Source: Micromonospora citrea (GTDB lineage Bacteria; Actinomycetota; Actinomycetes; Mycobacteriales; Micromonosporaceae). Taken from it: 64,000 nt of DNA. The stretch is taken from assembly GCF_900090315.1 (NCBI RefSeq), contig NZ_FMHZ01000002.1:868001-932000 (forward strand), written 5' to 3'. How positions within the stretch are numbered: position 1 is the first letter of the stretch; each line of letters begins with the position of its first letter. A program made the translations under genes and the position numbers. This document shows positions 1 to 64,000 of the stretch, one piece after another. The notes beneath the pieces were generated by a model. That model was not told where the DNA came from, ran no database searches, and saw nothing but the letters and a program-made list of their open reading frames with translations.

Positions 1-2
1 CC

Positions 3-1997
3 GACGGGTTCGACGCGTACCGGGCGGTGCGGGCGGCGCTGGAGATCCAGCGGGCCCTCGACCGGCGTCCGCTGCCCGGCACGCCGCGACTGCGGGTGCG
101 GGTCGGGGTGGCCACCGGCGAGGCGCTGGTCGACCTCGCGGCGACGCGCGACGGCGGGCACGGCGCGGCCAGCGGCGCGGTGATCACCACCGCCGCCCGG
201 TTGCAGGCGTACGCCCCGCCGGGCGGGGTGGCGCTCTGCGCGGCGACCCGGCGGGCCACCGAGGGGCTGATCGAGCAGCGTCGGGTGCCGCCGGTGGCCC
301 TCGCCGGCAAGGCGCTGCCGGTGGACGTGTGGCACGCCACCGGGACGGCCCGGCCGGCCCCCACCCGGCACGAGGGTCCGCTGGTCGGGCGGCGACGCGA
401 ACTGGCCGCCGCCCGCGACCTGGTCCTGCGGGCGCTGCGGGACCGCAGCCCGCGCTGGCTGTCGCTGGTCGGCCCCGCCGGCGTCGGGCGCAGCCGGCTG
501 CTGCACGAGTTGCGGCACGCGGTGGCGGCGGTGGACGACGTGCCGGTGCGCTGGTGCGTCGCGCACTGCCCGCCGTACCCGCAGGCCCTGGCGCCCGTCG
601 CGGACCTGGTGCGCGGGCTCGCCGGCCTCCGCGCGGACGAGCCGCCCGCGACCGTACGCCGCCGGCTCGCCGCCGCCGTCGCCGGCCTGGTGCCGCCGGG
701 CCGCCTGACCGGGTCGGTGTGCGCGCTGGAGGAGCTGCTGTCCGGGCCGGACGCCTCGCCCGGGGCGGCCCGGGGCGCGGAGGTGGCGCGGGAGGCGCTG
801 CTGGCCCTCGCCGCCCGGGAGCCGCTGGTGGTGGCGGTGGACGACCTCGACCGGGCCACCGGGGAGCTGCACCGGTTCCTGCACCGGCTCTTCGCGGCGG
901 CCACCGCCCGGTCCCTGCCCCTGGCGGTGGTGGCGGTGCACCGTCCGGAGTGGGCCGACGTGCTGCCCGCCGGCCGCCGGCACCGGCTGGACGTGCCGCC
1001 GCTGCGCCCCGTGGAGACCGGCCGGCTGCTGCGCCACCTGCTGCGCCGGGCCGACCGGCCGGCGGCGCAGGCGGCCCGCCTGCTGCCGCTGGTCGACGGC
1101 AACCCCGGCCGGGCGACCGCGTACGTGGCGACGATCGGTGGCGCGCCGCCCGCGCGGCTGCCCGTACCCGACGCGGTGCGCCGCGAGGTGGACGCCCGGC
1201 TGGACCGCCTCGACGCCACGCGGCGGGCGGTGCTGATGGCCGCCGCGACCCTCGACGCGGGGGTCACCGCGCCGTCGGTGGCGCGCCTGCTCGGTTGGAC
1301 GCCCGACCGGGCCCTGCCCGCGCTGCGGGCGCTCGCCGCGTCGGGGCTGCTGGTCGTCCGCGCCGACGGCCGGTACGCGGTCGCCGACCCGGTGCTCCGC
1401 GAGGTCGCGTACGCCCGGCTGCCGAGGGCGGTGCGCGCGACCTTCGCCCTGCGGGCCGGGCTGCCGGCGGGCGCGTTGGCGCCGGTCCCTGGAGCGGCCG
1501 ACCGGGAACCGACGCCGCAGCGCGACACGGCGGTCGTGGCGGCTCGGCGACGGCCGCGTGATCGCGGTCCGGGCGGCGTCACGGGGCGTCGTGACGGAGC
1601 GGATGTCCGACGGCCGCGTGATCGCGGTCCGGACGGCGTCACGAGGCGTCGTGACGGAGCGGATGTCCGGTGGCCCGGATCGCAGATCCGCACGGCCGTG
1701 CCGGTCACGGCGGTGCGGGTGGCCCTTGCGCCGCCTCTCTCTTCGACCGTGCCGACGGCGGGCTCGGACGGTGCGGCAGCCCGGCTGCCCGCCCTGGCGA
1801 CCCGGGCGGCCGGTCATGGCCTGCCGGCTCCCGGCGCGGGTGCCGGGAAGGCCACGACCCGTCCGCTGGGCTGCGACCGCTCGGGTCCTCCCCAGTTCTG
1901 GCCGACGACGAACAGGCGCGGGTCGCGGTCGCGGCCGAGCGTGCCGGAAAAGGCGCCGCGGTCGAGGTCGACGGTGGCCAGCACCTCGCCGCCCTGA
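3..1997 (+). CDS. Adenylate/guanylate cyclase domain-AAA ATPase regulator, 5' truncated by window, 3' end probably decayed
   Basis: The reading frame is already open at the window edge, so the N-terminus lies outside. The first visible 75 residues match the C-terminal half of a class III cyclase domain (GVATGEALV, then VITTAARLQAYAPPGG). An AAA-type ATPase follows with a P-loop (GPAGVGRSRLL, about residues 149-159 counted from base 27) in which Arg replaces the usual Lys, and an acidic Walker B-like stretch (VVAVDDLD). Proteins of this type normally continue into long TPR-rich C-termini. Here recognisable sequence stops near base 1500. The frame then runs through a 60-bp tandem repeat and antisense over an SMP-30 remnant, so roughly the last 160 codons look like read-through of unrelated DNA. 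It is probably a disrupted signal-transduction ATPase. Confidence 0.6.
   Translation, partial: DGFDAYRAVRAALEIQRALDRRPLPGTPRLRVRVGVATGEALVDLAATRDGGHGAASGAVITTAARLQAYAPPGGVALCAATRRATEGLIEQRRVPPVALAGKALPVDVWHATGTARPAPTRHEGPLVGRRRELAAARDLVLRALRDRSPRWLSLVGPAGVGRSRLLHELRHAVAAVDDVPVRWCVAHCPPYPQALAPVADLVRGLAGLRADEPPATVRRRLAAAVAGLVPPGRLTGSVCALEELLSGPDASPGAARGAEVAREALLALAAREPLVVAVDDLDRATGELHRFLHRLFAAATARSLPLAVVAVHRPEWADVLPAGRRHRLDVPPLRPVETGRLLRHLLRRADRPAAQAARLLPLVDGNPGRATAYVATIGGAPPARLPVPDAVRREVDARLDRLDATRRAVLMAAATLDAGVTAPSVARLLGWTPDRALPALRALAASGLLVVRADGRYAVADPVLREVAYARLPRAVRATFALRAGLPAGALAPVPGAADREPTPQRDTAVVAARRRPRDRGPGGVTGRRDGADVRRPRDRGPDGVTRRRDGADVRWPGSQIRTAVPVTAVRVALAPPLSSTVPTAGSDGAAARLPALATRAAGHGLPAPGAGAGKATTRPLGCDRSGPPQFWPTTNRRGSRSRPSVPEKAPRSRSTVASTSPP
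1551..1670. repeat. Two-copy 60-bp tandem repeat
   Basis: Bases 1551-1610 and 1611-1670 are two copies of one 60-bp unit differing at about three positions. The unit length is a multiple of three, so the frame above stays open through it. It sits where recognisable homology of the upstream ATPase ends. Confidence 0.95.
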
Positions 1998-2035
1998 CCG
2001 ACGCGGACGCAGCGCTGGTTGCCGTCGTCGGCGCA
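1814..2035 (-). pseudogene. C-terminal remnant of an SMP-30/gluconolactonase family gene
   Basis: The minus strand encodes about 73 residues typical of the SMP-30/gluconolactonase/LRE C-terminus: a CVRV strand, GGEVLATVDLDRGAF, LFVVGQNWGGPE, GRVVAF, ending in PAPGAGRP and a stop at 1814. Upstream of about 2035 the similarity ends abruptly and there is no start signal, so roughly three quarters of the gene is missing. The homology is judged by eye from family motifs. It overlaps the decayed 3' end of the cyclase/ATPase frame. Confidence 0.7.
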
Positions 2036-2143
2036 CCAAGGGGGGCGGGCGAGACGCGCAGTTCCCCCACGATCCAACCTAACCGTCGCCGGCCCCGATC
2101 GGTATCGGGCGGCCGACCGAGTGTGCCGGCCCCGCCCGTTGGC

Positions 2144-2149
2144 TACGTT
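2144..2149 (+). promoter_or_regulatory. -10 element TACGTT of a leaderless promoter
   Basis: TACGTT fits the actinobacterial TAnnnT -10 consensus and ends six bases before the ATG at 2156, so transcription should begin at or next to the start codon. No Shine-Dalgarno sequence is seen. Confidence 0.5.
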
Positions 2150-2155
2150 CGCCCG

Positions 2156-3049
2156 ATGCCTGTCGAAGAGATCACCGCCTCCGCCGCCGGCACCTGGACC
2201 CTCGGCGACCGCACCGTGCACCGGATGGGCTTCGGCTCCATGCGGTTGACCGCCGACCCGGACCGGGCGCGCGCCGTCCGCGTCCTGCGCCGGGCGGTCG
2301 AGCTCGGCGTCAACCACATCGACACCGCCGCCTTCTACGTCTCGCCGGGCGGGCCGCTCGGCGTCGGCACCGGTCCCCGCCGCTACGCCACCGACCTGAT
2401 CCGGGAGGCGCTGGCGCCGTACCCGGAGGACCTGGTCATCGCCACGAAGGTCGGGCCGTCCTTCGACGAGGCGAGCCGGCACCGGGAGCTGACCCCGGCC
2501 GAACTGCGCCGGGACGTGGAGGAGAACCTGCGCCGGCTGGGCCGGGACCACCTGGACGTGGTCAACCTGCGCATCGTCCGGCGCGAGGGGCGGGACTCGG
2601 TGGCGGAGCGCTTCGCCGCCCTCGCGGAGCTGCGCGACGCCGGGCTGATCCGGCACCTCGGACTGTCCAACGTGCGCGTCGACCACCTCGACGAGGCGCA
2701 GGCCATCGCGCCGGTGGTGTGCGTGCAGAACGCGTACGCCCTCGACGCGAACCGCTGGGCCGACGACCTGCTGCGTGCCTGCGGGGAGCGCGGGGTGGCC
2801 TTCGTGCCGTTCTTCGCGATCGCCGGCGGCGGCCGGGAGTCGGGCGCGGGCGGCGACCACGGCGACGCGGTGCGCGCGGTGGCCCGGGCCCACGGGGTGA
2901 CGCCGCACCAGATCCGCCTGGCCTGGACGCTGCACCAGGGGCCGCACGTGCTGGCCATCCCCGGCACCGGCGATCCGGAGCACCTGGCGCAGAACGTCGC
3001 GGCCGGTGCCATCCGGCTCTCCGCCGACGACCTGGCCCGCCTCGGCTGA
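2156..3049 (+). CDS. Aldo/keto reductase (YdbC-like)
   Basis: 297 residues, probably a cytosolic NADPH-dependent carbonyl reductase. The AKR barrel motifs are present: the catalytic Asp/Tyr pair in HIDTAAFY (Asp56, Tyr61), the active-site Lys in VIATK (Lys98), and the cofactor region VLAIPGTG near the C-terminus. The position that is His in most AKRs reads VNLR, as in the YdbC-like subgroup. The ATG was chosen because family similarity starts there and a leaderless -10 lies just upstream. The gene stands alone and converges on the next gene; the substrate cannot be told. Confidence 0.9.
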   Translation: MPVEEITASAAGTWTLGDRTVHRMGFGSMRLTADPDRARAVRVLRRAVELGVNHIDTAAFYVSPGGPLGVGTGPRRYATDLIREALAPYPEDLVIATKVGPSFDEASRHRELTPAELRRDVEENLRRLGRDHLDVVNLRIVRREGRDSVAERFAALAELRDAGLIRHLGLSNVRVDHLDEAQAIAPVVCVQNAYALDANRWADDLLRACGERGVAFVPFFAIAGGGRESGAGGDHGDAVRAVARAHGVTPHQIRLAWTLHQGPHVLAIPGTGDPEHLAQNVAAGAIRLSADDLARLG

Positions 3050-3141
3050 ACGCGGTCGTGGGCCGGCCCCTGGTGAACGGCCGGCGAACCGGAACCGGCC
3101 GGGCCGACGGGGCGCGCGTCTGGCCACGCCCGGCGTGCCGG

Positions 3142-3708
3142 TCAGCGGTCGGCGAGGAAGGCCACGGCCCGCTCCCAGGTCCGTGCGGCCGCCGCCGCGT
3201 CGTGATCGGGCAGCTCGGGGTCGGTGTAGAGATGCCCGACGCCGGGATAGCGGTGGACGGACAGCTCCGCGCCGGCCGCGGTCATCGCCCGCCGCCACTG
3301 CGCGACCTCCGGCTCCGCGTCGTAGTCGTCGGGGTCGCTCAGGTGCAGCTGCACCGGCAGGCCCGGCCGGACCGCCTCCGGCTCGCCGCCGGTGCCGCAG
3401 AGCAGCAGCAGCGCCGCCGCGTCGGGACGTTCGGCGAGCAGCGCCCCGGCCACCCCGGCGCCCATCGAGAACCCGGCCAGCACCGCGTCGGCAGGCGCCT
3501 CGCCCAGGGCCGCCCGGGCCCGGTCCAGCACCGCCTCCTGCCCGATCTCGCGGAGCAGGGCGAAGCCGTCCTCCACCGTCTCGGCGGCCGGCTCACCATA
3601 GAGGTCGGGGGTGTCGACGGTGTGCCCGGCGGCACGCAGCCGGTCGGCGGCCGTCAGCACGGCGGGCCGCAACCCGTAGACGGAGTGAAACAGCACCACG
3701 TGTCCCAT
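3142..3708 (-). CDS. Dienelactone hydrolase family protein
   Basis: 188-residue alpha/beta hydrolase. The nucleophile elbow is GFSMGA with Ser81; classical dienelactone hydrolases use Cys here. The acid is likely in the LSDPDDY stretch (about residue 124) and the His in GVGHLY (about 157). There is no signal peptide, so it is probably cytosolic. It lies 64 bases downstream of the glycosyltransferase on the same strand and may be co-transcribed. The substrate is unknown. Confidence 0.85.
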   Translation of the reverse strand: MGHVVLFHSVYGLRPAVLTAADRLRAAGHTVDTPDLYGEPAAETVEDGFALLREIGQEAVLDRARAALGEAPADAVLAGFSMGAGVAGALLAERPDAAALLLLCGTGGEPEAVRPGLPVQLHLSDPDDYDAEPEVAQWRRAMTAAGAELSVHRYPGVGHLYTDPELPDHDAAAAARTWERAVAFLADR

Positions 3709-3772
3709 GCCGGCATCCTGCCCCAGACCCCCGACAGGACCGGGTCGCCGCGCGGGCCCGCAGCCCGGTGGG

Positions 3773-4891
3773 TCACACGAGCGCCTCCAGGCGCCGCACC
3801 AGTTCCTCGGGCCCCGGCATGGCGGCGATCTCGGCGCTGACCTGCCGGGCCGCCTCGCGCAGCCCCGGGTCGCCGACCAGCCGGGTCAGCGCGTCGGCCG
3901 TGATGTCGCGGGGCCGCACCGCGAGGCCGGCCCCGCGCCGGGCCACCAGCTCGGCGTTGTGCCGGCGGTCGCCGGCCCCGACGGTGACCAGCTGCGGCAC
4001 GCCCGCGATCAGGGCCGTGAAGACGCTGCCCGCGCCGCCGTGGTGGACCAGCGCCGCGCTCGCCGGCAGCGCCTCGGGCAGCGGGATCCAGTCGACGGTA
4101 CGCACGTTGCCGGGCAGCGCCCGGCGGGCCAGCCGCGCGTCCGGGCGGACCAGGACGAACTCGGCGTCGACCCGGTCGGCGGCGGCGAGGACCGCCGGCA
4201 TCGGACCGGCGCTGCCGGGGCCGGCGACGGTGCTGCGGCTGACCAGCACCCGCGGGCGCTCGCCCGGCTCGCGCAGCCACTGCGGCAGCTCGCCGCCACC
4301 GGAGTGGGCGGCGTAGCGCATCGGCCAGCCGTCCTGGGAGAGCAGGCTGGGCGGGCCGACGGCGATGGCGGCGGCCGGGGGCGGCAGCTCCGCCACGCCG
4401 TGTCGGCGCAGGGCGGCGCCGAGCGACGCGAGGGTGGCCCGCACCAGGTCACGGCCGTCGAAGAGGGAGTTCTCCTGGCGTACGGCGGGCACGCCGCGCT
4501 TCGCGGCGGCGAGCGCCCCGGCCACCGCGAACGGCTCGTGGATCACCAGGTCGGGCTTCCACTCCTCGGCGACGGCGACCACCCCGTCGGCGAGCTGGTC
4601 GTTGACCGTGCCGAAGATCATCCCGGCGCCCCGGGTGCCGCCGGTGCCGGCCAGCTCGGCCCGGGCGATCAGCGGGTGGCGCAGCATCATCGCGCGGGCG
4701 ATCCGTCCGAAGTCGAACGTCGGCGCGACGTCGCGCACCGGCAGGCCCGACTGTTCCGCCCGCAGGGCGTCCGCCGCGGTGGTGACGAGCACCTCGTGCC
4801 CGGCGTCCCGCAGTGCGCCGGCCAGCGGCAGCAGGGGAAAGACGTGCCCGATCAACGGCGCGGAGACCACCAGCACTCGCACGGTCCACAT
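3773..4891 (-). CDS. GT1-family (MGT/UGT-like) glycosyltransferase
   Basis: 372-residue GT-B fold glycosyltransferase of the kind that adds sugars to macrolides and other small molecules. The N-terminus VLVVSAPLIGHVFP is the acceptor-domain start, and HHGGAGSVFTAL (about residue 278) is the nucleotide-sugar binding signature, followed by the family's conserved C-terminal helix region. A GTG three codons inside the ATG is an alternative start. No biosynthetic cluster surrounds it, so a detoxifying or resistance role is as likely as a biosynthetic one (inference). Confidence 0.88.
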   Translation of the reverse strand: MWTVRVLVVSAPLIGHVFPLLPLAGALRDAGHEVLVTTAADALRAEQSGLPVRDVAPTFDFGRIARAMMLRHPLIARAELAGTGGTRGAGMIFGTVNDQLADGVVAVAEEWKPDLVIHEPFAVAGALAAAKRGVPAVRQENSLFDGRDLVRATLASLGAALRRHGVAELPPPAAAIAVGPPSLLSQDGWPMRYAAHSGGGELPQWLREPGERPRVLVSRSTVAGPGSAGPMPAVLAAADRVDAEFVLVRPDARLARRALPGNVRTVDWIPLPEALPASAALVHHGGAGSVFTALIAGVPQLVTVGAGDRRHNAELVARRGAGLAVRPRDITADALTRLVGDPGLREAARQVSAEIAAMPGPEELVRRLEALV

Positions 4892-5004
4892 GCTACTCCC
4901 GGCCGGAATCGCCGTGCGGGACGGGACGCTGAGCCCCCTGCCCAGGGCGACGCGGTCCCGGCGAGCTACCGCACGGTCGGCGCCGCGACGACGCGACGGG
5001 CGGC

Positions 5005-5412
5005 TCAGCCGGCGGTCGCGGGCAGCGTACGGCTGCGGCCCCGGAACTCGGCGACCACCTCGCCGCCCTCCCGCGTGACGGTGACGTCGTAGATGCCGCT
5101 GCGGCCGTAGCGGGTGCGCTCGGTGGCGTGGGCGGTCAGCAGGTCGCCCTCGCGGGCGGGACGGACGAAGGTGATCTCGCCGCCGGCGGCCACGGTGACG
5201 GGGCCGTGGCTGTTGCAGGCCAGCGCGAAGGCCGTGTCCGCGAGCAGGAAGACGAACCCGCCGTGCGCGATGGCGTGGCCGTTGACCATCGCGCCGGTGA
5301 CCCGCATCCGGGCCACCGCAGCGCCGTCGGCGGCGTCGACCAGCTCGATGCCGAGCCCCTTGGAGGCCGCGTCGGCGTCGAACATGTCGTACGCGGCGTT
5401 GCGCCCGGCCAC
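5005..5412 (-). CDS. paaI: PaaI-type acyl-CoA thioesterase
   Basis: 135-residue hotdog-fold thioesterase. NGHAIAHGG (residues 44-52) and the Asp at 59 in LLADTAF match the PaaI active site. In the phenylacetate pathway PaaI hydrolyses ring-hydroxylated phenylacetyl-CoA dead ends and frees CoA. The GTG start lies one base after the paaK stop, so the two genes are translationally coupled. The rest of the phenylacetate pathway (paaABCDE, paaG, paaZ) is not in the window. Confidence 0.88.
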   Translation of the reverse strand: MAGRNAAYDMFDADAASKGLGIELVDAADGAAVARMRVTGAMVNGHAIAHGGFVFLLADTAFALACNSHGPVTVAAGGEITFVRPAREGDLLTAHATERTRYGRSGIYDVTVTREGGEVVAEFRGRSRTLPATAG

Positions 5413-5413
5413 G

Positions 5414-6721
5414 TCAGCCGCCCCGCCGCTGGTCGACGATCCGCCGCATCTTGCCCATCGACCGCTCCACCCCGTCCGGGGCGATCACCTCGACCGCCAC
5501 GCTCACCCCGATCGTGTTCTTGACCAGCCCGACCAGCGCGACGCCGGCCCGTTCGGCGGCCTCGACGTCCACCCCCGCCCGCCGTTCGACGCGGACGGTC
5601 AGCGTGTCCATCCGCCCCTGCCGCCCGAGGACGCACTGGAAGTGCGGCGAGAGCTGCGGCGTACGCAGGATCAGCTCCTCGATCTGGGTGGGGAAGACGT
5701 TCACCCCGCGCACGATCATCATGTCGTCGCTGCGCCCCGTGATCTTCTCGATCCGTCGCATCGGGCGGGCGGTGCCGGGCAGCAGCCGGGTGAGGTCGCG
5801 GGTGCGGTAGCGGACGACCGGCATCGCCTCCCGGGTCAGCGAGGTGAGCACCAGCTCACCGCGCTCGCCGTCAGGCAGCACCTCGCCGGTGACCGGGTCG
5901 ACGATCTCCGGATAGAAGTGGTCCTCCCACAGGTGCAGCCCGTCCTTGGTCTCCACGCACTCGTTGGCCACGCCGGGCCCCATCACCTCGGACAGTCCAT
6001 AGACGTCGACGGCGTGCATGTCGAGGCGCTGCTCCATCTCCCGGCGCATGTCCTCCGTCCACGGCTCCGCGCCGAAGATGCCCACCTGGAGCGAGGTGCG
6101 GCGCGGGTCGACGCCCTGCCGTTCCATCTCGTCGACGATGGCGAGCATGTAGCTGGGGGTGACCATGATGACCTCGGGCTCGAAGTCGCGGATCAGCATC
6201 ACCTGGCGTTCGGTCATCCCGCCGGAGACGGGGATGACGGTGCAACCCAGTTCCTCCGCGCCGTAGTGCGCGCCGAGCCCGCCGGTGAACAGCCCATAGC
6301 CGTACGCGACGTGCACCCGGTCGCCGGGGCGTCCGCCGGCGGCCCTGATCGACCGGGCCATCAGCCGGGCCCACGTCCTCAGGTCCTCGGCGGTGTAACC
6401 GACCACGGTCGGCCGGCCGGTGGTACCGGAGGAGGCGTGCAGCCGGGCGATCCGCTCGCGGGGCACGGCGAACATGCCGAACGGGTAGTTCTCCCGTAGC
6501 TCCGCCTTGCCCGTGAACGGGAAACGGGCCAGGTCGGCCAGGTCCCGGCAGTCGTCGGGGTGCACGTCGGCGGCGTCGAAGGCGCGGCGGTAGTGCGGGA
6601 CGTTGTCGTACGCGTGCCGCAGCGACCGTCGCAGCCGCTCTCGCTGCACCGCGCGCAACTCGTCGACGCTCGCCCGCTCGATCGGCTCCAGATCCTCCGG
6701 GCGCGGGGCGCGGTCCTGCAT
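5414..6721 (-). CDS. paaK: Phenylacetate-CoA ligase
   Basis: 435-residue adenylate-forming enzyme that activates phenylacetate (or a related aryl acid) to its CoA thioester using ATP. The AMP-binding motif SSGTTGRPT is at about residues 97-105; YGLSEVMGPG and the C-terminal IKITGRSDDM-like region (EKITGRSDDMMIVRG) are the usual later motifs. The ATG at 6721 was preferred over an upstream GTG because AGGAGG sits six bases before it. First gene of a two-gene operon with paaI. Confidence 0.92.
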   Translation of the reverse strand: MQDRAPRPEDLEPIERASVDELRAVQRERLRRSLRHAYDNVPHYRRAFDAADVHPDDCRDLADLARFPFTGKAELRENYPFGMFAVPRERIARLHASSGTTGRPTVVGYTAEDLRTWARLMARSIRAAGGRPGDRVHVAYGYGLFTGGLGAHYGAEELGCTVIPVSGGMTERQVMLIRDFEPEVIMVTPSYMLAIVDEMERQGVDPRRTSLQVGIFGAEPWTEDMRREMEQRLDMHAVDVYGLSEVMGPGVANECVETKDGLHLWEDHFYPEIVDPVTGEVLPDGERGELVLTSLTREAMPVVRYRTRDLTRLLPGTARPMRRIEKITGRSDDMMIVRGVNVFPTQIEELILRTPQLSPHFQCVLGRQGRMDTLTVRVERRAGVDVEAAERAGVALVGLVKNTIGVSVAVEVIAPDGVERSMGKMRRIVDQRRGG

Positions 6722-6911
6722 CGGTGCCTCCTGCACGTCACGGTGGCGCGGCGGCACGAGCGCGCACGGGCACACCGGGCCGTCCCGGAGCCGGGCCGCC
6801 CCGTCCGCCGATCTTGGTACCGTACGCCGGCCGCCGGCGGCGCACCACCGACGGCCCGGGCAAGCGCCGGTCCGGGCCGGCGGCGGCCCGGACCTGCGGC
6901 AGCGGCCCGGA

Positions 6912-6954
<43 letters not shown>

Positions 6955-6981
6955 AAGGTCAACGCGCGGCGCGGTGGCGTG

Positions 6982-7416
6982 TCACGGGTTATCCGGGTCC
7001 AGGTTGCGCTCGCGCAGCAGCGCGTCCAGCTTGGCTTCGATCCGCTCGTCGGACTCCCGCGACTGGGAAGAACCCCAGTAGTAGAACAGGGCGAGGCCGG
7101 CCGCCTGCCAGACCAACTGGAGGAACTCGGACTGCCAGTTCTCCAGGGTGGAGGCGAGGAACTGCGGCAGGAAATCGGCCCAGGCGAAGGACTGGCCGTG
7201 CTGGCTCGCCTCGTTGCTCTCCACGACCGCCTGGAAGACGAACTGGCCGATCCAGGAGACCAGGAAGAGCGCCCCGGTCACCAGCGCGAAGGCGTACGCC
7301 TTGGGCCATCTCGGCTTACGGAACGGCGGCCCGGCGGCCCGGCCCCGCGACCGCCGACCGTTGGACGCGGCTCCGGACGGACCCGCGTCGGAGGCGGTCC
7401 TGATGATCTCGGCCAT
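6982..7416 (-). CDS. Small membrane protein, DUF6766-like
   Basis: 144 residues. A basic Arg-rich N-terminus is followed by a hydrophobic segment (AFALVTGALFLVSWIGQFVFQ, about residues 42-62) and a second one near residue 110 (LVWQAAGLALFYYWG), then a charged C-terminal tail, so two membrane spans are likely. The middle motif ESNEASQHGQSFAWADF and the SSQSRESDERIEAK tail recall DUF6766 proteins of actinobacteria and proteobacteria; the family name is recalled, not searched. Function unknown. The ATG at 7416 has a purine-rich GAGAGGGGA upstream. Confidence 0.75.
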   Translation of the reverse strand: MAEIIRTASDAGPSGAASNGRRSRGRAAGPPFRKPRWPKAYAFALVTGALFLVSWIGQFVFQAVVESNEASQHGQSFAWADFLPQFLASTLENWQSEFLQLVWQAAGLALFYYWGSSQSRESDERIEAKLDALLRERNLDPDNP

Positions 7417-7718
7417 CGCGATCCCCCTCTCGATGAATCCCCTGGTGAGGCCTATGCCCCGGGCCGCGCACGCCGAAACGGCGGCCCGGCACGGCGGCAC
7501 GGCGCGGCGGCGCGGCAGCCCGGCACGACAGCGCGGCACGGCGGCAGGGAGCGGCGGCAGGGAATGGCACAGACCGGTGGCGCGGCGCGGCTACGGCGGC
7601 AGGAGACGCGAGGGTGCCGGGAGCGACGCCCTCGCCCACGCCCCGCCACCACCCTGCCGCCGTTTGGCAATTGCGAAAGTATGGCAACAAGGTCTGGACA
7701 CTCGCCGGTCAACGTAAC
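7417..7718. other. Non-coding, low-complexity intergenic stretch
   Basis: About 300 bases between divergent genes. It is dominated by short iterations of CGGCACGG and GGCGGCA, with a more ordinary A+T-containing end near 7660-7720 that carries the methyltransferase promoter. No gene was seen. Confidence 0.6.
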
Positions 7719-7724
7719 TAGCCT
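7719..7724 (+). promoter_or_regulatory. -10 element TAGCCT of a leaderless promoter
   Basis: TAGCCT ends seven bases before the ATG at 7732 and fits TAnnnT. No ribosome binding site is present, which agrees with a leaderless mRNA. Confidence 0.5.
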
Positions 7725-7731
7725 GATCGCC

Positions 7732-8490
7732 ATGACTCCTTACATCACGGATGCCGCCGCCTGGCAGGAGAGCTGGGACCGCCAGCAGGAGGCGTACCTG
7801 CCTGACCGCGAGCACCGGTTCACCGCGATGCTGGACGCCGTCGACGCGGTCCACGACGGCGATCGGCTGCGGCTGCTCGACCTGGCCGGCGGGACGGGCA
7901 GCATCTCCGACCGGACACTGCGCCGCTTCCCCGACGCCGAGGTGACGCTCGTGGACCTCGACCCGGCGCTGCTCGCCCTGGCCCGCGCCTCCCTCGGCAA
8001 CCGGGTCACGGTCGTCACGGCGGACCTCGCCCGGCCCGACTGGCACACCGCGCTCCCCCACCGCGACTACGACGCGGTGCTGACCGCCACCGCGCTGCAC
8101 TGGCTGCCGGCGGAGCGGCTGACCCTGCTCTACGCCGAGCTGCGTGACCTGCTGCGCCCCGGCGGGATCCTCGTCAACGCCGACCACATGCCGGACGACA
8201 CGCTGCCCCAGCTCAGCAAACGCCTGCTCGACCGGGCGCGCGACCGCCGGGCGGCCCGGTACGCCGCCGGAGCCGCCCTGTCCTGGGCGGAGTGGTGGGA
8301 GCGGGCGGCCGCCGACCCGGCGCTGCGCCCGCTCGTCGCGCAGCGGCACGCCATCTATCCCACCGGGCACAGCCCGGAGTGGACCCCGCCGGTGTCCTGG
8401 CACCTCTCCGCGCTGACCGCCGCCGGCTTCGCGGAGGTGGGAACGGTGTGGCGGGGCGGCACCGACGCCGCCGTCGCCGGCGTGCGCTGA
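7732..8490 (+). CDS. Class I SAM-dependent methyltransferase
   Basis: 252 residues. Motif I, LLDLAGGTGSIS (residues 48-59), binds SAM; VTLVDLDPALL is the acidic post-I loop; VLTATALHWL and LRPGGILVNADH complete the Rossmann core. The general layout resembles small-molecule (trans-aconitate/ubiquinone type) methyltransferases, but the acceptor cannot be read from sequence. Monocistronic, with a leaderless start. Confidence 0.88.
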   Translation: MTPYITDAAAWQESWDRQQEAYLPDREHRFTAMLDAVDAVHDGDRLRLLDLAGGTGSISDRTLRRFPDAEVTLVDLDPALLALARASLGNRVTVVTADLARPDWHTALPHRDYDAVLTATALHWLPAERLTLLYAELRDLLRPGGILVNADHMPDDTLPQLSKRLLDRARDRRAARYAAGAALSWAEWWERAAADPALRPLVAQRHAIYPTGHSPEWTPPVSWHLSALTAAGFAEVGTVWRGGTDAAVAGVR

Positions 8491-8713
8491 CGGCCCGGCC
8501 CGGGCCGGTCGGGCCGGTCGGGCCGGTTGTGGCTGGGTCAGGGGCGGCTGAGCTGGCTCGCCGGGCTGGTTGCGACCGGACCGGCTCGGCCGGTTTCGGC
8601 TGGATCAGCTAGCCGGGGTGCGACCGGACCAGCTCGGCCGGTTCGGGCGGTCGAGTGCGACCGATCGAGTGCAGCGGGTCGAGTGCAGCCGGACTGGCGC
8701 AATGACATCCACG

Positions 8714-9061
8714 CGCTGTCGAGCTGAGTCGTTTACGACATCACGATGGGACGGAGAGTCGGTCCGCTTCGCATCATGGCGACGCCGCAGGTAGTCAACC
8801 GGCAACACGGCATGGCGGCATCGCGGCATCGCGGGAAGTCGAGCCACAACACCTCATCGCCGCACCGCGAGAAGTCGAGCCACAACACCTCACCGCGGCA
8901 GCGGGAGAGCTGAACCGCCTGCGGCATCGCGGCGTCTTCAGCTCAGCACCTCACCCGGTTGCCTGCCCGGACCGGCAGCATGGCGTAGGTCCCGGCGGGG
9001 CACCAAAGGCGGTTTCAGGCGACCCAGGAGTTGAATCGTTTACGACATCAGCTCGACAGCG
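8714..9061. repeat. 348-bp segment bounded by 14-bp perfect inverted repeats
   Basis: CGCTGTCGAGCTGA at 8714-8727 recurs as its reverse complement at 9048-9061, and similarity continues imperfectly a further dozen bases inward. Each end also carries TCGTTTACGACATCA (8729-8743 and 9036-9050), in direct orientation. The layout is that of a small non-autonomous inverted-repeat element, but a target duplication is not clear. Confidence 0.5.
8835..8892. repeat. Two direct 22-bp repeats, 36-bp period
   Basis: The same 22 bases, beginning GAAGTCGAGCC and ending AACACCTCA, occur at 8835-8856 and 8871-8892. With only two copies and a 14-base gap this is not a CRISPR array. Confidence 0.8.
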
Positions 9062-9489
9062 TGCGGCGGGTATGCCATCACTCTGGCGTTCGATACTGCC
9101 CTTGGCGTTCGATGCCCCTGCCACTGGCTTTCCGCTGCCTCCCGTCCTGCCACCGGCTTCTACACCGGCGCTGCCGGCGCCGCCACCCGCGACCCCCGCC
9201 CCGCCGCCCCTCAGGGCCGCCGCCCCCCGCGCCCCCGCCCCGCCGCCACCCGAGCCCGCCAAGCCGCCGGGCCAGCGCGACCCCGGCGCCGCCGCGCCAC
9301 CCGCCACCCGCCACCCGCGCCGCCCCCGCGACCCGCCCCGAATCGACGATGGACCCGCGCGGGGCGTAGCTCGACCCGGTGCCCCGTCCGACCGCCGAGC
9401 GTGGCCGGGCCGCCGGGCAGGTCGATCCCGACCAGCCGACAGGCGCGTCGGGCCACCGGGACGCCTGGGCGCCCGCCGCGAGCGGCCAC

Positions 9490-9495
9490 TAGGCT
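9490..9495 (+). promoter_or_regulatory. -10 element TAGGCT upstream of crcB
   Basis: TAGGCT fits TAnnnT and would start a transcript near 9502, giving a leader of about 45 bases that ends in GGGGAGGAGAG ahead of the first crcB ATG. I see no fluoride (crcB-type) riboswitch core in that short leader. Confidence 0.4.
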
Positions 9496-9546
9496 GACGA
9501 TCACACACCGACGGTCCCCGCCCGTGGCACCCGGCGGGGAGGAGAG

Positions 9547-10065
9547 ATGTCCGGACCGGACCCACGCGTCGACCCCGACGTCGACCTACGCGTACCCGCC
9601 GACCGGGGCGAGCTGGCCGTGCGCCCCGGGGCGGTGCTCGGTGCCGTCGCCGCCGGCGGCGCGCTCGGTGCCCTGGCCCGGGCCGGCCTCCAGCATGCCT
9701 TCCCGCACGGCCCCACCGGCTTCCCCTGGGTCACCTTCGGCGTGAACCTGACCGGGTGCCTCCTGATCGGCGTCCTGATGGCGGCGCTCGGCCGGGCGGA
9801 CGACCGCCGTCCCCTGCTGCGTCCGTTCCTGGGAGCGGGGGTGCTCGGCGGCTACACGACCTTCTCGACGTACGCGGTGGACGTCCACCGGGCGCTGGCC
9901 GCCGGGGCCCCGGCCGTGGCCCTGGGCTACCTCGCCGCGACGCTTGCGGGCGCGCTGGTGGCGGTCTGGCTCGGCGATGCGCTCGCCGGCCGGCTGCTCG
10001 ACGCGGCGACCGGCCGGCCGGACGACAGGGCGACCGGCCCGACGGACGACAGGGGCGGGCGGTGA
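9547..10065 (+). CDS. crcB: Fluoride channel CrcB/Fluc, first subunit
   Basis: 172 residues, with four predicted membrane helices between about residues 28 and 152. The family signatures are present: the conserved Asn in FGVNLTG (Asn67) and GGYTTFSTY (residues 101-109), which lines the fluoride pathway. Fluc proteins export fluoride passively. The N-terminal 25 residues and the Asp/Arg-rich tail are extra relative to the family core. The stop overlaps the start of the second crcB by four bases (GTGA); such paired genes usually form a heterodimeric channel. Strong Shine-Dalgarno GGGGAGGAG. Confidence 0.93.
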   Translation: MSGPDPRVDPDVDLRVPADRGELAVRPGAVLGAVAAGGALGALARAGLQHAFPHGPTGFPWVTFGVNLTGCLLIGVLMAALGRADDRRPLLRPFLGAGVLGGYTTFSTYAVDVHRALAAGAPAVALGYLAATLAGALVAVWLGDALAGRLLDAATGRPDDRATGPTDDRGGR

Positions 10066-10424
10066 TCGTGCTGCTGATCGCGCTCGGGGCGGCCGTCGGC
10101 GCGCCGCTGCGCTACCTCGCCGACCGGGCGGTGCAGGCACGGCTCGGCTCGGCCTTCCCGTGGGGCACGCTGACGGTCAACGTGGTCGGGTCGCTGCTGC
10201 TCGGGATCCTGGTCGGGCTCCCGGTCGGTCCGGCCGCCGGCGCCCTGCTCGGCACCGGCTTCTGCGGGGCGCTGACCACGTACTCGACCTTCGGCTACGA
10301 GACGCTGCGGCTGGTCCGGCGGGGCCGACGACTGCTCGCCCTCGCGAACGTGCTGGCCAGCGTGGCCGCCGGTCTCGCCGCCGCCGGCACCGGCTTCATC
10401 CTGGCCCACGCGCTGACCGGCTGA
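10062..10424 (+). CDS. crcB: Fluoride channel CrcB/Fluc, second subunit
   Basis: 120 residues, compact four-helix Fluc protein. TVNVVGS carries the conserved Asn (Asn40) and GFCGALTTYSTF (residues 67-78) is the family signature. The GTG start overlaps the previous stop, so it depends on translation of its partner. The arrangement suggests an antiparallel heterodimer rather than two separate channels (inference from other paired crcB genes). Confidence 0.92.
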   Translation: MIVLLIALGAAVGAPLRYLADRAVQARLGSAFPWGTLTVNVVGSLLLGILVGLPVGPAAGALLGTGFCGALTTYSTFGYETLRLVRRGRRLLALANVLASVAAGLAAAGTGFILAHALTG

Positions 10425-10460
10425 CAGGGCCGACAGCCGGCACGGACGGACCACACCGAC

Positions 10461-10623
10461 GAACGGGAGCAGACCGGCCGGCGGGAGCAGACCCACCGGC
10501 GGAAGCGCACCGACCGGCGGAAGCGCACCAACCGACGGAAGCGCACCAACCGACGGAAGCGCACCAACCGACGGAAGCGCACCAACCGACGGAAGCGCGC
10601 CAACCGACGGAAGCGCACCAACC
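10461..10623. repeat. 18-bp tandem repeat, about nine units
   Basis: Unit GACGGAAGCGCACCAACC; the last five or so copies are nearly identical and the first ones diverged. It lies between the crcB stop (10424) and the convergent cbiX-cobA stop (10743). It is in frame for hexapeptides on both strands but belongs to no gene. The rest of 10425-10742 shows nothing else recognisable. Confidence 0.93.
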
Positions 10624-10742
10624 CGGCGGATACAGACGACCGGCGGGGCGCGCCGGCCAGAGCATGCGAGGGCGGGCGAGAGCCGGCCGCCCGGCGGGGG
10701 CGGTCGCACCGACGCCCCCGCCGGGCGGGTCAGGCCTGCCGG

Positions 10743-12458
10743 TCAGGCGGGCAGGTCCGAGGACGCCAGCGCGACCACCGGGCCGAGCACGAAGACGGCC
10801 GGCGGGCCGATCCCCTCCCGGGCCGCGGCCGCGCCGATCTCGTCCAGCCTGGCCGTCACCGTGCGCTGCCCGGGATGGCCGGCGTCCTGCACGGCGAGGA
10901 CCGGGGTGTCCGGGGCGCGGCCGTGTTCCACCAGCACCGCCGCGATCTTGCCGACCGTGTCCACGGCCATCAGCAGCACCACCGTGCCCCGGGCCCGGCC
11001 CAGGGCCGCCCAGTCGACGAGCGAGTCCGGGTGCCCGGGCGGCAGGTGCCCGGAGACCACCGTGACGTCGTGCGCGACGCCCCGGTGGGTCACCGGTACA
11101 CCGGCCAGGGCGGCGGCGGCGACCGCGCTGGTCACGCCGGGGACCACGGTCACCTCCACGCCGGCCGCCGCGCAGGCCTGGACCTCCTCGTGGCCGCGCC
11201 CGAAGACGTACGGGTCGCCGCCCTTGAGCCGCACCACCCGCCGCCCGGCGCGGGCGTGCGCGACGAGGGCGGCGTTGATGGCGTCCTGCCCCATCGACGG
11301 CCCTCGGGGCACCTTGGCCGCGTCGACCACCTCCACCCCGGGGCGCAGCCCGGCGAGCAGTCCGCGCGGGGCGAGCCGGTCGACCACCACCACGTCCGCG
11401 GCGTCGAGCAGGGCCCTGCCCCGTACGGTGATCAGGTCCTCCGGTCCGGGGCCGCCACCGACCACCGCGACGTGCCCACGGTGCGGGCCCTCCGCGTCGT
11501 GCCCGCACCGCCCCTCGACCTGGCCGTGCCGACCGTGACCGTGGCCGTGACCGTGGGCGTGGCCGTGGCCGTGACCGTGGGCGTGCCCGTGGCCGTGGCC
11601 GTCGACCGGGTCGTCGGGGTGGTCGTGCGGCGTCTGCGGCCGGCCGACCTTGTCGGCGAAGCCCGGCATCAGCACCCGGTACGCGCAGGTGTCGCAGTTC
11701 ATCCGGATGTCCCCGCGGCGCGCCTCGGCGTGCCGTTCGAGCACGAGGTCGGCGAGGGCGTCGCAGTCGCCGATCAGGTCGGCCACCCGCACGTCCAGGT
11801 CGGGGTGGGCGGCGGCGAAGTCGGCCGACTGCGCGGCGATCCGGTCGGGCAGCACCCCGGCGAAGAGGAAGTACGGCGCGACGACGATCCGCCGCGCGCC
11901 GAGCCGGCGCAGCCGGTCCAGCACCGCCGGCACCGACGGCTCGGCCAGCGAGACGAAGCCCGGCTCGACGCCGGCGTAGCCGCGCCCCTCCCAGAGCAGC
12001 CGGGCCACCTTGGCGACCTCGGCGTTGGCGTCCGGGTCGGTGGAGCCGCGCCCGATCAGCGCCACCCAGGTGCCGGCCCGGTCGTCGCCGGCCAGCGCGG
12101 CGTCGACGCGCTGCTCCAGGGCGGTGTGCAGCAGCGGGTGCGGGCCCAGCGGCCGTCCGTAGACGTAGCTCAGCCCCGGGTGGCGCTCCCGCTCGCGGGC
12201 CAGCGCGGCCGGGATGTCGCCCTTGCCGTGCCCGGCGGCGGTCAGCACCAGCGGCAGCGCCACCAGCGACCGGTGGCCCCGGTCGACGAGCGCGCCCACC
12301 GCGTCGGTGAGCGGCGGCCGGGACAGCTCGATGAAGCCGCCCTCGACGTCGCCGAGGGCGCCGGCGGCGCGGCGGCGGACCCGCTCGACGAACGCGACGA
12401 ACTGCTCGACCCCGGCCGCGCTGCGGGTGCCGTGCCCGACGATGACCAGAGCGGTCAC
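10743..12458 (-). CDS. cobA: Fused CbiX chelatase and uroporphyrinogen-III C-methyltransferase (SUMT)
   Basis: 571 residues in two parts. Residues 1-250 form a CbiX-type ferrochelatase fold (VIVGHGTRS at the N-terminus, PLVLTAAGHGKGD with the metal-site His) that inserts cobalt into sirohydrochlorin. MNCDTC (about residue 253) matches the Fe-S motif MxCxxC of long CbiX proteins. A His-Gly linker with more than a dozen His (about 282-315) follows and may store cobalt or nickel. From about residue 329 comes the SAM methyltransferase CobA (VGGGPGPEDLITVRG, RLKGGDPYVFGRG, VPGVTSA), which makes precorrin-2. So precursor synthesis and metal insertion are joined in one chain. Last gene of the operon; its GTG overlaps the cobH stop. 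Confidence 0.92.
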   Translation of the reverse strand: MTALVIVGHGTRSAAGVEQFVAFVERVRRRAAGALGDVEGGFIELSRPPLTDAVGALVDRGHRSLVALPLVLTAAGHGKGDIPAALARERERHPGLSYVYGRPLGPHPLLHTALEQRVDAALAGDDRAGTWVALIGRGSTDPDANAEVAKVARLLWEGRGYAGVEPGFVSLAEPSVPAVLDRLRRLGARRIVVAPYFLFAGVLPDRIAAQSADFAAAHPDLDVRVADLIGDCDALADLVLERHAEARRGDIRMNCDTCAYRVLMPGFADKVGRPQTPHDHPDDPVDGHGHGHAHGHGHGHAHGHGHGHGRHGQVEGRCGHDAEGPHRGHVAVVGGGPGPEDLITVRGRALLDAADVVVVDRLAPRGLLAGLRPGVEVVDAAKVPRGPSMGQDAINAALVAHARAGRRVVRLKGGDPYVFGRGHEEVQACAAAGVEVTVVPGVTSAVAAAALAGVPVTHRGVAHDVTVVSGHLPPGHPDSLVDWAALGRARGTVVLLMAVDTVGKIAAVLVEHGRAPDTPVLAVQDAGHPGQRTVTARLDEIGAAAAREGIGPPAVFVLGPVVALASSDLPA

Positions 12459-13045
12459 TGTTCCTCCTCCACGTACAGCAGGGCGTTGAGGGCGGCGGCG
12501 GCGACCGCCGAACCGCCCTTCTCGCCCCGGTTGGACACCCCGGGCAGGCCGCTGGCCCGCAGGGCCGCCTTCGACTCGGCGGCGCCGACGAAGCCGACCG
12601 GCAGCCCGACGACCAGCGCCGGACGGGCGTCCAGGGTGATCAGTTCCTCCAGTGCGGTCGGCGCGCAGCCGACCACCCACACCGCGCCGGGGCCGACCCG
12701 CTCCAGGGCGATGCGCACCGCCGCCGCCGAGCGGGTGATGCCGGCCGCGCGGGCCAGCTCGGCGGCGGCCGGCTCGGCGACCGGGCAGACCGTCTCCCGG
12801 CCGGTGATGCCCGCGGCGACCATCGCCACGTCGGTGACCACCGGCGCGCCGGCGCGCAGGGCGGCCAGCCCGCCGGTCAGGTCGGCCTCGTCGCAGACCA
12901 GGTCCGTGACGTAGTCGAGGTCGGCGCTGGCGTGCACCACCCGCTCGGTGACGGCCCGGGTCAGCGGCGGCAGGTGCGCCAGGTCGACCCGGGAACGCAG
13001 GATCCGGTACGACTCGGCCTCGATGGGGTGCACGGTCCGGCTCAC
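12455..13045 (-). CDS. cobH: Precorrin-8X methylmutase
   Basis: 196 residues. It catalyses the methyl shift from C11 to C12 that yields hydrogenobyrinic acid (or the cobalt form, cobyrinate). Family features: the HPIEAESYRIL N-terminus with its active-site His (His6), the VVTDVAMVAAGI core, and the C-terminal GLPVGFVGAAESK and VSNRGEKGGS motifs. GTG start overlapping the permease stop; stop overlapping the cbiX-cobA start. Confidence 0.95.
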   Translation of the reverse strand: MSRTVHPIEAESYRILRSRVDLAHLPPLTRAVTERVVHASADLDYVTDLVCDEADLTGGLAALRAGAPVVTDVAMVAAGITGRETVCPVAEPAAAELARAAGITRSAAAVRIALERVGPGAVWVVGCAPTALEELITLDARPALVVGLPVGFVGAAESKAALRASGLPGVSNRGEKGGSAVAAAALNALLYVEEEQ

Positions 13046-14127
13046 GGCCGCACCGCCCCGGCGCCGTAGCGCTCGTCGTAGCGGCGCAGCTTCCACAGCG
13101 CCACCGCGCCGCCCCAGGCGAGCACGAAGAGGGCCACGACGGCGTACCCGAGCTGCTCGAAGTGGTCGGCGATCCCCGCGTACCCGGACAGCACCGACCA
13201 GCCCAGGTGGTCGACCAGCAGGCCGACGGCGTAGACGCTGGCGACCAGTCCGCCGACCAGCACGGTCACCGCCGTGGTGGCCAGGTTGTAGTAGAGCCGC
13301 CGGGCCGGCTGCCGGTACGCCCACGAGTAGGCGCGGCTCATCAGCAGGCTGTCGGCGGTGTCCATGGCGGACATTCCGGCGGCGAAGAGCAGCGGCAGGG
13401 TGAGCAGGGCGAGCACCGGCAGCCCGCCGGCGGCGGCGGTGCTGGCCGACAGGGCGAGCAGGGTCACCTCGCTCGCCGTCTCCAGGCCGAGGCCGAAGAG
13501 GAACCCGACCGGCGCCATGTGCCAGGAGGAGCGCACCAGCGCGCGGGCGCGGGAGCCGAGCACGCGCTGCACCAGGCCCCGGTTGAGCAGGTGCAGGTCC
13601 AGCTCCCGCTCGTCGAGGTCGCCGTGGCGCAGCCGCCGCCACAGCCGCGCCAGGCCGGCCAGCACCGCCGCGTTGAGCGCCGCGACCAGGGCGAGGAACA
13701 GCGTGGCGGTGAGGACGGCCACGGTGGCGCCCACCTCGCGGGCCTCGGCGAGCCCGGGGCCGGCGAGGTTCGCCGAGGCGAGGCCGACGACCAGGGCGAG
13801 CAGCAGCACCACCCCGCTGTGCCCGAGGGCGAAGAAGAAGCCGACGCCGACCGGGCGCCGGCCGCGCAACAGCATCAGCCGGGTGGTGTCGTCGATCGCC
13901 GCGATGTGGTCGGCGTCGAAGGCGTGCCGCACGCCGAGCAGGTACGCCAGCGTGCCGGCCCCGGCGAGCCCACCGGCGGCGGCGGGCTGGTCGTTCCAGT
14001 ACAGGTAGAGGCTCCAGCCGGCGACGTGCAGCACGGCCACGGCGAGCACGATGCCGCCGAGGCGCAGCCGTTCGGCGCGGCTCCACCGGCCGGCCGGGGG
14101 TGCGGCGCTGACCGCGGTCGAACTCAT
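13042..14127 (-). CDS. NiCoT-family nickel/cobalt permease
   Basis: 361 residues with about eight hydrophobic segments. The family signature HAFDADHIAAIDD is at about residue 70, followed by LGHSGVV, LGLETASE and GMSAMDTADS. These fit HoxN/NixA-type transporters that import Co2+ or Ni2+; here the operon points to cobalt. Start ATG at 14127, preceded by GGAGG and overlapping the ferredoxin stop. It supplies the metal for the chelatases encoded at both ends of the operon. Confidence 0.92.
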   Translation of the reverse strand: MSSTAVSAAPPAGRWSRAERLRLGGIVLAVAVLHVAGWSLYLYWNDQPAAAGGLAGAGTLAYLLGVRHAFDADHIAAIDDTTRLMLLRGRRPVGVGFFFALGHSGVVLLLALVVGLASANLAGPGLAEAREVGATVAVLTATLFLALVAALNAAVLAGLARLWRRLRHGDLDERELDLHLLNRGLVQRVLGSRARALVRSSWHMAPVGFLFGLGLETASEVTLLALSASTAAAGGLPVLALLTLPLLFAAGMSAMDTADSLLMSRAYSWAYRQPARRLYYNLATTAVTVLVGGLVASVYAVGLLVDHLGWSVLSGYAGIADHFEQLGYAVVALFVLAWGGAVALWKLRRYDERYGAGAVRP

Positions 14128-14312
14128 CGGCTTCCTCCACGTTGGTCGGGTCCGGTGACGCGGATCGCGTCCACCGGGCAGATCTCCAGGCACTCCAGGC
14201 AGCCGGTGCAGCGGTCGTCGCGGACGGCGAGGCCGCCGGGCACCGGCCGGATCGCGTGCGTCGGGCAGGTGAGCAGGCAGGCGCCGCAGCCCTGGCAGGC
14301 GCCGATGGTCAC
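14124..14312 (-). CDS. 2[4Fe-4S] ferredoxin
   Basis: 62 residues made of two cluster-binding repeats, CQGCGACLLTCP and CTGCLECLEICP, each CxxCxxCxxxCP. It is a bacterial-type low-potential electron carrier. The GTG start overlaps the cbiG-cobJ stop and its stop overlaps the permease start, so it is a genuine operon member. It could feed electrons to a redox step of corrin synthesis or cobalt reduction; no CobG-like precorrin-3B synthase is encoded nearby. That role is inference. Confidence 0.9.
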   Translation of the reverse strand: MTIGACQGCGACLLTCPTHAIRPVPGGLAVRDDRCTGCLECLEICPVDAIRVTGPDQRGGSR

Positions 14313-16192
14313 CGCCGCCACCGGTACCCCCGCGGGGTCACCATCCGGCCGGCGACGATCCGGGTCTGACTGCTGCCGACCACCACGACGCTGTACATGT
14401 CGACGAGCGCCGGGTCGAGGTCGGCCAGGGTGGCCAGGTGCACCCGCTCGTCGGCCCGGCTGGCGTTGCGCACCACCCCGACCGGGGTGTCCGGCGGCCG
14501 GTGCGCGGCGAAGACCTCCAGCGCCGCGCCGAGCTGCCAGTCCCGGGCGCGGCTGCGCGGGTTGTAGAGCAGCGCCACGAAGTCGCCCTCGGCGGCGGCG
14601 GCCACCCGGCGGGCGATGACCTCCCACGGGGTGTGCAGGTCGGACAGGCTCAGGTAGGCGTGGTCGTGGCCGAGCGGCGCGCCGAGCAGGGCGCCGGCGG
14701 CCAGCGCCGCGGTCACCCCGGGCACGCCGACCACGTCGATCCGCTCGTCGGCGTGCTCCAGTGCGGGGCTGGCCATCGCGTACACGCCGGCGTCGCCGGA
14801 GCCGACCAGCGCGACGGCGTGCCCGGCGACGGCCTCGGCGACGGCGGCGCGGGCCCGTTCCTCCTCCGCTCCCAGCCCGCTGGCCAGCACCCGGGTGCCG
14901 GGGCGCAGCAGGTCGCGCACCTGGTCGACGTACTGGTCGAGGCCGACGACCACGGCGGCGCGGCGCAGCTCGGTCACCGCGCGGGCGGTGCGCAGGTCGG
15001 GCGCGCCCGGGCCGAGGCCGACTATGGCCAGCCGGCCGCGCGGGGCGTGCCGGGCGACCGCCACGGTGGCCATCGCCGTCGCGGTCTTCGGCACCAGCAG
15101 CTCCGCGTCGCCGCCGAGCAGCGCCGCCGCCTCGGCGACGCTGGGGGTGCCGACGGCGGCGCGGACCACCTCGCTGGGGTGCGGCACGTCGACGGCTGCC
15201 AGCTCCGCCGCCGGATGCGTCACCAGGGGTACGCCGAGCGCGTCGGCGGTCGACCGGATGCCCGCCTCGTCGGCCTTGATGTCGGCGCTGGCCAGGTGCC
15301 GCAGGCTGGCCGGGCTGAGCCCCGCCTCGGCGAGCGTCCGGTCCAGCAGGTCGCGCACCTCGGCGGCGGGTACGCCCCGGCTGGCGCCGACCCCGGCGAC
15401 CAGCGACGGGGGCCGCAGCACGGCCGTCCGGTCGTCGATCGGCACGATCCGGTCGGTGACCAGCAGCCGGTACCCGCCACCCGAAGACCTCACCGTCATC
15501 GCGCCGGGGCCGCGCGAAGCCCCCGAGGGCATCGCGTCAGGGCCGCTCGACACCGCCGTTCCGGCGGGCGCACCGGACCCGGCGAGCGCACCCGACCCGG
15601 CCCGGCCGGCGGGCGCACCGGACCCGGTGGGCGCGCCGGCCGGCGCCGCCTCGGTGGCGGGGCGCACGTTGGGGGGCAGGGCGGGCAGGGGCCAGGCGGC
15701 GTCGGCGACCAGCGTGACGGGCTCGCCGTCGAGGATGGCACGGCTGACGGCCGCGACCGCGCCCTCGACGGGCCAGCCGAGGGTGTCCAGGCCGGGCAGG
15801 CCGGCCGCGTCGGTGGCGGTGCTGACCACCGGCCGCGCGTCGAGCAGGGCCCCGACCCGCCCGGCGAGGTCGTTGGCGCCTCCGGCGTGCCCGCCGAGCA
15901 GCGCGACCGCGTGCCGGGCGGCCTCGTCGACCACCACCACGGCCGGGTCGGTGTGCTTGTCGCCGAGCAGCGGCGCGAGGATGCGCACCACCGCCCCGGT
16001 GGCCAGGAACGCCACCACCGCGTCGCACCCGGTCCAGGCGGCGCGCAGCGCGTCCGCGACGGTGTCCGCGGTGACGAGGCGGGCGTGCGGCCAGGCGTCG
16101 GCGAGGACGCCGGCGTGCCGCCGCCCGGCGGCGGTGGCGGCCACCAGGCCGATCCGGGTCGGCCGGTCCGTGGCGGTGGGCGGGTGGTTCAC
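14309..16192 (-). CDS. cobJ: CbiG-CobJ fusion (cobalt-precorrin-5A hydrolase / precorrin-3B C17-methyltransferase)
   Basis: 627 residues. The N-terminal part (to about 355) is CbiG: LVAATAAGRRHA, FLATGAVVRILAPLLGDK and the LGGHAGGANDLA motif, then a Gly/Ala/Pro linker with short repeats near residues 185-220, then the C-terminal CbiG domain with SADIKADEAGI. From about residue 387 a SAM methyltransferase follows (AIVGLGPGAPDL, VGSGDAGVYAMA, PGVTAALAAGALLG), which is CobJ/CbiH and contracts the ring while methylating C17. Fusions of these two neighbours are common in actinobacteria. GTG start overlapping the cobL stop. Confidence 0.93.
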   Translation of the reverse strand: MNHPPTATDRPTRIGLVAATAAGRRHAGVLADAWPHARLVTADTVADALRAAWTGCDAVVAFLATGAVVRILAPLLGDKHTDPAVVVVDEAARHAVALLGGHAGGANDLAGRVGALLDARPVVSTATDAAGLPGLDTLGWPVEGAVAAVSRAILDGEPVTLVADAAWPLPALPPNVRPATEAAPAGAPTGSGAPAGRAGSGALAGSGAPAGTAVSSGPDAMPSGASRGPGAMTVRSSGGGYRLLVTDRIVPIDDRTAVLRPPSLVAGVGASRGVPAAEVRDLLDRTLAEAGLSPASLRHLASADIKADEAGIRSTADALGVPLVTHPAAELAAVDVPHPSEVVRAAVGTPSVAEAAALLGGDAELLVPKTATAMATVAVARHAPRGRLAIVGLGPGAPDLRTARAVTELRRAAVVVGLDQYVDQVRDLLRPGTRVLASGLGAEEERARAAVAEAVAGHAVALVGSGDAGVYAMASPALEHADERIDVVGVPGVTAALAAGALLGAPLGHDHAYLSLSDLHTPWEVIARRVAAAAEGDFVALLYNPRSRARDWQLGAALEVFAAHRPPDTPVGVVRNASRADERVHLATLADLDPALVDMYSVVVVGSSQTRIVAGRMVTPRGYRWRR

Positions 16193-17535
16193 GGGCGCTC
16201 CCCGGTGAGGACGACCACCGGGTTGGTGGCCGCGAGTCGGATGGATCCGCCGGGCAGGTCGGCGAGGCGGGCGGCGGAGAGCTGGACGCCCTCCACGGCG
16301 TAGCCGGCGGCGCGCAGCAGCCCGACCGCCGGGGCGACGCGGTCGACGGCGGCGAGGGTGACCACCACCCGCTCCGGCCGGCGGTGCGTCACGGCGGCGA
16401 GCACGTCGACGCCACCGCCGCCGACGAAGACGGCGTCCGGGTCGGGCAGCCCGGCCAGGGCGCCGGGGGCGGCGCCGACGACCAGCCGGACGTCGACGCC
16501 GTGTCGTACGGCGTTGGCGCGCACCGGCGCCGCCGGATCGCGTTCGACGGCGACCACGGCCGCGCCGAGCAGCGCGCACTCGATGCCGACCGAACCGCTG
16601 CCCGCGCCGACGTCCCAGACCAGCCGGCCGAGGCGGGGCCGCAGCCGGGCGACGGCGAGGGCGCGTACCTCCGGCTTGGTGATCATGGAATGGCGGTGCG
16701 CGTAGGCGGACTCGGACAGCGCCCACCCGCCGGCCGGGGCGGCGGCCGGCTGGTTGTCCGACCGCATCCCGGCCGCGCCCGGCTCGCCGGCGAGGCTGAG
16801 CAGCACGTGCGGGTCGTCCCAGTCGCGGGCGGCGGCCTGCTCGGGGGTGGTCTCGGTGAGCCGTTCGGCGTCGGTGCCGAGGCGCTCGGCGACGACCAGC
16901 CGGCGGGTCCAGCCGACCAGGCCGGCGCCCAGCTCGGCGGCCCCGGCCCCGGGGGCGGTGAGCACCGCGACGGCGGGCAGCGCGCGGCAGGCGTTCAGCG
17001 CCGGTCGCGGGTCGCGGCCGTGCGCGGTGACCACGGCCGCGCCGTCCCAGGGCAGCCCGGCGCGGGCGAAGGCGGCGGCCACGCTGGAGACGGCCGGCAG
17101 CACCCGCAGCGGCAGCCCCGCCGACCGCAGCCGCCGGACGACGCCGAACAGCCCGGGATCCCCGCTGGCGAGCACGACGGCGGGAACCCCGGCCGCGACG
17201 GCGGCGGCCAGCCGCTCCAGCGCCGGCGCGAGCGGCCCGAGGACGACGGTGTCGGCGCCGGCCGGCGGGCGTACGGCGGCCAGGTGCCGGGCCGCCCCGA
17301 CCACCAGACGGGCACCGGCGAGCACGGGCGCGGCGGCGGGGTGCGGCGGTCCCCCGCCGGCGTCGATCCCCACCACGGTCACGACCGGCCCGGCACTCCG
17401 GGCGGACGGGCTCCCGGCGGACGGGCTCGCGGTCCACGCTGGCCCGGTGCCCACCCGGGACGCGCCCACCCGGGACGCGCCCACCCGGGACGCGTCCGCT
17501 CGGGACGCGTCCACCCGGGGCGGCGTCCCGGTCAT
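16189..17535 (-). CDS. cobL: Precorrin-6Y C5,15-methyltransferase (decarboxylating), CbiET type
   Basis: 448 residues. A non-homologous N-terminal leader (about 45 residues) contains DASRVGASRVG-type repeats encoded by a 15-bp minisatellite. Then comes the CbiE half (VVGIDAGGG, LASGDPGLFGVVRRL) and the CbiT half (SMITKPEVRA, WDVGAGSGSVGIE, VFVGGGG), which together methylate C5 and C15 and decarboxylate the C12 side chain. The ATG at 17535 overlaps the cbiD stop; a start downstream of the repeats cannot be excluded. Confidence 0.93.
   Translation of the reverse strand: MTGTPPRVDASRADASRVGASRVGASRVGTGPAWTASPSAGSPSARSAGPVVTVVGIDAGGGPPHPAAAPVLAGARLVVGAARHLAAVRPPAGADTVVLGPLAPALERLAAAVAAGVPAVVLASGDPGLFGVVRRLRSAGLPLRVLPAVSSVAAAFARAGLPWDGAAVVTAHGRDPRPALNACRALPAVAVLTAPGAGAAELGAGLVGWTRRLVVAERLGTDAERLTETTPEQAAARDWDDPHVLLSLAGEPGAAGMRSDNQPAAAPAGGWALSESAYAHRHSMITKPEVRALAVARLRPRLGRLVWDVGAGSGSVGIECALLGAAVVAVERDPAAPVRANAVRHGVDVRLVVGAAPGALAGLPDPDAVFVGGGGVDVLAAVTHRRPERVVVTLAAVDRVAPAVGLLRAAGYAVEGVQLSAARLADLPGGSIRLAATNPVVVLTGERP
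17450..17524. repeat. 15-bp minisatellite in the 5' end of cobL
   Basis: Five units of CCCACCCGGGACGCG or close variants, in frame with cobL, encoding a repeated Ser-Arg-Val-Gly-Ala-type pentapeptide at its N-terminus. Confidence 0.9.
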
Positions 17536-18677
17536 GCCGCCCACCGGCCCGAGGAGGCGACGACGCGGTCGCCCGCGAAGTCGACCATGGCCACGTCGGC
17601 GGTGACCGCGTTCCCGGCGAATCGGAGCAGCACCTGGCGCACCCGCCGGCAGAGCAGGTCGCCGGCGGCGCCGAGCAGCCCGGCGGCCTCCCACAGCTCG
17701 TACGCGTGCCGCCCGGTGTTCGCCGCGACGACCGCCGCCACCAGTTCGGCGTCGCCGCCCGCCTCGGCGGTGACCTCGCCCAGCAGGGACAGGTCCACCT
17801 TGGACCGGGTGTAGTGGGTCATCAGGACGCCGGCGGCGAGCTTCGCGAGCTTGCCGGCCATCCCGACGAAGACCACCCCGGTCATCCCGTCGGCGACGGC
17901 GGCGGTGACGGCCGCGCCGGTGAAGTCGCCGACCTCCACGAAGCAGACCTCGGGCAGCTCCGGCAGCAGCGTGCGGGCGGCCCGCTCGGTGCGCCCACCG
18001 GTGCACAGCACCACCGTCCGCTCCCCCTGGGCGGCCATCACGTGCACCGCCTGCACCACGCTGGCCCGCCAGGAGGCGGTGGAGAACGGCCGGACGACGC
18101 CGGTGGTGCCGAGGATGGAGATGCCGCCGAGGATGCCGAGCCGACGGTTGGTGGTCTTGCGGGCCATGATCTCGCCGCGCGGCACGCTGACCACCACCCG
18201 GACGCCCACCTCGGCCAGGTCGACGACCTCGGCGACGGCCTGGCCGATCATGCGGCGCGGGGTGTCGTTGATGGCCGGCCCGCCGACGGGCAGGCCGAGG
18301 CCCGGCCGGGTGACCGTGCCGACGCCCGGCCCGCCGTCGAGGCGCAGCCCCGGCTCGTCCCGCCAGGTCACGGTGGCGGTCAGCTCGGCGCCGTGCGTGA
18401 CGTCCGGGTCGTCGCCGGCGTCCTTGACCACCACCGCCTCCGCCCGCGCGCGGCCGTCGACCTCGCAGCGGGCCACCGGGAAGCTGACCCGCCGGCCGGC
18501 GGGCAGGCCGATCTCCACCTGCCGCTGCGGCACGCCGGTGACCAGGGCGGTCAGCGCCGCCTTGGCCGCCGCCGTCGCGCAGGCGCCGGTGGTCCAGCCG
18601 GTACGCAGCGCGGTGGGCCGGACCTTCGCCGTGCGCGGCAGGTCCGGCTCGCGCAGCGGCGGCTCGGCGTACGTCAT
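17532..18677 (-). CDS. cbiD: Cobalt-precorrin-5B (C1)-methyltransferase
   Basis: 381 residues. CbiD carries out C1 methylation in the cobalt-early pathway, in place of CobF. Visible motifs: LRTGWTTGACATAAAKAAL at the N-terminus, PRGEIMARKTTNRRLGI, GGISILGTTG, and the C-terminal half with VFVGMAGKLAKLAAG and MTHYTRSKVDL. The start ATG overlaps the cobM stop. Its presence beside CobL, CobM and CobN is part of the mixed pathway signature of this operon. Confidence 0.95.
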   Translation of the reverse strand: MTYAEPPLREPDLPRTAKVRPTALRTGWTTGACATAAAKAALTALVTGVPQRQVEIGLPAGRRVSFPVARCEVDGRARAEAVVVKDAGDDPDVTHGAELTATVTWRDEPGLRLDGGPGVGTVTRPGLGLPVGGPAINDTPRRMIGQAVAEVVDLAEVGVRVVVSVPRGEIMARKTTNRRLGILGGISILGTTGVVRPFSTASWRASVVQAVHVMAAQGERTVVLCTGGRTERAARTLLPELPEVCFVEVGDFTGAAVTAAVADGMTGVVFVGMAGKLAKLAAGVLMTHYTRSKVDLSLLGEVTAEAGGDAELVAAVVAANTGRHAYELWEAAGLLGAAGDLLCRRVRQVLLRFAGNAVTADVAMVDFAGDRVVASSGRWAA

Positions 18678-19555
18678 CGGGCGCGCCCGTCCCCCGGTGT
18701 CGTGCCGCCCGCGCGGGCGCGGCGCAGGTCGGCGCGGGCGGCCGGCTCGGCCCGCCGGAAGGTGTGGAAGTGCCCGGGGTGGTAGAGGTGCGAGCGGGTG
18801 CCGGCGGCGGCGAGCGCCGGGCCGACCAGGAACAGGGTGTGCTTCCAGAGCCTGTGCTCCTTGACGGTGGCCTCCAGTTCGCCGAGGGCGCACCGCACCA
18901 CCAGCTCGTCCGGCCAGGTCGCCTGGTACGCCACCACGACCGGGGTGTCGGCCGGGTAGCCGCCGGCCAGCAGCTCGGCCTGCGCCTGCCCGGAGCGGGC
19001 GGCGGAGAGGAACAGGGCCATGGTGGCGCCGTGCCGGGCGAACTCGCGGACCCGCTCGCCCGGCGGCATCGGCGTCTTGCCGCCCTCCAGCCGGGTCAGG
19101 ATCACCGACTGGGCGACCTCGGGGATGGTGAGTTCCCGGCCGACGATCGCCGCGACGGCGGTGAACGACGAGACGCCGGGGACGATCTCGACGGCCAGCC
19201 CGAGCGCCCGGCACAGGTCGAGCTGCTCCTGCACCGCGCCCCACAGGGCCGGGTCGCCGGAGTGGATGCGCGCCACCGTCAGCCCGTCGGCGGCGGCCCG
19301 CCGGTAGAGCGGCAGCACGCCCTCGATGGGCAGCCGCGACGAGTCGACGATCTCGGCGTCGGGGCGGGCGTGGGCGAGCACGTCGGCGTGCACCAGGCTG
19401 GCCGCCCAGACCACCACGTCGGCCGCGCCGATCACCCGGGCGGCGCGCAGGGTCAGCAGGTCGGCCGCGCCGGGGCCGGCCCCGACGAACCACACCTTGC
19501 CCGGGCCGGGCTGCGCGCCCCCGTCGCCGCGGTCCGCGATCGGCGTGGTGCTCAC
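18674..19555 (-). CDS. cobM: Precorrin-4 C11-methyltransferase
   Basis: 293 residues of the tetrapyrrole methylase fold. VWFVGAGPGAADLLTLR binds SAM; WAASLVHADVL, ARIHSGDPALWGAVQEQ and VPGVSSFTAVAA are CobM/CbiF motifs. GTG start overlapping cobI. The last 30 or so residues (Ala/Arg-rich) are an extension beyond the family core. Confidence 0.94.
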   Translation of the reverse strand: MSTTPIADRGDGGAQPGPGKVWFVGAGPGAADLLTLRAARVIGAADVVVWAASLVHADVLAHARPDAEIVDSSRLPIEGVLPLYRRAAADGLTVARIHSGDPALWGAVQEQLDLCRALGLAVEIVPGVSSFTAVAAIVGRELTIPEVAQSVILTRLEGGKTPMPPGERVREFARHGATMALFLSAARSGQAQAELLAGGYPADTPVVVAYQATWPDELVVRCALGELEATVKEHRLWKHTLFLVGPALAAAGTRSHLYHPGHFHTFRRAEPAARADLRRARAGGTTPGDGRAR

Positions 19556-20427
19556 AGTTTTCCCCCTCTTGCGCCCCGGCGGGCCGGGACGAGCAGCGTC
19601 GACAGGTACGGCAGGTCGTCGTCGGCCGGGTCGGTGACCGGGCCGATCCGCTCGCCGGGCAGCCCGAGGCCCCGGCCCAGCACGGCGTCGTCGAGGCGGC
19701 CCTGCCGGCGCAGCTCGGCGACCAGCTCGGCGTGCCGCCGCCAGCCCTTGTAGGCCACGACGGTGCCGGGGCCGGCGAGCGCGTCAGCGAAGAGCGCCAG
19801 CCCGGCGGTTGCCGGCAGCAGCGTCAGCGGCTCCCGGCCCTCGCACAGCGGCACGCCGCTGCGCGCCGCGAGGTCCTGCATGGCGGTGATCCCGGGGACC
19901 GTCCGCACCTCGACGGCCGGGCGCAGGGCCCGGACGGTCTGCGCGAGGTAGCCGAAGGTGGAGTAGACGTTCGGGTCGCCGATGGTCGCGAAGGCGAGCG
20001 TCCGGGCACCGCCGTCGACCGCGTCCACCACGGTCCGCGCCGCGTCGTCCCAGGCGCGTGTCCGGCGGGCGGTCACCCCGCCCCGGTCGTCGAGGGCGAA
20101 CGGCAGCCGGCGCAGCCGGTCCGGTGCGACGTGCGCGGCCACCGTGGCCTCGGCCCGGCCCGGGGGCGCGTCGCCGTCCGCGGCGGATCGCTCCATCACG
20201 GGTACGAACACCACGTCGGCCTCGGCCAGCACCCGGACCGCCCGCAGGGTGAGCAGCTCCGGGTCGCCGGGACCGACGCCGACTCCGGTCAGCGTCGCGC
20301 TTGCGTCGCCCCCGTGCGCGCCGCCGTCCACGTGGCCGTCACGCCCGGTCATCGGGTCGCGGCCCTCGGCCGCCGGCACGCCCCCGTCGGGTCCGCCCGG
20401 CGGCACACGGTCGCCGTGGGCGGTCAC
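19552..20427 (-). CDS. cobI: Precorrin-2 C20-methyltransferase
   Basis: 291 residues. SAM-binding TGVGVGPGDPELLTLR at about residue 50, then DVVFVPV, AFATIGDPNVYSTF, VPGITAMQDLAARSG and AYKGWRR are CobI/CbiL features. The GTG at 20427 overlaps the cobB stop, which gives a roughly 45-residue Gly/Asp-rich leader; an internal ATG about 28 codons in is the alternative start. Confidence 0.93.
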   Translation of the reverse strand: MTAHGDRVPPGGPDGGVPAAEGRDPMTGRDGHVDGGAHGGDASATLTGVGVGPGDPELLTLRAVRVLAEADVVFVPVMERSAADGDAPPGRAEATVAAHVAPDRLRRLPFALDDRGGVTARRTRAWDDAARTVVDAVDGGARTLAFATIGDPNVYSTFGYLAQTVRALRPAVEVRTVPGITAMQDLAARSGVPLCEGREPLTLLPATAGLALFADALAGPGTVVAYKGWRRHAELVAELRRQGRLDDAVLGRGLGLPGERIGPVTDPADDDLPYLSTLLVPARRGARGGKL

Positions 20428-21791
20428 CGGCTGGCCGCCTCGACCAGTCGGCGGGCGGCCTGCGGGTGGCCGGCCCAGTGGGTGTGCAGATAGGAGGCGT
20501 GCACCCGGTCGGTGACGAAGCCGTGCTCGGCGCCGTCCCAGCGCCACGCCGGCCGGTCGCCGTGCCCGGGGTCGGTGACGGTGCGGTGGAACTCGTGGCC
20601 GCGTACCGGGTCGCCGGGGCGGTGCAGCGGAGAGCCGGTGACGGCGACGGCGTCGCGGTAGCCGAGGGTCAGCCGGTCGGTCATCCGGGCGGTCAGGTCG
20701 AGCCGGCCGCACATGGGCACCCCGTCGAGGTGCCGGCCGAGATAGAGCAGGCCGGCGCACTCGGCGACGACCGGGCCGTCGAAGTCGGCCAGCTCGGCGC
20801 GGAGCGTGGCGTTGTCGGCGAGCTGCGGCGCGTACGCCTCGGGGAAGCCGCCGCCGACGACCACTGCGCGGGTGCCGGCGGGCAGGCCGGGGTCGCGCAG
20901 CGGGTCGAAGGGGGCGACGGTCGCGCCGGCGGCGGCGAGCAGCTCGGCGGTCTCGGCGTAGGAGAAGGTGAAGGCCGGTCCGCCGGCGACCGCCACCACG
21001 GGACGCCCGGCGCCGGCGGGGCCGCCGACGGCGGCGACCGGGTCCCAGGCCGGCGCGCGCAGGGGGCCGGCGGTGCGGGCCAGGTCGAGCACGGCGTCCA
21101 GGTCCACGGTGGCCGCCACGAGGTCGGCGAGGGCGGCCACGATCGCGACGGACTCCGGCGCCCGCTCGGCGACCGGCACCAGCCCGAGGTGGCGCGCCGG
21201 GGCGGCGACCTCGGCGGCGCGGGCGACCGCCCCGAGCACCGGTACGCCGACCTCGGCGAGCGCGTCGCGCAGCAGCGACTCGTGCCGGGGCGAGCCGACC
21301 CGGTTGAGGATCACGCCGCCGATGCGCACGTCGGGGTCGAACGCGGCCATGCCCAGGGCGAGCGCGGCGGCGGAGCGACCCTGGGCGGTGGTGTCGAGCA
21401 CCAGCAGGACCGGGGCGTCGACCAGGCGGGCGACGTGCGCGGTGGAGGCGTACCCCCGGCGGCCGACCGCGCCGTCGTGCAGCCCCATCACGCCCTCGAT
21501 CACGGCGATGTCGGCGGGCGTCGGGGTGGCGGCACCGTGCCGCAGCAGCGGCGCGACGCGCTCCTCGCCGACCAGCCACGGGTCGAGGTTGCGGCCGGGG
21601 CGGCCGGCGGCGAGCGCGTGGTAGCCGGGGTCGATGTAGTCGGGGCCGACCTTGTGCGGGCTGACGGTCAGGCCGCGGCGGCGCAGCGCGGCGAGCAGCC
21701 CGGTGGCGAGGGTGGTCTTGCCGTGCCCGCTGGCGGGCGCGGCGACCACCACGCGCGGCAGCGCCCACGGCGCGCCGGGGTGGACGGTCAC
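20424..21791 (-). CDS. cobB: Cobyrinate a,c-diamide synthase
   Basis: 455 residues. ATP-dependent amidation of the a and c carboxylates with glutamine as nitrogen donor. P-loop APASGHGKTTLATG at residues 19-32, KVGPDYIDPGYH shortly after, EGVMGLHDG, then a class I-like glutamine amidotransferase domain with VVGGGFPEAYA and the nucleophile in AECAGLLYLG (about residue 345). GTG start overlapping cobO. Followed by cobI with GTGA overlap. Confidence 0.95.
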   Translation of the reverse strand: MTVHPGAPWALPRVVVAAPASGHGKTTLATGLLAALRRRGLTVSPHKVGPDYIDPGYHALAAGRPGRNLDPWLVGEERVAPLLRHGAATPTPADIAVIEGVMGLHDGAVGRRGYASTAHVARLVDAPVLLVLDTTAQGRSAAALALGMAAFDPDVRIGGVILNRVGSPRHESLLRDALAEVGVPVLGAVARAAEVAAPARHLGLVPVAERAPESVAIVAALADLVAATVDLDAVLDLARTAGPLRAPAWDPVAAVGGPAGAGRPVVAVAGGPAFTFSYAETAELLAAAGATVAPFDPLRDPGLPAGTRAVVVGGGFPEAYAPQLADNATLRAELADFDGPVVAECAGLLYLGRHLDGVPMCGRLDLTARMTDRLTLGYRDAVAVTGSPLHRPGDPVRGHEFHRTVTDPGHGDRPAWRWDGAEHGFVTDRVHASYLHTHWAGHPQAARRLVEAASR

Positions 21792-22399
21792 CACTCGATG
21801 CCCTTCTGGCCCTTCTGGCCGGCGTCCATCGGGTGCTTGACCTTGGTCAGCTCCGCGACCAGGTCGGCGGCGTCGACCAGGCGCGGGTCGGCGTCCCGGC
21901 CGGTGATGACGACGTGCTGGAAGCCGGGGCGGTTCGCCAGGGTGTCGACCACCTCGTCGACGTCGACCCAGCCCCACTTCATCGGGTAGGTGAACTCGTC
22001 GAGCACGTACAGGCCGTAGCGCTCGGCGGCCAGGTCGCGCTGGATCTGCCGCCAGCCCTCCAGGGCGTCGGCGGCGTGGTCGGCCTCGCCGCCGCGCTGG
22101 ATCCAGGACCAGCCCTCGCCCATCTTGTGCCAGGCGACCGGGGCGCCCTGTCCGGTGCGCTCGTGCACCTCGCCGAGGGCGCGGAAGGCGTTCTCCTCGC
22201 CGACCCGCCACTTGGCGCTCTTGACGAACTGGAACACCCCGATCGGCAGCCCGGCGGTCCAGGCGCGCAGCGCCAGCCCGAACGCGGCCGTCGACTTCCC
22301 CTTCATCTGTCCCGTGTGGACGACCAGCAGCGGCCGGTTGCGCCGCTGGCGCGTGGTCAGCCCGTCGGCGGGCACGTGGGACGGCTTCCCCTGCGGCAT
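21788..22399 (-). CDS. cobO: Cob(I)yrinic acid a,c-diamide adenosyltransferase
   Basis: 203 residues. It adds the upper 5'-deoxyadenosyl ligand from ATP to Co(I). The P-loop variant GQMKGKSTAAFG (residues 30-41), VFQFVKSAKW and LDEFTYPMKWGWVD are typical of CobO/BtuR. The N-terminal Arg-rich stretch is normal. ATG at 22399, overlapping the upstream stop as TGATG. Confidence 0.96.
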   Translation of the reverse strand: MPQGKPSHVPADGLTTRQRRNRPLLVVHTGQMKGKSTAAFGLALRAWTAGLPIGVFQFVKSAKWRVGEENAFRALGEVHERTGQGAPVAWHKMGEGWSWIQRGGEADHAADALEGWRQIQRDLAAERYGLYVLDEFTYPMKWGWVDVDEVVDTLANRPGFQHVVITGRDADPRLVDAADLVAELTKVKHPMDAGQKGQKGIEW

Positions 22400-24821
22400 C
22401 AGGCAACACTCCTGTTCTCCCGGCCGACGCCGGCGCTGACGGCGGCGCCGCCGGTCACGGCGTTGGTGGCGGTCACGGCGCTGGTGGCGGTCACGGCGCT
22501 GGTGGCGGTCACGGCGTTGATGGCGGTCACGGCGTTGATGGCGGTCACGGCGTTGATGGCGGTCACGGCGCTGGTCACGGCGTTGGTGGCGGGGCGGCCG
22601 GCGGCGGCGAGGGTGGTGAGGGGGGCGGTGGCCACCTCGTCGAGACGGTGGTGGACGGCGCCCAGTTGGGCGGCGAGGCGGCGGGCCAGGCCGAGGCGGA
22701 CCGGGCCGCTCTCGCAGTCGACGACGACGCAGGGCGCCCCGGTAGCGGCCAGCACGCCGGCCGCACGGGCCGCCCGGTCGAGCGGGCGCTCGCCGGCGGT
22801 GGCCCGGCCGTCGGTGACGACCAGCACCAGGGGACGGCGGCGCGGGTCGCGCAGCCGCTCGACCCGCAACAGCTCGGCGGCGGCCAGCAGGCCCTCGGCC
22901 AGCGGGGTACGTCCGCCGGTGGGCAGCTCGGCCAGCCGCGCGGAGGCGGCGAGCACAGACGAGGTGGCCGGCAGCAGGGTCTGCGCGGCGGCGCCCCGGA
23001 AGGCGACCACCGCGACCTTGTCCCGGCGCTGATAGGCGTCGGTGAGCAGGGCGAGCACGGCTCCCTTCACGGCGGCCATCCGGGTGCGGGCCCCCATCGA
23101 GCCGCTCGCGTCGACCACGAAGAGCACCAGGTTGCCCTCGCGTCCCTCGCGGACGGCCTCGCGGACGTCCTCGGGGCGCAGCCGCAGCGGCCCGGCGACG
23201 CGGCCCCGGGCGGCCTGGCGCGGGGCCGCGGCCCGGACTGTCGCCGGCAGGTGCAGCACGCCGGCGCGGCCCGCCGGCACGCGCGCCCCGGTGGTGCGGC
23301 CCCGGCCCGTGCGGGCGCGGGAGCGTCGGCCGGGCACCCCGTCGCCGACCCCGGGCGCGGTGAGCAGCCGCGCCTTCAGCCCCTGCCGGGGTACGGCCAC
23401 GGCCTGTCCGGCGTCACCCGGCCGCGCCCTGGTGGGGGCGTCCTCGTCCGGGTTTCCCCCGCGGGCGCCGCGCGGGCCGGCCGGGGTGTCCCGCCCGGGC
23501 GCGGGATCGCCGCCGTCGGGCCGGTCCGGCCAGTCGCCCTCGCCGCCGGGCCGGTCCGGCCAGTCGGTCCCGCGTCCGCCGGGCCGGTCCGGCCACGTGC
23601 CGTCGCCACCGTCCCGGCCCGTGTCGCCGTCCAGGCCCGGTGCGTCGGTGGCCCCGCGCGGCCCGCCGGCACCCGCCGCCGGCGCGGAACCGTCGGCGTC
23701 GCCGTCGTCCGGGGCGCTGCCGCCTCCGCCCGGGCCGCCGGAACCGCCGCCCGCCGGGCCGGGGCCCGGGCCGCCGGGGCCGGTCGACCCGCCCGGGTCG
23801 TCGTCGGGGTCGTCGTCGCCGGCCCGGTCCAGGGCCTCGTCGAGGCGCTTCTCGTCCAGGCCGGGCGTGTCGAACGGGTCCCGCCGCCGGCGGTGCGGCA
23901 GCGCCAGCCGGGCGGCGACCCGGACGTCCTCCACCGTGACCGCGTCCCGGCCGTGCCACGCGGCGTGCGCCAGCGCGGTACGGGCGGTGACGATGTCGGC
24001 GCGCATGCCGTCCACGTCGAACGCGGCGCACACCTCGGCGATCCGGCGCAGCGCGGCGTCGGGCAGCCGCACCCGCTCCAGCCTCGCCCGGGCGGCGGCG
24101 ACCCGGCGGGCGACCTGCGCGTCGGCGTCGGCCCAGCGGGCGGCGAAGCCGGCGGGATCGGCGTCGGCGGCGAGCCGGCGGCGGACCACCTCGACGCGTA
24201 CGGCCGGGTCGCGGCTGGCGCCGACCTCCACGGTGAGCCCGAACCGGTCCAGCAGCTGGGGGCGCAGCTCTCCCTCCTCCGGGTTCATGGTGCCGACCAG
24301 CAGGAACCGGGACGCGTGGCTGACCGAGACGCCCTCGCGCTCCACGTGGCAGCGGCCCATCGCGGCGGCGTCGAGGAGCAGGTCGACGAGGTGGTCGTGG
24401 AGCAGGTTGACCTCGTCGACGTAGAGCACCCCGCGGTGGGCGGCGGCGAGCAGGCCCGGCTCGAAGGCGCGGACGCCCTCGCCGAGGGCCTTCTCCAGGT
24501 CGAGCGAGCCGACCACCCGGTCCTCGGCCGCGCCGACGGGCAGCTCCACCAGCCGGGCGGGACGCCGCTCGGCGGCCGACCCGGCCGGGTGCGGGCCGTC
24601 CGGGCAGGACGGGTCGGGGACGGCCGGGTCGCAGGCGAAGCGGCAGCCGGCCACCCGGTCGACGGGCGGCAGCAGCGCCGCCAGGGCCCGTACGGCCGTG
24701 GACTTGGCGGTGCCCTTCTCGCCGCGTACGAGCACCCCACCGATCGCCGGTGAGACGGCGTTGAGCAGCAGGGCCAGCCGCATGTCGTCCATGCCCAGCA
24801 CCGCGCTGAACGGGTAGGTGG

Positions 24822-24825
<4 letters not shown>
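22399..24825 (-). CDS. AAA-VWA fused chelatase subunit (ChlI/ChlD-like, partner of CobN)
   Basis: 808 residues. N-terminal AAA motor of the magnesium-chelatase I type ([11 protein letters not shown] at 33-43, LYVDEVNLL Walker B, a DRFGL sensor region), then a long Pro/Gly/Asp-rich hinge with WPDRPGG repeats (about residues 355-470), then a VWA domain with MIDAS motif VDASGSMG (about residue 570). In cobaltochelatase the AAA and VWA partners energise CobN. A C-terminal tail of NAVTAI-type hexapeptides is encoded by an 18-bp minisatellite and has no counterpart in the family. ATG overlaps the cobN stop. Confidence 0.92.
22453..22590. repeat. 18-bp minisatellite in the 3' end of the AAA-VWA chelatase gene
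   Basis: Seven full units plus one 12-base partial of GGTCACGGCGTTGATGGC and close variants, in frame, encoding the repetitive C-terminal tail. Because the unit is a multiple of three, copy number can change without a frameshift. Confidence 0.95.
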
Positions 24826-28490
<3,665 letters not shown>

Positions 28491-28630
28491 GGACGGCTCC
28501 GGAGAGTGACGCCCGGGTCGGCGCGGGGACGACCGGGGCGAGGCGAGGGGTGGGCGCGGTTCAGCGGTGCCGGCGGGCCGGGAAACGGCTCAGCGGCGGG
28601 CCGGCGGGGTGGCGCGGCCCGGTGCGGGCG

Positions 28631-28750
28631 TCAGGAACGGGCGACGCGGCGGCCGGCGGCGGCTGCGGGGCGACGGGTGCTCGCCGGCGCGCTGGCGCGG
28701 CCGGGCACGGTGCGACGATGATCGTCGATGGCGGAGACGCGGTGCGTCAT
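28631..28750 (-). CDS. Possible 39-residue leader peptide between riboswitch and cobN
   Basis: An ATG at 28750 is preceded by a textbook GAGGAGG six bases upstream, right after the riboswitch. It encodes 39 residues rich in Arg and Ala with no membrane segment and no family I recognise. It ends 140 bases before cobN. The ribosome site is better than that of cobN itself, so it may be the translational control point for the riboswitch; it may also be chance. Confidence 0.4.
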   Translation of the reverse strand: MTHRVSAIDDHRRTVPGRASAPASTRRPAAAAGRRVARS

Positions 28751-28796
28751 CGGGTCCTCCTCGGGTGTCCACGCCCTGGGGTCACTCCCGACGGCC

Positions 28797-28962
28797 GAAG
28801 TATCCTGGCTCCCGGATCGACGCTCACCCCCGGTCTTCCAACCGCACACGCACGGCCGTGACTCACGAGGGGGGATCACTCCCCGGTGACAGTGGCGGGA
28901 CCGCGCCGGAATCGCACCGGCTTCCTTCACTGCCGTCAGGCCGCGAATGCTGCCACACCCCC
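28797..28962 (-). promoter_or_regulatory. Cobalamin (AdoCbl) riboswitch
   Basis: On the minus strand the B12-box core GAAGCCGGTGCGATTCCGGC is followed directly by GCGGTCCCGCCACTGT (plus-strand span about 28890-28926). The 3' signature GGAGCCAGGATAC, found at the end of many cobalamin aptamers, lies at 28800-28812. The spacing between the two is normal. It should repress the cob operon when adenosylcobalamin is abundant. A TTGACC at 28971-28976 (reverse strand) is a possible -35. The exact 5' edge is uncertain. Confidence 0.92.
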
Positions 28963-29270
28963 GGGCCGCCGGTCAACGTCACCCCATCCGGCCACGACGA
29001 GGCGGCGACCGATCGAGCGCCGACGATCGGCCATTCGGTGGGACGCCTTTCCACGATGTCGTCGGTCGATTGCCTGACGATTCGCGACGGCCCGGTTCCG
29101 TGGCCCGGGAAAGGCGTCCCGACCAGCCGGGGATCGGGCCGCCCGCCGCCCGGCCCGGTCGGCTCGTCGGGACCGGTCCGCCCTTCCCACCAGGCGTGGC
29201 GCGACGCTCAGCCGACGACCGCGCGTCGCCGCCGGGACACCGCGACATTTACGGCGGACGGTGTCGCCGC
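28963..29270. other. Intergenic region upstream of the cob operon
   Basis: About 310 bases between the response regulator stop and the riboswitch, both on the minus strand. It must hold the cob promoter. No gene or clear terminator hairpin was recognised. Confidence 0.5.
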
Positions 29271-29927
29271 TCACCGCTCGGCGAGGCCCGATTCGTAGCC
29301 GGCGATCACCAGTTGCGCCCGGTCGCGGGCGGCCAGCTTCGTCATCAACCGGCCGATGTGCGTCTTGACCGTGCCCCGGCTGAGGTGCAGGTGCTGCTCG
29401 ATCTCGGCGTTGGACAGCCCACGGGTGATCAACGTCAACACGTCCCGCTCCCTCGGGGTCACCCCGTCGAGCCGGTTCGGGGCCCGCCGCGCCGCCGGCA
29501 TCCGGGCGAACTCGGCGATGAGGCGGCGGGTGACGCTCGGCGCCAGCAGCGCCTCGCCCGCGGCGACCACCCTGATCGCGTCGAGCAGCCGTACGGGTGG
29601 GGTGTCCTTGAGTAGGAAGCCGCTCGCCCCCGCGCGCAGCGCCCGGTACACGTACTCGTCGAGGTCGAACGTGGTGAGGACGAGCACCCGGGGCGCGTCC
29701 GGCAGCGCGGTGACCGCAGCGGTGGCGGTGATGCCGTCCAGCTCCGGCATCCGGATGTCCATCAGCACCACGTCGGGCGAGTGCGTCCCGGCGAACGTGA
29801 CCGCCTCGCGTCCGGTGCCCGCCTCGGCCACCACCGTCATGCCGGGTGTGGCGTCGACCAGTAGGCGGAGGGTGCCGCGCAACAGCGCCTCGTCGTCGGC
29901 CAGGAGCACGCGTACCGGCTCACTCAT
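29271..29927 (-). CDS. NarL/LuxR-family response regulator
   Basis: 218 residues. Receiver domain 5-120 with the acidic pair LADDEALL, phospho-acceptor Asp57 in VVLMDIRMPELDG, the Thr switch in VLTTFD and Lys in FLLKDTPP. LuxR-type HTH from about residue 155 (VTPRERDVLTLITRGLSNAEIE, SRGTVKTHI). The ATG at 29927 overlaps the kinase stop by eight bases, so the pair is co-translated. Output targets are not known; the inverted repeats at 31095-31140 are candidates. Confidence 0.95.
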   Translation of the reverse strand: MSEPVRVLLADDEALLRGTLRLLVDATPGMTVVAEAGTGREAVTFAGTHSPDVVLMDIRMPELDGITATAAVTALPDAPRVLVLTTFDLDEYVYRALRAGASGFLLKDTPPVRLLDAIRVVAAGEALLAPSVTRRLIAEFARMPAARRAPNRLDGVTPRERDVLTLITRGLSNAEIEQHLHLSRGTVKTHIGRLMTKLAARDRAQLVIAGYESGLAER

Positions 29928-31062
29928 CGGACACCGTCGGGGTGAACGGCAGCCGGGCACGGACGGCGAAGCCGCGACCGGGCTCGGTGCCGGCGGTCAG
30001 GGTGCCGCCGTGCATCGCCGCCCGCTCGCGCATCCCCCGCAGGCCGTGCCCGGGCGGCCCCGCGGCGCGTACCCTCGGCGCGTCGTCGACGACGGCGACC
30101 ACCAGCTCCCCCGCCTCGGTGGCGACCGTCAGCCGGCAGCGGGCCGGGCCGGCGTGGCGCAGCACGTTGGTGAGCGCCTCCTGCGCGATGCGGTACGCCG
30201 AGGCCCGCACGGCCGCCGGCACCCGCGACAGGTCGGCCGCCCGGTCGACGTCCACGCCGACCCCGGCGGCGCGGACGTCCTCGACCAGCCGGTCGAGCTC
30301 GGTGAAGCTCGGCGCGGTGTCGGCCGGGTCGCGCAGGGCGCCGAGCACGACCCGGACGTCGTCGAGCGCCGCCCGGCTGACCCGCTCGATCGCCGCCAGC
30401 GCGGCCCGCCCCTGCCCCGGATGGCTCTCCGCGAGGTGGTTGGCGACCGCGGCCTTCATCGCGATCAGGCTGAGACTGTGCCCGACCACGTCGTGGATGT
30501 CGCGGGCGATGCGCAGCCGCTCCTCGGCCACCGCCCGATCGGCACGCAGCTCGGCGACCTGGGCGGCGTGCCGTCGCCGGGCGCGTACCGCGCGGGCCAG
30601 CGCCCACGATCCGGCGAGGACGGTCGCGGCGTAGAGCAGGACCGGCGCGGGGGTGGCGGTGAACGACTCCTGCCCAGAGGGGGTGGGGACGACCGGCAGC
30701 CCGGGGACCGTGGCGCCGACGACCGCCCCGGCGGTGACGGCCGCGAGTGCCCCGACGAGCGCCGGCACGGCCCGCCGGGCGGGGGCGGACAGGGCGACCG
30801 GCCACAGCGCGTACGCGATCGCGAACACCACGGCCTCACCGGCGGTCCCGACGGCGGCCGCCACCGAGCCGGCGATCGCCACGACGACGAGCACCGGCAC
30901 CGGCCGGCGCCGGCGCAGGGCCAGCGGAGACCCGCACAGCAGGGCCAGGCCCACGGCGAGCGGCGCGGGCGTCCGGACCGCCGTCAGGAGCACGAGGGCC
31001 ACCCCCACCAGCGCGTCGAGCGCCGTCAGCCGCCGCGGCCCGAGCCGTCCCCAGGTGACCAC
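29920..31062 (-). CDS. Sensor histidine kinase (HisKA_3 type)
   Basis: 380 residues from the GTG at 31062. Four to five hydrophobic segments within residues 11-150 form the sensor part, a coiled linker follows, then the dimerisation box RIARDIHDVVGHSLS with phospho-acceptor His190, and an HATPase domain with NVLRHAG and GHGLRGMRERA. I chose this start because TACGGT lies exactly six bases upstream (leaderless pattern); an ATG 36 bases earlier would add 12 residues. Pairs with the response regulator downstream. Confidence 0.93.
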   Translation of the reverse strand: MVTWGRLGPRRLTALDALVGVALVLLTAVRTPAPLAVGLALLCGSPLALRRRRPVPVLVVVAIAGSVAAAVGTAGEAVVFAIAYALWPVALSAPARRAVPALVGALAAVTAGAVVGATVPGLPVVPTPSGQESFTATPAPVLLYAATVLAGSWALARAVRARRRHAAQVAELRADRAVAEERLRIARDIHDVVGHSLSLIAMKAAVANHLAESHPGQGRAALAAIERVSRAALDDVRVVLGALRDPADTAPSFTELDRLVEDVRAAGVGVDVDRAADLSRVPAAVRASAYRIAQEALTNVLRHAGPARCRLTVATEAGELVVAVVDDAPRVRAAGPPGHGLRGMRERAAMHGGTLTAGTEPGRGFAVRARLPFTPTVSDE

Positions 31063-31068
31063 CGGGAC

Positions 31069-31074
31069 ACCGTA
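31069..31074 (-). promoter_or_regulatory. -10 element TACGGT of the two-component operon
   Basis: Read on the minus strand, TACGGT ends six bases before the GTG at 31062, the leaderless spacing seen at other genes here. Confidence 0.45.
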
Positions 31075-31094
31075 TCCACGGACGGCGGCGCCGG

Positions 31095-31140
31095 GCATCG
31101 GACCACGGTCCGATGCCCGCTCCCGACCGCGGTCCGATGT
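31095..31140. promoter_or_regulatory. Candidate operator between two-component operon and serine hydrolase
   Basis: A perfect 9-bp inverted repeat, GCATCGGAC/GTCCGATGC, spans 31095-31116. A further copy of CGGTCCGATG follows about 24 bases downstream in direct orientation. It lies between divergent genes, where a response regulator would control both. Function is inferred from position only. Confidence 0.4.
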
Positions 31141-31172
31141 GCGGGGACGCCCCGGCGGCCGAGACTCCGATC

Positions 31173-32621
31173 ATGATCACGCGACTTCTCGTCCTGGCCG
31201 GCACGGTGGCGCTCGCCGCCGCGCCGACCCCGGCACCGCCGGTCGGCCCTCCGACCGGGATCGACGCCGCCGCCGTCGACGCCCTCGTCAAGGAGTACCG
31301 CGAGGAGACCGGCCTGCCCGGCGTCGCGGTCGCCGTCACCCGGGCGACCGAGGTCGTGCACGCCGCCGGGTACGGCCGCACCCCCGCCGGTGACCCGGTC
31401 ACGGCGCACACCCCGATGGCCGTGGCGTCGGTGAGCAAGTCGTTCACCGCCCTCGCCGTGCTGCAACTGGTCGAGGCGGGCCGGGTGGAACTCGACAACC
31501 CGGTGCGGCGGCACCTGCCTGAGTTCACGATGGACGACCCCCGGGCGGCCCGGATCACCGTACGGCAACTGCTGGACCAGACCTCCGGGATGTCGGACAC
31601 GACGTTCCCGGCGTTCAGCAGGCGGCAACCGGCCTCGCTGCGGGAGTCCGTGGCGGGGATGCGCACCGCGCGGCTGGCGGCCGACCCCGGCACGAGATGG
31701 GAGTACCACAACCCGAACTTCCAGGTGGCCGCGCGGCTGGTGGAGGTGGTCAGCGGCCTGCCGTTCGACGAGTACCTGCGAACGCGGGTCTTCGCGCCGC
31801 TCGGCATGACCGACAGCCACACCCTCGACGTGGCCCGCGAGCTGCCGTCGAGCGCGCGTGGCCACCTCATGATCCTCGGCAGGCCGGTCGCCCTGCCCGA
31901 GCCGCCGGCGTTCGGCAACGGCTCCGGCGGGGTGCTCAGTTCGGCGCACGACATGGCCGCGTGGCTGATCGCCCACGGCAACGGCGGTCGCGGCCCCGAC
32001 GGCACGGCGATCGTCTCGCCCGCGGGCCTCGCCACGCTGCACCGCCCCTCGGCGGTCTCCGACTCCTACGCCCTCGGCTGGTTCGTCGAGAGGACCGCGT
32101 CGGGGGCGCCGATGATCGCGCACAGCGGCGACCTGTTCACCTCGACGGCGTACCAGGCGCTGCTGCCCGCGTCCGGCCACGGCATCGCGGTCATGGCGAA
32201 CACCGGGCTGGCGTACGGACACGCGTCGGCCCTCGCCGAGCGGCTCGTCGCGCTGATCGAGGGAACGCCGGCGCCCTCCGCCGGCAGACCGCTCGTGGCC
32301 GTCGACGCCGTGCTGCTGGTGCTGGCGGTCGCCGCCGCCGTGCTCGCCGGCCGGGGCGTGCTCCGGTCGCGCCGCTGGGCCGCCGGTCGCCCGGTACGCC
32401 CCTGGACGCTGGTGCGCCTGCTTCCGCTGCTGGCGCCGTCGCTGCTGCTCGCCTCGATCCACCGGGTGGTCGGCTGGCTCTACCGGGGTCGCGACGTCGC
32501 CTGGCTCCAGGTGGCGTACATCTATCCGACGTTCATGGGGCTGCTCGTCGCCGCGGCGCTGGGCTGCGCCGCCGTCCTCGTGGCCCGGCTCGTCGGGCTC
32601 GGACGCCGCGGGCGCGGCTGA
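31173..32621 (+). CDS. Serine hydrolase of the beta-lactamase/class C (AmpC-like) family, membrane-anchored
   Basis: 482 residues. A short signal sequence (MITRLLVLAGTVALAAAPTP) precedes a class C-type penicillin-binding fold: SxxK as SVSK (Ser86, Lys89), YxN as YHN (near Tyr178) and HSG near residue 317 standing for KTG. The last 110 residues contain three hydrophobic segments, so the enzyme faces the outside and is held by a C-terminal membrane domain. Divergent from the two-component operon, which may regulate it. The 3' 130 bases have a diverged duplicate at 33961-34083. Confidence 0.9.
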   Translation: MITRLLVLAGTVALAAAPTPAPPVGPPTGIDAAAVDALVKEYREETGLPGVAVAVTRATEVVHAAGYGRTPAGDPVTAHTPMAVASVSKSFTALAVLQLVEAGRVELDNPVRRHLPEFTMDDPRAARITVRQLLDQTSGMSDTTFPAFSRRQPASLRESVAGMRTARLAADPGTRWEYHNPNFQVAARLVEVVSGLPFDEYLRTRVFAPLGMTDSHTLDVARELPSSARGHLMILGRPVALPEPPAFGNGSGGVLSSAHDMAAWLIAHGNGGRGPDGTAIVSPAGLATLHRPSAVSDSYALGWFVERTASGAPMIAHSGDLFTSTAYQALLPASGHGIAVMANTGLAYGHASALAERLVALIEGTPAPSAGRPLVAVDAVLLVLAVAAAVLAGRGVLRSRRWAAGRPVRPWTLVRLLPLLAPSLLLASIHRVVGWLYRGRDVAWLQVAYIYPTFMGLLVAAALGCAAVLVARLVGLGRRGRG

Positions 32622-32653
32622 CGACAGGCACGGCCCTGCCGGTCGCGCCTCCG

Positions 32654-33889
32654 TCAGGCCGGGTCGGCCGGCGGGGACGGCCGGGACGCGACGCTCCAGG
32701 AGACCGTCGCGGCCACCGCGACGGCGCCGCTGAGCAGGAACGGCGCGTCCCGGCCCAGGCCGGCGGCCAGCGCGCCGCCGGCGAGCGCCCCCAGCGCGGT
32801 GCAGCCGTAGGTGAGGACCCGGGAGGCGGCGACCACCCGGCCGAGCAGGTCGCCGGGCACAAGGCGCTGCCGGAGCGACAGCGCGGCCACGTTGAGGACG
32901 GCGAACGCCGCGCTGGTGCTGACGACGACGGTCACGGCGGCGACCCGGTGCGGCGCGACGACCAGGAGCATCGGCGCTCCGGCGGTGACCGCCATCGACC
33001 ACGTCAGCACGTGCCGGTGCCGGAAGCGGGCGATCAGCCGGTCGGCGACGAGGGAGCCGGCGAGGCCGCCGCCCGCGCCGGTGGCCAGCAGCAGGCCGAA
33101 GCCGAGCGCACCGAGGCCGAGGCTGTCCCGCGCGTACAACACGAAGATCGCGAACCAGGCGCTGTCCGCGGCGGCGACGGCCGCACCGACGAGCACGAGC
33201 GTACGGAGCACGGACTGCCGGGCCAGCCACCGCAGCCCGGCGAGCGCCCCGTCCCGCGCGGGGGCGGCCGGGCCGCCGGACGGCCCGCCGGCACCGGCGG
33301 CCGGGCGGGCGAGGGTCAGCGGCAGGGACAGCACGAGCATGACGGCCAGCGCGAGCGAGGCGCCGTTGGCGGCGAACGGCAGTGCCGCCCCCGCGACGAA
33401 CAGCAGCGCGCCGACCGGCGGGCCGACGAACTCGTTGCCCACGATCTCGCCCGCCACGAGACGACCGTTGGCCTTCTCCAGCTGCGCCTCGTCCACCAGT
33501 CGGGGAACGGCGGTCTGGGCGGCGGTGTCGCGCAGGGTCTCGCCGACGCCGAGCAGGAACGCGGCGACGACAACGAGGCCGATCGGCGCCCTGGCCGTCG
33601 CGACGGCCAGGGCCAACGTCGACAGGACCAGGACCCGGCCCACGTCGGCGGCGGCGATGATCTCCCGGGCTCCCCTGCGGTCCGCGAGCGCTCCGGCGAA
33701 CAGGCCGGTGACCAACCAGGGCAGGAACTGCGCCGCGGCCACGGCGGCCACCGCCACCGGGTCGTCGCTCAGCGCGGCGGCGAGGAGCGGGAACGCCGCC
33801 ACGCGGATGCCGTCGCCGAGGTTGGCCAGGGCGGCCGCGGTCCAGAATGTCCAGAAGGGACGGCCCAGGGTCGACGACCGGTCAGCCAT
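32654..33889 (-). CDS. MFS transporter (enterobactin exporter/EntS-like)
   Basis: 411 residues with about twelve hydrophobic segments. LFAGALADRRGAREI after the second helix is the MFS cytoplasmic loop motif. The overall form (N-terminal RPFWTFWTAAALANLGDGI, VETLRDTAAQTAVPRLV) fits drug or siderophore exporters of the EntS/MefA type. The ATG at 33889 matches the usual family start. It is flanked by the real and the duplicated tail of the serine hydrolase gene, which suggests it was inserted. Confidence 0.88.
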   Translation of the reverse strand: MADRSSTLGRPFWTFWTAAALANLGDGIRVAAFPLLAAALSDDPVAVAAVAAAQFLPWLVTGLFAGALADRRGAREIIAAADVGRVLVLSTLALAVATARAPIGLVVVAAFLLGVGETLRDTAAQTAVPRLVDEAQLEKANGRLVAGEIVGNEFVGPPVGALLFVAGAALPFAANGASLALAVMLVLSLPLTLARPAAGAGGPSGGPAAPARDGALAGLRWLARQSVLRTLVLVGAAVAAADSAWFAIFVLYARDSLGLGALGFGLLLATGAGGGLAGSLVADRLIARFRHRHVLTWSMAVTAGAPMLLVVAPHRVAAVTVVVSTSAAFAVLNVAALSLRQRLVPGDLLGRVVAASRVLTYGCTALGALAGGALAAGLGRDAPFLLSGAVAVAATVSWSVASRPSPPADPA

Positions 33890-33960
33890 GCCGGAGACCC
33901 TACCGCCCGCCCCGCCCCCGCGGGGCCGACGCGACACCGGACGCCGGCGGCCGGACCCGC

Positions 33961-34083
33961 CGCGACGTCGCCTGGATCCAGGTGGCGCGCGTCTGTCCGA
34001 GACGCATGGGGCTGCTCGTCACCGCGGCGCTGGGGTGCGCCGCCGTGCTCGTGGCACGGCTCGTGCGACTCGGGCGCGCCTGA
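33961..34083 (+). pseudogene. Duplicated 3' fragment of the serine hydrolase gene
   Basis: This stretch encodes DVAWIQVARVCPRRMGLLV, then TAALGCAAVLVARLV, closely matching the C-terminus of the intact gene at 32490-32621 (DVAWLQVAYIYPTFMGLLV, then AAALGCAAVLVARLV). Nucleotide identity is roughly 85 percent by eye. There is no plausible start or upstream domain, so it is a remnant. Confidence 0.8.
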
Positions 34084-34111
34084 CGGCGGCGGCGCCGGCC
34101 TGTGACCGACG

Positions 34112-34145
34112 GCGACGGTGGGCGGATGTCCGCCGTCGGCGGGGA
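34112..34145. repeat. 34-bp repeat, copy 1 (hairpin-forming)
   Basis: Nearly identical to 34998-35031 with two mismatches. It contains arms CGACGGTGG and CCGCCGTCG around the loop GCGGATGT. It lies just downstream of the lipoprotein stop. Confidence 0.9.
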
Positions 34146-34158
34146 CCCGCCCGGTCGG

Positions 34159-34872
34159 TCACGAGGTTGCGGTCCGGCGGTCCACCACGGCGGCGCCGGC
34201 CGGCAGGTCGAACGCGGTGCCGTCGACCGTCTCGCGGTAGCGGGTCAGGGTCAGCTCGACGGGCTTGCCGTCGACCTGGCCGGTGAAGCTGCCCAGCGCC
34301 CCCTGCGCGGTCACGCAGGCGGTGAAGTCGCCGGCGGACCGCCGCACGTCGAAGCAGGTGGCGCGGTGGCCGGCGAGGGTGGTGCTGTGTCGGGTGAAGA
34401 CCACGTCCGAGTCCAGTGCGGCGTCGGTCAGCATCTGCATGACGAGCAGCGGTGCGACGAGCCCTCGTCGCTTCGTCTCGGCGTGCAGGACCGTCATCGG
34501 CGTGTTCGTGTTCAACACGTCGGGCACGGGCGGGGCCTCCAGGGTGCAGGTGGCCCGGCCGGCGGCGGTCTCGCAGTGGGTCGTGGCCTGCCAGGTGACG
34601 ATGAGCCTGCCGCCGGGCCAGGTGTAGGTGGAGCGGGCCGGGTCCTGCGTCTGGGCGATGGTGACGGCCTGGCCGCCCGCGAGCAGGTAGTCGGCGGAGT
34701 ACGTCAACTCCGTCGTCCGGTCCGTGAGGGAGGCCAGGTCGTCGGCCAGGGCGGCCTGACCGAGCGCCCGATCGGCCTGACCGAGCGCGTCGGCGGTCTG
34801 GCAGCCGGTGACGGTGAGCGACGCGATGACCGACACGGCGAGCACGCGGAGGGTGGTGGAGGCGGCGGGCAT
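34159..34872 (-). CDS. Predicted lipoprotein of unknown function
   Basis: 237 residues. An N-terminal signal with lipobox VTG-C (Cys24) predicts secretion and lipid anchoring. The rest is a soluble domain with paired Cys (CETAAGRATC; ATCFDVRR and FTACV), consistent with an extracytoplasmic disulfide-bonded fold, plus VELTLTRYRETVDG near the end. It has the general look of actinobacterial LppX/LprG-like carriers, but I do not recognise the family. Divergent from the metallo-hydrolase gene. Confidence 0.8.
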   Translation of the reverse strand: MPAASTTLRVLAVSVIASLTVTGCQTADALGQADRALGQAALADDLASLTDRTTELTYSADYLLAGGQAVTIAQTQDPARSTYTWPGGRLIVTWQATTHCETAAGRATCTLEAPPVPDVLNTNTPMTVLHAETKRRGLVAPLLVMQMLTDAALDSDVVFTRHSTTLAGHRATCFDVRRSAGDFTACVTAQGALGSFTGQVDGKPVELTLTRYRETVDGTAFDLPAGAAVVDRRTATS

Positions 34873-34955
34873 GGGCAACAGCGTGCCCGGACGGGTCGAC
34901 CGCGCGCAAACCGGTTGCCGGTCGAGGACCGGAGATCTGGAATCTGCGGGGTGGA

Positions 34956-34980
34956 GCGCCACCCGGAGGGCGGGTGGCGC
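34956..34980. promoter_or_regulatory. Perfect 10-bp inverted repeat at the -35 position
   Basis: GCGCCACCCG at 34956-34965 and its reverse complement at 34971-34980, with a 5-base spacer. It covers the expected -35 region of the TATGAT promoter just downstream, so it could be a repressor operator, or a terminator-like hairpin. Confidence 0.5.
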
Positions 34981-34986
34981 CCGGTC

Positions 34987-34992
34987 TATGAT
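34987..34992 (+). promoter_or_regulatory. -10 element TATGAT of the metallo-hydrolase gene
   Basis: TATGAT is one mismatch from the sigma-70 TATAAT consensus and stands out in this GC-rich sequence. Transcription would begin at about 34999, the first base of a hairpin. Confidence 0.6.
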
Positions 34993-34997
34993 CAAAA

Positions 34998-35031
34998 GCG
35001 ACGGTGGGCGGATGTCCACCGTCGACGGGGA
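34998..35031. repeat. 34-bp repeat, copy 2 (hairpin at predicted +1)
   Basis: Perfect inverted repeat CGACGGTGG (34999-35007) and CCACCGTCG (35016-35024) with loop GCGGATGT. It starts at the predicted transcription start of the next gene and could be an operator or an mRNA 5' stem-loop. Copy 1 is at 34112-34145. Confidence 0.9.
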
Positions 35032-35052
35032 AAGGGGCGCGTCATCGTCGAC

Positions 35053-35760
35053 ATGGCCTTCCAGCACCTGGCCGGGCGCGTCTGGATCTGCCCGGGCGAC
35101 CCGGATCCGGCCAGCGTGCAGGCCGGCGTCGCGGTGATCGCCGACGAGCGGGGCAGCGTGCTGGTCGACGCGGGGCAGAGTCCCGCGCACGCCCGCGAGA
35201 TCCAGGCCGCCCTGCGCGCCGCCGGGCTGCCGCCGCCGCGCTGGCTGGTCTACACACACCACCACTGGGACCACGTCTGGGGCGCCTGCGCCTGGCCCGA
35301 CGTGGAGATCGTCGGCCACGTCGCCGGCGAGCGGCTGCTGCGCGAGGAGGCCGCCCGGCCGTGGAGCCACCGGTACCTGCGCGAACAGGTGCGGGCGAAT
35401 CCCCGGCTCGGCCCGAGTTTCCGGGCCCGGGCGTTGGCCGTCGACTCGTGGGACGACTTCGCGGTGCTGCCGCCGACCCGGATCTTCACCGACGAGTTGG
35501 AACTGCCGGTCGGCGTACGGGTGCGGCACGTCGGGGGCGCGCACGCGCCGGACTCGACGGTGGTGGCGGTGCCGGACTCGGGCGTGCTGCTGCTCGGCGA
35601 CTGCTACTACCCGCCCCCGGCGCACCTGCGCACCCCCGAGGACCGGCCCGACCTCGCCCTCGTACGCCGGCTGCTGGCCGACGACGTCCACTGGTACGTC
35701 GCGAGCCACCAGCCGCCGATGACGCTGGACGAGGCCCGCGCGGCGGTCGCCGCGGGGTGA
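35053..35760 (+). CDS. Metallo-beta-lactamase-fold hydrolase
   Basis: 235 residues. HHHWDH at residues 69-74 is the HxHxDH metal site; further ligands are the His in VGGAHAPDS and the Asp in LLLGDCYY, with a final His in ASHQPP. This is the MBL fold, usually a zinc hydrolase; the substrate is not predictable. ATG at 35053 chosen as the only start in frame after the predicted transcription start; GGGG-rich sequence lies about 10-17 bases upstream. Confidence 0.85.
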   Translation: MAFQHLAGRVWICPGDPDPASVQAGVAVIADERGSVLVDAGQSPAHAREIQAALRAAGLPPPRWLVYTHHHWDHVWGACAWPDVEIVGHVAGERLLREEAARPWSHRYLREQVRANPRLGPSFRARALAVDSWDDFAVLPPTRIFTDELELPVGVRVRHVGGAHAPDSTVVAVPDSGVLLLGDCYYPPPAHLRTPEDRPDLALVRRLLADDVHWYVASHQPPMTLDEARAAVAAG

Positions 35761-35883
35761 CGCCGGGCGACCGTCGACTGAACCAGCCCATCCCCCGCTC
35801 CCCTCTCCTCGGCGTCCTCCCAGTGCAGCACCGTTTCCTGGGACGCGGCTGCGAGCCGGGCGTGAGCGCCCTGCGGGGTGGCG

Positions 35884-37104
35884 TCAGCGGGCCGGCGGGC
35901 GGGTGGCCGGCACCAGGGCCAGGGTGGGCAGCAGCAGCAGCGGCACCACGAGCAGGGCGTGCAGCGTGCCCACCCGGTCGCCGAGCAGGCCGAGCAGCGG
36001 CGGGCCGGCGAGGAACGCCGTGTAGCCGATCACGGCGACGACGCTGACCCGGGCCGGCGCCCGCCGCTCGTCGTCGGCCGCCGCGCTCATCCCGACCGGG
36101 AAGCCCAGCGACGCGCCGAGCCCCCAGAGCGCGACGCCGACGACCGCCACCGGCCCGGAGCCGGCGAGCACCGCCACGCCGGCGCCGACGGTGGCGAGCA
36201 GGATCGTGGCCGACAGGACGGGCACCCGCCCCCACCGGTCCAGCGCGACGGTGCCCACCGTGCGGCCCAGCGTCATGCCGACGACGAAGACGCCGAAGAC
36301 CGCCGCGCCGGCCGCCTCGCTCAGGTCGTGGCCGTCGATGAAGGCGACGGCGAGCCAGTCGTTGGCGCTGCCCTCGGCGAACGCCGACACCAGCACCAGC
36401 AGGCCGATGAGCAGCGTGCGCGGCTCCCGCCAGGCGGCGAGCAGGTCGCGGCGGCGCTCGGCCGGGGCGGCCGACGCGGCGGTGCCGCTCTCGGCCGCCG
36501 GCAGGAACGACCGGACGGCCAGCAGCGTGCCGCAGAGCACCACCGCCGCGAGCGCGGCGAGGTGCGCGGCGACCGGCAGGCCGAGGCGGGCTGCCCCCGC
36601 GCCGAGCCCGGCGCCGGCCACGGAGCCGAGGCTCCACGCGGCGTGGAAGCGGGGCATGATCGTGCGCCCCAGCCGCCGCTCGACCGCCGCGCCCTCGACG
36701 TTCATGGCGACGTCGCAGATGCCGGAGCCGTAGCCGAACGCGCACAGCCCCAGCGCGACGCCGACCAGGGCGCCGGCCGGGGCGGCCACCCCGGCCACGG
36801 TGAGGCCGGCCGCGACGAGCGCGCTGCCGAGGGCCACCGTGCGGGCCGCCCCCAGCCGCTGGGCCACCAGGCCGGCGGTGGGCATCGCGAGCAGCGAACC
36901 GGCGGACATGGCGAGCAGCAGCAGCCCGAGCCGGCCCGCGCTGAGTTCCAGCGCGTCCCGGACGGCGGGCACCCGGGAGAACCAGGTGGCGACCGCCAGC
37001 CCGTTGAGCGCGAAGACCACGGCCACGCCGGTACGGGCGGCCAGCACCGCCCGGGGTACGGCGGCCGGGGTCGGCGCGGCGGTCGGAACGGTGGTGCGGC
37101 TCAC
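35884..37104 (-). CDS. MFS transporter
   Basis: 406 residues with about twelve hydrophobic segments. Typical loop motifs GLVAQRLGAARTVALG and TLGRTVGTVALDRWGR are visible, and the form resembles YbjJ/FucP-like sugar or metabolite permeases. The GTG start has GAGAGGA about nine bases upstream. Transcribed divergently from a LacI regulator with a LacI-type operator in between, so a sugar or small-metabolite substrate is likely (inference). Confidence 0.9.
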   Translation of the reverse strand: MSRTTVPTAAPTPAAVPRAVLAARTGVAVVFALNGLAVATWFSRVPAVRDALELSAGRLGLLLLAMSAGSLLAMPTAGLVAQRLGAARTVALGSALVAAGLTVAGVAAPAGALVGVALGLCAFGYGSGICDVAMNVEGAAVERRLGRTIMPRFHAAWSLGSVAGAGLGAGAARLGLPVAAHLAALAAVVLCGTLLAVRSFLPAAESGTAASAAPAERRRDLLAAWREPRTLLIGLLVLVSAFAEGSANDWLAVAFIDGHDLSEAAGAAVFGVFVVGMTLGRTVGTVALDRWGRVPVLSATILLATVGAGVAVLAGSGPVAVVGVALWGLGASLGFPVGMSAAADDERRAPARVSVVAVIGYTAFLAGPPLLGLLGDRVGTLHALLVVPLLLLPTLALVPATRPPAR

Positions 37105-37148
37105 GGTTGCGGTCCTCTCGCCTCGGGCGGTCTGCCCCGATCGCACAC

Positions 37149-37164
37149 CTGAGAGCGCTATCAG
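37149..37164. promoter_or_regulatory. LacI-type operator
   Basis: CTGAGAGCGCTATCAG is a near-perfect palindrome centred on AGCGCT, the hallmark of LacI/GalR operators. It is the only such site in the 154-base region between the divergent MFS and LacI genes. Confidence 0.7.
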
Positions 37165-37258
37165 CACAACCCGGATGCGCCCCTTACGGTCGGCGGCGTC
37201 GAAGGAGGATGATGCGACGGCCGGCCACGCCCGGACGGCCAGGCGCGGGAGGACAGCG

Positions 37259-38245
37259 ATGACGACGGCACACCGACCACCCACCCTGAACGACGTCGCC
37301 CTGGCGGCGGGGGTCTCCCGGGCCACCGCGTCGCGGGTGATCGCGGGTACGGGCTACGCCTCGCCGGACGCCCGGGACCGGGTCAACGCCGCCGCCGGCC
37401 GGCTCGGGTACGTTCCGAACCTGACCGCCCGCGCGCTGGTCCGGGGCACCGGGGTACGACTGGTGGTCGCCGTGTCCGGCGCCGGCCCGGCGGTCCTCGA
37501 CGACCCGTACGTCGACCGGGTGGTCGGCGCGGCCGCCCGGGTGTGCGCGCCGTACGGGCTCGGGGTGGCGTTGCACTGGCTGCCGCGGCGGGACCCGTCC
37601 GGGCTGCGCCGGCTGGCCGAGGACCGCAGCGTCGGCGGGGTCGTCCTGGTCAACACCACCCAGGCGGTGCTCCGGGCCGTCCCGGCGGCGCTGCGGGGCC
37701 GGGTCGCGTCGATCGGCATCGGCTCCGCCCTCGTACCCACCTTCGACGTGGACAACGGCGGCGGCACGAAGGCCGTGGTGCGGCACCTGTACGCCACCGG
37801 CCGGCGCCGCATCGCCATGGTGACCGGTCCCCGCTGGCTGTCCTGCGCCGGCCGCTCCGTCGGGGCGTACCGCCGGGTGGTGCGCGACGCGGGCCTGCCG
37901 GTGCGGCTGGTGCGGGGGGACTTCAGCGCGCGCCTGGGCCGGGCGGCGGCCCGCGAGGTGCTCCGGCGCTGGCCGGACACGGACGCGATCGTAGGAATCA
38001 GCGACGCGACCGCGCTGGGGCTGATCGACGGGCTGCGCGGCGACGGCGTCCAGGTGCCCGGGGACGTGGCCGTCACCGGCTTCGACGACATCCCGCTCGC
38101 CGCGATGACCACCCCCGCGCTGACCACGGCGACCCACCCGGTCGGGCAGATCGCCACGGCGGCGGCGACCGCCGTGCTGGCCGGCCGGCCGGTGCCGCCG
38201 GCGACGGTGTTCCCGTCCCGGCTGGTCCGCCGCCTCAGCGCCTGA
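37259..38245 (+). CDS. LacI-family transcriptional regulator
   Basis: 328 residues. N-terminal HTH TLNDVALAAGVSRATASRVI (residues 9-28) with hinge helix NLTARALVRGT, then a periplasmic-binding-like effector domain (VGGVVLVNTT, FDVDNGGGTKAVVRHL, AIVGISDATALGLI, VTGFDDIPLAAM). ATG with GGAGG seven bases upstream. Probably represses the divergent MFS gene through the palindrome at 37149-37164. Confidence 0.95.
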   Translation: MTTAHRPPTLNDVALAAGVSRATASRVIAGTGYASPDARDRVNAAAGRLGYVPNLTARALVRGTGVRLVVAVSGAGPAVLDDPYVDRVVGAAARVCAPYGLGVALHWLPRRDPSGLRRLAEDRSVGGVVLVNTTQAVLRAVPAALRGRVASIGIGSALVPTFDVDNGGGTKAVVRHLYATGRRRIAMVTGPRWLSCAGRSVGAYRRVVRDAGLPVRLVRGDFSARLGRAAAREVLRRWPDTDAIVGISDATALGLIDGLRGDGVQVPGDVAVTGFDDIPLAAMTTPALTTATHPVGQIATAAATAVLAGRPVPPATVFPSRLVRRLSA

Positions 38246-38358
38246 CCCGGCCCGGCCGGGACCGCCGGGATCGTGCGGGCCGGCCCGGCAGGGTTAACCG
38301 CGGGGGCGGCGGGGTAACCGCCGGCGCACCCACGCCGACGACGAGGAGCGGAGATCCC

Positions 38359-39063
38359 GTGGCCGAACCCGCCGCGCCGCACCGGCAGCCGGAGGAGAAC
38401 CCCCGGCACGGCCGGCTCACCGCGCGTCCGGCCCCACCCGCCGCCCGGGCCGCCACCGGCATGGTGACGCTGACCGACGCCGACGGTGGGCCCCTGGCGA
38501 TGGTGTACGCCCCGGAGCCGGTCGCCGACCGGCCGTACCGGCTGGTGCTGCTGCTGCACGGGGCGGGCGGCTCGGCCCGGCAGGGCCTGGACCTGCTGCT
38601 GCCCGTCGCCGACGCGCACCGGCTGCTGCTGGTGGCCCCGCAGGCGGCGTCGAGCAGTTGGGACCTGATCGTGGAAGGTTTCGGGGTGGACGTCCGGCGG
38701 ATCGACGGGCTGCTCGCCAGCGCCTTCGCCGGCTACCCCGTCGGGCAGGTGGCGTTCGGCGGGTTCTCCGACGGCGCCTCGTACGCCCTCTCCCTGGGCC
38801 TGACCAACGGCGACCTGGTCGACGCGGTGGTGGCCTTCTCCCCGGGCTTCGCCGCGCCGCTGGTCACCCACGGCCGGCCCCGGGTCTACGTCTCGCACGG
38901 CGCGGACGACCCGGTCCTGCCGGCCGACGTGTGCAGCCGCCGCCTGGTGCCCCGGCTGCGTTCGCTCGGCTACGACGTCACCTACGACGAGTTCCCGGGC
39001 CCGCACGAGGTGCCCGCCGACATCCGCCACCGCGCCGCCGACTGGCTGACGGTCGCCGAGTGA
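38359..39063 (+). CDS. Alpha/beta hydrolase (PHB depolymerase/feruloyl esterase-like)
   Basis: 234 residues. Oxyanion segment LLLHGAGGS, nucleophile elbow GFSDGAS (about Ser137), Asp in SHGADDPVL and His in PGPHEVP make a complete catalytic triad. The shape matches phospholipase/carboxylesterase-like cytosolic esterases; no signal peptide is seen. GTG start with GGAG nine bases upstream. The 113 bases between lacI and this gene contain no clear hairpin. Confidence 0.85.
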   Translation: MAEPAAPHRQPEENPRHGRLTARPAPPAARAATGMVTLTDADGGPLAMVYAPEPVADRPYRLVLLLHGAGGSARQGLDLLLPVADAHRLLLVAPQAASSSWDLIVEGFGVDVRRIDGLLASAFAGYPVGQVAFGGFSDGASYALSLGLTNGDLVDAVVAFSPGFAAPLVTHGRPRVYVSHGADDPVLPADVCSRRLVPRLRSLGYDVTYDEFPGPHEVPADIRHRAADWLTVAE

Positions 39064-39127
39064 CCCGGCCGACCGGCATCCGGGACGCCCGACGGTGCGG
39101 GCCCGCCGGGCACCATTCGCGCTCGTC

Positions 39128-39133
39128 TACGCT
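39128..39133 (+). promoter_or_regulatory. -10 element TACGCT of a leaderless promoter
   Basis: TACGCT ends six bases before the ATG at 39140 and fits TAnnnT. Confidence 0.5.
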
Positions 39134-39139
39134 CGCGGG

Positions 39140-40072
39140 ATGGACCCGCTCACCGGGCTGCTCGACGGCCCCCGGGCCCGGGGCGCCTTCCTGCTCCGGT
39201 CGCTGCTGGATCCGCCCTTCGCCCTGCGCATCGAGGACCGCGCCCCGCTGACCGTGGTCGCCCTGGTGCGCGGCGCGGCCTGGGTGGTGCCCGACGACGG
39301 CGCGCCGACCCGGCTGGGGCCCGGCGACGTGGCGGTGCTGCGCGGGCCCGACGGCTACCTGGTGGCCGACGACCCGGCCACCCCGCCGCAGGTCGTCATC
39401 CATCCCGGGCAGCGGTGCGCCACCCTGCGCGGGGAGCCGCTGGTCGAGTCGATGGCGCTGGGCGTACGCACCTGGGGCACCGGCACGGACGGCGCGACCG
39501 TGCTGCTGACCGGCACCTACCAGCTTCCCGGGGAGCTGAGCCGGCGGCTGCTCACCGCCCTGCCGCCGCTGGTCGTCGTCGGGGGCGACGAGTGGCGCAG
39601 CCCGCTGGTGCCCCTGCTCGCCGAGGAGGTCACCCGGGACGCGCCCGGCCAGGAGGCGGTCCTCGACCGGCTGCTCGACCTGCTGCTGATCGCCGCGCTG
39701 CGCACCTGGTTCGCCCGCCCCGGCGCCGCGCCCGCCTGGTACGTCGCCGCCGCCGACCCGGTGGTCGGCCCGGCGCTGCGGCTGCTCCAGAACGACCCGG
39801 CCCGGCCGTGGACGGTCGCCTCCCTCGCGGCCGAGGTGGGCGTCTCCCGGGCGGCGCTGGCCCGCCGGTTCACCGAACTGGTCGGCGAGCCGCCGATGAC
39901 GTTCCTCACCGGGTGGCGGCTGGCGCTCGCCGCCGACCTGCTCCGCGAGCCGGACGCCACCCTGGGCGCGGTGGCCCGCAAGGTCGGCTACAGCAGCCCG
40001 TTCGCGCTGAGCACGGCGTTCCGCCGGGTCCGCGGGGTCACCCCACGCGACCACCGCCTCGCCGCGCCCTGA
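39140..40072 (+). CDS. AraC-family regulator with cupin sensor domain
   Basis: 310 residues. The N-terminal cupin half (LVRGAAWVVPDDGAPTRL, GDVAVLRGPDGYLV) is typical of the AraC_binding_2/cupin_6 group. The C-terminal double HTH is at about 205-305 (WTVASLAAEVGVSRAALARRF, KVGYSSPFALSTAFRRVRG). Regulators of this subgroup often control neighbouring oxidoreductase or esterase genes. Leaderless start. Confidence 0.93.
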   Translation: MDPLTGLLDGPRARGAFLLRSLLDPPFALRIEDRAPLTVVALVRGAAWVVPDDGAPTRLGPGDVAVLRGPDGYLVADDPATPPQVVIHPGQRCATLRGEPLVESMALGVRTWGTGTDGATVLLTGTYQLPGELSRRLLTALPPLVVVGGDEWRSPLVPLLAEEVTRDAPGQEAVLDRLLDLLLIAALRTWFARPGAAPAWYVAAADPVVGPALRLLQNDPARPWTVASLAAEVGVSRAALARRFTELVGEPPMTFLTGWRLALAADLLREPDATLGAVARKVGYSSPFALSTAFRRVRGVTPRDHRLAAP

Positions 40073-40255
40073 ACCGCCGCCGGACCCGAAGGAGCCCGGG
40101 CAGGGCTGCTGGCGGACCCGGCCCTTCGAGTCCGACGTGCGGTGGCAGGCGGTGCGGTCCGGATCACGGGCGGCTCACGTCGCCTCCCGTGCCCGCCGGC
40201 AGGGCCGGGCGTCGGGTGGGCGACGCCAGGGGCCCGCATCATGGTGAAGATCCGC

Positions 40256-40261
40256 TATAAG
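40256..40261 (+). promoter_or_regulatory. -10-like element TATAAG, leaderless
   Basis: TATAAG ends six bases before the ATG at 40268. It is close to TATAAT and is AT-rich against its surroundings. Confidence 0.45.
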
Positions 40262-40267
40262 TGGCGC

Positions 40268-41002
40268 ATGGAGTTTCCCGCCTACCTGGCCACCATGCCG
40301 ATGCACGCGATCACCGAGATCCACGGCGAACCGGGCCTGCTCGCCCGCTTCCGGCTGGAGCTGCGCGCGTTCGACGAGGCCGCCCGGGGGCGACTCACCG
40401 AGGCCCTCGACCTCGCCGCCGAGCTGCACCGCGACGACCGGCGGGTGCGCGAGCCCTACCTCAACCACCTGCTGCGGGTGGCGATCCGGATGATGCACCA
40501 CTACCAGGTGCGCGACGTCGACGTGATCGTCGCCGGCCTGCTGCACGACGCCGTCGAGGACCACCCCGACGAGCTGGCCGCCGCCGGTGGGCACGCCGGC
40601 GACGACGCCACCGCCGCCGCGCTGGCCGTCCTCGCCGAGCGGTTCGGCCCGCGCGTGGCGCGCCTGGTCGCGGCGGTGACCAATCCGGCGTACGACCCGG
40701 AGCGCGACAAGCACGCGCAGTACCGGGAGCACGTGGCGGCCAGCCTGGACCGGGAGCCGTGGGCGCGGGTCATCAAGATCTCCGACTTCACCGACAACGG
40801 GGTGGGCGTCATCCACACCGTCGGGCCGAAGGTCACCTCGTCGGCCCGCAAGTACCGGCCGCTCGTGCCGGTCTACCGCGAGCTGGTCACCCGGCCGGAC
40901 ACTCCCCTGTCGGCGCCCGTGAAGCGGCACATCCTCGACCAGCTCGACCTGGCCGAGGAACGCTTCAGCGCCATCCTCGACCAGCCGGCGCACCCGAACT
41001 GA
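40268..41002 (+). CDS. HD-domain phosphohydrolase (SpoT/MESH1-like)
   Basis: 244 residues. His67 in YLNHLLRVA, the HD pair in GLLHDAVED (His93, Asp94) and a later Asp in IKISDFTDN give the HD metal site in the arrangement of (p)ppGpp hydrolases. No synthetase, TGS or ACT domains are present, so it would be a stand-alone small alarmone hydrolase or another nucleotidase. It ends 24 bases before the convergent end of the BREX helicase gene. Confidence 0.8.
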   Translation: MEFPAYLATMPMHAITEIHGEPGLLARFRLELRAFDEAARGRLTEALDLAAELHRDDRRVREPYLNHLLRVAIRMMHHYQVRDVDVIVAGLLHDAVEDHPDELAAAGGHAGDDATAAALAVLAERFGPRVARLVAAVTNPAYDPERDKHAQYREHVAASLDREPWARVIKISDFTDNGVGVIHTVGPKVTSSARKYRPLVPVYRELVTRPDTPLSAPVKRHILDQLDLAEERFSAILDQPAHPN

Positions 41003-41025
41003 CGACGGCGCGATCCGGTCGGGGG

Positions 41026-43158
41026 TCAGCCCGACAGGTACACCGTCCGGGTGGGTTCGGCGAGCACCGCGCGCGCAGCCGGCAGGTCGGCCAGCCGCGC
41101 GGCCAGGGTCGCCGCCGCCAGGCGTTCGGGCAGCGCGGCGCTGAACTTGAGCCCGGCGAGGGCCTTCTCGGTGACGTCCGGCAGGCAGACCCGCTCGGCG
41201 GCGTCGGCCATGGCCGCCCGCACCGTGTTGCGGTCGACGTCGGGTCGCAGCCGGATCGAGGCGTCGTCGTACCGCTGGGTCGGGTCGGCGATCTCGCTGA
41301 GGGTGGCGATCAGGGTGGCGTTGGCCCGGAAGCCGGCCCACGTCCACCACTTCGTCTCGCCGTCGGCGTCGCGGGCGACCACCGTGCCGCCGGGGTGGAC
41401 GAGGGAAGTGGCCTCCTGCCGCAACTGGGCGAGCCTGGTGCTGGCCCGGCCGGTCAGCGCGACCGGCGGGTCGGCGCCGAGGAGCACGTCGCGCATCGCC
41501 CGGACCATCCGGTACGACAGCCCCTGGGGCGACCCGCCGGTCATCCAGAGCGCCTTGCCGCCGCCGTCGGCGGGCTCGACGAAGCAGCGCCTGCGCTTCC
41601 AGTCGACGTGGGTGACCCGCCAGCTGCGCCCGGCGAGCAGCAGCAGCCGGGGGCCCTGCACCTTGGCGGTGAGCAGCGCAGGGTCCGTGCGCCCGATCTC
41701 GGTGCGACCGGAGAGCACGGTGAACTGGGGCGGGGCGGTGAACACCGCCAGCATGTCCATGAAGTGCCGGCGACCGAACCGCAGCTCCGCCTCCGGCCCG
41801 ATGAAGAGCATCCCGGAGTCGACGTCGAGGTAGCCGCGCTCGACGAGGTGCCGCACGATCACCTCGGCGCTCTTGTCGAAGGGCGCCAGCCCGTTCCACT
41901 CCGCCGGCCACACCTGGTCGCCGACGCGGTGCCGCTGCAGCGACAGCGCGAGCATCTGCTGGGCCACGATGTGTCGGGGCTCCGGCGGCGGCACGACGGC
42001 CTCTACCCAACCCTGCGACCAGAGGTGGAGCAGCCCGGCGGCGTGCAGCAGCCCTTCGCCGTCCAGCGCGAGGAAGAGGCAGTTCCGGCTGCTGCCGGGC
42101 CGCCGTCCGGTCCGGCCGATGCGCTGCAGGAACGCGGCGACGGTACGCGGGGCGTCGATCTGGATGACCCGGTCGAGGTCGCCCACGTCGATGCCCAGCT
42201 CGAGGGTGCTGGTGGCGACGATGACGCAGTCCCGCTCCTGCGCGAACGCCTCCTCGGCCCGCCGTCGCTCGTCCACCGACAGCGAGGCGTGGGAGAGGAA
42301 CGTCGTCACGTCGAGTGCCCGCAGCCGCTGGCCGAGCTCCTCCACCAAGGCGCGGGAGTCGCAGAACACCAACCGCTTCTCGCCGCGGTGCAGGGCCGCG
42401 ATCACCTTGGCGGCGTTGTGGACGGACCCGACGTAGTCAAGCTCGACCTCGCCGGCCGGAGTCGGTGCCGCCGTCGTGGCGCGGGCCGGCGCGCCGATGC
42501 CGGGTGCCACGACCCGCGCCCGCCGCAGGTCGCGTCCGGAGCCCTGCAGCCAGCCCAGCAGCTCGTCGGGGTTGCCCACCGTGGCGGACAGGCCGACCCG
42601 CTGCACCGGGCGACCGGCCACCCGGGAGAGGCGTTCGAGGACGGCCAGCAGGTGCCAGCCCCGGTCGTCTCCCGCGAACGCGTGCACCTCGTCGACCACG
42701 ATCGCCCGGAGCTGCCCGAAGAACTCGTCGTGGTCGACGGCGGCGCTGACCAGCATCGACTCCAGGGACTCCGGCGTGGTGAGCAGGACGTCCGGCCGCT
42801 CCCGGAGGATCGTCCGGCGCCGGCCCATGGTCACGTCGCCGTGCCAGAGCGCGGCGCGGCGACCGAGCCAACCGGCGTAGGCCTCGAGGCGGGGCAGGAG
42901 GTTGTTGAGCAGGGCCTTCAGCGGGCAGACGTAGAGCACGGAGGTGCCCGCCCAGTTCTCCTGCGCCATCCGGGACAGCAGCGGGAACACCGCCGCCTCG
43001 GTCTTGCCGCCAGCGGTGGGGGCGAGGAGCAGGGCGTCCTCGCCGTCGAGCAGCGGCCGCACTGCGGCGTCCTGCAGGGGCCGCAGCGCCGGCCACTGCA
43101 ACGTGTTGACCACGTGGTGCAGCACGACCGGGTGCAGCAGCTCGGCACCACTCGTCAT
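41026..43158 (-). CDS. brxHI: DEAD/DEAH-box helicase of BREX type 2, BrxHI
   Basis: 710 residues, superfamily 2 helicase. Walker A APTAGGKTEA (residues 46-55), Walker B VVDEVHAF, motif III LSATVG, and the second RecA domain with VATSTLELGIDVGDLD and QRIGRTGR. A C-terminal DNA-binding region follows. Last gene of pglY-pglZ-brxD-brxHI, 13 bases after the brxD stop. BREX blocks phage replication; the helicase's exact step is not established. Confidence 0.87.
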   Translation of the reverse strand: MTSGAELLHPVVLHHVVNTLQWPALRPLQDAAVRPLLDGEDALLLAPTAGGKTEAAVFPLLSRMAQENWAGTSVLYVCPLKALLNNLLPRLEAYAGWLGRRAALWHGDVTMGRRRTILRERPDVLLTTPESLESMLVSAAVDHDEFFGQLRAIVVDEVHAFAGDDRGWHLLAVLERLSRVAGRPVQRVGLSATVGNPDELLGWLQGSGRDLRRARVVAPGIGAPARATTAAPTPAGEVELDYVGSVHNAAKVIAALHRGEKRLVFCDSRALVEELGQRLRALDVTTFLSHASLSVDERRRAEEAFAQERDCVIVATSTLELGIDVGDLDRVIQIDAPRTVAAFLQRIGRTGRRPGSSRNCLFLALDGEGLLHAAGLLHLWSQGWVEAVVPPPEPRHIVAQQMLALSLQRHRVGDQVWPAEWNGLAPFDKSAEVIVRHLVERGYLDVDSGMLFIGPEAELRFGRRHFMDMLAVFTAPPQFTVLSGRTEIGRTDPALLTAKVQGPRLLLLAGRSWRVTHVDWKRRRCFVEPADGGGKALWMTGGSPQGLSYRMVRAMRDVLLGADPPVALTGRASTRLAQLRQEATSLVHPGGTVVARDADGETKWWTWAGFRANATLIATLSEIADPTQRYDDASIRLRPDVDRNTVRAAMADAAERVCLPDVTEKALAGLKFSAALPERLAAATLAARLADLPAARAVLAEPTRTVYLSG

Positions 43159-43171
43159 GACGGAGGCGTCC

Positions 43172-44485
43172 CTACAGCTCGAGCGGGACCGCGTCGGCGC
43201 TGCTCGCGTTGCGCTCGACGTCGGTCATCTCGGTGGCGGTCAGGGTCGGCGCGTAGTGCTGCCGGGGGTCGAACTCGGCGAACTGGTCCACCCGGTCGAG
43301 CACCTCCCCCACCAGCTTCTTGAGGAACAGGCGCGGGGCCACCCCGACTTTGCCGCCGAGTCCGCCGGCGACCGCGCGGGCCAGGTCGCCCAGATACCCG
43401 TCGTCGACGAGGCCGCGCACCCGGTCCGGGGCCGCCGAACCGTCCGCGTAGAGGTCGCGCACCCGTCCACCCAGCTCGACCAGGGAGTCGACGGTGAAGC
43501 CGGGCAGCCGGATCTGCACCGCGCGCGGGTTGTCGAACCGCGCGTCGGTGGTGAAGTCGACGGCGAGCCGCTGCGCCAGCGGCGCGAGCCGCTGCACGCC
43601 CTGCGGCCCCTCGTAGAAGGCCGGGGTGCCGGTGATGATCAGGTACAGCCCGGGGAACCGTCCCGAGTGTACCTCGTCGATGAGCTGCCGCAGCGCGTTG
43701 AGGGCCTTGTCCCGGGCGTCCGAGCGGACCCGTTGCAGCGTCTCCACCTCGTCGAGCACGAGCAGCAGGCCGGGATGGCCGCTGTCACGCAGCACGGCGA
43801 GCAGCCCCTGCACGAAGCTCAGCGCGGCGAAGTGGTCCAGGTCGCCCTTGACGCCGGCGGTCCGGCGGGCGGCCGCGGCGACGTGCGGCTGTCCGCCGAG
43901 CCAGGCGAGCACCGCGTCGGCCGTCGTCGAGTCTCCGGCGAGGGTGGCGCGCCGGTAGCCGCGCAGGGCGGCGGCGAAGGCGGGGGCGCTCCGGCTGACG
44001 GTCGCGAGCCGCTGGTCCAGCAGCGTGGCGACCGCCCGGTCGAGGGCGTCGACGTCGTCGGCCGCGACCTCGCCGGCCGCGAGGACGTCCTCCTCCAGCG
44101 CGTAGAACCAGCCGTCGACGACCGGCCGCAGCGCGCTCGGCGGGAACGTCGAGGTGCTCAGCCGCTCGGTGAGCCGCCGGTAGACGGTCTCCAGCCGGTG
44201 CAGCGGGGTCTCGTTCTCGGAGACCTGCACCTCCGCCGTGGCGAGGTTGGCCCGTCGGGCGCGTTCGGCGATCCACCGGGTGAAGAACGTCTTACCGGAG
44301 CCGTACTCGCCGCGGACGGCCTTGAAGACGGAGCCGCCGGTGGCGACGGTGTCGAGGTCCTCGCCGATCGCGGCGCCGAACCGGTCGAGCCCCACCGCGA
44401 AGAGGTCGAGGCCGGCCGAGGGCACGGCGCCCCGGCGCAGGGCGTCGACGACCTCCCGGCGGCGGGCCGGGCTGACGCCGCTCAC
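43172..44485 (-). CDS. brxD: BREX ATP-binding protein BrxD
   Basis: 437 residues, usual BrxD length. N-terminal RRREVVDALRRGAVP, Walker A GEYGSGKT (59-66), Walker B LLLVLDEVETL, and the conserved GGKVGVAPRLFLKKLV and DPRQHY near the C-terminus are typical. GTG start overlapping the pglZ stop (GTGA). A core component of type 2 BREX. Confidence 0.9.
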   Translation of the reverse strand: MSGVSPARRREVVDALRRGAVPSAGLDLFAVGLDRFGAAIGEDLDTVATGGSVFKAVRGEYGSGKTFFTRWIAERARRANLATAEVQVSENETPLHRLETVYRRLTERLSTSTFPPSALRPVVDGWFYALEEDVLAAGEVAADDVDALDRAVATLLDQRLATVSRSAPAFAAALRGYRRATLAGDSTTADAVLAWLGGQPHVAAAARRTAGVKGDLDHFAALSFVQGLLAVLRDSGHPGLLLVLDEVETLQRVRSDARDKALNALRQLIDEVHSGRFPGLYLIITGTPAFYEGPQGVQRLAPLAQRLAVDFTTDARFDNPRAVQIRLPGFTVDSLVELGGRVRDLYADGSAAPDRVRGLVDDGYLGDLARAVAGGLGGKVGVAPRLFLKKLVGEVLDRVDQFAEFDPRQHYAPTLTATEMTDVERNASSADAVPLEL

Positions 44486-47220
44486 GAGGGGCCTGCCGGC
44501 AGCCGGAACTGCTCCCGCAGCAGCCGCAGGTCCAGCCGTACGGTGCGGCCGTTGTCGGTCAGCGAGAGCACCGGGTAGTTGTCGACGTTGAAGATCCGTT
44601 GCAGGGCGTTGACGAAGCCGGTCGCGCGGGCCGGCACCTCGCCGGCCCGCTGGGCCAGCACCGCCGCCGGCAGCACGCCCTTGGCGTCGGCCAACGCGCG
44701 CATCGCCGCCTCGATCTTCCGCACTTCCACCCGACGCGGCGTCAGGCCGTGCTGCGCCTCGAACAGCTCGGTGGCGAGCAGCGCCGCCACCAGGTCGCCG
44801 TCGCCGGCCGGCGTCACCGCCGCGGTCGTCGTCGCCTCCGGTACGTCGAACAGCGCGTCCCCGGTGACGGCGGGGGCCTTCCGGCGCGGCTTGGGCACGG
44901 CTGCCGGCGCCACGGCAGCCGGTGGCGACGCGGCCGGTGCGGTCGGCCGCCACCACTGCGGTTCGCGGGCCTCGACGGGTGCCCAGCCGGCCGGCGGCTC
45001 GGCGACGTTCGGCAGCAGGAAGGCCAGCAGCGGGATGGTGACTTCGGCGAGCGACGCGCCGCCGTGGTAGCCCGCCTTGCTGGGCCGGTACCGCAGCAGC
45101 GGGTCCCACAACGCGATCGTCCGCTTGCCGTCGGCGACGACGCGGGGGCCGGACAGCTCGATCTCGCCGGGCGCGGTCGGGCCGGGGCCGGTCCGGTGCC
45201 GCGCCGAGGCGGCGTCGGCGGCCTTGACGTGCTGACCGCCGCGTTCCAGCACGTGACCATGGTCGCTGGTGACGACGATCGCGCGGCCGGAGGACCGCGC
45301 CTGGTCGAGCAGGCTGCGCAGGAACCCGATGTCGTCGAGCTGCCACCCGGCCTCGTCGCCCTCCCGCCCGTGGGCCAGCGACTCGTCCACCGTGTTGATC
45401 ACGACGGCAACCACGGGCGCCGGGCCCGCGACCGCCGCCGCCAGTTCGCCGGCGAACACCTCGCCCGCGCCGCCCCGGGCCGGGCCCTTGTGGAAGATCC
45501 GCGAGCCCCTGCCCCAGCGGCCGTCGGCGAAGAGCTTCTTCTCGTGCTCCTGGTTACCGCTGCGCAGCGCGCCGGCGAAGAGCGAGGTGCGGGAGACGGC
45601 GGTCAGCGTGGGCAGCGCCGCCACGACGCCCCGCCGGCGTCCCGCGCCGGCCCCGGCGAGCGGGTCGTACTCGACCCAGTGCTGGGACAGCTCGTCGGCG
45701 AGCTGCACCGCGACCGCCGCACTCATCCCGTCGAGGACCACGAGCAGCACCGGCCGGTCGGCGCGGATCAACGGCTCGACGACACGCGGAAGCAGATTCT
45801 CCACGGTGAGCAGCCCGCCGTCGTTGCCCGGCCCGGCGGTCGCCCAGGCGCCGAGGCGTCCGGCGAAGGCGCCGTCGAGTTCACGGCGACGTGCCTGCGC
45901 GCGATCGTGGATCGCCCGGAACGCCTGCTGCAGCTCCGGATGGGCGTCCTCACCGGCCCAGACGTGGTTGAGCGCCAGGTCGACCCAGCCCCACTCGGCG
46001 ATCTGCCGATCCACCCCGTCGGCGACGCTCTCGGGCGGTGCCACGTCCGTGCCGAGCCAGCGGACGAGGCGCTGCGCCATCCGGATCCGCGTGATCCGCT
46101 GCGTCTCCGCCTCCGCCAGCCGGTGCTCGGCGAGGTGCCCGACCGCCACCTCCAAAGCGGGGTCCGCCGCGTCGTGCAGCCCGGTGAGCAGGGCTCGGGC
46201 CGCGACACCGATCCGCTGGTTGAAGCCGGTGCGCAGGATCGGGCTGTGCCCGGCGCTGCCGGCCGCGTTGAACTGGACGAGCAGTTCCTCTGCCCGGTCG
46301 AGCACCGCGTGCCCCTGCCGCCGCACGTCGGTCTTCGGGGCGACGAGCAGGCCGGTGACGACCTGCACGGCAGCCTCGGCGAAGCCCCGCACGGTCGCGT
46401 CGTCGTTGAGGCTGCCGAAATACTGGTCGACCCGGCCCTGGGCGCGTACCGCGTCGGCGCTGTCGGTGCTCCACAACGCGTCGCAGACCAGGCCGAGGGG
46501 CAGCGCCTCCGTGCCGTGACCGGCGGCGATCAGCGCGAACAGGGCCTTCGCCGGCCGGCCGAACTGCTCCACGAGCCACCGGGCCAGCCCGTCCTGTTCC
46601 TCCTCGCGGAGCAGCCCGTACGCCTCGACCGCGCCCGGTTGGGCGCTCCACCGCAGCAGCGCGGCGACGTCGAGGTCGTCGGGGCCCTCGCCCCGCCGGT
46701 CGAGGCCGAGGCGCACGGCGGCGAGGTGCCGCAGCGCGACGTCGCGGGTCAGCACGGCGGTGGCCAGCTTGGGCCAGCCCGCAGCCGGCATCGCGTCGAG
46801 CAACGCCATCCCGGCCCACGACTCCCGCTCCAGAGCGGTGTCCGGCAGTTGCGCGCCGAACGCGTCCACGACGAGGTCCCACGGCTCGACGGTGAGGACC
46901 CGCTGCCGGAAGATCCGGCTCCGGACGCCGTGGTGCAGCACGGACTCCGGGATGTCGGTGAGCAGCACCAGCACCTCGTCGCCGCGGTCGGCGACGAGGT
47001 GCTCCCAGACGGCGAGCGGCGACACGCACGGCACGATCCGGGCGCGCCGGCCGTCGGGCAACAGCATCGTCGGGTCGTGCGGCCACGCCGGTTCGGCGCG
47101 CACCACCAGCACGGGGTACGCGTCTCCGTTGCGGTGCCGGTCGAGTTGTTGCGCCACCTTCTGGCGCAACGCCACCGGGCTGATCCGCAGCGCCTGGGCG
47201 AGGGCGGGTGCCTGAGTCAC
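44482..47220 (-). CDS. pglZ: BREX phosphatase-like protein PglZ
   Basis: 912 residues. The central PglZ domain belongs to the alkaline phosphatase superfamily: VLLVVLDGMSAA (about residue 490) carries the first metal-ligand Asp, LTAVSRTSLFAG the nucleophile-region Ser/Thr, and VVTSDHGHVLERGG (about 650) the DHG metal motif. GTG start overlapping pglY. In the Pgl system of Streptomyces, PglZ is essential for phage growth limitation. A Pro/Ala-rich hinge separates the C-terminal domain. Confidence 0.93.
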   Translation of the reverse strand: MTQAPALAQALRISPVALRQKVAQQLDRHRNGDAYPVLVVRAEPAWPHDPTMLLPDGRRARIVPCVSPLAVWEHLVADRGDEVLVLLTDIPESVLHHGVRSRIFRQRVLTVEPWDLVVDAFGAQLPDTALERESWAGMALLDAMPAAGWPKLATAVLTRDVALRHLAAVRLGLDRRGEGPDDLDVAALLRWSAQPGAVEAYGLLREEEQDGLARWLVEQFGRPAKALFALIAAGHGTEALPLGLVCDALWSTDSADAVRAQGRVDQYFGSLNDDATVRGFAEAAVQVVTGLLVAPKTDVRRQGHAVLDRAEELLVQFNAAGSAGHSPILRTGFNQRIGVAARALLTGLHDAADPALEVAVGHLAEHRLAEAETQRITRIRMAQRLVRWLGTDVAPPESVADGVDRQIAEWGWVDLALNHVWAGEDAHPELQQAFRAIHDRAQARRRELDGAFAGRLGAWATAGPGNDGGLLTVENLLPRVVEPLIRADRPVLLVVLDGMSAAVAVQLADELSQHWVEYDPLAGAGAGRRRGVVAALPTLTAVSRTSLFAGALRSGNQEHEKKLFADGRWGRGSRIFHKGPARGGAGEVFAGELAAAVAGPAPVVAVVINTVDESLAHGREGDEAGWQLDDIGFLRSLLDQARSSGRAIVVTSDHGHVLERGGQHVKAADAASARHRTGPGPTAPGEIELSGPRVVADGKRTIALWDPLLRYRPSKAGYHGGASLAEVTIPLLAFLLPNVAEPPAGWAPVEAREPQWWRPTAPAASPPAAVAPAAVPKPRRKAPAVTGDALFDVPEATTTAAVTPAGDGDLVAALLATELFEAQHGLTPRRVEVRKIEAAMRALADAKGVLPAAVLAQRAGEVPARATGFVNALQRIFNVDNYPVLSLTDNGRTVRLDLRLLREQFRLPAGPS

Positions 47221-50200
47221 GGCACGATTCTCCAGCTCACCTCGATCGTGTCATCCGGGTGGGCGGCCGCGAAGGCGCGGAGCTTCTCGACCGCCCGGTC
47301 AATATCGGCCGCAGGAACAGCCACCTCGCTCCTCGGGGCGACCACCGTGTCGCCGCCGTCCGGCTGGACCTTCTCAGCGGGATCGCGGATCACGACGTCA
47401 GGAGACCGGTCGTCGATCAGCTCCCGGCGGCGGGTCACTCGGCGGATGAGCGCCACCGCGTCGGACTGGGCCCGGCGCAGGGCCGGGGACAGCGGGGCGG
47501 TCAGCTCGTCGGCCTGGCCGACCCGGCGCAACTCGGCGAGGATCGCCGCCGCCTCGGTGGCGTACGGCGCACCGAGGCCGCTGATGATCTCGAAGTTGTC
47601 CCAGGAGACGCCGGCCAGGTCGGCCGACACCTGCGAGGCGCTCTTGATGCTCTTTCCGGTGCGGTCGGCGGGCCCACCGAGCTCGGCCCGGGCGAGGCGC
47701 TCCACGGTCTCCACCGCCGATCGCGCGGTGGACAGGCCCTCCAGCAGGTCGGCGGCGGCACGGGCGGTGCCCAGTCGACCGTTCGCCGAATCCTTGTCGA
47801 TCCCCAGCCACTTCACGTGCTGTTCGAGTCGGGCGACCAGCCCGTGTGCCGCCTCGCGATACCGGTTCGCCTGGATCGTCAGGTCGCGGCCGAACATCGC
47901 CACCAGTCGTCCCCGCCGCAACGCGATCGGCTGGACGCCGAAGATGGCGGCGGACCGGGCGCGCGCGGCGTCCCAGTCCTCCTGGCTGGGCAGCCGCTCC
48001 TCGCGCAGGGTGTGGTCCGCCCCGATCTTGCCGACCTCAGGGGCCGGGACGACCTCGCTGCCGTGCAGGTAGAAGGCACGGTCGGTCTGCTCGGCGAAGG
48101 TGGCGACGACGAGCTGCGCCACGATCGGGTCGAGGCCGCGCGCCTGCGGCTCGTCGGTCCAGCGCAGCAGGTCGGCCACCCGCAGCTCGCCCTTGATGCC
48201 CTCGGTGGCGGCCTTGTGCTGGAAGTGCTGGGCCCACTGCCCCTCGATGACGAACGCCGCCTCGTGCATGGTGCCGAGCCCGAGCGGGTTGGCGATGCGG
48301 CGCAGCGTCTGCCGGTGGGCCCGCTCCACCTCGACGCGACCCTCGGGCGACTCGACCGCCCGCCGGACGTGGTCGAGGACGACCTTGACGTCGGGCAGGC
48401 GTACGGCTTCGCCCTTGCGGTCGGGGTCGAAGTCCGGGTGGGCGGGGAACTGCTGGCTGAGCATCTGGTCGCCGAGGCTACGCAACGCGTCGTTGAAGGT
48501 CGCGCCCATGGGCAGCTTCGGCTCCAGGGCGCGGGTGAGCGACTGGAGGTGGTCGTCGAACCCGAGCTGCACGTCGGTGGGCTGCTTGCCGGCCAGCCCG
48601 TACGCCTGGCGCAGCACGGCCTGCATCTTGTTCAGCAGCGCGCTGCGCTGGTTGGTCAGCGCGGCGTGGGCGCGGCGCCGGTCGTCGGGGTTGAGGTGCT
48701 CGGCGTGGCTCTCGAAGCGCTGGCCCTCGAGCAGCTTGTCGATGATGACCAGCTTGCCCAGCTCGGTGCGGCGCTCGACGGTGAGGGCGGCCGGAATCCA
48801 GCAGACCGTGCGGGAGCTCGTCCGGCCGATGAGTTCCTGCACCCGCTGCCGGTCGTCGGCGGGGCCGTGGCTGCCGTCGTCGAACGGATAGTCGATGATC
48901 ATGCGCCAGCCGGCCGGGTCGTTCGGGTGGAACGCCTCGTCCCGGATGTCGTGCGGGTCGCGGACGTTGCCGTAGACCAGCTCGATCGTGCGGCGGCTCC
49001 CCCGCCAGGTCAGCCCCGCCTCGGCGAAGAACGAGTCGCTCCACGGCACGCCGAGCTGCTGCCAGAGCAGCCGCTGGACCATGTGCTTGCGGGCGCCCTC
49101 GTTGTCGTAGTGCTTGGCGGTGGCGAGCACGCTGTCGACGTCGACGCCGACCAGTTCCAGGGAGACCACCGGGTCGTCGCCCTCGCCGATGCGGATCTCG
49201 GCGAACCGGCCTGCCCAGTCGGCGAGCTTGCGGCTGACCTGGGCGACCTCGCCGCCGGGGATCGGGCTGGTGATGCTGCCGTGGTTGAGCGCGGACAGCC
49301 GCCGGGCGGTCAGGTTCCGCAGCGCCGGCACGCTGGGCGCGAGGGCCGCCAGCAGCAGCGTCTTGATCAGCCGGTCGTCGCCGGTGAAGGCCCGGATCCG
49401 GCCGGTCGTCTCGGCGGGCTGGGGGTCGCCGCGGCGGGCCGCGTCGAGGTCGTCGTCGGTGAGGTCGTACTGGCCGAGGAGGTAGGGGCGCAGCTTCAGG
49501 TCGTAGAGCTTCTGGGCCATCTCGAACTCGGCCTTGAGCTTCTCGGTGAAGGGCTGGTCACCGCCGCTGCTGATCACGTCGTAGAGATCGCCGAGCGGCA
49601 CGAGCTGCCCGAGGCGCAGCGTGTCGCGGCGGTCGACCAGCAGTTGGCGCATCAGCTTCAGCGCGGTGCGGGAGCGCTGCAGCGCGCTGGAGACGTGGAC
49701 GAGCGTGGAAAGGAACGCGGGGCTGAACGGGTACGTCGACCGGAAGGCGTCGATGTCGGCGCCGCTGCCGGAGTCGGTGCCGAGCAGGGTGTCGAAGACC
49801 TCCCGGCGTACCTTCGTGGTGGCGTCGAAGGCCCGGGCGATGGCATCGCCGGCCGTGGTGTCGCGGGGCTTGAGCAGCCGGCGGCGGGCGATCTCCGGGA
49901 GATTGCGGTCCTCCAGCTTGATCACGTCGAAGCGGCCGCTGGCCAGGTTGAGGGTGTCCTGGTAGCTCAGCTCGTTGGCGCCGGTCACCTCCTCGCCGAC
50001 GAGTTCGCGCAGGTCGCGCTGGCGGGCGATGAAGCTGATCACCGGGATGGGCCGGCGGGTGTCGCCGCCCTCGACGAAGTTGGTGATCTTCTGGATCTCG
50101 CGGGAGACGAACTGCTGGTCGCCGATCGAGTTGGCCAGCCAGAGGATCAGCTCGTCGAGGAAGAGGATCAGGCCGTGGTAGCCGAGCTCCTTGGCGTGCC

Positions 50201-50966
50201 GGCTGATCTCGGTCAGGCCCCGGTCGAGCGAGACGAACGCCTCGGCGTCCTCGCGCGCGTTGCTGAAGAAGCCCTTGTTCCAGCTCGTCAGCAGGTCGTT
50301 GACCAGCTTGCGGCGCAGCTCGTCGTTGTACGCGCCGGCGAACGCCTGGTCGAGCCGCTCGGGCGTCCAGAAGGTTTCGCTCTCGCCCCACTCGTCCTCG
50401 ACGTCCCCGCCCGGCAGGCCTTCGATGAACTGCTTGTCGCCGATCTTCTCCCGCAGCGAGGCGGCCTGGTCCAGCAGCGCGTCGGTGCGGTGCACAGCCG
50501 GGATGGGCGCCTCGGGGTGCAGCGCGCGGACGCGGTCTACGTAGCCGCCCAGCACACGCTGTTCCAGGGAGCGGGCGTCGAGCAGGTGATAGGGCACCAG
50601 CAGGAACTTGCGGCCGTCCAGCCAGACGCTGTGCTTGGCGACGAGCGGCGCGAACTCGTCCCGCCCCCGGGCGGCGGACTCGCCGCGCAGCAGCGCGTGC
50701 AGCACCGCCATGAAGTGCGACTTACCGGAGCCGAAGGAGCCGTGCAGGTAGGCGGCCTTCGACGCGTGCCCCTCGACCGCCGATCGAATCAGCCCGAGCG
50801 CCTCGTCGAAGTTGCCGAGCAGCCGGTCCGTGACGACGTAGTCGCGGAGGGTGGCGTCGGCGTCGGCGACGCTGTCGGCGAGCTTGAGCACGAAGTCGCT
50901 GGTGCTCGTGCGCTCCGGGATGTCGATGAACTCCCGGAGCAGCGGCGCGGGGGTGGGCGAAGACAT
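47217..50966 (-). CDS. pglY: BREX ATPase PglY
   Basis: 1249 residues. N-terminal P-loop LHGSFGSGKSHF (residues 75-86) and LILFLDELILWLAN Walker B, then very long helical regions, as in PglY/BrxC ATPases. The C-terminus ends in an ordered domain (DDTIEVSWRIVP). The ATG at 50966 was chosen because TACGGT lies exactly seven bases upstream (50974-50979), giving a leaderless promoter, and because family similarity begins there. First gene of the four-gene BREX operon. Confidence 0.93.
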   Translation of the reverse strand: MSSPTPAPLLREFIDIPERTSTSDFVLKLADSVADADATLRDYVVTDRLLGNFDEALGLIRSAVEGHASKAAYLHGSFGSGKSHFMAVLHALLRGESAARGRDEFAPLVAKHSVWLDGRKFLLVPYHLLDARSLEQRVLGGYVDRVRALHPEAPIPAVHRTDALLDQAASLREKIGDKQFIEGLPGGDVEDEWGESETFWTPERLDQAFAGAYNDELRRKLVNDLLTSWNKGFFSNAREDAEAFVSLDRGLTEISRHAKELGYHGLILFLDELILWLANSIGDQQFVSREIQKITNFVEGGDTRRPIPVISFIARQRDLRELVGEEVTGANELSYQDTLNLASGRFDVIKLEDRNLPEIARRRLLKPRDTTAGDAIARAFDATTKVRREVFDTLLGTDSGSGADIDAFRSTYPFSPAFLSTLVHVSSALQRSRTALKLMRQLLVDRRDTLRLGQLVPLGDLYDVISSGGDQPFTEKLKAEFEMAQKLYDLKLRPYLLGQYDLTDDDLDAARRGDPQPAETTGRIRAFTGDDRLIKTLLLAALAPSVPALRNLTARRLSALNHGSITSPIPGGEVAQVSRKLADWAGRFAEIRIGEGDDPVVSLELVGVDVDSVLATAKHYDNEGARKHMVQRLLWQQLGVPWSDSFFAEAGLTWRGSRRTIELVYGNVRDPHDIRDEAFHPNDPAGWRMIIDYPFDDGSHGPADDRQRVQELIGRTSSRTVCWIPAALTVERRTELGKLVIIDKLLEGQRFESHAEHLNPDDRRRAHAALTNQRSALLNKMQAVLRQAYGLAGKQPTDVQLGFDDHLQSLTRALEPKLPMGATFNDALRSLGDQMLSQQFPAHPDFDPDRKGEAVRLPDVKVVLDHVRRAVESPEGRVEVERAHRQTLRRIANPLGLGTMHEAAFVIEGQWAQHFQHKAATEGIKGELRVADLLRWTDEPQARGLDPIVAQLVVATFAEQTDRAFYLHGSEVVPAPEVGKIGADHTLREERLPSQEDWDAARARSAAIFGVQPIALRRGRLVAMFGRDLTIQANRYREAAHGLVARLEQHVKWLGIDKDSANGRLGTARAAADLLEGLSTARSAVETVERLARAELGGPADRTGKSIKSASQVSADLAGVSWDNFEIISGLGAPYATEAAAILAELRRVGQADELTAPLSPALRRAQSDAVALIRRVTRRRELIDDRSPDVVIRDPAEKVQPDGGDTVVAPRSEVAVPAADIDRAVEKLRAFAAAHPDDTIEVSWRIVP

Positions 50967-50973
50967 GCTGCAT

Positions 50974-50979
50974 ACCGTA
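50974..50979 (-). promoter_or_regulatory. -10 element TACGGT of the pglY operon
   Basis: On the minus strand TACGGT ends seven bases before the pglY ATG; ATGACG 17 bases further up is a weak -35 candidate. The BREX operon therefore has its own promoter separate from the gene upstream. Confidence 0.5.
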
Positions 50980-51067
50980 CCGATCACCGAACACGCCGTC
51001 ATGCAGCGCCGACCTGTTCCATCTCCCAACGTCGCCGAGCCGTTCCCCGACGGAGCCCGCCACTTCC

Positions 51068-51688
51068 TCAGACAGAGACGCCCGTACCGCCCGCTCTCAT
51101 GGACGGAATCCGGACGCTTGAACCGTTCGCGTACACGACCCGGAATCCGAGGTGGTTGGCCAATGGCGCCCAACGGGCCGAGGAGGCGAGTTGCTCGACG
51201 CTGTTGACCTTGCCGCTGTTGACGAGCCTGTCCAGGATCACCGTCTCGAACGCCGCGGACTCGATCCAGTCAATCTGCTTCGTGAAGCCGCACACCATCG
51301 ACGCTCCGGTCCTGTACAGGAAGTCGGCAAGGTACGCGTCGGACCCCCGCAGCACGGAACATCCGCCGATGTAGATGCGCTTGCCCTGCCACCGGCCCGA
51401 CATCCAGCCTGCTACCTCGTCGAGGCTGGTCGAGTGCGACTTCGACAGCCACAACTCGCTGGGGGCCCCGTGCAGCGCGAAGAAGCCCACCTCGTAGGCG
51501 GAGTACCTCTTCGACGACCACTGTTCGAGGAAGTATCTGAACTGCTCCGCAGTGACGGCGCTCTTGTGGATGTGTTGGAGGCTTCCCAACCGCTCCAACA
51601 TGTCCAACGTCGGAAGCACCGACCGCCGCTTGGTCAGATCGCTGTCCCACTCACCCTCGACACAGAACACACCCTTGGGCTTCGGCAC
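51068..51688 (-). CDS. Caspase/CHAT-like candidate cysteine protease (DUF6642-like)
   Basis: 206 residues. The layout is that of a clan CD (caspase-like) domain: strand YEVGFFALHG with His73, then strand KRIYIGGCS with Cys110, followed by AYLADFLYRTGASMVCGF and the WIESAAFETVILDRL helix. The 37-residue His-Cys spacing fits the fold. The DUF6642 name is recalled from similar proteins, not searched. GTG start with AGGGGG seven bases upstream. It ends 101 bases before pglY on the same strand, so it may be a BREX-linked effector. Activity is inference. Confidence 0.7.
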   Translation of the reverse strand: MPKPKGVFCVEGEWDSDLTKRRSVLPTLDMLERLGSLQHIHKSAVTAEQFRYFLEQWSSKRYSAYEVGFFALHGAPSELWLSKSHSTSLDEVAGWMSGRWQGKRIYIGGCSVLRGSDAYLADFLYRTGASMVCGFTKQIDWIESAAFETVILDRLVNSGKVNSVEQLASSARWAPLANHLGFRVVYANGSSVRIPSMRAGGTGVSV

Positions 51689-52044
51689 GCGGAACCCCCT
51701 CGCATCTGTGGACCCGCAACGCTAAGAAGTGACGCCGCGGCCGACCATCCCTAAAAAGGCCCGAAGTATTCAGCCGACCGTCCCCCGGACACCGTCGGGG
51801 GTCGCCCATGTCCGCCCCTCGCCGCCGACAGCGCTCTTCGAGCGTGATCCGGTAGCCTTCACGCAGCAAGTGCCTCCTGTGGTGGGCGGTCTGAGCCTCT
51901 GGCGATCAGATCCTCCCGTGCCAGGGGGCACTTCTTTCCCCTGATCCACGATGTGCGTTGCCCTTACCGAAGGGCCGAGGCCATTTCGGAGCGGGGCTGA
52001 GACCGGCGCCGATGCAACATCTGGCCAGCACCAAGGGGGAACGC
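51689..52044. other. Divergent intergenic region of the accessory defence genes
   Basis: About 355 bases with noticeably more A+T than the surroundings (for instance CTAAAAAGG near 51751). It must hold divergent promoters for the protease-like gene and the glycine-zipper pair. No RNA gene or hairpin terminator was recognised. Confidence 0.5.
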
Positions 52045-53034
52045 ATGCCCATACCACTCATCGCTGCGGCCCTGATCGCGATCGGCACAGCCACCGGAGG
52101 CGGCGGCATGGCTCTGGGAGGTATGGGTGCCTACGACATCGTGCAAGCCACCAGTCGGCTCAAGAAGGCTCAGCGCCGCTACGAGCAACGACGCAGCGAG
52201 TCCGAGGCCATCCTCGCCGCGGCGAACGACAAACTCAGGGTGCTGGGCGAGCACCAGAAGCAGGCGCTCGACGACGTCGTAGGGCGCATGGGTGACTTCC
52301 TGCGCCGTCACGAACGACAGGTGCGTGAGAGTGAGCGTCTCCTGGTGGATGGCGTCGACGCCGCCATGAGCCAGGTGCCCGGGCTCGGCGGCCTCGACGT
52401 GGAAGCAGTCGCGTGGATCAGTGGCGTCCTGGGCTCCGCCGCAGCAGGTGCAGGAACGGGAGCGGGTGTCACCGCCGCCGCGAGCAGCCTCGGCGTGGCC
52501 AGTACCGGCGCTGCCATCTCCGGCCTGTCCGGGGCGGCTGCGGAGAGCGCAACCCTGGCTTTCCTCGGCGGTGGGAGCATCGCTTCCGGGGGCGGCGGCA
52601 TGGCGCTTGGAGCCACGGCTCTCGGCTTCGTAACCATCGGCCCGGCATTGCTCGTCGGCGGGCTCGTCGTGAAAGGACAGGGCACCAAGGCGCTCACCCA
52701 GGCCAGAGAATCTGAGGCTAAGATCGCCGTCGCGATCGCGGATCTCGACGAGACGGACGCTCGACTCGCAGGGGTTGACGCTCGCGCCGACGAGCTGAGC
52801 GACCTCCTCAAGACGCTCAGCGCCCTCGCCGTCAAGTCGCAGGACCTGCTGGAGTCGGAACCGTTCGACCCGAAGGTCCACGCAGCACGCTTCCAACGGG
52901 CCATGACCCTGGTCATGGCGGTCCGCGACGTCGCTGCCACACCGGTGATCGACACGCAGGGTGAGCTGAGCGATCGAAGCGCCAACCTGACGGTGAAGTA
53001 CCGCCGCTTGAGTGAGGAGCCGGGGGATGCCTGA
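52045..53034 (+). CDS. Glycine-zipper membrane protein with coiled coil, unknown function
   Basis: 329 residues. A Gly-rich hydrophobic segment (residues 3-29), a charged coiled coil (about 36-100), then a long Ala/Gly hydrophobic region (about 120-210) containing LGGGSIASGGGGMALGATAL, and a second helical coil. GxxxG-type runs pack membrane helices closely, so it may insert in membranes or form a pore. I recognise similar uncharacterised proteins but no named function. ATG preceded by AAGGGGGA. Its stop overlaps the next start by eight bases. Codon use is less GC-extreme than housekeeping genes here, a sign of transfer. Confidence 0.82.
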   Translation: MPIPLIAAALIAIGTATGGGGMALGGMGAYDIVQATSRLKKAQRRYEQRRSESEAILAAANDKLRVLGEHQKQALDDVVGRMGDFLRRHERQVRESERLLVDGVDAAMSQVPGLGGLDVEAVAWISGVLGSAAAGAGTGAGVTAAASSLGVASTGAAISGLSGAAAESATLAFLGGGSIASGGGGMALGATALGFVTIGPALLVGGLVVKGQGTKALTQARESEAKIAVAIADLDETDARLAGVDARADELSDLLKTLSALAVKSQDLLESEPFDPKVHAARFQRAMTLVMAVRDVAATPVIDTQGELSDRSANLTVKYRRLSEEPGDA

Positions 53035-53458
53035 CCAACGCAAGGTGCACGTTGGGAAGATCGTCAAGCCCACCAGAAGTTCGCTGTCCGCCCTCGACGG
53101 CTTCACCGCCTTGAAACAGATCGTGGAAGCCGCAAGCGAATGCATCCAGATCCACGAGGTGGAGCGCACCAAGCGTGCCAAGCTCCAGGCCTACGAGTCC
53201 GCCGAGGTCGCACGGATCAAGGCGGCGGAGGCAGTTCTGCGGGACTACTTCGAGCAGGCTTTCGCCGAGCGGCGCAACCTCTATCGAGAGCTGTTCACCC
53301 GGCTCGACCGGGCTCTTGACGAGGGCAACGGTGAGGTCCTGCACGAGGTGGTCAGAGGCATCGTCGACATCGCCCGCAGCTCTCCGCTGGCCGACATGGG
53401 TGATCTGAGCAAGGTCCGCGCAGCGCTCGACGACCCGGACCAGGTTTGGGACCTCTGA
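53027..53458 (+). CDS. Coiled-coil partner protein, unknown function
   Basis: 143 residues, almost entirely helical: ALKQIVEAASECIQIHEVER, KAAEAVLRDYFEQAF and ELFTRLDRALDEGN, ending in SSPLADMGDLSKVRAAL and DDPDQVWDL. No membrane span or catalytic motif. It overlaps the glycine-zipper gene and is translationally coupled to it, so the two very likely act together, the soluble coil perhaps gating or docking the membrane partner (inference). Confidence 0.82.
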   Translation: MPDQRKVHVGKIVKPTRSSLSALDGFTALKQIVEAASECIQIHEVERTKRAKLQAYESAEVARIKAAEAVLRDYFEQAFAERRNLYRELFTRLDRALDEGNGEVLHEVVRGIVDIARSSPLADMGDLSKVRAALDDPDQVWDL

Positions 53459-53502
53459 ACGTCAGTTGCCGCCCTTCAGAGGCGCCGACATGACCCGTTC
53501 TG

Positions 53503-56451
53503 TCAGCGCTTGCGGTAGTGCGGCTTTACGTACGTCACTCCCTTGGGGAGGCTCCGTCCCACGATCCGCGCGTCCCGGACCTCCTCGAGGTATTCCTCTT
53601 CCGATTCCGGCGATGCCTGGGCACCAGGAGGCAGGCGCCGCAGATGCCCGGCCACCTGGTGTCCCCGCCGGTGCGGATGCCACTCGCCGGGCGTCTCGCT
53701 CGCCGTCGTCACCTTCTCCACCCGGGGGACGTATCGCAGCAGGGCAACGCGCTTGGCTCCGGGCTGGTGCGGGTACCAGGGGCGACCGTCCGGGTCTATG
53801 CTGCCGTGGACCCGGTGCAGCGCTCGATCGGCGATCAGCCGTTGAACGGCCTGGTGGATGCCCTTCGCCCGGACGGGCGGCAGACCAAGGCGCAGGCAGT
53901 TCTGCACCAGGGCGTCTTCGGCGAGGATCGCGCCGCCGTCCTCGGTGAGGTAGCCGAGTCTCCGCAGTGTGTGCAACACCCAGCTCATGTCGGTGAGGTC
54001 CGGCACGCGACCGTGTGCGTCCGCGCCGGGGCCGTTCTGCCGGGTCACCACACGCGGGTCGTACCGATGGGTGAACTGGACGCCATCGACGCGCTCCACC
54101 TTCGGCAGTGGCGTGGTCTGGGCGGTGGCGACGTCCCTGGTGGACTCCACGGTGACGGTGACCAGGGTGCCTGGGCTCAGTTCCGCAGGCCACTGGATGC
54201 CGGCGATCTCCCATCGACCGTCGCGACGCCGCAGCGCCACCCGCTGGACCCGGGCGAAGGACGACCCGCCTCGTGCCTCGTGATTGAAGTGCAGGCGGAG
54301 CTGTCGCCCAGGCGAATCGTCACTCAGCCCGTCGGGCAAGGGACACCACTTCCCGTCGAGGTGCTCCCGATGCAGGGCGACACTCCACGACATCTTCGTC
54401 CGCAGCCCTTCGCTCACGTCCAGCCAGCGGGCGGGGCCGTCCTCGTCATCGGGACCGGTGAGCCGGTCCTCGACCGAGGTCGCTTGCGGCGAGACGACGG
54501 GGGCAGCTACGAGTTCGCTCTCTTTTGTGTCGTATCCCGGCTGCCCGGCGCGCCGCGCCAGTTCCTCCGCTTGCACCGAGCCGCCGTGGCGTCCTGAGCA
54601 CGGGTCCACCGAGACTGTGACAGCTCGTCGACCGGCGGCAACTTCCTGGAGCTGGTGCCGCGTACCGGCCGACACGGTGGTGTCGAGCGGAGTGAACGCT
54701 CGACCAGCACTGAGGCTGAGCCGGATGACGTTGGCCGCCCTCGTATGCCGGGTGACAAGATGAATTCTGCCCCCGGGACCGAGGGCGAGAGCTGCCCGGC
54801 ACAGCGCCTGCACCGCCTCGTCAAGCGCGTTGACGGCTCGACCGTTGCCCTGGCCGGTCTGACCGCTCCCGTCGACCCAGCCGTAGCCGAACCAGCCGTC
54901 GCCCCATGAGAACGTCTCAACCACCACGACCCGCTTCTTGGGAACCTGCCTGACGATTGCGGGACAGACGAGGTTGCTGTCGGGTCGGTGCTCAACCGGC
55001 GGCTTCGGCGAGGGTTGCTCGTCATCGACAGCGGCCGGCTGCGGGTCGGGAACGCGGAGCACCGGGTCCGGCTCCGTCAACGCACGCGCCCTCCGCCCCC
55101 TGACCACCTCCGCGACCGTTGGCGCGCAGGAGCGGCACGGGTCGGGCCCATCCGCGTCGGCGCAGCCCGCGCGGTGCTCCCGGCACGCATCCAGCACGAC
55201 GCGGGTGATCCCGGGGTGGCTTTCGGCCAGCGACATCATCGCTTCGGCGAGGCAGTCGGTGCGGAGTCGTCGCACTGAGTCGCCGCACAACAGGCGCGCG
55301 ATTCGGACGTGGAAGCTACCGACGATGAGTCGGGCTTCCAGGCACAGGGCGCTTCCCCGAGCGTACGCCTCCCCCGTCTGCCGCAGCCGGGTCGCCAGGT
55401 CGGCCTTGGCGCGTGCTTCCGCCCGCCGGAGTTCGGTCTCCGCCGTGTCACGTGCCTCGCTCAGAGCGAACATAATTTCGTCGGCGCTGGCCATCCACTG
55501 CTCGGCCACTGCCACATGGGTCAGGCCCGCGTCTGCCTTTCGTCCACTCAGGTCGTCGAGGACAGTGCGAACGAAGGTGGCAGCGTTCATCTGCCGAACC
55601 CGTTGCACAGCCGCGGACAGCGGCTCCTGCACGGTCGTCTCATGCGCGTTCAGCCAGCCCCACAGGTCGACGGTGGGGCGTTCCAGTGCGTGCGGAGGGA
55701 GGCCACGCCGCTTCAGCACCCGGGCCAGTGCCTCGTCGAACGGGTACGCGGCCACACTCCGCATGACCCTGGTATCCAGCCCTTCCGCTGCAGCCGGTGG
55801 ATGTCCCAACACTGTCAGCTCCGCCTGGTAGGCGCTCTTGAAGGCGAGGGCTGCCGTCTGACAGGCGCTGTTGAGCCGGTCCCGCGTGCGGTGCAGTCGC
55901 CCTGCGGTGTCAGTGTCGCCGGCCAACCGGGTGAGACGCGCCTCCGTGTCGACGAGCTGTTCGGCGTAGCGCGCGGCGGCAATGGCCGCCGGTTCACCGG
56001 CCCTGCGCCTGAGCAGGTCCTCCTCGGCGGGTGCCAGCTCCGTACCCTCTGCCTTCGCCCGATGCAGCGAGGCCAGCCACATCATGTCCCGAGGCAGCGG
56101 ACTGGCGATTGCCGGCGACGGTTTGGCTTGTGCCGGAGCTGGCTTCTTCTTGGCGGTTGTCGCCTTCTTCGCAGCGGGCGACTTCTTCCTGCCGGGCGAG
56201 GGAGTCGTCGTCGTTGCTGATTGCGCCAGACCAGCCATCACCCGGCGCACCGTGTCCGGCTGGCCGTAGCACCGGCTGCACAGGAGTCGGGACCAACTGC
56301 CGGCCACCGTCACGACCGAATCGGACATGCTCATGTGCTGGCACAGGACACAGCGCAGTGTCATCGGCCGGTCGAGGGTGAACCGCTGAAGTGCTCCCTG
56401 CGGAGGGAATGCCCGCACGATCCGAGGTACGGGCGGTTTCCGTGGCCTCAT
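53503..56451 (-). CDS. Large zinc-ribbon protein of unknown function in the BREX island
   Basis: 982 residues; no family recognised. Visible parts: an N-terminal zinc ribbon (Cys34/Cys37 and Cys58/Cys61), a Lys/Ala-rich stretch (about 80-110), a long helical region, a second Cys set (CREHRAGC, then CRSC), a beta-rich segment VVVVETFSWGDGWFGYGWVDG followed by a helix, which resembles the start of an RNase H-like fold, and a C-terminal domain ending HQVAGHLRRLP and YVKPHYRKR. Start ATG at 56451 chosen for GGAGGT five bases upstream; longer frames start without a ribosome site. Divergent from the DUF7662-glycosylase pair. Confidence 0.8.
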   Translation of the reverse strand: MRPRKPPVPRIVRAFPPQGALQRFTLDRPMTLRCVLCQHMSMSDSVVTVAGSWSRLLCSRCYGQPDTVRRVMAGLAQSATTTTPSPGRKKSPAAKKATTAKKKPAPAQAKPSPAIASPLPRDMMWLASLHRAKAEGTELAPAEEDLLRRRAGEPAAIAAARYAEQLVDTEARLTRLAGDTDTAGRLHRTRDRLNSACQTAALAFKSAYQAELTVLGHPPAAAEGLDTRVMRSVAAYPFDEALARVLKRRGLPPHALERPTVDLWGWLNAHETTVQEPLSAAVQRVRQMNAATFVRTVLDDLSGRKADAGLTHVAVAEQWMASADEIMFALSEARDTAETELRRAEARAKADLATRLRQTGEAYARGSALCLEARLIVGSFHVRIARLLCGDSVRRLRTDCLAEAMMSLAESHPGITRVVLDACREHRAGCADADGPDPCRSCAPTVAEVVRGRRARALTEPDPVLRVPDPQPAAVDDEQPSPKPPVEHRPDSNLVCPAIVRQVPKKRVVVVETFSWGDGWFGYGWVDGSGQTGQGNGRAVNALDEAVQALCRAALALGPGGRIHLVTRHTRAANVIRLSLSAGRAFTPLDTTVSAGTRHQLQEVAAGRRAVTVSVDPCSGRHGGSVQAEELARRAGQPGYDTKESELVAAPVVSPQATSVEDRLTGPDDEDGPARWLDVSEGLRTKMSWSVALHREHLDGKWCPLPDGLSDDSPGRQLRLHFNHEARGGSSFARVQRVALRRRDGRWEIAGIQWPAELSPGTLVTVTVESTRDVATAQTTPLPKVERVDGVQFTHRYDPRVVTRQNGPGADAHGRVPDLTDMSWVLHTLRRLGYLTEDGGAILAEDALVQNCLRLGLPPVRAKGIHQAVQRLIADRALHRVHGSIDPDGRPWYPHQPGAKRVALLRYVPRVEKVTTASETPGEWHPHRRGHQVAGHLRRLPPGAQASPESEEEYLEEVRDARIVGRSLPKGVTYVKPHYRKR

Positions 56452-56719
56452 CCCGACCTCCGTAGCACCATTCTCTCCGGTCACGATTTGCGCTTCCTGA
56501 AAGCTACCCCGTTCCGGTGCCTTCCCTCGTTGGCGCCAGGCGCTGACCATAGCGAAGCCGATCAGCGATGGTGTACCGCTGACAGTCGCGGTTCGGACGC
56601 CGGCGGCGGCACGGGTCGAACCGATCGGACGAGGCCGGAAGGCACTGCTTTCAATACGCTCCAACTCCAGCCGCGCGGGCAGAGCAGCGATCTCGACACA
56701 ACAGTTCGATGGAGACCAC

Positions 56720-56971
56720 GTGTCCAAGTACGACGCTCTAAGAGATCACCTTCGGCGGCGGGCGAGCGAGGTGTGGTACACCCTCGACGAAGTCTCGGAA
56801 CTGGTGCCGGGTGGGCTGCCCCCATCGGCCTACCGGTACGAAGCGTGGTGGGCCAACGGCGACCAGACACATCCGCACAGCCGAGCATGGGGAGCTGCCG
56901 GCTTCACCGCTCATCCCGACCTCGCCCGCCGAGCAGTGCGATTCATGCCGAAGCCGAGGACGTCGCGATGA
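56720..56971 (+). CDS. DUF7662-like small protein
   Basis: 83 residues. MSKYDALRDHL, YTLDEVSELVPGGLPPSA, then YEAWWANG and SRAWGAAGF follow the pattern of DUF7662 proteins (SKYDPL, PPSARxHxxWWxN, W-x-AG), judged from memory. Function unknown; the family often sits next to nucleic-acid enzymes. GTG start with GGAG five bases upstream. The stop overlaps the next ATG (ATGA), so it is coupled to the glycosylase-like gene. Confidence 0.78.
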   Translation: MSKYDALRDHLRRRASEVWYTLDEVSELVPGGLPPSAYRYEAWWANGDQTHPHSRAWGAAGFTAHPDLARRAVRFMPKPRTSR

Positions 56972-57660
56972 CAAGCGAGCCGGCGTGTGCGCCGTTTGCG
57001 GGAGAACCTCCCTCGCGCGAGACGTACATCCTCAACCATGGGTTCCAGTTCAATCCAGGGACCTGGCGACGCCGGTTGCCAGAGCCGATCGGCCTACCGG
57101 CCTGGATCGAGGACCTTCCCCAACTCGGTCGCTGGCCACGCATCACGCGCGGGGATCTGCTGCGGGCGGGCGCTGCCGCACACACCGGTCGCGCGGCCAT
57201 CGACGTCCTGATCGGGGCGTACATATGGGGCAGCGGACTGCCCAGCGGGCGAGGGCCGGCCCGTCTGCGCAAGGTGTTCGATCTCAACGACGGCCGCACG
57301 GAGCGGCACCTCGGTGAGGCACTCCAGGTCTTGCGGAGTGCGGGACCTCGGGCGGCGTATGCGGCCCTCCATCACGGAGGTGACTACGGGCTGAAGCGGC
57401 TGGGTCCATCCTTCTTCACCAAGCTGCTCTACTTCCTCGGCTGGGACTCGGCAGCGGGCGACCAGCGGCCCCTGATCATGGACCAGTACGTGGTGATCGG
57501 CATGAACGGTTGCCGGGGCACGAGTTGGCGACCGGCTGGCCCCTGGAGCGCCGACAAGTACGGCGAGTACCTCGCCTGGGCGCACGAGCGCGCGCGTGGC
57601 TGGGGCGGCGGCACCGAGCCTGACGTCGTGGAGCGGGCGGTTTGGGAGCACGGCCGCTGA
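56968..57660 (+). CDS. OGG-fold (8-oxoguanine DNA glycosylase-like) protein
   Basis: 230 residues. HhH-GPD-type features: helical core LLRAGAAAHTG and LIGAYIWGSG, the hairpin LGPSFFTKLLYFLGWD with Lys152, and LIMDQYV with Asp172. The Lys-Asp spacing of 20 residues is almost that of human OGG1 (Lys249/Asp268), so base excision with lyase activity is plausible. The beginning (YILNHGFQFNPGTW) and end (PDVVERAVWEHG) are shared by actinobacterial proteins annotated as OGG-fold. In a defence island the target may be modified phage DNA (inference). Confidence 0.8.
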   Translation: MTSEPACAPFAGEPPSRETYILNHGFQFNPGTWRRRLPEPIGLPAWIEDLPQLGRWPRITRGDLLRAGAAAHTGRAAIDVLIGAYIWGSGLPSGRGPARLRKVFDLNDGRTERHLGEALQVLRSAGPRAAYAALHHGGDYGLKRLGPSFFTKLLYFLGWDSAAGDQRPLIMDQYVVIGMNGCRGTSWRPAGPWSADKYGEYLAWAHERARGWGGGTEPDVVERAVWEHGR

Positions 57661-57698
57661 AGACCGCTGCGAACACCGTGGATACGGGCCGGCAGACG

Positions 57699-57704
57699 TA
57701 GGCT
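57699..57704 (+). promoter_or_regulatory. -10 element TAGGCT of the lipoprotein gene
   Basis: TAGGCT fits TAnnnT and would start transcription about 25 bases before the ATG at 57737, leaving room for the AAGGA ribosome site. Confidence 0.4.
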
Positions 57705-57736
57705 GTGCCGGCCACTCGTCACAAGCAAGGACTCCG

Positions 57737-58420
57737 ATGCACCTGAGCCGTACCGTCACGATCCTCGCGACCGCCGTCACCGCGGCAATCACTCTGGCTG
57801 CCTGCGGCGGTGATGGTGGCGGCGGAGCCGAGGCCCCTCCAACTCCCAGTGCTTCCGCGCCGGCCGCCGGTCCGGCGGCTTCGCCAACCGCGGCGGCCTA
57901 CAAGCCTCTCGACAAGGCGGCCCTCACCCAGGCACTGCTGCCGCTGAAATCGATGCCGGCGGGCTACAGCGAGGCTCCGGAGGAGGAGGACGACGGCGCC
58001 GACAAGACGTTCTGCAACTACCGGCAGCCGCACACCGCCAAGGTCGAGGTGTCCCGGTCGTATCAGAAGGGCGGTGGCCTGAACACCGAGGTCGCCGTGG
58101 TGACGCTGCGGCAGTACGGCACCGCCGCCCAGGCCAAGGCGTCGTTCGACAAACTGGCGGAGGTGCTGCAAACCTGCCGCAAGGACACTCTGAACGGTCA
58201 GAGGGTGACGTACGCGCTGATGAATCTGCCGGAGACGGGCGAAGCCACCCTGGGCGTCCGCATCGAGATGGAGAACGGCACCGTGCTGCAGGGCTTCGCT
58301 CTCGTCGGCCCTGTCCTGATCTCGACGGGTGCTGGCGGCTTGATGAGCGCGGACGCCGACGTGGTGGCCGACCTGCTCGGCAAGCAGGTAAATCGGTACT
58401 CGGCCGCAGCCCTCGCATAG
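57737..58420 (+). CDS. Predicted lipoprotein, PknH-sensor-like
   Basis: 227 residues. Signal peptide with lipobox LAAC (Cys23), then a Gly/Pro/Ala/Ser linker (about 24-55), then one globular domain with two Cys (FCNYRQP and LQTCRKD) likely in a disulfide. The fold pattern (VEVSRSYQKG, VVTLRQYGTAAQAKASFDKL) resembles mycobacterial PknH/LppH-type extracellular sensor domains; weak. It appears unrelated to BREX despite lying between the glycosylase and pglX. Confidence 0.82.
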   Translation: MHLSRTVTILATAVTAAITLAACGGDGGGGAEAPPTPSASAPAAGPAASPTAAAYKPLDKAALTQALLPLKSMPAGYSEAPEEEDDGADKTFCNYRQPHTAKVEVSRSYQKGGGLNTEVAVVTLRQYGTAAQAKASFDKLAEVLQTCRKDTLNGQRVTYALMNLPETGEATLGVRIEMENGTVLQGFALVGPVLISTGAGGLMSADADVVADLLGKQVNRYSAAALA

Positions 58421-58542
58421 CCACCGCGAGAGCCGGCACGTCGGTGCCGCCGCACACAGCGGAACAGCTGCTCCACCACCTTTGCAGCCCTTCCCTCTGT
58501 ACGGCGGCAGCCGACTGCCGGCCACCCATGATCGTCAGTCGG

Positions 58543-61500
58543 TCATGCCTTGGCCTTGCGGCCGCGGGTGGCCTTCGGCGGGCGCCAGGACGTGAGCACC
58601 TCGTCGGTGAGGTGGAGGCGGTTGGTGGTCTCGGCGAGGAAGCCGGCGTAGATGTCCGCCGGCGAGGCGCCCCACTCCGGGTCGAACTCGCCGTGCCACT
58701 GGCGTACCCAGGGCAGGATCTCGCGCAGCCCCGCGACCAGCGGTAACAGCCGGTCGGCGGCCCAGCCGTCCTCCTGCTCGCGGGCGACGATCAGGGTGGC
58801 GAGGGCCTGGGCCTGCTCGCGGTGGTCCCAGCCGGCCCAGCCGACCAGCAGCGACGGGTCACCGTCGCGGCTGGCACCCGGGTACGACACGAACCGCTCC
58901 TTGGGCACGTCGAGTTTGCCCCGGTGCTTCCAGTAGCTGCCCTTGAGGAAATCCGCCGACGTGTACTTCGGCGGCACCGGGATCTGCTTGCGGAACTCCC
59001 GCTTCGCCGCCTCGTCGGGCAGCGCGTCCTCCTGCCGCTGCAGGTCCCACACGTGCTCCCAGTCGGCGCGCTTGGCCAGCCCGGAGTCCTTGTAGCGCAA
59101 CGCGGCCAGATGCGGCACGTGCTCGTCGGCGACCAGATCGGCGACCACCTTGCCGAGATCCTGACCGGGCGCGTAGATGCCGGCGACGGTGAGCACGTCA
59201 TCGTCGCGGCGCAGCTCGTCGGCGAGCTGGGCGGTGGTCAGCGGACGCGGCTGCTCCAGCCCGTCGACGTGGTGGTACCACAGCTCGCGCGCCTCGCACC
59301 GGTCCAGCAGCCAGTCGCGCAGCGCCTTCGCCTGCATCGCGTCCCAGCCCTCGGTGGCCCAGCGCCGCTTGCACTCCGGCCGCTCGATCAGCCCGATGTT
59401 GCGGTTGCCCTCGATGACCGCGATCCGCCGCTCCACGACCGCCTTGTACTCCGGCGACCAGTGCGCCGGCAGCTCAGTGATCGGCGTCGACCCGTGCCGG
59501 GCGAACCACTGCGTCTCCATGCCCTCGTCGCGCATCTTGCGGGCGAGCACGATCTCGAAGGCCCGCTGCCCGAGCTGGAGCATCGGCGGCCGGACGCTCT
59601 CCGGGGCGGTCAGGTCCTCGTCCAGCAGCCCGTAGAGCGAGTAGACCTGCCAGTCCAACTCCTCCTGCAGGCAGATCATCGCGCCACGCAGCATGTGCCA
59701 CTCGTAGGCGGCGGCACTCAGCCGCTCACGGGTCGGCACCCCGGATGCCGCGACCGCCGCCGGGCTCACCGTGGCGAGCCGCTGCGCCGCGCCGTCAATT
59801 CTCCGGCCCAGTTCGAGGGGGTACGCCGACGGCAGCGGGAACTCCTGCAGCCTCGTACCGTTCAGTTGATAAAACTTCTCCCAATCCTCGCTTGCAATTC
59901 CGCCGTTAATCCCGCCATTTCCTTTGCAGTGGCAGGCTTGCTTGATCCAGAAGCAGGCAGTCGAACTGTTGAGCACGCCCAGCAGGCGAAGATGGTCCTC
60001 CTCCGATGCTCCCGGCGGCAACTTGATCACCGGTGCCGTTTGCTTGAAGATCTTTCCGCCCCGGTCCAACACGAAGTGGTTGTGCGTCGCTACCTCTCCG
60101 AACGCAACCGACAACGGCGCCCGTAGCTTGTCGCGATACAACTCTCCATACTCGTGCCACTGCAGCGACGGTATGTCTTCGATCAGCGTGCCGAAGCGCT
60201 TTCGTCGTTGCAGGACCCGCCGATTGGGCCAGAGATGCCTGCAGGTCTTAGGAAGTGCGTCTACTGGTCGGGCCCGCAGGTCAGCGTCGTATGGCCAAAC
60301 ACTCACGACATCGGGATCGGTCTGATAGTCACGAACCACATCGCCGGTCACCATCGGCCGGACGGCTTCAACCTTCGCCGAACCGTTGCTAGGGAGGAAG
60401 AAGGCATCGTCTTCTGCGGTGATTGCCACGAAGCCACAGGCAGACAACATGTGGCCGAGAACTGTCCGACCTGACTCGATGCAACTCATGAGGTCACCCG
60501 CTCCACCGCCGCTTAGACTCCAGGGAAATATCGCTAGATTTGCACGCGGTGTGTCGGCAACACTGACCCACTGGCTTTCCGAGCCGGGCTGCTTGACCTG
60601 ACCGACAATGGACTGCCACACGAGGCCCTCTCCCGGGTTGGCCGGAGCGCTTGGTTCGCCGCGGATGCCCATGACGGTGCGGATCGTGCCGGCTCGGCCG
60701 CGGTTGGTGTTGCGGCCGATCAAGATAACGGTCGGGGTGCCGTGGCCGGGGATGTAGGCACCAGACGTGTCGATGACGTGGGTCAGGTTGACCTCGACCG
60801 CGAACAGCTTCTCGATCATCTTCTTGCCGAACTCGCGCTTCATGAACGAGTTGGCGGTGATCTGCCCGACGTGTCCCGCGCCCTTGCCGTCGCCGTCGCC
60901 GGGCTTTGCGAGCTGGAAGAAGCGCTGCGCGAACGGTACCGATAGGGCGTACTTGCCGGAGCAGGCGTCGTACATCTCGCGGTATGCCTCGTTGAGCCCC
61001 TTGTCCTTGACAGTGATGTAGGGCGGGTTGCCGACTACGACGTGATAGCTGCCGGGGCTGAGGATGCCGGGATGCTCGTGCACGTCCTCGGTCGCGTAGG
61101 CGAACTCGGTCATCGGGTCTTCGCCGAAGAGCATGGCCTGCCGCCGCTTGATCAGTGAGTCGCCGACGGCGAGGTGCATCGGGAAGACGTAGCCGGCCGA
61201 GTCCGCGAGGGTCTTGACGCCGCTGGCGCGGAGGGCGGCTACCAGGAGGCGGAAGCGGGCGATGGCTACCGCGAAGGGGTTGATGTCGACGCCGTGGACG
61301 GCGTCGAGGGCGAGGCGAACCCGCTCGTGGGGGTCGCGGTTGGGGGCGTGCTGCTCCCACTCCTTCAGCAGCCGCTCGAAGGCACCGAGGACGAAGTGGC
61401 CCGAGCCGCAGGTGGGGTCGATCATCTTGACGCCATCGTGGCCGAACTCTTCGATCGCTGGGGTCAGCGTGAGGTCGAGGATGAACTCCTCGACGAACTC

Positions 61501-62112
61501 CGGCGTCTGGAGCAGGGCGTAGGTCTTGCGGGCTGCCTCGGAAAGGTCCTGGTAGAGGTCGCCCAGGAAGCGAGTGTCCCACTCGGGGTCGGTAAAGTCG
61601 TGGACCAGGCCACCGGTCTCGCCACGCCGCCGCCAGAAGGCGATCAGGTCCTTGGCCTCGTCGTGAGACAGCGGGATCTGGTAGAGCGGGTTGTGCCGTT
61701 CGTCGAACAGCGACCTACCAGCCTGGGTGCTGGCGATGGCGTCGAAGCCATGCTTCAGCCAACCACGAAGCGTCTCGTCGGGCTGGTCGCGGAAGAACTG
61801 CGCCTCGGCCTCCTCGGCCAGGACCAAGCGGTCCCCTGGACCGGCCAGGTAAGGGTCGGGCAGCAGGCCGTTGTCCTCGCAGAAGCGTACGAAGACGGTG
61901 CCGAGCACCCAGGCAACGGCGACCTGCGTGACGCGCTCGTCGCGCCAGGCCGCCCACGTGGCGGCGGTGCGCCCGACCTTGAAGGCGTGGTCGTACTCGC
62001 CACGCAGGCGGAGGCGCACCTCCTCGACCGATTCGGCCTGCTCCCGCAGGTCCTTTTCCAGGTTCTTGACCTGCTTCTGCAGGTCGGACAAGAGCAGCTT
62101 CCGGTCGATCAC
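58543..62112 (-). CDS. pglX: BREX type 2 adenine-specific DNA methyltransferase PglX
   Basis: 1189 residues. N-terminal coiled coil (about 5-35), SAM motif IDPTCGSGHF (231-240), a second SAM contact GVDINPFAVAIARFRL, catalytic NPPY at about 361, then a target-recognition region and a long C-terminal domain. It should methylate adenines to mark self DNA in BREX. GTG start with TAGAGT six bases upstream, so leaderless. Bases 59870-60600, within the recognition part, are clearly less GC-rich than the rest, as if exchanged. Confidence 0.95.
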   Translation of the reverse strand: MIDRKLLLSDLQKQVKNLEKDLREQAESVEEVRLRLRGEYDHAFKVGRTAATWAAWRDERVTQVAVAWVLGTVFVRFCEDNGLLPDPYLAGPGDRLVLAEEAEAQFFRDQPDETLRGWLKHGFDAIASTQAGRSLFDERHNPLYQIPLSHDEAKDLIAFWRRRGETGGLVHDFTDPEWDTRFLGDLYQDLSEAARKTYALLQTPEFVEEFILDLTLTPAIEEFGHDGVKMIDPTCGSGHFVLGAFERLLKEWEQHAPNRDPHERVRLALDAVHGVDINPFAVAIARFRLLVAALRASGVKTLADSAGYVFPMHLAVGDSLIKRRQAMLFGEDPMTEFAYATEDVHEHPGILSPGSYHVVVGNPPYITVKDKGLNEAYREMYDACSGKYALSVPFAQRFFQLAKPGDGDGKGAGHVGQITANSFMKREFGKKMIEKLFAVEVNLTHVIDTSGAYIPGHGTPTVILIGRNTNRGRAGTIRTVMGIRGEPSAPANPGEGLVWQSIVGQVKQPGSESQWVSVADTPRANLAIFPWSLSGGGAGDLMSCIESGRTVLGHMLSACGFVAITAEDDAFFLPSNGSAKVEAVRPMVTGDVVRDYQTDPDVVSVWPYDADLRARPVDALPKTCRHLWPNRRVLQRRKRFGTLIEDIPSLQWHEYGELYRDKLRAPLSVAFGEVATHNHFVLDRGGKIFKQTAPVIKLPPGASEEDHLRLLGVLNSSTACFWIKQACHCKGNGGINGGIASEDWEKFYQLNGTRLQEFPLPSAYPLELGRRIDGAAQRLATVSPAAVAASGVPTRERLSAAAYEWHMLRGAMICLQEELDWQVYSLYGLLDEDLTAPESVRPPMLQLGQRAFEIVLARKMRDEGMETQWFARHGSTPITELPAHWSPEYKAVVERRIAVIEGNRNIGLIERPECKRRWATEGWDAMQAKALRDWLLDRCEARELWYHHVDGLEQPRPLTTAQLADELRRDDDVLTVAGIYAPGQDLGKVVADLVADEHVPHLAALRYKDSGLAKRADWEHVWDLQRQEDALPDEAAKREFRKQIPVPPKYTSADFLKGSYWKHRGKLDVPKERFVSYPGASRDGDPSLLVGWAGWDHREQAQALATLIVAREQEDGWAADRLLPLVAGLREILPWVRQWHGEFDPEWGASPADIYAGFLAETTNRLHLTDEVLTSWRPPKATRGRKAKA

Positions 62113-62118
62113 CCGACG

Positions 62119-62124
62119 ACTCTA
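62119..62124 (-). promoter_or_regulatory. -10 element TAGAGT of pglX
   Basis: On the minus strand TAGAGT ends six bases before the GTG at 62112, fitting the leaderless TAnnnT pattern. Confidence 0.5.
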
Positions 62125-62184
62125 GCCGCCCCATCGACAGGACGGGGTTACCCGTAAGGCCCGTTTCCGTCGCCGGGCCGCTGC

Positions 62185-62424
62185 CTACGGTTCCCGCATC
62201 CAGGTCTTCGGGTCGGTCACGAAGACACCCTTGCCCTGCTGCCTGCGGATCACCCGCAAAGCCTCCAGCCGGGCGTAGGCCATCTGCACGGTACCGTGGC
62301 TGACGCCATAACTCTGGCGTAGCTCGGCGATCGAGGGCAGCTTGTCCCCCGGCTTCAACTTCCTGGATCTGACGTCGGCGATCACATCGTCGGCGATGCG
62401 CCAGTAATCCGGCACTTCTCGCAT
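62185..62424 (-). CDS. Short GntR-family repressor
   Basis: 79 residues, only a winged-helix GntR domain: YWRIADDVIADVRSRKLKPG, DKLPSIAELRQSYGVSHGTV and the wing GKGVFVTDP. There is no effector domain. Such short GntR proteins act as repressors on actinomycete plasmids and integrative elements (KorSA-like). The ATG at 62424 has GAGGAG six bases upstream. Probable target: the palindrome at 62495-62510 in the divergent promoter. Confidence 0.9.
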   Translation of the reverse strand: MREVPDYWRIADDVIADVRSRKLKPGDKLPSIAELRQSYGVSHGTVQMAYARLEALRVIRRQQGKGVFVTDPKTWMREP

Positions 62425-62428
62425 GGCA

Positions 62429-62538
62429 CTCCTCGCGTGGCAATCCGATTCGATCACACCGCGACGCGCCTAACAAGCAGCGTTGACTCATCTGACATGT
62501 CTAGCTATGTTGATTCCGGGCCGCTCCTCGCGTGGCAA
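62429..62538. repeat. Two direct 15-bp repeats flanking the divergent promoter
   Basis: CTCCTCGCGTGGCAA at 62429-62443 and 62524-62538. The first covers the ribosome binding site of the GntR gene; the second lies just downstream of the plus-strand transcription start. Confidence 0.85.
62483..62511 (+). promoter_or_regulatory. Strong sigma-70-type promoter with embedded palindrome
   Basis: TTGACT (62483-62488), a 17-base spacer, and TATGTT (62506-62511). Within and overlapping lies ACATGTCTAGCTATGT (62495-62510), symmetric about CTAG, a likely binding site for the GntR repressor encoded next door. Transcription would run rightward from about 62518. Confidence 0.7.
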
Positions 62539-62557
62539 CGAGTTCGGCTCATCCCCC

Positions 62558-62591
62558 TGGTCGGGGCGGGTGCCCGTGCCCGCCCCGACCA
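62558..62591 (+). promoter_or_regulatory. Leader hairpin 1
   Basis: A perfect 13-bp inverted repeat, arms TGGTCGGGGCGGG and its complement, with an 8-base loop, in the leader of the rightward transcript. Confidence 0.7.
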
Positions 62592-62640
62592 CCGGACTGC
62601 TCTGCTGTCGTACCGCTGAATCGGGCTGCGGCGGTGGAGC

Positions 62641-62679
62641 GGGCGGGTCGTCCGCGGCCCCCGCGCGGACGACCCGCCC
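62641..62679 (+). terminator. Leader hairpin 2, terminator- or attenuator-like
   Basis: A perfect 16-bp inverted repeat (62641-62656 with 62664-62679, loop of seven), followed by TTCC. It lies about 125 bases after the predicted start and 58 before the next gene, so it may attenuate the transcript. Confidence 0.6.
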
Positions 62680-62736
62680 TTCCAGACCCACCGCGCGGAG
62701 CCTGCGCGCTCCCGCCCGCCCGCAGAGAGGATCGTC

Positions 62737-63030
62737 GTGGCTCAGGTGTATCGAGGCGGCCAGCCCTACCCGGCCGGTTATCCGGGCCGGTTAACGCCGC
62801 ACGAGGTGCGGACCCGCGAGTTCGCCGCGCGCCGGCGCGGCGTCGACCCGGTGGAGGTACGCGAGTTCCAGGCTCGGGTCTCCGACGAGCTGGCGATGCT
62901 CAACGAGACGGTACGGCTGCTCAGCCAGGAGAACGACCGGATCAAGCGGGCGCTGCGCGACTGGCAGACCATGCACGCACGGGAGTGCCGGCTGCCGGAG
63001 GAGCACCATCGCAACTCCGGTCGCTGGTGA
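62737..63030 (+). CDS. DivIVA-like coiled-coil small protein
   Basis: 97 residues. LTPHEVRTREFAARRRGVDP-type N-terminus followed by VREFQARVSDELAMLNETVRLL and a coiled coil, resembling the DivIVA/Wag31 N-terminal domain with its short helix and coil. GTG start with AGAGAGG about seven bases upstream. Small DivIVA-like proteins of this kind occur on mobile elements in actinomycetes (recalled). Coupled to the next gene by GTGA overlap. Confidence 0.82.
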   Translation: MAQVYRGGQPYPAGYPGRLTPHEVRTREFAARRRGVDPVEVREFQARVSDELAMLNETVRLLSQENDRIKRALRDWQTMHARECRLPEEHHRNSGRW

Positions 63031-63368
63031 CCGCGCGCCCCTCCCCCGGCGACCTGCTCGTCGTCGACGGCCGCGCCTCGGTGCAGTTCGCCGGGGACCG
63101 CGCCCTGACCTTCCGCGTCGTCTCGGTCTCCGACCAACCGACGTACGCCGGCTGGATCTGGCTGACCGGCTACGTCCTCGACCGTCGCGGCAACGCGACC
63201 GTCAAGCGCGAGATCTACGTCCAGCTCGCCGGCCTCCGCCCTCCCGACCCGACGGCCCGCCGCGCCCCGCGCTCCCGCCGGGCCTCGTCCTATGCTCGGC
63301 GGCATGATCAGGACAGCGCCGCGACTGGCGACCGCTCGGGGCTGCGTGCTCGGGCTGATGCTGGGTGA
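63027..63368 (+). CDS. Unknown protein coupled to the DivIVA-like gene
   Basis: 113 residues. The N-terminal 75 form a compact beta-rich domain (GDLLVVDGRASVQF, LTFRVVSVSDQP, WIWLTGYVL, KREIYVQLAGL), after which sequence turns Arg/Ala-rich and overlaps the next gene. No known family. Its GTG overlaps the preceding stop, so it belongs to the same operon. Confidence 0.75.
   Translation: MTARPSPGDLLVVDGRASVQFAGDRALTFRVVSVSDQPTYAGWIWLTGYVLDRRGNATVKREIYVQLAGLRPPDPTARRAPRSRRASSYARRHDQDSAATGDRSGLRARADAG
63291..63296 (+). promoter_or_regulatory. -10 element TATGCT of a leaderless promoter
   Basis: TATGCT ends seven bases before the ATG at 63304, inside the 3' end of the preceding gene. Confidence 0.5.
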
Positions 63369-64000
63369 CTCCATCGGCGCGACGGGTGGCACGGTACCGG
63401 CGAGCGGGCCGCTGCGCGCGACGAGCGCCGGCCAACTCGCCTGCTTCACCGTCGAGGGTCTGATCCGCGCGCACATACGCGGCATGCACAAGGGGCTGAC
63501 CCACCCGCCCGGCGTGATCTGGTACGCCTACAACCGTTGGGCGGTGATCCAGGGCATCACCGGCGTGGAGCCGGCACACGGGAGCAAGCCGATGACGGGC
63601 TGGCTCGCCAAGGTGCCGGTGCTGCGGGAGCGGCGCGGCTCCGCGCCAGCCACGGTCGCCGCCCTGCAGGGTGGCAAGGCGGGCACGCTGGAGCGCCACG
63701 GCGGTACGAGCATCGGCGCGCACGGCCTGACCCGCGCCCTCCCGGCAGGGCTCTGCACCTGGTGGCAGTCGCCCGGCTCGTTGGGTGCCAGCCTCGCAGC
63801 CCTCAGCCACGGTGGCTCGGCGTTGTCGGCGGCGGCGCTCGGCGCCACGATGATCCACCTGATCGACCTGGGCAACAGTGTCGCCGGAGCGGCCATGAGG
63901 GCTCACCACGTGCCGCACGGCAGTTGGCCCGGGACCAGCGCGGACGCGCTCGCGCCGGCGCTTGCCGCAGCCGAGGCCCGGCCCGCCCAGGCGGCGGAGC
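63304..64000 (+). CDS. ADP-ribosylglycohydrolase-like protein, degenerate active site, truncated by window end
   Basis: 232 residues visible, frame open to the window edge. RGCVLGLMLGDSIGA matches the start of ADP-ribosylglycohydrolases and CFTVEGLIRAHIRG the helix that follows the metal motif. The expected Asp-rich motif (usually DDTQ or TDDT) reads TSAGQ, and the downstream GC-x-MR-x-P-like segment reads GAHGLTRALPAGL, so the usual Mg-binding residues appear to be gone. Probably a non-catalytic family member. Leaderless ATG. Confidence 0.75.
   Translation, partial: MIRTAPRLATARGCVLGLMLGDSIGATGGTVPASGPLRATSAGQLACFTVEGLIRAHIRGMHKGLTHPPGVIWYAYNRWAVIQGITGVEPAHGSKPMTGWLAKVPVLRERRGSAPATVAALQGGKAGTLERHGGTSIGAHGLTRALPAGLCTWWQSPGSLGASLAALSHGGSALSAAALGATMIHLIDLGNSVAGAAMRAHHVPHGSWPGTSADALAPALAAAEARPAQAAE

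Follow-up and report, generated by a model that had tools for sequence, protein, structure and literature searches.

A gene pair inside a BREX type 2 locus

The window, the whole stretch of 64,000 nucleotides analyzed here, contains two overlapping genes on the plus strand that lie between genes of a BREX locus on the minus strand. The features of the locus are as follows.

41026-43158, minus strand: DExH-box helicase closing the BREX-2 operon (no helicase family reaches its cut-off, best score 235.4 bits)
43172-44485, minus strand: BREX BrxD (NF033438, 675 bits, cut-off 350)
44482-47220, minus strand: BREX-2 PglZ (NF033446, 884.3 bits, cut-off 200)
47217-50966, minus strand: BREX-2 ATPase PglY, left wall of the cargo interval (NF047891, 1813.9 bits, cut-off 1700)
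51068-51688, minus strand: DUF6642 gene (PF20347, Pfam E 1.2e-16), here separated from the pair by three genes
56720-56971, plus strand: gene A, DUF7662 protein of 83 aa, GTG start (PF24698, E 6.1e-15)
56968-57660, plus strand: gene B, OGG-like HhH-GPD DNA glycosylase of 230 aa, ATG start (Pfam OGG, PF21790, E 2.5e-50)
58543-62112, minus strand: BREX-2 adenine methyltransferase PglX, right wall of the cargo interval (NF033451, 1799.5 bits, cut-off 400)

PglX, PglY, and PglZ, together with PglW past the right edge of the window (L004:4381-8772), all score above their curated cut-offs; therefore, the defence island of the first-pass annotation is a BREX type 2 locus. The place of the helicase gene would suit BrxHI.

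Gene A matches PF24698 with 55.2 bits over residues 4 to 64 (gathering cut-off, 26 bits), and gene B matches PF21790 with 171.4 bits over residues 20 to 225 (gathering cut-off, 27 bits). Both families are present as single copies in the 7.2 Mb genome, which encodes three further HhH-GPD genes besides gene B. The two genes share the four bases ATGA at 56968-56971, and the boundaries and overlap that had been read from the sequence at first pass are correct. A 4-base overlap is kept as GTGA in two related loci (L066 and L084); in a third (L065), the start codon is absent at the overlap position, so its second gene either begins at another site or is affected. The start of gene B agrees with that of a homologue of the same length and 87% identity.

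Both genes are under purifying selection, and their reading frames are not chance, because dN/dS is 0.08 to 0.22 for gene A (six comparisons among the window, L065, L066, and L084) and 0.23 to 0.29 for gene B (three comparisons, L065 excluded). A gene caller based on codon usage missed gene A and called gene B in its 3' part only. Between 51 and 63 kb, the G+C content is 62 to 70%, versus 74.7% across the window, and codon bias is weak there. In protein searches with both genes, the close homologues that carry an organism name are from Micromonospora.

Predicted fold and expected active-site residues of the glycosylase

The residues expected to form the active site of gene B are encoded at two positions.

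57421-57423, plus strand: codon of Lys152, in model helix 147-158; expected Schiff-base or substrate-aligning lysine
57481-57483, plus strand: codon of Asp172, just ahead of model helix 173-183 and after a Pro-containing loop; expected catalytic aspartate

This Lys/Asp pair, 20 residues apart, was noticed in the first-pass annotation, which staked its reading on conservation of both residues and on an HhH-GPD fold. Both residues proved invariant in 13 of 13, 33 of 33, and 101 of 101 aligned rows, the window protein being in each set; the largest alignment includes a few near-duplicates; it excludes identical copies, P proteins shorter than 190 aa, and envelopes that cover less than 170 profile positions, which removes fragments such as L067. 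Lys152 lies six residues past the conserved Gly146, which we take to be a larger spacing than in OGG1 or Nth, and the active-site geometry therefore needs a structure.

The predicted model of gene B has an HhH-GPD/OGG-type fold, and its best structural matches are the OGG2 enzymes MjaOgg, SsoOgg, and TmaOgg, with chains of 207 to 214 residues and 11 to 15% identity. There is no UDG among the 50 structural matches listed for the model, although absence there is no proof. A plain Foldseek search with the model gave no match at an E value of 0.001 or better, and its top rows were unrelated. At the sequence level, a search against glycosylases of solved structure returned no match for the gene B family, and the Pfam scan matched the family to no other glycosylase family. 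Pfam HhH-GPD (PF00730) went unreported for 33 of 33 members at a limit of E 10, a setting in which the HMMER filters drop most weak matches. The window glycosylase ends in Arg, and a C-terminal Lys is present in 4 of 39 homologues, a count that includes fragments. The predicted model supports an HhH-GPD/OGG-type fold and the alignments support a catalytic Lys/Asp pair, and gene B is possibly a glycosylase-lyase of a little-known OGG-like family.

Distribution of the pair and of the OGG-like family

Among 151 Micromonospora genomes, PF21790 is present in 54 and DUF7662 in 19. The two genes adjoin in four of them (G000, G046, G067, and G109), and all four intact pairs lie between pglY and pglX. 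The four pairs form one clade and may descend from one acquisition. A broken pair is found in M. pattaloongensis (L067), and pieces of DUF7662 and DUF6642 only remain in L182. Four more protein pairs come from contigs of equal size (P0002/P0019, P0003/P0021, P0006/P0030, and P0010/P0028), which suggests, without proving it, that their genes are adjacent. Neither the pair nor its genes could be confirmed in viral contigs. The expectation raised at first pass that the pair would recur beside defence genes is thus borne out by the four BREX-2 intervals and by a distant pair behind hsdR/hsdM, described below, and housekeeping contexts do not predominate for the pair.

The OGG-like family overall is not defence-specific. 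We counted 62 PF21790 loci in the genus from 64 match rows, merging the second pieces of split genes (G126 and G067) and including one match below the cut-off (G083). No DUF7662 gene lies beside 58 of these 62 genes, and 53 of the 62 are not within 25 kb of PglY or a DrmMI relative on the same contig. The remaining nine are within that distance, where 0.29 would be expected, as are 14 of 21 DUF7662 matches, where 0.18 would be expected; because the expected values presuppose uniform placement and take no account of shared descent, they overstate significance. For these counts, 42 of 45 PglY rows and 20 of 23 DrmMI rows were used, small or second pieces being dropped. Some of the PglY rows below the cut-off and of the distant DrmMI relatives may be parts of other systems. 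Among the 14 DUF7662 matches, 10 are near a PglY above the cut-off, two (G124 and G141) near one below it, and two (G106 and G137) near a DrmMI relative of 43 to 44% identity.

Beyond the genus, PF21790 is present in 11 and DUF7662 in 18 of 296 genomes of the phylum; four genomes contain both (G000, G151, G225, and G433), with the genes adjacent only in G000 and G433. At class level, PF21790 is found in 46 of 394 genomes (58 match rows), and in the 25 additional loci that were read, no DUF7662 gene lies within about 1.5 kb. One class-level locus (L222, genome G493) has two PF21790 matches in tandem, and by their positions the same holds in eight genomes of the genus g234, of which the L222 locus was read. 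At L208:2239-3351 (minus strand), a PF21790 gene adjoins a gene with an endonuclease NucS C-terminal domain.

Five PF21790 genes (L105 and L107 to L110) are flanked by an N6 methyltransferase gene on one side and by DrmD/DrmMI genes of DISARM on the other, with the genes of L108 assigned by scanning and the other four loci judged by BLAST clusters. In the genome of L108, DrmA, DrmB, and DrmC follow (L197). Relatives of the L108 DrmMI are present in 20 of 151 genomes, nine of them close (at least 60% identity); PF21790 stands beside DrmMI in five of the nine, three have no PF21790 gene anywhere in the genome (G044, G080, and G137), and the ninth, G069, has the gene split between contigs. G069 also has, at locus L094, an OGG-like gene that belongs to a 30-row clade of the family; at most 7 kb from it is a gene that BLAST groups with DrmD, a possible further link to DISARM. 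A type I context is seen in G433, which has only its phylum in common with the window's genome: a DUF7662 gene shares a single base with the end of hsdM, and facing it at 18 to 36 bases is a distant PF21790 gene, behind the type I hsdR/hsdM genes.

In the PF21790 tree, which has weak deep branches and a midpoint root, the BREX clade (16 rows, 100/99) and the DISARM clade (5 rows, 100/99) are distinct and the G433 gene is long-branched and apart; we therefore count three separate unions. The 30-row clade is well supported, occupies two recurring sets of chromosomal neighbors in Micromonospora, and accounts for many of the 53 genus loci away from PglY and DrmMI relatives.

Other cargo of the pglY-pglX interval and partners of DUF7662

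PglY is present in 43 of the 151 Micromonospora genomes and scores above the cut-off in 17. We read the pglY-pglX interval in all 17, that of L182 ending at a contig edge. The pair is present in four intervals and absent from 13, GmrSD-type genes are present in at least eight, and one interval contains both. Five of the eight GmrSD-type genes were assigned by Pfam scan, and the other three are 76 to 79% identical to the L065 copy. The make-up GmrSD_N plus GmrSD_C in L189 is that of BrxU, and in L188, GmrSD_C is joined by a GmrSD_N match that is partial and below the cut-off. The DUF6642 gene, divergent from the pair, adjoins it directly in L065, L066, and the remnant L067, is one gene off in L084, and occurs without the pair in L184, L186, and L187; it is no firm member of the unit.

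The interval also contains cargo outside the pair. A 920-aa protein encoded at 53503-56265 (minus strand), with no Pfam or PADLOC match, recurs at 34 to 51% identity in nine of the 16 other intervals read (L065, L084, L177, L178, L179, L182, L184, L187, and L189) and is an unnamed, conserved BREX-2 cargo gene product. The adjoining plus-strand genes at 52108-53034 and 53027-53458 encode proteins of 308 and 143 aa without a Pfam match and are kept together in L067, L084, L177, L180, and L184. The cargo cluster of L180 encodes a thymidylate-synthase-like protein (L180:9876-10484; PF00303, E 5.9e-6), to which a cargo protein of L177 (L177:9742-10362) is similar by eye; both genes are near a putative nucleoside deoxyribosyltransferase gene, likewise assigned by eye. 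In L182, a cargo protein (L182:7443-9620) has an EAL domain and a CHAT-like stretch slightly below the cut-off.

DUF7662 occurs in 10 of the 17 intervals, the L182 piece counted, and its neighbors vary. For example, it begins 4 bases after a gene of 393 to 395 aa in L177, L178, and L179. This gene itself follows a GmrSD_N gene, and its copy in L178 is a match to PDC-S02, a phage-defence candidate. In L180, DUF7662 begins 4 bases after a NOV_C gene. Within one cargo space, DUF7662 is thus associated with several DNA-acting partners. It is found outside defence too: in at least six of 19 phylum matches (L135, L136, L137, L140, L141, and L144), it lies behind an apparent phosphoribosyltransferase gene, which we assign from what we take to be a phosphoribosyltransferase-like motif, a setting repeated within one family of the phylum. 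As a partner of the glycosylase, DUF7662 is most likely a small DNA-binding protein, perhaps a winged helix.

Proposed function and alternatives

We propose that gene B is a BREX-2 cargo glycosylase of the HhH-GPD type that excises altered phage bases and complements BREX, with DUF7662 as its partner, a reading for which we see the chances as evenly divided. The glycosylase would be optional cargo of the pglY-pglX interval in a BREX type 2 antiphage locus and would flip out and remove altered bases of incoming phage DNA, and the abasic sites left behind would block replication. The pair could in this way cover phages whose base modifications hide their DNA from BREX, a task that BrxU performs in other loci, and DUF7662 would guide or restrain the glycosylase. 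Removal of bases that shield DNA from BREX is proposed because the pair holds the same kind of place as the GmrSD-type genes in BREX-2. The model fold, the invariant Lys/Asp pair, the position in BREX-2, purifying selection, and the repeated link of the family to methylation-based defence support this proposal; from them we infer base excision, its substrate, the antiphage effect, and the partnership with DUF7662.

The OGG2 fold of the model would also suit an ordinary DNA repair enzyme, acting on 8-oxoG or another lesion and present in the island by chance, as would the recurring chromosomal places of the 30-row clade in Micromonospora and the housekeeping-looking genes that adjoin some class-level copies. 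However, the genome has three other HhH-GPD genes, the family is patchy (54 of the 151 genomes of the genus have a copy), gene B lacks the C-terminal lysine that OGG2 uses to sense 8-oxoG, and four of four located members of the pair's clade are BREX-2 cargo, which together make a repair role unlikely. The occurrence of the family with three methyltransferase systems (BREX-2, DISARM, and type I) raises another alternative, a restriction arm in which the glycosylase cuts bases from DNA without host methylation by PglX, DrmMI, or HsdM, the methyltransferase giving protection and the glycosylase serving as an extra, PabI-like cutter; restriction glycosylases do exist (PMC10273834). The gene is absent from 13 of the 17 Micromonospora intervals read for this BREX-2 subtype and from three of the nine close-DrmMI genomes, so these methyltransferases do not need the glycosylase, and most genus copies are not near PglY or a DrmMI relative. 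We regard a restriction arm as quite improbable.

The gene order, with the small gene first, the ATGA overlap (GTGA in L066 and L084), and the possible winged helix of DUF7662 are what one might see in a toxin-antitoxin-like suicide unit, in which the glycosylase harms host DNA upon infection and DUF7662 restrains it. Such a unit is likewise quite improbable, as DUF7662 follows quite different enzymes (PDC-S02-like, NOV_C, and HsdM) and most OGG-like genes have no adjoining DUF7662 (58 of 62 in the genus and 25 of 25 class-level loci).

Excision of altered phage bases by a BREX-2 cargo enzyme remains our preferred reading. We also put forward, with a low but appreciable probability, a broader conjecture: methylation-based defence systems (BREX-2, DISARM, and type I restriction) may have recruited the OGG-fold family independently, in three or more events, as an effector that excises bases, and DUF7662 may be a general small DNA-reading module common to the cargo nucleases and glycosylases of such systems. 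If true, base excision instead of backbone cutting would be a second arm of BREX and DISARM, an HhH-GPD enzyme inside both systems would add a fold to the antiphage glycosylases, and base excision would be tied to two large methylation-based systems. The analysis also names pglY-pglX as a concrete cargo interval, a space used by GmrSD-type genes and the glycosylase, and gives DUF7662, so far without a function, its first set of partners.

Comparison with known systems

To our knowledge, few cases of antiphage DNA glycosylases are known. Brig1 has a UDG-like fold (PMC11078745) and Brig3 an AAG-like fold (PMC13160076), and the abasic sites made by both are reported to stop replication (PMC11078745, PMC13160076). 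Brig1 homologues often have defence genes as neighbors and come mostly from Actinobacteria (PMC11078745), and the partner of Brig3 is BapA, a glucosyl hydrolase (PMC13160076). The parallel with Brig1 drawn at first pass holds for the proposed action, since gene B, like Brig1, Brig2, and Brig3, would remove altered bases from phage DNA and so create abasic sites. It does not hold for the fold: unlike the UDG-like Brig1 and the AAG-like Brig3, gene B is HhH-GPD/OGG-like with a Lys/Asp pair and lies inside BREX-2, and its partner is DUF7662 rather than BapA.

PabI-type enzymes have a HALFPIPE fold and a cognate methylase. The likeness to these restriction glycosylases would be in base excision, which they use for restriction (PMC10273834). 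Gene B resembles the OGG2 enzymes MjaOgg, SsoOgg, and TmaOgg in its similar size and in having Lys and Asp in the HhH-GPD order. In OGG2, a strictly conserved C-terminal lysine senses 8-oxoG (PMC3397491), whereas the gene B family is without a conserved C-terminal lysine and, at 11 to 15% identity, without a sequence-level match to OGG2.

BREX targets unmodified phage DNA and BrxU modified DNA, which gives complementary cover (PMC8565348). Like BrxU, a GmrSD-type IV enzyme, gene B is cargo of a BREX locus; unlike gene B, BrxU is an endonuclease and is found in a type I BREX plasmid island (PMC8565348). If its proposed antiphage role holds, gene B, a well-supported OGG-fold glycosylase with a recurrent small partner and carried as BREX-2 cargo, would join the known defence glycosylases.
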